From the IMG/VR virus record IMGVR_UViG_3300043410_001192, positions 1 through 24,490 of that record: 24,490 nucleotides of DNA. One strand, given 5' to 3'. The translations under genes were made by a program, and so were the position numbers. The notes under the pieces were generated by a model. The model was not told the origin of the DNA. It worked only from the letters and a program-made list of their open reading frames with translations, and ran no database searches. Positions 1 through 24,490 of this stretch are shown piece after piece; position 1 is the first letter of the stretch; every line of letters begins with the position of its first letter. Source of the stretch: a virus.

Positions 1-1338
1 GAGATAAAAACAAATCCATCGGCATTACATAACACATCTCATAAGAAAAAAATGAGAAAGATGATGTTGGAAGGTACAAGACCTGCGGAATGTTCGTACT
101 GTTGGAAAGTGGAAGATATTGGTAGAAACAATATCTCTGACAGAGTTTATAGAAGTATGGAATATAAACACGAAGATATCGATGTATTAAAAGATACTCC
201 GTGGGATGCGAATGTTAATTTACGTACAGTTGAATTATCATTTGATAGAAGTTGTAATTTTGCCTGTTCGTATTGTAACCCAAGTTATTCGACAACATGG
301 GGTAGAGATATTGATAAACACGGACCATACCAAAAGTTTAAAACACTTACCGCAGGTGCGTACCAACAGAATGGTTCTTGGGCGGATCCCGAAACAAAAT
401 TCATTGGTGAGAATCCATATGTGGAGGCATTTTTAAAATGGTGGCCTGACTTGTCTAAAGATTTACAAACATTGAGAATTACAGGTGGTGAACCATCAAC
501 AAGTCATAACTTTTGGAGATTCTTAGACCAAATTAAAGGTCAAACATATCCTAAATTAAATTTATCAATTAACTCTAACTTAGGTGTTAAAGATGAATTG
601 ATTAACAAGTTAATTGAAACAACAAATACATTAGATATTGAATCATTTGACATCTATACAAGTAATGAATCATTTGGTGCACATGCTGAATATTTGAGAG
701 ATGGTTTAATTTATGAAAAGTGGAGAGCGAATGTTGTAAGAATGATTGAAGAGGCGAATATTAGACAAATCGTTATCATGATGACTGTGACAGGTTTATC
801 CTTAATGTCAATAACAGAATTCATGGACGATATGTTAGAATTAAAGAAAAAATACGGTCCTAATAAACCAACAATGGACCTTAACTTCTTAAGATGGCCA
901 GGATTTATGTCACCATTGAATTTACCTGACCACATCAAAATGGAAGCTAAAGATAAGATTCAAGTTTGGTTAGATAAGAATAGAGATTCTGGTTTATTAT
1001 TGGAACATGAGATTACACAAACACAAAGAGTAATCGATTATATTGATGTTGTGGACCAAGGACACGCGAGAGCGGAGTTTGATAAAGATAAACACTTCCA
1101 CGATTTTAAGAGTTTCTACGAACAATACGATAAGAGAAGAGGTAAGAACTTTAGAGAGACATTCCCTATGTTAGTGGAATGGTACGATTCAATTCAAGTA
1201 GATGAATACATTCCTGATGTTAAATTATCGGGTGGTGGTATGGAAGGTTGGGAAACTGGTGAATACAAACCGGATATTATGAAACGTAACTTAGCAAGAC
1301 AAAATAATTCACAAAGTCAAAACGATTTAAATGGATAA
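1..1338 (+). CDS. Radical SAM protein with N-terminal twitch region, 5' end outside window
   Basis: Likely a radical SAM enzyme that uses a [4Fe-4S] cluster and S-adenosylmethionine to start radical chemistry; the substrate is unknown. The frame is open from base 1 with no stop, and the residues before the first ATG (base 52) align with the N-terminal regions of the two following paralogues, so the true start lies upstream and the ATG at 52 is internal. Counting from that ATG, the cluster motif CxxxCxxC is C68, C72, C75 in the context FDRSCNFACSYC, and a GGEP motif, typical for SAM binding, follows near residue 146. The N-terminal motif ECSYCW matches the cysteine-rich twitch/SPASM-like segment that precedes the core in this family. 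The stop overlaps the next gene by 8 bases. This is the first of three adjacent paralogues. Family assignment is firm; the reaction is unknown. Confidence 0.9.
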   Translation, partial: EIKTNPSALHNTSHKKKMRKMMLEGTRPAECSYCWKVEDIGRNNISDRVYRSMEYKHEDIDVLKDTPWDANVNLRTVELSFDRSCNFACSYCNPSYSTTWGRDIDKHGPYQKFKTLTAGAYQQNGSWADPETKFIGENPYVEAFLKWWPDLSKDLQTLRITGGEPSTSHNFWRFLDQIKGQTYPKLNLSINSNLGVKDELINKLIETTNTLDIESFDIYTSNESFGAHAEYLRDGLIYEKWRANVVRMIEEANIRQIVIMMTVTGLSLMSITEFMDDMLELKKKYGPNKPTMDLNFLRWPGFMSPLNLPDHIKMEAKDKIQVWLDKNRDSGLLLEHEITQTQRVIDYIDVVDQGHARAEFDKDKHFHDFKSFYEQYDKRRGKNFRETFPMLVEWYDSIQVDEYIPDVKLSGGGMEGWETGEYKPDIMKRNLARQNNSQSQNDLNG

Positions 1339-2620
1339 GAATTTTAATGAAGAAACCTTTTGTGTGGCACCATGGGTGTCCACACATTTAAGTACATTTG
1401 GTAACATAATCCCTTGTTGTTTATATAAACAAGAAGATGACCAAGTATTTGGTCAATTAAAACAAGGAATACCAATTAAAGAAGCTTACAATTCTGAAGT
1501 TGCCAAGAGTGTTAGAAAAGCATTATGGAATGGAGAGAAGATTGATGCTTGTCAGATTTGTTGGTATAGAGAAGAAGTATCGAAGGGTAAAAGTATCACC
1601 GATAGTTATCGATACAATTTGAATAATCATTTCATGAAATATATTGACGACATTGTTGCAAATACAAATGATGATTTTTCATTAAAAGAAGTTAATTTTA
1701 AAATGATTGACTTACGTTTTGATAATAAATGTAATTTAAAATGTCGTATCTGTAATCCAAGTTATTCTTCATCTTTGTATAAGGAATATAAAGAGTTAGG
1801 ATTCACTAACTTCAAAGATTTAGGTCAACCATATAGTCAATCTATCGATAGCGATGACTATGAATTCATATTAAGTCAATTACATAATGTGGACGTATTA
1901 TTCTTTGCGGGAGGTGAACCACTTACACAAGACAAACACTATGAAATTTTACAATACTGTATTGATAAAGGATATGCTAAAAACATTTCAATATGGATTA
2001 CAACGAATCTAACCAAAATTCAATACAAAAACTATAATCTTGTTGAGATGTGGAAACACTTTAAGAGAATTGAGGTGACAGCAAGTATTGATGGATACGG
2101 ACAAAGAGGAGAGTACTTAAGAAACGGTTCAAAATGGACACAAGTTGTACAAAATAGAATTGATATCTTAAGAGAATTACCCGATATCTATTTTGCAATT
2201 GTACCAACAATTAACATAATGAATAGTTACACAATCATTGACTTATATAAAGAATTTGTGACTGCTGGTTATATTAAAACAGGACATATGCATGTTAATT
2301 TATTAACACATCCAGCACACATGCAGATTCGTAATTTACCTGAAAATCATAAGGTTATTTTAAGGGAAAAATATGCAAAAATTATGGATTGGATTAGAGA
2401 AACTTATCCATACGATAATGAGGCACAAAAAGATATTGAACAATTTGAATTTATACTTGGTTTGATGAACCAAGACCGTTCAGAAGAAGAATTCCAACAC
2501 TTTCTTAAAATGACAGATGTGGTTGACACATATAGAGGTGATGATTTCTTCGGAGTGTTCACAGAGTTCCAAGATTTCAATCCAAACCAAGAAGTTAAAC
2601 CTGTTACAAATTTAATATAG
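1331..2620 (+). CDS. Radical SAM protein with N-terminal twitch region
   Basis: Second of three consecutive radical SAM paralogues, 429 residues. The N-terminal part carries the cysteines expected of an auxiliary cluster-binding twitch segment: FCVAPW near residue 11, a CC pair in NIIPCCLYK near residue 30, and CQICWY near residue 75. The radical SAM core follows with CNLKCRIC (C134, C138, C141) and AGGEP for SAM contact. The order twitch then core is that of the 'N-twitch' radical SAM family as I know it; most SPASM/twitch enzymes have the extra region at the C-terminus. The start at 1331 lies inside the end of the upstream gene, and the stop TAG shares its G with the GTG start of the next gene, which suggests coupled translation. 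The substrate is not evident; peptide or sugar modification are both possible from context. Confidence 0.92.
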   Translation: MDKNFNEETFCVAPWVSTHLSTFGNIIPCCLYKQEDDQVFGQLKQGIPIKEAYNSEVAKSVRKALWNGEKIDACQICWYREEVSKGKSITDSYRYNLNNHFMKYIDDIVANTNDDFSLKEVNFKMIDLRFDNKCNLKCRICNPSYSSSLYKEYKELGFTNFKDLGQPYSQSIDSDDYEFILSQLHNVDVLFFAGGEPLTQDKHYEILQYCIDKGYAKNISIWITTNLTKIQYKNYNLVEMWKHFKRIEVTASIDGYGQRGEYLRNGSKWTQVVQNRIDILRELPDIYFAIVPTINIMNSYTIIDLYKEFVTAGYIKTGHMHVNLLTHPAHMQIRNLPENHKVILREKYAKIMDWIRETYPYDNEAQKDIEQFEFILGLMNQDRSEEEFQHFLKMTDVVDTYRGDDFFGVFTEFQDFNPNQEVKPVTNLI

Positions 2621-3852
2621 TGAACATAAATCCTGAAACATTTTGTTATCTGCCGTTCGGTTCAATATATGTGTTTCCTGATGGGACATTACATCCATGT
2701 TGTGTTGCGTATCCATTTAAAGAAAATATAAACTTTAAGGATTTCGACACGGTAGATGAGGTAATCAATAGTGAACCTTATAAAAGGATTAGGAAGGAGA
2801 TGTTGGACGGAATTAAACCAACAGAATGTGCGGAATGTTTCATATATAAAAATGTTCATCGTAATAATATAAATCAGGAGTTCCACCAAGAAATACAAGA
2901 CCCTAATTTAGTAAATGACGATTATACTGTAAACAAAATTGTTTATACTGATTTAAGACTTTCAAATCATTGTAATTTTAGATGTAGAATGTGTTATCAC
3001 GGTTCATCATCTAGTTGGTATGACTATTGGGGTTATATCTTGGACAAACCTGAATATCAAAATGAGAATCCAAGAATTATAACTGCAGGTGAGAATGGTA
3101 TCGGTAAATTTTCAGATGAGAATATTGATACAATTCGTAAAATATATTTGGCAGGAGGTGAACCATTTATAACCCCCTCTACTTTTGAGTTATTAGATAA
3201 GTTTACCGAAGAACAGGCAAGTAGAGTTACAGTTTTAATCAATACCAATTTATCAACCTTAACCTATAAGGGAATAAACATATTGGATAAATTAAAGAAA
3301 TTTAAATTTATCAATATATCATGTTCTTGTGATGGTTACGGTAAGATTGGTGAATACCAAAGACCTGGGTTTAATTCAGATAGATTTTTTAAAAATTTAC
3401 AGACATTAGTTGATTTTAAAAACCACCACCCCAATTTTATTATTCAGATAGATTATACAATATCAACAATCAATATGTACCATTCATTTGAGTTTATTGA
3501 TTATGTTGGTAGTAGATACCTACACCCAAATAATATAAGATTCCACACAGTAACCCAACCCTTTTATTTTGCACCAGGTGCATTAAGTGAGGAAACTAAA
3601 AAGGGATTGGTCGAATTTTATCAGAAAGGATTGAGTGAATTAAAATATGATAATATCCATTTGTTGACAAGATTATTGAATGATTTTATTAACTATCTAA
3701 AGGTAACAAACGACGAGGATGTGTACAATCATTTAATGTCCAAGAAACAATACATGAACATTTCATTGGAGGAAACATTAAGAAGATTTGACGAAATAAA
3801 TAACACTAATTACAAGGATGTTTGTCCATGGTTGGAGGAGAGTTTTAAATGA
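2620..3852 (+). CDS. Radical SAM protein with N-terminal twitch region, GTG start
   Basis: Third paralogue of the block, 410 residues. I chose the GTG at 2620 because the residues after it (NINPETFCYLPFG) line up with the start of the previous protein (MDKNFNEETFCVAPW), and the next ATG in frame would remove the whole cysteine-rich N-terminus. N-terminal cysteines include FCYLPF, a CC pair in LHPCCV and ECAECF. The core has CNFRCRMC (C118, C122, C125) followed by AGGEP. All features needed for an active radical SAM enzyme are therefore present. A 21-base gap separates it from the carbamoyltransferase, the first non-overlapping junction of the window. The reaction is unknown; divergence from its two neighbours suggests a different substrate or position rather than redundancy. 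Confidence 0.92.
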   Translation: MNINPETFCYLPFGSIYVFPDGTLHPCCVAYPFKENINFKDFDTVDEVINSEPYKRIRKEMLDGIKPTECAECFIYKNVHRNNINQEFHQEIQDPNLVNDDYTVNKIVYTDLRLSNHCNFRCRMCYHGSSSSWYDYWGYILDKPEYQNENPRIITAGENGIGKFSDENIDTIRKIYLAGGEPFITPSTFELLDKFTEEQASRVTVLINTNLSTLTYKGINILDKLKKFKFINISCSCDGYGKIGEYQRPGFNSDRFFKNLQTLVDFKNHHPNFIIQIDYTISTINMYHSFEFIDYVGSRYLHPNNIRFHTVTQPFYFAPGALSEETKKGLVEFYQKGLSELKYDNIHLLTRLLNDFINYLKVTNDEDVYNHLMSKKQYMNISLEETLRRFDEINNTNYKDVCPWLEESFK

Positions 3853-3873
3853 TTTTTAGGATAATTATTACTA

Positions 3874-5541
3874 ATGGGATATATCATTGGAATTTCAGCT
3901 TATTATCACGATTCTTCGGTTTGTCTTTTTAGAAATGGACAACTTATATTTGCTTGTGAAGAGGAAAAATTCACAGGAATAAAACATGATAGTTCTTTCC
4001 CCGTTAAGACATTAGAATACATCTTTAAAAAATACAAATTATCCAAAAAGGATATTGAGATGATATGTTATTACGAAGACCCAAAACTTAAAATGAAAAG
4101 GGTTATCGATAACATAAAACCACAATTATTTAAAAACCCATTATATTCAATCAAATCTTATTTTAAGATTCGTAAAAATATGATGGATTTGAATAAAAAG
4201 CTATCCCTTTATGGTGATAAAGTCTTTTATTCAGAACACCATTTATCCCACCAATATTATTCATTTTATACGTCCAATTTTGAAAATTCAATAATATTAT
4301 CAATAGATGGTGTGGGTGAATATGATACATTATCTATGGGATTAGGGGACAATAATGGAATCAATTACATATCAATGGCGGAATACCCACATTCAATAGG
4401 GTTATATTATTCTGCAATGACATCTTTTTTAGGATTTAAACCAAATGAGGGTGAATATAAAGTTATGGGGTTAGCACCATACGGTAATCCAAATGTTTAT
4501 ATCGATAAAGTAAGAGAATTGATAACTTTTAAAAATAGTAAGTTAAGATGTAACATGAATGTGTTCACTTGGGACACATCACACGATGAAATGTTTAATT
4601 ACAAATTATCTGAACTATTAGATGTTGAACCAAGATTACCCGATGAATCAATCGAACCATTTCATATGGATTTAGCAGCTGCAATACAAAAGAGATATGA
4701 GGAAATCGTATTTGAGGTTATTAAATCAATTGGAATTATTAACGACAATCGTAATCTTTGTTTAGGTGGTGGTTGTGCATATAATGGTAGTTTAAACGGT
4801 AAGATTGTTAAGAATTCTCATTTTAATAATCTATGGATACCACCGGCACCATCAGATGCGGGTTCTGCGGTTGGAGCGTGTTTACATTATTTAGTGAAAA
4901 ATAAACAACTGAAAGATAGAGTTAATAAAAACCCATTTATGGGTCCTGAATTTTACTATAACGACATTACAAATGCAATTAAAAATAAGAAATATCTTAA
5001 ATTTAAAACCGAAGATGCCTTATTCAGAAATGTTGCTAAATTATTGAAAGAAGGTAAGGTTGTTGGAGTATATCATGGTCATATTGAATTTGGTGCAAGG
5101 GCATTAGGTAATAGAAGCATATTAGCCGACCCAACCAAACCCGATATGAAAGATAAAATTAACAAAGTGATTAAAAAGAGAGAAAGTTTTAGACCATTCG
5201 GTCCAATGGTAACTAAAGATTCCCAACACATATTTTTTAATGTGACAGATGATGTACCTTACATGAATCAAGTGGTTCAAATTAAATCCGAATATAAGGA
5301 TAAATTACCAGCAGTGACACATATTGATGGGAGTGCTAGAATACAGACTGTATATAAGAATACTTTCGTACACTCATTACTTAAAGAGTTTGAAAGACAA
5401 ACTGGATACCCAATTTTGTTAAATACATCCATGAATGTTAAGGATAAAACTATGGTCTTAACCCCTAAAGATGCTGTGGATATGTTTTTTGACACAGAAA
5501 TGGATTTCTTACTAATCGGCAATTACTTACTATACAAATAG
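3874..5541 (+). CDS. Carbamoyltransferase of the NodU/CmcH family
   Basis: Transfers a carbamoyl group from carbamoyl phosphate, through an ATP-dependent carbamoyl-adenylate, to a hydroxyl of a sugar or other small molecule, as known for NodU, CmcH and TobZ. At 555 residues it has the length and both parts of the family. The N-terminal Kae1/YrdC-like part opens with GISAYYHDSS and has the metal-binding histidines in SEHHLSHQ (H122, H126), then LSIDGVGEYDT and LCLGGGCAYN. The C-terminal part has the signature FGARALGNRSILADP starting near residue 406 and a late NTSMN motif. Nothing looks broken. Its place between radical SAM genes and a sulfate-activation set, in a window full of glycosyltransferases, suggests a glycan or glycoconjugate acceptor. 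The acceptor itself cannot be read from the sequence. Confidence 0.95.
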   Translation: MGYIIGISAYYHDSSVCLFRNGQLIFACEEEKFTGIKHDSSFPVKTLEYIFKKYKLSKKDIEMICYYEDPKLKMKRVIDNIKPQLFKNPLYSIKSYFKIRKNMMDLNKKLSLYGDKVFYSEHHLSHQYYSFYTSNFENSIILSIDGVGEYDTLSMGLGDNNGINYISMAEYPHSIGLYYSAMTSFLGFKPNEGEYKVMGLAPYGNPNVYIDKVRELITFKNSKLRCNMNVFTWDTSHDEMFNYKLSELLDVEPRLPDESIEPFHMDLAAAIQKRYEEIVFEVIKSIGIINDNRNLCLGGGCAYNGSLNGKIVKNSHFNNLWIPPAPSDAGSAVGACLHYLVKNKQLKDRVNKNPFMGPEFYYNDITNAIKNKKYLKFKTEDALFRNVAKLLKEGKVVGVYHGHIEFGARALGNRSILADPTKPDMKDKINKVIKKRESFRPFGPMVTKDSQHIFFNVTDDVPYMNQVVQIKSEYKDKLPAVTHIDGSARIQTVYKNTFVHSLLKEFERQTGYPILLNTSMNVKDKTMVLTPKDAVDMFFDTEMDFLLIGNYLLYK

Positions 5542-5543
5542 AT

Positions 5544-5660
5544 ATGAAAAAACTAATACAATGGTTTCTTAATTTAATTGAGGAAAGAAAAAGAAAGAAA
5601 CGTTTTAAGAAGAAATTAGAGGAATTAAAGAAAAGAGACCCATTTATTTATAACCATTAA
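5544..5660 (+). CDS. Small basic protein downstream of carbamoyltransferase (38 aa)
   Basis: A short gene whose ATG lies two bases after the carbamoyltransferase stop. It starts MKKLIQWFLNLI, continues with a Lys/Arg-rich helix (about residues 13-31) and ends in RDPFIYNH. The pattern of a short hydrophobic start, a basic helix and a terminal DPFIY is, from memory, that of small uncharacterised proteins found beside carbamoyltransferase genes in bacterial polysaccharide clusters; I cannot confirm this without a search. The tight spacing supports translation with the upstream gene. It may be a membrane-surface adaptor or partner of the carbamoyltransferase, but that is a guess. It could also be a chance ORF, though its start position, the strong charge pattern and the aromatic end argue otherwise. 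Confidence 0.6.
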   Translation: MKKLIQWFLNLIEERKRKKRFKKKLEELKKRDPFIYNH

Positions 5661-5697
5661 AATTTGATTTTTCCAAACTTTTTTATTATATTATAAT

Positions 5698-6135
5698 ATG
5701 ATAATATGGTTAACAGGTCAACCTGGTGCTGGAAAAACAACATTAGCCGATTGGTTAAAGGCACACTTTTACAATAATGCAATCATTATTGACGGTGATG
5801 ATATTAGAGATGTTTATCAGAATAAAGATTATTCTGAAGAAGGTAGACGACGTAATATTGAAAAGGCACAAGACTTGGCGTTATTCTTACATCATAAAAA
5901 ATTAACAGCCATAGTTTCATTAGTGTCCCCTTATCGAGACCAAAGAGAATCGTTTAAACAGAAAATGGGTAAGGACATTAAAGAAGTTTATGTTCACACA
6001 ACTGATATTAGAGGTAAGGAAAATTTCCACGTTCAAAATTATGAACCACCGTTGGAGAATTTCATAGATATCGATACAACAAACGAAGACCAATATACAT
6101 CATTTCAAAAAATTAAAAATCAATTATATGAGTAA
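5698..6135 (+). CDS. cysC: Adenylyl-sulfate (APS) kinase, CysC-like
   Basis: Predicted to phosphorylate adenosine 5'-phosphosulfate with ATP to PAPS, the sulfate donor for sulfotransferases and for sulfate reduction. The P-loop is GQPGAGKTT (residues 7-15), followed by IIDGDDIRD (residues 30-38), the CysC signature around the APS-binding Asp and Arg. SEEGRRRNI matches the family motif written SEEDRxENI, and VSPYRDQR corresponds to the conserved SPYxxxR. At 145 residues it is somewhat shorter than typical CysC (about 170-200), mainly in the middle and C-terminal segments. The gene begins a three-gene overlap chain with a nucleotidyltransferase and a DUF2061 protein. No sulfotransferase is recognisable in the window, so the use of the PAPS is unknown. 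Some related small kinases act on other nucleotides or sugars, so APS is likely but not proven. Confidence 0.85.
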   Translation: MIIWLTGQPGAGKTTLADWLKAHFYNNAIIIDGDDIRDVYQNKDYSEEGRRRNIEKAQDLALFLHHKKLTAIVSLVSPYRDQRESFKQKMGKDIKEVYVHTTDIRGKENFHVQNYEPPLENFIDIDTTNEDQYTSFQKIKNQLYE

Positions 6136-6469
6136 AAAATATGCACTATTCATCGGTAGATGGCAAACTTGGCATGAGGGACATGAGTGGTTAATTAACC
6201 AACAATTTGAAAAAGGTAAAAACGTATGGGTTGCAATTAGAGACGTTGATGTGGATGAAAATAACCCAAAAACAGCACAGGAAGTGTTTGAAGACCTTAA
6301 ACATAGGTTACTAAAATATGTTGAGACTGGTCGGTTAATGATTTCGGTGATTCCCGATATCGAATCTGTGAATTATGGTAGAGGAGTGGGGTACGAGGTT
6401 ATTTATCACGAACCTCCTACAGAGATAGGTGAAATAAGTGGTACAAACATTAGAAATGGTTCATTATAA
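6128..6469 (+). CDS. Small HxGH nucleotidyltransferase (cytidylyltransferase/ATP sulfurylase fold)
   Basis: A 113-residue adenylyl- or cytidylyltransferase-like protein. It has the HxGH nucleotide-binding motif at residues 16-19 (GRWQTWHEGHEW) and the second signature ISGTNIR at residues 103-109, which closes the active site in this superfamily. The same ISGTxxR motif occurs in ATP sulfurylases, and the gene overlaps an APS kinase by 8 bases. A role in sulfate activation (making the APS that the kinase uses) is therefore plausible, but the protein is far smaller than classical ATP sulfurylase (about 400 residues), so this is inference. Transfer of a nucleotide to a sugar phosphate or other small molecule is the main alternative. 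Fourteen bases of its 3' end are shared with the DUF2061 gene. Confidence 0.8.
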   Translation: MSKKYALFIGRWQTWHEGHEWLINQQFEKGKNVWVAIRDVDVDENNPKTAQEVFEDLKHRLLKYVETGRLMISVIPDIESVNYGRGVGYEVIYHEPPTEIGEISGTNIRNGSL

Positions 6470-6665
6470 AAGACATATCCTAAAGAGTATTAGTTACAGA
6501 ATATTGGGTACTATCACCACAATTTTGTTGGCTTTATTTGCGGGATTACCCATAAAATGGGCAGGAATGGTGGGTTTAGGGGAGTTAATAATTAAACCTT
6601 TAATCTATTTTCTACATGAAAGAATATGGTATAAATGGATAAGATATGGGGTCAAAAAAGACTAA
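6456..6665 (+). CDS. DUF2061 small membrane protein
   Basis: A 69-residue membrane protein with the DUF2061 pattern: a basic N-terminus with KSISYRILGT, a first hydrophobic segment (TTILLALFAG), a second segment around GLGELIIKPLIYF, then HERIWYKW. I start it at the ATG at 6456 rather than the in-frame GTG at 6438, because it gives the usual basic start MVHYKRHILKSISYR and a shorter overlap with the upstream gene. From family knowledge, DUF2061 has no defined biochemical role but is found next to, and sometimes fused with, sulfate-activation enzymes such as CysC. That agrees with the two upstream genes here. A part in sulfate or PAPS handling at the membrane is conceivable but unproven. The gene ends the overlapping chain, and an 89-base non-coding gap follows. 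Confidence 0.85.
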   Translation: MVHYKRHILKSISYRILGTITTILLALFAGLPIKWAGMVGLGELIIKPLIYFLHERIWYKWIRYGVKKD

Positions 6666-6723
6666 GAATTGACTATTCGTCAGGATTTCGTATACTTATA
6701 ATGTTAAACTTAAATGGGATAAT

Positions 6724-6733
6724 AAGTATTTAT
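6724..6733 (+). promoter_or_regulatory. Candidate phage promoter element AAGTATTTAT upstream of the Hint gene
   Basis: The decamer AAGTATTTAT stands 21 bases before the start codon at 6755, in the 89-base gap 6666-6754. The same decamer occurs 22 bases before the fibre gene at 21390, and in both cases an A/T-rich stretch containing AATATT follows before the ATG. Shared sequence and spacing in front of two genes that each begin a new transcription unit suggest a promoter or leader element, possibly a late promoter. The core resembles the reverse complement of the T4 late promoter TATAAATA, so orientation is uncertain. Function is inferred only from these two copies. Confidence 0.4.
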
Positions 6734-6754
6734 AGTTAGTAAAATATTTTATAT

Positions 6755-8647
6755 ATGAAAGGAACTTTTTTTTCGGCGGATTTCGTAACAGACAAGGACG
6801 ACAATCTACGTCTAATTGAAATTAACACCGATACGGGTATATTGGAATCACAAAAGTGGGTTTTTGATTGGACCGACTTTATTAGTGTGTTAAGTGCAAA
6901 TAATATTACTGAAGTTGAAGTGGTATACAAATATGATATCCAAAAAGATATCATTTCAAGTTTATCTGAGGCGTTAACAAATAATGCACCATTCATTACT
7001 TCGTTTACTGAACATATTGTTGCTGCGGACTCAATATTCCCAACTTCACCTACAGATTCACCAAGTAAATTCATTATTAGATTCGCATATGATGAATCCG
7101 CAATTTTGGATTCTGAATATGCAAAGGGAACCTTAAATTTATTAAAACTATTTGCAGATGAAAACGATACTGGTTCAATAACCAATTTCTATCATTCATC
7201 TTCATATTACGGATATTATAATACATTAGACCAAAATCAATTTAACGGGTCTAATTTACCTGATATTGTGACTAAAACAGTATTGGAGGCTCACCAACCA
7301 CATAAATTCTATAAGATTGGTAATTCTGATTCTGGTTCGTTAGTTAGATATGAAAGTTTCATCGATAGAATTGCAACCTCAGATAATATTTTACAACAAT
7401 ACCATATCCCACAATCACAAATTACTAAAGGAACTGTTAGTTCAATTCGTAGTTTCCAAATTGTATATGGTTCTAATTTAGATGTATGTTATGTTGCACA
7501 ATATGAAATTGATTCAGTTTTAGATTTACCAACATCAATCACATATGATGACAGTAGAATTGACAATCAAATTGAGAGTAAACACTACTACGAATATGCA
7601 ACAAATACAATTAAAAATACGAATCACGGACTTTTAGAAAATGAAACAATTTTAGATGTCAATGGAAACGAAGTAGAAGTAAAAGATGTTGTTTTAGGAA
7701 ATACATATAAATCATATTATGTGGAAGGTTCACCTAATACGGATGATTATGACGTTTTAAGACAATGGTACGTAACAGGTTCAACATTACCTGAAGGTTC
7801 CTATCTTACATCTTCAGTATTAGTTGGTAAGTTTGAAGCAACTACCTTCGCTAATGATATGACTGAAATCGTTTTCCAAGATGGTTCAGACATTGTAATC
7901 GGGGGTGAAGCTAGAATGTTAGTATATAATCAATTAGAAGATAAAATCCAATATGTTAGAGTATCGGAATTAGACACTAACTATTCAGTTATTGGACAAA
8001 ACGGATTAAATCCAATTAGTCAAATAAACTTGAATATTTACGATGAAGAACAACCAATATACAATATGAACATGGAAGAAGTCGATAACTTCATTTTAAG
8101 TAATGGTAATTTATTGACATTCTACATTACTCACAACTTAGGTATTTCAGGTAGTTGTTTTAAGGCTGGTACTAAAGTTAGAATGGCGGATGGTACTGAA
8201 AAAAATATCGAAGATGTACAAATTGGTGACCAAGTAATGTCATATAATGAAACAACAAATGAGATTGAACCTAAAGAAGTTATCGATACTAAACAACCGA
8301 TTCACAATGATTTAGTGAAGTATACATTTGATAAAGTTCTTGTTAAAGCTACAGAACCGAGAGAGGAGGATGTCTTATTAACATTGACATGTACTCAAGA
8401 CCACCCAATCTATGTGAATGGATTAAATTTAGCATCTTATAACCCAGCTTTAACAATTCAAAGATATAATTTAGGAAGACCAATAAACGCGTTAGAAAGT
8501 GATGATGTGGCAAATCTTTATGATGGAACCACAACAGTTTTAAATGGTTTACAGAAATTACCTGAAGTAGATACACAAACATACATTATAACTGTGGCGG
8601 ATAATCATAACTTTTATGCAAATAACATATTAGTACATAACAAATAA
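6755..8647 (+). CDS. Phage protein with C-terminal Hint (intein-like) domain and a degenerate Hint-like repeat
   Basis: 630 residues; a stop in frame at 6740 fixes the start. The C-terminal part (residues 468-630) is a Hint autoprocessing domain: it opens with CFKAGTKV (C468), has NIEDVQIGDQVMSYN, the block-B histidine in TQDHPIYV (H550), and ends HNFYANNILVHNK (H628, N629). Only one residue follows the Asn, so protein splicing with a C-extein is excluded; cleavage or ester formation at C468 remains possible. Residues about 290-461 look like another Hint domain (ETILDVNGNEVEVKDVVLG, IVFQDGSDIVIGGEA, IYNMNMEEVDNFILSNG, ending in HN at 460-461), but no Cys is at the first position and the TxxH histidine is replaced by Ala. 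The N-terminus (DNLRLIEINTDTG, residues 16-28) weakly resembles the metal-binding end of an ATP-grasp fold; otherwise residues 1-290 are unrecognised. The neighbours do not show whether the protein is structural. Confidence 0.85.
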   Translation: MKGTFFSADFVTDKDDNLRLIEINTDTGILESQKWVFDWTDFISVLSANNITEVEVVYKYDIQKDIISSLSEALTNNAPFITSFTEHIVAADSIFPTSPTDSPSKFIIRFAYDESAILDSEYAKGTLNLLKLFADENDTGSITNFYHSSSYYGYYNTLDQNQFNGSNLPDIVTKTVLEAHQPHKFYKIGNSDSGSLVRYESFIDRIATSDNILQQYHIPQSQITKGTVSSIRSFQIVYGSNLDVCYVAQYEIDSVLDLPTSITYDDSRIDNQIESKHYYEYATNTIKNTNHGLLENETILDVNGNEVEVKDVVLGNTYKSYYVEGSPNTDDYDVLRQWYVTGSTLPEGSYLTSSVLVGKFEATTFANDMTEIVFQDGSDIVIGGEARMLVYNQLEDKIQYVRVSELDTNYSVIGQNGLNPISQINLNIYDEEQPIYNMNMEEVDNFILSNGNLLTFYITHNLGISGSCFKAGTKVRMADGTEKNIEDVQIGDQVMSYNETTNEIEPKEVIDTKQPIHNDLVKYTFDKVLVKATEPREEDVLLTLTCTQDHPIYVNGLNLASYNPALTIQRYNLGRPINALESDDVANLYDGTTTVLNGLQKLPEVDTQTYIITVADNHNFYANNILVHNK

Positions 8648-8653
8648 CACATT

Positions 8654-8800
8654 ATGGCATCGAAAACAATTTACAAACAGATTACTTTAGTTCAATCACA
8701 AACAAGAACACTTACTTTGTTGACTGATACTACAAAAAAACAAAAGGTGAATACCGTTGTAAGTAATTTTATTCAATATTTGAAGAACGCACACTCTTAA
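8654..8800 (+). CDS. Small protein of unknown function (48 aa)
   Basis: An ATG six bases after the Hint gene stop opens a 48-residue frame that ends nine bases before the next gene, so it fills the gap exactly. The protein starts MASKTIYKQITLV, is rich in Thr, Lys and Gln, and ends QYLKNAHS. It has no cysteines, no membrane segment and no motif I recognise. Its tight fit between two real genes and its typical codon use support it being translated. It may be a partner of the Hint protein, by position only. Confidence 0.6.
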   Translation: MASKTIYKQITLVQSQTRTLTLLTDTTKKQKVNTVVSNFIQYLKNAHS

Positions 8801-8809
8801 TAGAATGTT

Positions 8810-9448
8810 ATGAAAAATATTTGGGTGTTCGGTGATAGTTTCACCGACAAACGTATCCTTTCCAATAATAATAGTTACACAGATTGGAAAGGATACATAC
8901 CAAAAACCTACCATGAAATATTGGGTGAAGAATTAAATTTACCCGTTAAGAATTTCGCTGAAAGTTATGGTATGGATAATTACACGATATTTCAAACATT
9001 GTGTAATAATATAAACGAAATCAATCAAGATATTGTTGTTATCAATTGGAGTGAACCTGTTAGGTTTAGATTAGTTGACACTGCAACACAGAAATGGAGA
9101 ACTGCATTACCAGTAAGAAGCTCAAGAGTTGCTAAAGGATTACCATATGTAAATGGAGTAAAAGATGAAACTATTTTAGACGTATTTTCAAATAGAGAAA
9201 ATCAATTATGGTTAACAGAAATTGATAGTTGGATTAAACTAATCAATCGTGCTTTAGTTGACTCGACTGTCATTCATTGGACTTGGTATAACAACACGCA
9301 ATACCAATCCATAACTGAAGAAACAGATGGGGAAGTGGTTGATTTTCATTACTCTGAAAAGGGTCATTTAGATTTGGCGAATTGGATATTAGAACAAATA
9401 AAAATAGGTACAAATAAAAGTCCCTACACTCAAAATTCAATACTATGA
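8810..9448 (+). CDS. SGNH/GDSL-type hydrolase
   Basis: A 212-residue SGNH-fold protein, a family that includes esterases, lipases and sugar O-acetylesterases. Block I is VFGDSFT with the nucleophile S10, and block V is DFHYSEKGH with D178 and H180 as the remaining catalytic pair. The block II Gly (in FAESYGMDN) and a block III-like segment (VVINWSEP) are less canonical. No signal peptide is seen, so it should be cytoplasmic. It starts a nine-gene chain in which every junction overlaps by 1-4 bases. A paralogue lies two genes downstream, with a shared segment WKGYxPKxYxxxxxEELN and RFRLV. A role in removing acyl groups from glycans made by neighbouring enzymes fits the context, but the substrate is unknown and O-acetyl transfer is also possible in this fold. 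Confidence 0.75.
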   Translation: MKNIWVFGDSFTDKRILSNNNSYTDWKGYIPKTYHEILGEELNLPVKNFAESYGMDNYTIFQTLCNNINEINQDIVVINWSEPVRFRLVDTATQKWRTALPVRSSRVAKGLPYVNGVKDETILDVFSNRENQLWLTEIDSWIKLINRALVDSTVIHWTWYNNTQYQSITEETDGEVVDFHYSEKGHLDLANWILEQIKIGTNKSPYTQNSIL

Positions 9449-10002
9449 TAAATTATGAAGGTGTTGTTTTCACCAAAGAGGATTGTGAAGATATTAAAAA
9501 TAATGTCGGTGATTGGATGGACGCTAAACTCTTAGTTAAAAGGGGTTTAGGTGAGGTGGAAGATATTGTCGTTCAAAATAAAAGATACAATAAGGCGTCC
9601 TATTTTAAATTAAAAAATAATTCCCCATATTATCATAAACTAAATGAAGCAATTAAGAGTTTTGGTTATGAGTTAATTGCTGAAGAATTAGATGCGGGGG
9701 TATTGAAATATGAAAAAGGTAACTTTATTTTCCTACATAATGATTTACCAATAGAAGGTGAGAAAAGATTCTTTTGTATTGTTACTCAGTTAAGTGAAAA
9801 CGATGACTATGTTGGTGGAGATTTTCGTTATTTAATAGACAATCAACCAAATGTAATGAATAGAACAATTGGTAATGCAATTATGTTTAAACCGGAGGTT
9901 TTACACGAGGTTACGATAGTTGAAAATGGAACTAGATTCTCATTAGTAATTTGGATTAACTACGAACAGGTAAAATCCCTGTCAAAACCATCTTTAATAT
10001 AA
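9445..10002 (+). CDS. 2-oxoglutarate/Fe(II)-dependent oxygenase, prolyl-4-hydroxylase-like
   Basis: A 185-residue non-haem iron oxygenase that should hydroxylate a substrate using O2 and 2-oxoglutarate. The facial triad is visible as H98-N-D100 (FLHNDL) and H154 (VLHEVT), and R164 in TRFSLV would bind the 2-oxoglutarate carboxylate. The context GGDFRYL before the second His is typical of the P4H-like/PKHD group. The start ATG overlaps the previous stop (ATGA), and the stop TAA shares one base with the next ATG. Family members hydroxylate proline, asparagine, small molecules or nucleobases, so the acceptor is open. It lies between two SGNH hydrolase paralogues, which suggests an inserted or co-inherited pair. 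Confidence 0.85.
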   Translation: MINYEGVVFTKEDCEDIKNNVGDWMDAKLLVKRGLGEVEDIVVQNKRYNKASYFKLKNNSPYYHKLNEAIKSFGYELIAEELDAGVLKYEKGNFIFLHNDLPIEGEKRFFCIVTQLSENDDYVGGDFRYLIDNQPNVMNRTIGNAIMFKPEVLHEVTIVENGTRFSLVIWINYEQVKSLSKPSLI

Positions 10003-10616
10003 TGCCTAACTTATTTGTGTATGGATGTAGTAATAGTGAATCATTTGATACTAAGGTCACATGGGCTATAAAGTATGTTAAATGGAAAGGATACGTACCA
10101 AAATGCTATGGTCAACTAATAAGTGAAGAATTAAACATAAACTTAATAAATTATTCAAAATCTGGAACAAATAATAACAGTATTTTTCAAAAAATATGTG
10201 AGACTATTAAAAATATAAAAGAGGATGATATTGTTATTGTTCAATGGACTGATAATAGTAGATTTAGATTGGTTAATAATTTAAACGAATGGACGGATTT
10301 CCATCCAAATAGTGTAAGTACCATTAAAAATTTTGAGAATGTTTCAAAAGAAACAATAACAGAGTTAATGGTTAATAGAATGAACACAAAATATCATGAA
10401 GAGTTAAAAAGTTGGGAACTAATAATAAAACAATCACTTAATAAAACTAAAATTATATTTTGGTCTCCATTTAAAGAATTCAATAGTTACCACTTATTAG
10501 AAAGAATTGAAACCGAAACGAATAATGAAATTAACGATAATCATTTAAGTGAAAATGGTCACAAAGAAATTTATAAAATATTATTAGAAAATTTAAATAA
10601 ACACAATTTAATATGA
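10002..10616 (+). CDS. SGNH-fold hydrolase paralogue with altered GDS motif
   Basis: A 204-residue paralogue of the protein at 8810-9448; both share WKGYxPKxY, EELN, SIFQ/TIFQ followed by a Cys-containing helix, and RFRLV at matching places. Block I is VYGCSNS, so the usual Gly-Asp-Ser has become Gly-Cys-Ser (C9, S10). The nucleophile serine is kept, and block V is intact as DNHLSENGH (D179, H181). The Asp of GDS is not catalytic but is nearly universal, so activity may be retained or changed. The gene begins on the last base of the upstream stop and ends in an ATGA overlap with the next gene. The family call rests on paralogy plus the Ser and Asp-x-His motifs. Confidence 0.65.
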   Translation: MPNLFVYGCSNSESFDTKVTWAIKYVKWKGYVPKCYGQLISEELNINLINYSKSGTNNNSIFQKICETIKNIKEDDIVIVQWTDNSRFRLVNNLNEWTDFHPNSVSTIKNFENVSKETITELMVNRMNTKYHEELKSWELIIKQSLNKTKIIFWSPFKEFNSYHLLERIETETNNEINDNHLSENGHKEIYKILLENLNKHNLI

Positions 10617-11314
10617 GTGTAGGTGTTTGTTCAATTGCATTTGGAAAAGAACATATAGACGAATGTAAAAAATTGATTGAGAAAATCAATTCAGATTTTT
10701 ATGTTTTAACCGATGATGATATTTTTAAAATCAATAATATAATTTTAGATAAAACTGAGTTTAATTTCAATAAAAAAAGAATACCAATACTTGAGGCATT
10801 TAAAAAACATGATACAGTTATATGTTTTGACACCGATATAGATTTAAAAACAAATATTGACCACAATCTATTTGAAAATATTGATGATGGGTTATATGTG
10901 AAATGGTTTGGAAGTTTACAATTTATTAGAGGAAATAAAATTTCCATAAATCAAATATTAAAAAGTACCACACCATTTGATGATTTAAATCAATATGGTA
11001 TTGCGTTAACTGAATGTGGAGCTAATGAATCCAATATTGGTTTCTTTGATGAATATGTTTTCGTGTTAAAAATACGAGATGAAAATAAAAGAAAAGAATT
11101 CATAACTAATTGGGAATCAATAAATAATAGAACAATAGACAGACAACCAAAAGACAGACACGGTAAAAATCTTAATGGTGCAGTTGAAAGTCTTATTATA
11201 TCCTTGGCTTGTAATTTAACGGGAATTTCATTATATTTTACTGAGTTACAACCGTTTTTTAATGCAATTGTACATTATGATTCGGTTAAACCACCATCAA
11301 AGACGATTCTATGA
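10613..11314 (+). CDS. Putative glycosyltransferase, GT-A type with DxD
   Basis: A 233-residue protein that begins with a Rossmann-like strand (SVGVCSIAFGKEH), as in small GT-A glycosyltransferases. It has a candidate nucleotide-sugar/metal motif CFDTDIDL (D73, D75, D77) after the hydrophobic strand TVICF. The segment LNQYGIALTECGANESNIGFFDEYV would form the acceptor-side region, and a C-terminal His lies in AIVHYD. The overall layout recalls GT8-like or related 'nucleotide-diphospho-sugar transferase' proteins, but the match is loose and the sugar cannot be inferred. ATGA overlaps occur at both ends. It is followed by another protein of the same general fold, so the two may act in sequence on one glycan. 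Confidence 0.6.
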   Translation: MSVGVCSIAFGKEHIDECKKLIEKINSDFYVLTDDDIFKINNIILDKTEFNFNKKRIPILEAFKKHDTVICFDTDIDLKTNIDHNLFENIDDGLYVKWFGSLQFIRGNKISINQILKSTTPFDDLNQYGIALTECGANESNIGFFDEYVFVLKIRDENKRKEFITNWESINNRTIDRQPKDRHGKNLNGAVESLIISLACNLTGISLYFTELQPFFNAIVHYDSVKPPSKTIL

Positions 11315-12069
11315 AATTAGTATGGACATACAATATATTGGCTAAGGTTGGGAACAAAACCGAAGAACGAAAAAGGATATTGATAAATTATTACATTTTA
11401 TCGATTCAATCGGCAAAACGATTTGGATATTATTGTATTATATATACCGACTCATTTTCTGCAAAGTATTTTGAAAAAATTGTAGATGAAATTCACATAT
11501 ATGACAATTACGAAAATTCAATACAATGGGATTGTTATAAGATAAAGGCGTGTGAAGAAAGAGATGATGACTTTGTTTTGATAGATGGGGATGTTATTCT
11601 ACACGCCAAATTACCTCCTATGGAAGATGATGTTATGTTTGATACCTATGAGGTTGCAAATTGGAAAGATGAATATGAACCGGTTATAAATCAGTTCACA
11701 AAATTAGGTATAGATAAAGTTATTGATGTTTGGTGTGATAAAAGAAAACTTGTTTTTTCATGTGGAATATTATATTTTAAAAACGATTCAGATAGAAAAT
11801 TTTATGTTGACCAATGGAAAAAATATAATAACTTCTTAAATGAAATCATGAAAACAAATGAGGTAGATGTCGATGTTGCAACAATGGTTGGCGGACAATA
11901 TCTGGTAACCTTATGTGCCAATTATTTGAATTTAAATAGAAGTTATTTAACACCACATTTAGGTGCAATTGGTAACTCATATAAACATCATTGTGGAGCA
12001 TTAAAATATAATAACCCAATAGTACCGAAAGATTACATAATAAGTGTTGAAAATAAAATTTTAATTTAA
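11311..12069 (+). CDS. Putative glycosyltransferase, GT-A type with DGD motif
   Basis: A 252-residue protein with a GT-A-like arrangement. The N-terminal strand MKLVWTYNIL is followed by a helix rich in Arg/Lys, the strand YYCIIYTDSF, and the acidic motif FVLIDGDVIL (D92, D94), which in this fold binds metal and the nucleotide-sugar. The same VxIDGDVxx motif recurs in the second domain of the protein at 15246-17969, so the two are probably related. Downstream, FSCGILYF and HHCGALKYN would shape the acceptor site. The start overlaps the previous stop (ATGA), and the final base of its TAA opens the next gene. Donor and acceptor are unknown. Fold assignment is moderate, since the call rests mainly on the DxD context. 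Confidence 0.6.
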   Translation: MKLVWTYNILAKVGNKTEERKRILINYYILSIQSAKRFGYYCIIYTDSFSAKYFEKIVDEIHIYDNYENSIQWDCYKIKACEERDDDFVLIDGDVILHAKLPPMEDDVMFDTYEVANWKDEYEPVINQFTKLGIDKVIDVWCDKRKLVFSCGILYFKNDSDRKFYVDQWKKYNNFLNEIMKTNEVDVDVATMVGGQYLVTLCANYLNLNRSYLTPHLGAIGNSYKHHCGALKYNNPIVPKDYIISVENKILI

Positions 12070-13112
12070 TGAAGTTAGATTTAAGAAAACATTATATATG
12101 TAAAGTTCCTTTTGAATATATGGAGGTACACCATATGGGTGTATATAGTTGTTGTCCAGCTTGGTTACCCACTAAACTTAGCGATATAAAGGATGTTTCT
12201 ACGGTATGGGAGAGTGATACGTTAAAAGAAGTGCAAAACTCAATATTAGATGGTTCATATTCTCATTGTGTTGAGGAATTATGTCCAGTATTATCCGAAT
12301 TAGTTAATCAAGGTACTGTAGATAAAGGGTTTTTCATTACCAAAGACGAATTTTCAAAAAATGATTATAGTAATCCAAAGATTATAAACTACTCATTTGA
12401 TAGGAGTTGTAATTTATCCTGCCCAAGTTGTAGAAAAGAATCAATAATGGCTAATTCGGAAGAAATAAGTGAAATAGACTCAACGATAAAAGAGATTGAG
12501 ACAACTTACGGTGGTAAACTGAAAGGTCTTTATCTGTCAGGAACTGCGGACCCGTTTGCATCGAAATCATTTCGTAAATTATTAACACAATTCGATAGAA
12601 CAAAGTATCCTAATGTAAATGATATACATTTACATACAAATGCCATACTATTGAATCAGGATATGTGGAATAAGATGAGTAAGATACATTCAATGATACG
12701 AATTATTGAAATCAGTATTGATGCTGCAACAAAAGAAACTTATGAGGTTGTTAGAAGAGGAGGTAATTGGGATACACTAATTGAAAACTTAAAATTCATT
12801 GCAACTTTACCAATAGGAGAGAAAAGAATATCAATGATTGTCCAAGACACTAATTTTATGGAAATGGAACTGTTCTACAATTTGATGTCAGAGATATTCA
12901 ACAATAAGGCGAGAATATATTTTAAAAGAATCGATAACTGGGGGACATTTACCGAAGAGGAATTTAAAGAAAAAGAAGTGTTTAGAGAAGACCACCCAAT
13001 GTTTAATTTATTTTTATTACAATTATTAAAGATAGATAAAAAATACAATTCTTTTCATAATATGCATGACATTGTTTTAAAACATTTAAAACAAGAGGTA
13101 AAACTAATATAA
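12069..13112 (+). CDS. Radical SAM protein, short twitch type, GGEP motif altered
   Basis: A 347-residue radical SAM protein of a second subgroup, most similar to the one at 14166-15209. The core motif is CNLSCPSC (C114, C118, C121). N-terminal extra cysteines are ICKVPF, a CC pair in YSCCPAW, and HCVEELCP, consistent with a twitch-type auxiliary cluster region. Where the first three radical SAM proteins of the window have GGEP, this one has LSGTADPFAS, so the SAM-contact loop is changed though placed correctly after the strand LYL. SIDAATKETYEVVRRGG matches a conserved stretch seen in peptide- and sugar-modifying radical SAM families. It is followed directly by two oxygenases, then by its paralogue. 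Substrate unknown. Confidence 0.88.
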   Translation: MKLDLRKHYICKVPFEYMEVHHMGVYSCCPAWLPTKLSDIKDVSTVWESDTLKEVQNSILDGSYSHCVEELCPVLSELVNQGTVDKGFFITKDEFSKNDYSNPKIINYSFDRSCNLSCPSCRKESIMANSEEISEIDSTIKEIETTYGGKLKGLYLSGTADPFASKSFRKLLTQFDRTKYPNVNDIHLHTNAILLNQDMWNKMSKIHSMIRIIEISIDAATKETYEVVRRGGNWDTLIENLKFIATLPIGEKRISMIVQDTNFMEMELFYNLMSEIFNNKARIYFKRIDNWGTFTEEEFKEKEVFREDHPMFNLFLLQLLKIDKKYNSFHNMHDIVLKHLKQEVKLI

Positions 13113-13687
13113 TGGAGATAGTATTAAGTGAAAAATATTCGATATATGTAATTGATTACGAAGGTATTCACGATAAAGATGATTTTTTAAGGAGGTCATA
13201 TGAAATTATAAAATTAAAAAAGACACATCCAACAGATAGAAATCATTTTTTCTACGTTCCATTTAGATGTTCAGAGATTGATGAATTAAATGAACAAATA
13301 TTGAATTTTTGTGAAAACTTTAAAGAATTTGATGAATTTGCAGTTCAGAATTGGGTTTACTTAATGACAAATAAAACTAATAATGAGATTTATCATACAC
13401 ATATAAATTTAGTGGAAGGAGATGAGAGAATTAAGACAGATTGGACTTTTTGTTTTTATGTTCAAGTACCTAATGAATTAGAGGGTAATGACGGTAAAAT
13501 TTCCTTTAGGACTGAGGATGGGGTAGAACACATGTTCTTACCAAAGGAAGGTGAAATTTATATCTTTCCGGCAGATTTAGAACACACACCAAAACTTATA
13601 AAGAAATCTAAAATAGATAGAGTTGTAATTGCCGGTAACATTAGTTTAGACCCATTATCAATTATAAAAAATAAAAAACTACTGTGA
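13112..13687 (+). CDS. 2-oxoglutarate/Fe(II) oxygenase-like protein with HxH in place of HxD
   Basis: A 191-residue protein with the C-terminal architecture of the 2OG-FeII_Oxy_5-like group. It has a histidine-rich strand YHTHINL (H95, H97), a conserved LPKEGEIYIFPADLEH with H158, and R170 in DRVVIAGNIS. The order His, FPxxLxH, Arg then a strand ending in Asn is typical of that group. The first motif reads H-T-H rather than the HxD of the two other oxygenases in the window; from memory this group can have H-x-H, so this may be normal. The start is the ATG sharing a base with the upstream TAA. Function is presumed hydroxylation with an unknown acceptor; a non-enzymatic cupin-like role is the alternative. 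Confidence 0.65.
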   Translation: MEIVLSEKYSIYVIDYEGIHDKDDFLRRSYEIIKLKKTHPTDRNHFFYVPFRCSEIDELNEQILNFCENFKEFDEFAVQNWVYLMTNKTNNEIYHTHINLVEGDERIKTDWTFCFYVQVPNELEGNDGKISFRTEDGVEHMFLPKEGEIYIFPADLEHTPKLIKKSKIDRVVIAGNISLDPLSIIKNKKLL

Positions 13688-14169
13688 TAACCGAATATAA
13701 AGATTTACTAACAAACGACGAGTTAAGTTACATACTCAAAAGGTGTGATTCATTTGTTAAAAATAATCAAACAATACCTGACGGTTTAAATTGGTTTTAC
13801 AATAGTATGCATCTATATGATGACACTAATTTAAATGAATTTCGTAATAGAGTTTTGGATGTTGTTGGTGATGAATATAACATACAATACAACGGGATTT
13901 TCATAAATAAAATTGTACCTGAGACAAATAAAAATGATGGATATCATAGAGATGAAAGTGATTTAACTATTGTTACATATCTAAACGATAACTTTATAGG
14001 TGGTGAATTTGAATATATTATAAACAACGAATTAAAAATAATAAAACCTGAAACGAATTTATCTATTATGATGGATAAAAAAATATTACACAGAGTTTTA
14101 CCGATAACCGAAGGTGTAAGATATAGTTTGGTAACTTGGTTTAGATTGATAAACAAAAATATTATATGA
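13684..14169 (+). CDS. 2-oxoglutarate/Fe(II)-dependent oxygenase, small P4H-like, GTG start
   Basis: A 161-residue oxygenase with a complete iron and co-substrate set: H88-R-D90 in GYHRDES, H136 in LHRVLP, and R146 in VRYSLVTW. GGEFEY precedes the second His, as in the oxygenase at 9445-10002, with which it shares layout. I accept the GTG at 13684, which overlaps the upstream TGA as GTGA; this mirrors the ATGA junctions elsewhere in the chain and keeps the N-terminus (ITEYKDLLTNDELSYIL) intact. The protein is near the lower size limit of the fold. It lies between two radical SAM paralogues, so it may act on the same substrate, but nothing in the sequence identifies it. Confidence 0.8.
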   Translation: MITEYKDLLTNDELSYILKRCDSFVKNNQTIPDGLNWFYNSMHLYDDTNLNEFRNRVLDVVGDEYNIQYNGIFINKIVPETNKNDGYHRDESDLTIVTYLNDNFIGGEFEYIINNELKIIKPETNLSIMMDKKILHRVLPITEGVRYSLVTWFRLINKNII

Positions 14170-15209
14170 AACCAAATTTAAAAGATTACATATGTTTAAA
14201 TCCATTTAGAATATTAGAAATGCATGAATATTTCCATGCATTATGTGTCCCCGAATGGTTGTTAAAGTATATACCGGTTGATACCAAAGTTGAAGATATT
14301 TGGAATTCAGATGTTGCTAAACAAATTAGAGAATCGGTAACCGATGGTTCATATAAATTCTGTGACACCGAACAATGTCCATACCTAAGTCATCTATTAA
14401 GATATAATGAAGTGGATGACAAAGGTCCAATTATACATAAATCAAAATTACCAAATAATTTCTTTTCGGAAAAAAGTCCAAGTAGAATTGATTTTGATTT
14501 TGATAGAACTTGTAACTATAAATGTCCATCTTGTAGAAAATCCGTTTACACTGCCGACAAAGAAAAAATTGAGGAGGTAAAAAACACCATAACGGAAATT
14601 GAAAACGTATTTGGTTCGGATGTTGAGGTGTTATATCTAAGTGCGAGTGGGGACCCATTTGCATCAGTATCCTATAGAAACTTTCTTAAAAACTTTGACC
14701 CATCAAAGTTTCCTAAATTAAAAAACATACATTTCCACACCAACGCATCAAATTGGTCTAAAGAAATGTGGGAATCAATGCCAAATGTCCATAACTATGT
14801 TGGTTCATGTGAAATTAGTATTGATGCAGCAACAAAAGAAACATATGAAACAAAAGTCAGATTAAATGGTAAATGGGATAGACTTATTGAGAATTTAAAG
14901 TTTATTAGTACAATCAAATCATTAAAATTAGTTAAACTATCCTTTGTAACCCAACAAAAGAACTATAAGGAAATGAAGATGTTTGTCGATATTATGAAAG
15001 GAATATTTGGTAAAAAACTCTTGGTCTTATTTGTTAAAATAAACAATTGGGGTACGTTTACTGAAGAAGAATTCTTAAAGGAAAAGATATGGGATGAGTC
15101 ACATCCTGAACATTCACAATTTATAGATGAGGTTATGAAAATACATGGAGACCCACAAGTTTATCACAATTTCCATGAGTTCATTGTTGCAAATAAAAAC
15201 CTTATTTAG
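14166..15209 (+). CDS. Radical SAM protein, short twitch type
   Basis: A 347-residue paralogue of the protein at 12069-13112, the same length and similar throughout, for example in PSCRK, DPFAS, SIDAATKETYE, LIENLKFI and NNWGTFTEEEF. The radical SAM motif is CNYKCPSC (C116, C120, C123). The SAM-loop motif is LSASGDPFAS instead of GGEP. In the N-terminal twitch region the CC pair of the paralogue is reduced to a single Cys (HALCVPEW), while ICLNPF and FCDTEQCP are kept. Its auxiliary cluster, if present, may therefore have one different ligand. It is the last gene of the overlapping chain that began at 8810; a 36-base A/T-rich gap follows. Confidence 0.88.
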   Translation: MKPNLKDYICLNPFRILEMHEYFHALCVPEWLLKYIPVDTKVEDIWNSDVAKQIRESVTDGSYKFCDTEQCPYLSHLLRYNEVDDKGPIIHKSKLPNNFFSEKSPSRIDFDFDRTCNYKCPSCRKSVYTADKEKIEEVKNTITEIENVFGSDVEVLYLSASGDPFASVSYRNFLKNFDPSKFPKLKNIHFHTNASNWSKEMWESMPNVHNYVGSCEISIDAATKETYETKVRLNGKWDRLIENLKFISTIKSLKLVKLSFVTQQKNYKEMKMFVDIMKGIFGKKLLVLFVKINNWGTFTEEEFLKEKIWDESHPEHSQFIDEVMKIHGDPQVYHNFHEFIVANKNLI

Positions 15210-15245
15210 TTGTTATTTTAAAGTATTTTTCCTATATTTTAGATA

Positions 15246-17969
15246 ATGAAAATACTAGCTCACACTTCATTTATTGGAACAACAGGATATGCGAATCACG
15301 CTAGGTCCTTTTTTTGTGCGTTAAATAAATACCATACGGTTAAAGTTAGAAATCTAACAATAGGTAGTGGTTGGAAAGGGTATAAATTAAACGCACATGA
15401 CGATGAACCGTATATTACGGATGAAATGAAATCTATGTTATATCAACAAACATTATATAACACAGATGATACGATGACGGATTTTCCCCTTTACGAATAT
15501 GACGGAAATTATAAACCCGATGTTAATATTGTTTTGGTGGAAATGAATAATCATTATTTTAATGATGATTATGGAGGTTATAAAATTGCATATAATGTTT
15601 GGGAATCAACCAGATATCCAGATGATTTTTTTAATAGGTTACATTATTTCGATGAAGTATGGGTCCCAACACAATGGCAATTTGATTCATTGGTAGAACA
15701 AGGTTACCCAAAAGAAAAGATTTCAATAGTACCTGAAGGTGTTGATGTTGATACCTTTAAACCAATAGAAAAGTTTCCTAAAAAAGATAAATTTAGATTC
15801 TTACTATTTGGTAGATGGGATTACAGAAAATCAACTACCGAGATTATTAGAACTTTCGGTGAAACATTTAAAGACAACGATGACGTTGAGTTAATAGCAT
15901 CCGTTGAAAATCCATATCCATCAGATGGTATGAATTCAACACAAGAAAGAATCATCGAACATAAGTTATTATATAAAAACATTAGGTATATTGATTTCCC
16001 AAGTAGAGAGGAATATGTAAAATATCTTCAAGAGGGTGATGTCTTTTTGTCTTGTGCCAGAAGTGAAGGTTGGAACTTACCTTTGATTGAGGCGATGGCT
16101 TGTGGAACCCCATCAATTTATTCAAACTACGGAGGACAATTGCAATTTGCACAAAATAAGGGCATTGCGGTTGAAATATCACACATGAGACAGGCGAATA
16201 TTGGTGATGTGGATGTACCTGGTGAATATTGTGAGCCTGATTTTAATGATTTGTCTTTTAAGATGAGACAAGCGTATGAATATTATACCGCCACGTTAAT
16301 TAAGTCGAGAGAAGAATCAAAGGACATACACAAAAATTTTAATTGGGACATAATAGCAAAAAACGCATCCAATCTTTTAGAATCAAAAATGAAGAAGTTT
16401 GCATTTGTTACCACAGGTAATATTGGTTACATGCCCGTGATTGAAAAATTAGTACAATCATTGTTAGAATTTTCAGAACAAAAGATTATAGTTTATGGTG
16501 TGGATTGTGATGTGCCTTTTGATTATCCTAATGTAATCAAACGAAGAATTGACCCACCAAAAATATCGGAACACGATAAGTGGTATTGGAAACAATATAC
16601 TTGTTTGGAATCACTAAATGAAGGATTTGAATATCTGATATGGATTGATGGTGATGTTGTGGTAAATTACAATATTGATACTGTAAAAAAATATTTTAAC
16701 CGAGTTGGTAGATACCCACTATCCGATATACATGTACAAGAAGAGTTCTTTGGGATGTATGATAATGGAAACAAATCACAATTGTTTAATGAAGAACTTG
16801 CTAAAAAATGGGGAACAGAAAAAGTACAACCTTACATGCATATTTGTTTCTTCATTTATAATCACGGTTCAAAATCACACTTCCTACAAATATTAACAGA
16901 ATACCGAACGTTAATAAAAGAAAATCCTGAAGATTATAGTAAGTATTTTTTATGGAATGATGAAGGTATAGATAATGCGTTGAGATGGTATAATGGATAT
17001 ACTAACCATTTACCGTTATCAAACTTTGATACATCATCATATGATGGAGATGAAGGATATATTGATAAAACATTACACCAATTTTATAAATTTTGGAATG
17101 AGGAAGGACCACAAAATTTTAACAGAATCTTTGGTTATCAAATTATACCAAAAGACAAATCAAATATTATATATTTCCACGGAAATAAAAATGCCGAAAT
17201 ATCTGATAAGATGATTGAGTTCATTAAGATGAAGAAAGATAATTCATTCTATAAATCAAAATGTTTTTACACCGATGTTTATAAATTAGAAAATTACGAA
17301 TCTCTTTATGAGTATGAAGGAAGTACAATGGAGGTTGCACAAAAATTTGGTTGGGCACCTGCAATTTTTCATGAGATATACAATTTAAGAGATTACTATA
17401 AAAATAGAGAACGAACAATTAACGAAGGTGATGTTGTTGTTGATTTAGGGGGAAATATTGGTGTGTTTAATAGATGGGCTTATAGTCAGGGTGCAAGTAA
17501 AGTAATTTCATTTGAACCCGACAAGAGATATTTTAAATTACTTTCATTAAATGCAGACCCAAGGTCAATATTATTTAACGCCGCTGGTAGTAATTCTATG
17601 GGTGAAATGAGTTTATATGAAAGTACCCATTTAGGTGGTTCTAATTTATTCGGAACTCAAAAAGACGCTAAAGAATATAAAGTTAGAACTTATACTTTAG
17701 ATTATCTTTTTGATACCGGTTTGATAGATAAAATAGATTTCTTAAAAGTGGACATTGAAGGTGCGGAACATCACGCATTTGGTGGGATAAGTGATAGTAA
17801 TTTAATGAAAGTAAAAACAATTTCAATGGAATATCATCACAGTCACTTTAATTATGATGAAAAATTAAGACAAGATTTAATCGATAGAATGAATAGACTT
17901 GGTTTTAACTCATATCTAATGTATATGGGGAATAACGATAATTTACAAATGATATATTTTACAAGATGA
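15246..17969 (+). CDS. Three-domain protein: GT4 glycosyltransferase, GT-A-like domain, FkbM methyltransferase
   Basis: A 907-residue fusion. Residues 1-381 are a GT-B glycosyltransferase of family 4: an N-terminal domain, then FLLFGRWDYRKST, and EGWNLPLIEAMACGTPSI with the E-x7-E pair (E274, E282) that binds the nucleotide-sugar. Residues 382 to about 690 restart with MKKFAFVTTGNIGYMP and contain WIDGDVVV (D468, D470), like a second, GT-A-type transferase. Residues about 700-907 are an FkbM-type SAM methyltransferase with VDLGGNIGV (from D733), SFEPDKRYF and LKVDIEGAEHHA, which should methylate a sugar hydroxyl. One chain could thus add two sugars and methyl-cap a glycan. The gene starts after a 36-base gap and its stop overlaps the next methyltransferase (ATGA). 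Donor sugars and acceptor are unknown. Confidence 0.9.
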   Translation: MKILAHTSFIGTTGYANHARSFFCALNKYHTVKVRNLTIGSGWKGYKLNAHDDEPYITDEMKSMLYQQTLYNTDDTMTDFPLYEYDGNYKPDVNIVLVEMNNHYFNDDYGGYKIAYNVWESTRYPDDFFNRLHYFDEVWVPTQWQFDSLVEQGYPKEKISIVPEGVDVDTFKPIEKFPKKDKFRFLLFGRWDYRKSTTEIIRTFGETFKDNDDVELIASVENPYPSDGMNSTQERIIEHKLLYKNIRYIDFPSREEYVKYLQEGDVFLSCARSEGWNLPLIEAMACGTPSIYSNYGGQLQFAQNKGIAVEISHMRQANIGDVDVPGEYCEPDFNDLSFKMRQAYEYYTATLIKSREESKDIHKNFNWDIIAKNASNLLESKMKKFAFVTTGNIGYMPVIEKLVQSLLEFSEQKIIVYGVDCDVPFDYPNVIKRRIDPPKISEHDKWYWKQYTCLESLNEGFEYLIWIDGDVVVNYNIDTVKKYFNRVGRYPLSDIHVQEEFFGMYDNGNKSQLFNEELAKKWGTEKVQPYMHICFFIYNHGSKSHFLQILTEYRTLIKENPEDYSKYFLWNDEGIDNALRWYNGYTNHLPLSNFDTSSYDGDEGYIDKTLHQFYKFWNEEGPQNFNRIFGYQIIPKDKSNIIYFHGNKNAEISDKMIEFIKMKKDNSFYKSKCFYTDVYKLENYESLYEYEGSTMEVAQKFGWAPAIFHEIYNLRDYYKNRERTINEGDVVVDLGGNIGVFNRWAYSQGASKVISFEPDKRYFKLLSLNADPRSILFNAAGSNSMGEMSLYESTHLGGSNLFGTQKDAKEYKVRTYTLDYLFDTGLIDKIDFLKVDIEGAEHHAFGGISDSNLMKVKTISMEYHHSHFNYDEKLRQDLIDRMNRLGFNSYLMYMGNNDNLQMIYFTR

Positions 17970-18628
17970 GTACCTTAGATAGTATTGCAAAATCACATGG
18001 AACGGATAAGAGTTCCGATATTCACAATTATTGTGTTAAGTACCAAAAGTACTTACCATTTAATAGATATGATAATCTAAACATTATGGAAATCGGTGTG
18101 TTAGATGGTAAATCATTATTAACATGGAAAGATTACTTTTACCGTTCTCAAATTTTAGGTATTGATATCAACCCAGAATGTAAAAAATTTGAGGAATCTG
18201 GTGTAATGGTTGAAATAGGTTCGCAATACGATGGTAACTTCTTATCAAGAATATGGCAACAATATGGCCCATTTGATATGATATTAGATGATGGGTCACA
18301 TATGAATGAACATGTTATATTTTCATTTGAACATTTATTTGATTCCGTTAAATCTGGTGGTGTCTACATTATTGAAGATGTTTGTACATCTTATTGGTAT
18401 CAATACAATGGAGGTTATTTAAAACAGGATTCAATGATGGAATATTTTAAATCATTAACAGATGACGTTAATTTTAGAGGTTTAGAAAATCACGATAACC
18501 CAAATGGTGTTTGGCATAGAAGAGAAAGTAATTTAGATGACTTATCTAAAAGAAGTCAACCACAATGTAGAACTGATATAGAATCAATTAACTTCCTTAA
18601 TGGAATTATTATTATAACAAAGAGATAA
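17966..18628 (+). CDS. Class I SAM methyltransferase, MycE/macrocin-type sugar O-methyltransferase-like
   Basis: A 220-residue methyltransferase. It has the N-terminal signature SHGTDKSSDIHNYCVKYQKY, then the SAM-binding MEIGVLDGKSLLTWKDYF (E42, G44, G48), GIDINPEC, and ILDDGSHMNEH (D108, D109, H112), followed by SGGVYIIED. This series is what I know from the catalytic domain of macrolide-sugar O-methyltransferases such as MycE, where the DDGSH acidic residues bind a divalent metal. O-methylation of a sugar is therefore the likely reaction. It overlaps by 4 bases with the upstream glycosyltransferase-FkbM fusion and by 1 base with the next glycosyltransferase, so it appears to be part of the same glycan-building unit. 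The exact acceptor cannot be stated. Confidence 0.88.
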   Translation: MSTLDSIAKSHGTDKSSDIHNYCVKYQKYLPFNRYDNLNIMEIGVLDGKSLLTWKDYFYRSQILGIDINPECKKFEESGVMVEIGSQYDGNFLSRIWQQYGPFDMILDDGSHMNEHVIFSFEHLFDSVKSGGVYIIEDVCTSYWYQYNGGYLKQDSMMEYFKSLTDDVNFRGLENHDNPNGVWHRRESNLDDLSKRSQPQCRTDIESINFLNGIIIITKR

Positions 18629-21333
18629 TGGCACATATTGAACAAAGAGAATTTTGTGAACGAGTAAAAAAAATGTACCCAAACTTTTTTAAAAACAAAA
18701 AGGTATTGGATATTGGTTCGTTAGACATAAACGGTAGTAATAGAAGTTTATTTGAAAACTGTGATTATGTTGGTATCGATGTTGGTGAAGGTAAAAATGT
18801 AGATATTGTGAGTGTCGGACATCTTTATAAGGGTCCCGATAATGAGTATGATACAATCATATCAACAGAAGTATTTGAACACGATATGTTCTATCCACAG
18901 ACAATACAAAATGTGATGAGAATGTTAAAACCTGGTGGTTTATTCTTGTTTACATGTGCTTCTCCTGGTAGACCAGAACATGGTACAAGAAGACAAGGTG
19001 AACATTGTGCACCATTACTATTACAAGTGTCAGAAGAATGGGCAGATTACTATAAAAATTTAACTGAATTGGATATTAGACAAATTGATGGGTTTAATGA
19101 TACATTTACAAACACATACTTTGAAATAAAAGATGAGGATATTGAAATACCATCAGATTTATATTTTTATGGATTTAAGAAAGAAGAGTCTAAGGTAAAA
19201 TATGACCAATTTAATGAGGATTTATTCGTAATTGATTGTTGGTTAGATACAAAAGAAAAAGAAGACACTCTTAAAGAGTTAATTTCAAAATTAAAAGTAT
19301 ATGGAGTGCCGATTTTATTGTGTGGACACTATAAAGTTAACGAGGAAATACAAAGTTTAGTGGATTATTTCATTTATGATGGAAATAACGATTTATTACT
19401 GGAAAAAGATTTTCACAAATATGGTATTGAAAGTGATAGATGGTCTGATTTGACGGAATATAAAATAATCAATAAAGTTAGTTTCCATCACGATTATGCA
19501 ATATGGTTAACAATGAAAAATGCGTTTAATTTTGCAAATCAAATTGGAAAAAAATATGTACACTTTCTTGAATATGATAATTTACCTGATGAGATACAAT
19601 ATAGACAATCTTTTTTGGAGTACATTAGACATCACGATGCCGTTGTTCAGGAATACGACGAGGGTTCAACGAGATTAGATAATCCATACTCTGCAGCATA
19701 TATATTTTCAATAAGAACTGAAATTGGTCAGTCCATGGTCAATTTGATAAACAGTAAGGAAGAGTTTTTCAATAATAAACCGAATTTTTGGCAGTTAGAG
19801 AAACAATTATACCAATCCATAAAGAAAATAACAAATAATATTTTTGTTAGCAAATATATTCCTAATGAAAATGAGTTAAATTTATTTGCAGCTTGGAATA
19901 GGAATGGTATATTAAAGAATGGAGCCAAATTCCAAACATATTTTGGCGTTGACGAGGATAAAAATCTTTACATACATTTTATATCTGGGTTTGATAATGA
20001 ACCAGCAAATGGTGATTACTTAGTTGAGATAAATTATAGAGATTATAAAAAATTCTATACAATTAAAAAAGGACAATACCATATTGAAAATATTGGAATG
20101 TATAAACAAAATGAGGTTGTTAAAGTTTTCTATTGTGGGGTTGAAGTCGTTAATGAAAAATTAACAAGTACGGTTGATGAATATAGAAGACGTAATAAAG
20201 TTGAAAAAAAGAATATTTTTAGAGACCAAAGAAACACAAAAGTAAATTTAAATTTTATTGATGGACCGTTCATTGAAATATTAAATGATAATAACTCAAA
20301 TTATCATGTAGAATTCATCAATCAAAAAAATAATAAGGTTGAGTACCAATTAAATCTTAAAAGTAACCATTGGGCAAAATGCTCAATAAAATATTATGTT
20401 AATTGGTTAATTAAAGTTAGGGGTATCGATAATGATTATTATTTGGAATATAAATTTAATCCTAAAAAACAAAGAATTTTAATTGCATATGAAACCAAAT
20501 CTTTGGGTGATAATTTGGCAAATATACCTTATGTTGAGGAATTTAGAAAACAAAACGATTGTGAAGTAATATGTTCAACTTTCTTTAACGATTTATTTAA
20601 AGAGCAATACCCAAATATACAATTTGTTGAACCGGGTACTACTGTTAATAATTTATATGCACTATATAGATTGGGTATGTTCTATACCGAAAATAGAGAA
20701 TCTGTTTGTTATTTTTCACACCCAACAGACCCTAAATCCGAACCATTAACAAAAATTGCATCTGATATTCTTGGTTTAACGTATAAAGAAATTAGACCCA
20801 AATTAAAAAAGTTAGGTAAGGATGTTAAAAAAAGAGTGTGTATCGCAATCCACTCAACTGCACAATGCAAATATTGGAACAATCCAAATGGGTGGCAGGA
20901 AATTACCGATTACTTAAATGAAAAAGGTTATGAGGTAAGATTACTTTCAAGAGAGGAAGACGGTTATATGGGGAATAGTAACCCAAAAGGGGTGATTCAA
21001 CAACCAAGTGGTAGTTTAGGTGATGTGATAAAAGTTTTACAAGAATCTGAACTATTCATAGGGATTAGTAGTGGATTAAGTTGGTTGTCTTGGGCTAGCG
21101 GAACCCCAACAATTTTGATATCAGGATTTACCGACGTTTATACTGAACCATTGGAAGGAGTTAGTAGAATTATTAACAAAGATGTATGTAATAGTTGTTG
21201 GAATAAGTATGATTTTGATATGGGTGATTGGAATTGGTGTCCCGTACATAAAAACACAGATAAACAATTTGAATGCTCCAAAAATATCACATCTCAAGAC
21301 GTTATTAGAGAGATTGACAAGTTATTGTTCTAA
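18628..21333 (+). CDS. Fusion of SAM methyltransferase, putative glycosyltransferase and TibC/Aah-like O-heptosyltransferase
   Basis: A 901-residue fusion. Residues 1 to about 190 are a class I methyltransferase (VLDIGSLDINGS with D28 and G30; EVFEHDMFYP; MLKPGGLFLFT). Residues about 200-430 have a GT-A-like middle part with YVHFLEYDN (D317). From about residue 535 to the end it matches bacterial autotransporter heptosyltransferases such as TibC and Aah: NFIDGPFIEIL, YHVEFIN, NHWAKCSIKYYVNWLIKV, then a GT9-type fold with SLGDNLANIPYVEEF, AIHSTAQCKYWNNPNGWQEI, LFIGISSGLSWLSWASGTPT. It ends in a four-cysteine segment (C854, C857, C871, C883) with CNSCW and DWNWCP, matching the iron-binding finger of TibC. 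Relatives transfer heptose to serines of repetitive surface proteins in the cytoplasm. The gene ends 57 bases before a Gly-X-Ser fibre gene, which suggests that protein as acceptor. Matches are from memory; donor sugar unknown. Confidence 0.88.
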   Translation: MAHIEQREFCERVKKMYPNFFKNKKVLDIGSLDINGSNRSLFENCDYVGIDVGEGKNVDIVSVGHLYKGPDNEYDTIISTEVFEHDMFYPQTIQNVMRMLKPGGLFLFTCASPGRPEHGTRRQGEHCAPLLLQVSEEWADYYKNLTELDIRQIDGFNDTFTNTYFEIKDEDIEIPSDLYFYGFKKEESKVKYDQFNEDLFVIDCWLDTKEKEDTLKELISKLKVYGVPILLCGHYKVNEEIQSLVDYFIYDGNNDLLLEKDFHKYGIESDRWSDLTEYKIINKVSFHHDYAIWLTMKNAFNFANQIGKKYVHFLEYDNLPDEIQYRQSFLEYIRHHDAVVQEYDEGSTRLDNPYSAAYIFSIRTEIGQSMVNLINSKEEFFNNKPNFWQLEKQLYQSIKKITNNIFVSKYIPNENELNLFAAWNRNGILKNGAKFQTYFGVDEDKNLYIHFISGFDNEPANGDYLVEINYRDYKKFYTIKKGQYHIENIGMYKQNEVVKVFYCGVEVVNEKLTSTVDEYRRRNKVEKKNIFRDQRNTKVNLNFIDGPFIEILNDNNSNYHVEFINQKNNKVEYQLNLKSNHWAKCSIKYYVNWLIKVRGIDNDYYLEYKFNPKKQRILIAYETKSLGDNLANIPYVEEFRKQNDCEVICSTFFNDLFKEQYPNIQFVEPGTTVNNLYALYRLGMFYTENRESVCYFSHPTDPKSEPLTKIASDILGLTYKEIRPKLKKLGKDVKKRVCIAIHSTAQCKYWNNPNGWQEITDYLNEKGYEVRLLSREEDGYMGNSNPKGVIQQPSGSLGDVIKVLQESELFIGISSGLSWLSWASGTPTILISGFTDVYTEPLEGVSRIINKDVCNSCWNKYDFDMGDWNWCPVHKNTDKQFECSKNITSQDVIREIDKLLF

Positions 21334-21357
21334 TTTAGGTTTTAGATACGAATAACC

Positions 21358-21367
21358 AAGTATTTAT
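21358..21367 (+). promoter_or_regulatory. Candidate phage promoter element AAGTATTTAT upstream of the fibre gene
   Basis: Second copy of the decamer seen at 6724-6733, here in the 56-base gap between the glycosyltransferase and the fibre gene and 22 bases before the start codon at 21390. It is followed by an A/T-only stretch containing TATAATATT. The matching decamer and near-identical spacing suggest that the fibre gene starts its own transcript. A weaker relative, AAGTATTTTT, lies at 15221-15230 before the three-domain glycosyltransferase, 15 bases from its start. Confidence 0.4.
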
Positions 21368-21389
21368 CTAAGTATAATATTATATTTAG

Positions 21390-24380
21390 ATGAAAATATT
21401 TGATGCCAGTATAACGGGTTCGATGGAAGTGGCCGGAAGTGGTCACATTGCGGGAAACCTAACAGTAGACGGAGTAATAAACGCTTCAATAAGTGGTACC
21501 ACATCCAACGCAGTTTCCGCGTCACACGCTGCGAGTTACACTTTGACATCTTCATTTTATGAATTTACGTCATCGTATCGTACTGGTTCATTCACCGGTA
21601 GTTTTGAAGGTGATGGTAATGGTTTATATAATATACCTGCAAGTGGTGTAACAGGTTTACAATTAAATAAAATTTCAGATGGAAATACCAACGCTCAAGT
21701 TTATGATGGTGTTGGTTTAAGAATAAATGATGATACCTTTGTCACCGGTTCAGTATATGTTACAGGTGATGTTGTAATTAACGGTACGTCATATAACGCC
21801 GCAACCTCAGGTACATCTGGCAGTTCAGGGTCAAGTGGTACATCAGGTACAAGTGGTAGTTCAGGTTCTTCAGGTAGTAGTGGAACTAGCGGTTCTTCTG
21901 GTAGTTCAGGTTCTTCAGGTAGTAGTGGAACTAGCGGTACGAGTGGTTCATCAGGAAGTAGTGGTACATCAGGAACATCAGGTTCAAGTGGTACATCAGG
22001 AACATCAGGTTCTTCTGGTTCCGATGGAAGTTCAGGTACTAGTGGAACATCGGGCACAAGTGGAACATCAGGTACAAGTGGAAGTAGTGGAACATCAGGT
22101 ACAAGTGGAACATCAGGCACAAGTGGAAGTAGTGGAACATCAGGTTCTTCTGGTTCCGATGGAAGTTCAGGTACTAGCGGTACATCTGGCAGTTCTGGTT
22201 CATCAGGAAGTAGTGGCACGAGTGGTTCATCAGGAAGTAGCGGTACGGGTGGAACGTCAGGTAGTTCAGGTTCTTCAGGAACAAGTGGTACATCAGGTTC
22301 TAGCGGTTCATCGGGAAGTAGTGGTACCAGTGGTACATCGGGTAGTTCGGGTTCTTCAGGAACTGTGACAATGACAGGAACGCAAGACAATGGATTATTA
22401 ACATTAGACGGTTCATCTCCTAATGTTACAGTTGAATCGAACTTAACGTTTGATGGTAACAATTTAAAATTAGTAGGTAATCAATATATTACGGGTTCAT
22501 TATGGGTAACTCAAGATTTCAATGTATTGGGTTCCGCGTCAATAGTTTATGTGACATCATCACAATTGAATGTCCAAACATCATTTATAAGTGTAAACGT
22601 AAATGAACCATCCGAAAGATTCGGAGGATTAAAAGTATACGATAGTGGTAGTTCAAATGCAACGGCATCATTGGCATGGGATAGTTTAAATAACAGATGG
22701 GTTTATCAAAACGCAAGTGGTTCATCATATAGTGGTGCAATGTTAATAATGGGACCGAGAAATACAGGTTCTTTAGGTGAGGAATTGACATTAACAAGTG
22801 GTAAAATTCCTAAATCAATCGGTGGTGACCATATTGGTGATTCGATTATTTCAGAAAGTACGGGGGCAATTGGTGTATCGGGTAGTTTATCCGTTACAGG
22901 TTCATTATATATTAACGGTTCATCATATACTGCAGCAACTTCAGGAACTAGTGGAACGAGCGGTTCGTCAGGAACATCAGGTTCGTCTGGTAGTTCAGGT
23001 ACTAGTGGAACATCAGGTTCGTCTGGTAGTTCAGGTACTAGTGGAACATCAGGTACAAGTGGAAGTAGTGGTTCTTCAGGAACAAGTGGTTCTTCAGGAA
23101 CATCAGGTTCGTCTGGTAGTTCAGGTACTAGTGGAACATCAGGTACAAGTGGAAGTAGTGGTTCTTCAGGAACAAGTGGCTCATCAGGTTCTTCAGGAAG
23201 TTCAGGCACAAGTGGAAGTAGTGGTTCTTCAGGAACAAGTGGAACATCTGGGTCAAGTGGTACATCAGGAACATCTGGAAGTTCAGGTTCATCAGGTTCT
23301 TCAGGAAGTTCAGGTACATCAGGAAGTAGTGGTAGTTCTGGTACTTCAGGTAGTAGTGGTAGTTCAGGGTCATCGGGAACATCTGGTTCTAATGGAAGTT
23401 CGGGAACAAGTGGTTCGTCGGGCTCTTCAGGTTCATCAGGTTCTAGCGGTTCGTCGGGCTCTTCAGGAAGTAGTGGTGCTGCAACAATCAATAGTAATAC
23501 TGATAACTATGTTATAACAGCAACTGGAACTGCGGGTTTAATTCAAGGAGAACAATATCTACAATATAACGGTACTAAACTCACAGTATCAAATGCAAAT
23601 GTATTTGGTATGATTCAAGGTGGTTCCGATAATTATCACGGTATTGTAATGAGAGGTGATTTTACCGATTCTACAGTTACAACTGTAACGCCTACGGATG
23701 TAATGAATTTTATTGAGTATGGTGGTGTTTGGAAATTTAGACAAGTTAATGGAAGTGCAAACACATTAAGGGCTTATATTGATACAACAAACGGTGGTGG
23801 TCGTTTATTAGATAGTGTTGCATATTCTTATGCCGCTAATATGAATCAAAATGTTAGAACATCAGATTCGCCATCATTTAATTATATAAAATTAACCGCG
23901 GCAAATTCAGGTGGTGGTTCAGCGGGAACTGTTGGATTAAAGTTTTCAGGTTTGAGTGATTATGATAGTTTGGAACTAGGGGTTACGGGTAACTATGACG
24001 GTATGATTAGGACATATGGAAATGATTTAAAAATATACGCAGGTCATTGGAGAAGTACTTCTACAGCATCTGAAGACCATAGTATATATTTCCACACCTC
24101 AAAAAATGGAAGTACAAACTGGAGCACTGCAAAATTAAGACTTGACCATGATGGTCATTTAACACCAGGGTTCAACGCAACACAAAATTTAGGTTCATCA
24201 TCATTAAGGTGGAACATTGTTTATTCGTCTGACTTAAGTTTAAAAAATGAATATGGCGATTACACTTTAGTTGAAGGAGAAAAAGATTTATATTTATACA
24301 ACAATAAATTAAATAAAGTGTTTAAATTTTTATTGGAAGAGGTTGACCCATCAACAGCTCCACCTAAGAAACAAGAATAA
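21390..24380 (+). CDS. Phage fibre-like structural protein with two Gly-X-Ser tracts
   Basis: A 996-residue protein that is probably a trimeric tail or surface fibre. Residues 1-139 are a Thr/Ser/Gly-rich beta-type head with ASHAASYTLTSSF and FEGDGNGLYNIPASGV, motifs common in phage fibres. Residues 140-324 and 518-696 are two tracts of Gly-Thr-Ser and Gly-Ser-Ser triplets, collagen-like in period but without proline. The middle (325-517) is a beta-rich spacer. The module before each tract is duplicated (TGSVYVTGDVVINGTSYNAATSG and TGSLSVTGSLYINGSSYTAATSG in part). The C-terminus (697-996) ends in LSLKNEYGDYTLVEGEKD, a variable linker and FKFLLEEVDPSTAPPKK, an end I associate with marine phage fibres and that may drive trimer assembly. 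No signal peptide or transmembrane segment is seen. It stands downstream of a protein O-glycosyltransferase-like gene, and its many Ser/Thr are candidate acceptors. Assignment as a structural fibre is inference from architecture. Confidence 0.85.
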   Translation: MKIFDASITGSMEVAGSGHIAGNLTVDGVINASISGTTSNAVSASHAASYTLTSSFYEFTSSYRTGSFTGSFEGDGNGLYNIPASGVTGLQLNKISDGNTNAQVYDGVGLRINDDTFVTGSVYVTGDVVINGTSYNAATSGTSGSSGSSGTSGTSGSSGSSGSSGTSGSSGSSGSSGSSGTSGTSGSSGSSGTSGTSGSSGTSGTSGSSGSDGSSGTSGTSGTSGTSGTSGSSGTSGTSGTSGTSGSSGTSGSSGSDGSSGTSGTSGSSGSSGSSGTSGSSGSSGTGGTSGSSGSSGTSGTSGSSGSSGSSGTSGTSGSSGSSGTVTMTGTQDNGLLTLDGSSPNVTVESNLTFDGNNLKLVGNQYITGSLWVTQDFNVLGSASIVYVTSSQLNVQTSFISVNVNEPSERFGGLKVYDSGSSNATASLAWDSLNNRWVYQNASGSSYSGAMLIMGPRNTGSLGEELTLTSGKIPKSIGGDHIGDSIISESTGAIGVSGSLSVTGSLYINGSSYTAATSGTSGTSGSSGTSGSSGSSGTSGTSGSSGSSGTSGTSGTSGSSGSSGTSGSSGTSGSSGSSGTSGTSGTSGSSGSSGTSGSSGSSGSSGTSGSSGSSGTSGTSGSSGTSGTSGSSGSSGSSGSSGTSGSSGSSGTSGSSGSSGSSGTSGSNGSSGTSGSSGSSGSSGSSGSSGSSGSSGAATINSNTDNYVITATGTAGLIQGEQYLQYNGTKLTVSNANVFGMIQGGSDNYHGIVMRGDFTDSTVTTVTPTDVMNFIEYGGVWKFRQVNGSANTLRAYIDTTNGGGRLLDSVAYSYAANMNQNVRTSDSPSFNYIKLTAANSGGGSAGTVGLKFSGLSDYDSLELGVTGNYDGMIRTYGNDLKIYAGHWRSTSTASEDHSIYFHTSKNGSTNWSTAKLRLDHDGHLTPGFNATQNLGSSSLRWNIVYSSDLSLKNEYGDYTLVEGEKDLYLYNNKLNKVFKFLLEEVDPSTAPPKKQE
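21854..21938 (+). repeat. 40-base exact direct repeat within tract 1
   Basis: The 40 bases at 21854-21893 recur at 21899-21938, a 45-base (15-codon) period. The reading frame is kept, so unequal recombination here would change fibre length without a frameshift. Confidence 0.9.
21999..22177 (+). repeat. 44-base exact direct repeat within tract 1 carrying the Asp-containing unit
   Basis: The 44 bases at 21999-22042 recur at 22134-22177, a 135-base (45-codon) period. Each copy includes the only Asp of its region (GSDGSSG), so the rare interruption was spread by duplication rather than by point mutation. Confidence 0.9.
22941..23477 (+). repeat. Gly-X-Ser coding tract 2
   Basis: About 59 nine-base units encoding Gly-X-Ser with X = Thr or Ser and a single Asn interruption (GSNGSSG, near base 23390). 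No Asp unit is present, unlike tract 1. It is about the same length as tract 1 (179 against 185 residues), as if both rods had a similar structural span. Confidence 0.95.
23007..23179 (+). repeat. 83-base exact direct repeat within tract 2
   Basis: The 83 bases at 23007-23089 recur without change at 23097-23179, a 90-base (30-codon) period. The first 48 bases also occur at 22971-23018. With free synonymous variation elsewhere in the tract, identity over 83 bases points to a recent duplication. Confidence 0.92.
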
Positions 24381-24383
24381 TAT

Positions 24384-24490
24384 ATGCCATTCGATTTAAG
24401 TGGAAACGTTATTAGTAGTACGGACATTACAAGTGCTGGTATTTTTTTAAAAAAAACCATTACAGATGGTTTAATGTTTGAAGTAGATGC
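24384..24490 (+). CDS. N-terminus of a second fibre/structural protein, 3' end outside window
   Basis: An ATG three bases after the fibre stop opens a frame that runs to the window edge (35 complete codons, then two bases). It begins MPFDLSGNVISSTDIT and continues to ITDGLMFEVDA. The start resembles the N-termini of phage structural proteins that begin with a short beta repeat and continue with a DGLVLxLDA-type motif leading into a LamG/concanavalin-like domain; this is from memory and the domain itself is outside the window. The close spacing suggests cotranscription with the upstream fibre gene. Confidence 0.7.
   Translation, partial: MPFDLSGNVISSTDITSAGIFLKKTITDGLMFEVD

Follow-up and report, generated by a model that had tools for sequence, protein, structure and literature searches.

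What would an enzyme of the TibC/Aah family, named for O-heptosylation of autotransporters, modify when it is carried by a virus? The question is raised by a 24,490-nucleotide stretch of IMG/VR virus record IMGVR_UViG_3300043410_001192 (the window, meaning the whole stretch analyzed), in which a fusion ORF ending in a TibC/Aah-type domain lies next to a tail fiber gene (Table 1). A preliminary description had placed the domain in a phage-like context, which is borne out by the source of the record and by the tail fiber gene directly downstream, but the substrate context was missed. The reading that we consider probable is that the domain is a sister-branch TibC/Aah O-glycosyltransferase that decorates (T/S)SG repeats with a sugar on which partner enzymes then build.

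Table 1. Coordinates of the enzyme, its domains and motifs, and the neighboring genes in the window.
Feature	Position	Strand	Basis
GT4, middle domain and FkbM methyltransferase, 907 aa; upstream cassette member	15246..17969	+	
Methyltransf_24-type methyltransferase; conserved cassette member	17966..18628	+	
Fusion ORF, 901 aa: methyltransferase, GT-A-like domain, beta-sandwich, TibC/Aah-like glycosyltransferase	18628..21333	+	
SAM-dependent methyltransferase (Methyltransf_23), residues 1-185	18628..19182	+	Pfam, PHROG, structural matches
GT-A-like domain, residues ~187-431, with conserved FLEYDNLPDEIQYRQ motif	19186..19920	+	Predicted fold
Beta-sandwich linker domain, residues ~432-534, conserved in clade	19921..20229	+	Strands in models
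TibC/Aah-like (BAHT) domain, residues 535-901: beta-barrel, catalytic domain, shortened thumb (GYMGN), four-cysteine finger	20230..21333	+	
SLGDN (from residue 625); D628 = TibC catalytic base D110	20500..20514	+	Alignment
HSTAQCKYW; T744, K748 = TibC T226, K230	20851..20877	+	Alignment
Cysteine finger; C854, C857, C871, C883 = TibC C339, C342, C358, C370	21187..21276	+	
Tail fiber, 996 aa; proposed substrate	21390..24380	+	phrog_5073 tail fiber E 2.3e-53; Pfam Collagen

The C-terminal domain has the profile and fold of TibC

Profile searches placed the domain in TIGR04414 ("autotransporter strand-loop-strand O-heptosyltransferase") at 285.9 bits, above the curated NCBIfam cut-off of 200 bits; the whole protein scored 282.9 bits (E 3.6e-84), and the same model matched all 23 of the 23 family members tested. 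LPS heptosyltransferase (generic GT9) models gave 12 to 31 bits, the best being 31.3 against a cut-off of 185, and phmmer against the PDB returned TibC as the sole match (4rap, 8e-52; 4rb4, 1.4e-51). An AlphaFold2 model of the whole protein, with a pLDDT of about 90 across the BAHT domain, superposed on TibC with a Z of 41.8 and an rmsd of 1.7 Å over 355 aligned residues, such that residues 536 to 901 aligned to TibC 21-388. The model has the TibC arrangement of an N-terminal beta-barrel, a GT-B catalytic domain and a finger insertion, and Foldseek agreed with the TibC match; WaaC and other GT9 chains superposed at Z 19 to 21, well below TibC. A generic GT9 reading was rejected on profile scores and fold. 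The family assignment made in the preliminary description therefore survived both the profile search and the structural superposition, and the domain did not fall within generic GT9 alone.

The residues expected of the family were largely present. The SLGDN and DWNWCP motifs (the latter at residue 867) and the four cysteines lie where they were first described, and W819 aligned with TibC W305. Nearly every viral and bacterial row of the alignment has equivalents of D110, K230, W305 and the four cysteines, with the cysteines kept in all viral rows that reach that part. In TibC, C339, C342, C358 and C370 are ligands of ferric iron (PMC4358343), and C854, C857, C871 and C883 are the predicted metal-binding cysteines of the window enzyme. 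Members of the family are expected to form a dodecameric ring held by contacts of thumb and finger; the thumb of the window enzyme is shorter than that of TibC, the tip of which (F265/V266) aligned to Y/M. That the domain is decaying and nonfunctional is scarcely credible: we found nothing in support, the catalytic and metal residues are intact, and a dN/dS of 0.054 for the BAHT domain relative to the closest relative, L002, indicates purifying selection. We conclude that the domain has the TibC/Aah fold and is predicted to be an inverting GT-B O-glycosyltransferase.

The domain is part of a fusion protein and a conserved cassette

The preliminary description reported that the domain was fused to a methyltransferase and to a putative second transferase. 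The methyltransferase was confirmed by matches to Methyltransf_23 (Pfam, E 3.4e-10) and phrog_32762 (E 5.7e-49) and by structural matches to SAM methyltransferases (Z ~14). Residues 187 to 431 matched no Pfam family in the Pfam search but were modeled with a pLDDT of 84, and their Foldseek/VIA matches were GT-A enzymes, including mannosylglycerate synthase at Z 14.1. The second transferase thus stands as a GT-A-like predicted fold (residues ~195-430) that resembles a GT-A transferase or nucleotidyltransferase, for which a role in sugar transfer may be proposed. The beta-sandwich that follows is 31 to 60% identical among relatives.

The composition had been called unfamiliar among characterized members; the fusion is real but is not unique, as the order methyltransferase, GT-A-like domain and BAHT domain recurs in L016/L020, L018 and L079. 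Uniqueness to the window was accordingly rejected, at least three other loci having the fusion with Methyltransf_23, and versions lacking the methyltransferase occur in L002-L012. Most near relatives keep the GT4-FkbM protein, itself found in at least 18 relatives, and the second methyltransferase together with the enzyme. The only isolated phage found among the relatives was Microcystis phage Mel-JY01, in which counterparts of GT4, GT-A, MT24 and BAHT lie within a single 1226-codon ORF. The Mel-JY01 record (L076, PP395634.1) also has a plus-strand 1016-codon ORF full of TSG repeats at 2-3049, on which two antisense "hypothetical proteins" are annotated (minus strand, 1-651 and 739-2298), apparently spurious translation products of the repeat.

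Other genes of the window were noted in passing. Five radical-SAM-like proteins are encoded (52-3852, 12069-13112 and 14166-15209), two of which match the N_Twi twitch-domain subfamily below cut-off, and a 630-aa protein (6755-8647) has a Hint/intein-like domain at its C terminus. An APS-kinase-like gene overlaps a short nucleotidyltransferase-like gene (5698-6469), a pair also present in L017 at 60 to 67% identity. The glycan island has three small 2OG-Fe(II) oxygenase-type proteins (9445-10002, 13112-13687 and 13684-14169), the last assigned to this type by similarity in context only.

The enzyme lies outside the autotransporter clade

Scans for relatives yielded 74 loci in viral sequences and 80 in bacterial genomes. 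A tree built by a quick method from 142 proteins, and containing some long branches, split with a support of 100 into a classical clade of 66 and a sister clade of 76. The classical clade contains TibC, autotransporter-linked enzymes and one viral row; the sister clade contains the window enzyme, almost every other viral row, and bacteria including methanotrophs and Burkholderiales. In the part of the sister clade that includes the window, the thumb reads GYMGN or similar. One separate viral branch (L028-L046) keeps R286, and most of its members are without a TSG-type repeat nearby.

The first description had implied an autotransporter-type role, and a phage could have acquired a classical autotransporter heptosyltransferase that acts on host autotransporters, as passing the NCBIfam equivalog cut-off might suggest. 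We consider this very improbable and rejected it on tree and genomic context: the enzyme falls outside the autotransporter clade, no autotransporter-like gene was found among the ORFs of the window, and a repeat partner is present. We conclude that the implied role is wrong or at least unproven, as the enzyme belongs to a separate clade and its partner is a (T/S)SG-repeat tail fiber.

The nucleotide sugar may differ from that of TibC

In TibC, T226, K230 and W305 make phosphate and heptose contacts, and R286 contacts adenine; alanine at that position cripples the enzyme (PMC4358343). R286 is reported to be highly conserved in BAHTs but is V800 in the window enzyme, and therefore the donor may differ from that of TibC. 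Of the earlier label "O-heptosyltransferase," the family, fold, catalytic residues and cysteine finger hold, but the heptosyl part does not follow. The replacement, by V, I, L, M or A, is found in the window clade, in Mel-JY01 and in bacterial L079-L089, and requires only three changes on the tree. Such confinement, the crippling of TibC by alanine, and the scarcity of bona fide ADP-heptose genes, encoded by few of the phage relatives checked, are consistent with a switch of nucleotide sugar in which the substrate is as proposed, the donor is not ADP-heptose, and the altered thumb and missing R286 are signs of the change. We regard the switch as a sizeable possibility that falls short of probable, as the K230, T226 and W305 contacts are retained, HldE-type and GmhA-type genes are present in bacterial carriers, and a megaphage with leucine at the R286 position (LR756504) encodes a GmhA above the curated cut-off.

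The HldE-type and GmhA-type genes indicate that ADP-heptose is probably available in bacterial carriers. As few phages encode the pathway, the host would supply the sugar, and co-encoding, mostly not found in phages, was not counted as support. Within the window, the nucleotidyltransferase at 6128-6469 was rejected as HldE, having only a weak CTP_transf_like match below cut-off, and a profile search found no rfaE domain I. By descent, heptose would be the most likely donor.

Many sister-clade loci are paired with Ser/Thr-Ser-Gly repeats

The tail fiber starts 57 bases past the stop codon of the enzyme and has two Ser/Thr-Gly repeat tracts, at residues 141-326 and 519-698. The triplets are GSS or GTS in 116 of 122 cases, with serine at the third position in those 116 and no proline; glycine falls at every third residue, and Pfam Collagen scored 165 bits against a cut-off of 27. 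The repeat is, as judged from its sequence, collagen-like. A repeat fiber lies directly downstream in every clade I relative with enough sequence except L015-L018/L020, and in more distant phage relatives (L047-L062) a repeat gene lies 0.4 to 1.3 kb downstream; in some sampled stretches the nearest repeat is 3 to 9 kb away, and many viral relatives, such as L028-L046 and L063-L070, have none nearby. In the bacterial relatives (methanotrophs and Burkholderiales) the repeat genes encode small proteins, predicted to be secreted or lipoproteins, whose N termini were read by eye as signal peptides or as lipobox-like (e.g., L088 6859-7806 and L080 9133-9438).

Of 76 sister-clade loci, 40 had Ser/Thr-rich, proline-poor Gly-X-Y genes in their flanks, and of 65 classical-clade loci none did (Fisher p 4e-14, an optimistic value because the loci are related); about half of the sister clade thus has no such repeat in its flanks, some of which are short. 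The association changes 14 times on the tree. Because of the relatedness of the loci, three further tests of the pairing were run. At least five consecutive (S/T)(S/T)G units occurred in 14 of 16 whole bacterial genomes; in nine genomes (2.3 to 5.5 Mb) the repeat was 45 to 1196 bp from the enzyme, and no further such repeat was found except for one more in a single genome. In a sample of 201 genomes of the Methylobacter order, seven had repeats, seven had the YMGN-type enzyme and five had both (hypergeometric p 1.7e-7), with newly seen adjacent pairs in L411 and L413; six classical-type homologues in the same genomes had no repeat within about 1.5 kb. When viral stretches were picked only for TSG repeats, the enzyme was present in 10 of 120, versus 1 of 118 when Gly-Pro-X repeats were the criterion (Fisher p 0.01), that one also having TSG repeats. 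Gly-Pro-X fibers were thereby rejected as an equal partner. The enzyme is not required for TSG fibers, as 110 of 120 such stretches are without it, and phage loci are not independent, as the cassette is inherited as a block. We conclude that the pairing of the enzyme with TSG-type repeats is specific, though most TSG fibers are without the enzyme.

Adjacency to the fiber could also reflect a shared variable island, with the same reaction directed at the host surface (LPS, S-layer or an adhesin) to block superinfection. Foreign genes accumulate in tail fiber regions, LPS is the target of GT9 relatives, and the window has a large surface-glycan-like island (radical-SAM proteins, carbamoyltransferase, SGNH and GT genes). 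We nevertheless consider a host-surface target unlikely, as bacterial relatives outside phages adjoin the same repeats, Gly-Pro-X stretches have the enzyme only in the one case that also has TSG repeats, and the enzyme has the TibC barrel and finger that LPS heptosyltransferases lack.

A proposed route to a glycosylated tail fiber

As the same kind of repeat lies beside close phage and bacterial relatives, the branch probably glycosylates a new substrate class. In the cytoplasm, TibC heptosylates autotransporter passengers on serines, not threonines (PMC4358343), and by analogy the phage enzyme may act on serine-rich repeats before assembly. We propose that the repeat shafts of the neighboring fiber are glycosylated in the cytoplasm of the infected cell ahead of virion assembly, and that the acceptors would be Ser (perhaps Thr) hydroxyls in the (T/S)SG repeats rather than an autotransporter. 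D628 would serve as the base, K748, T744 and W819 would hold the nucleotide sugar, and the cysteine finger may help the oligomer to assemble and the acceptor to bind. Extension and O-methylation of the sugar could then fall to the fused GT-A domain, the upstream GT4 and the methyltransferases (MT23, MT24 and FkbM). The glycan would likely stiffen or protect the proline-free collagen-like shaft and alter which surfaces it adheres to; stabilization of such repeats by the sugar is suggested by analogy.

A broader and more doubtful extension, which we offer tentatively, is that proline-free (Thr/Ser)-Ser-Gly repeats have a glycosylation system of their own, in phage tail fibers and in small secreted proteins and lipoproteins of bacteria. 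A TibC-fold enzyme whose nucleotide recognition has changed would add an O-linked sugar that stabilizes a collagen-like helix in place of proline. The pairing offers a large set of phage and environmental enzymes, to which databases would give the name "autotransporter heptosyltransferase," a substrate that can be tested, and it offers the (T/S)SG repeats of phage fibers, very common but unexplained, a possible function. If the proposal is true, O-heptosylation of proteins in the cytoplasm, or a version of it with another donor, is not confined to adhesin virulence factors but extends to components of the virion, and a natural enzyme-repeat pair would be usable for producing glycosylated fiber proteins.

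Comparison with known systems

Our search of open-access papers found nothing relevant on phage heptosyltransferases for tail fibers or on TSG repeats. Phage-encoded glycosyltransferases that act on virion proteins are known, for example, in mycobacteriophages, and are not known to share the GT family or the acceptors of the window enzyme. Glycosylated collagen-like proteins such as Bacillus BclA have Gly-X-Y repeats and carry O-glycans that are proposed to stabilize a hydration network (PMC8968730). The BclA repeats have proline whereas those of the window fiber have none, and no TibC-type enzyme was found described for BclA in the literature consulted. WaaC and WaaF share the GT-B core with the window enzyme but are without the barrel or cysteine finger and use a lipid acceptor.

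The closest known systems are TibC of ETEC and AAH, which like the window enzyme belong to TIGR04414, have the barrel, catalytic lobes and four-cysteine finger, and have D110, T226, K230 and W305 or their equivalents; protein O-glycosylation is expected of the window enzyme as well. The window enzyme differs in belonging to the sister clade, in its loss of R286 and its shorter GYMGN thumb, in its fusion to a methyltransferase and a GT-A-like domain, and in being phage borne, with a (T/S)SG-repeat fiber in place of an autotransporter partner. The TibC/Aah family was already known; what is new is a phage-linked branch with a strong substrate prediction.
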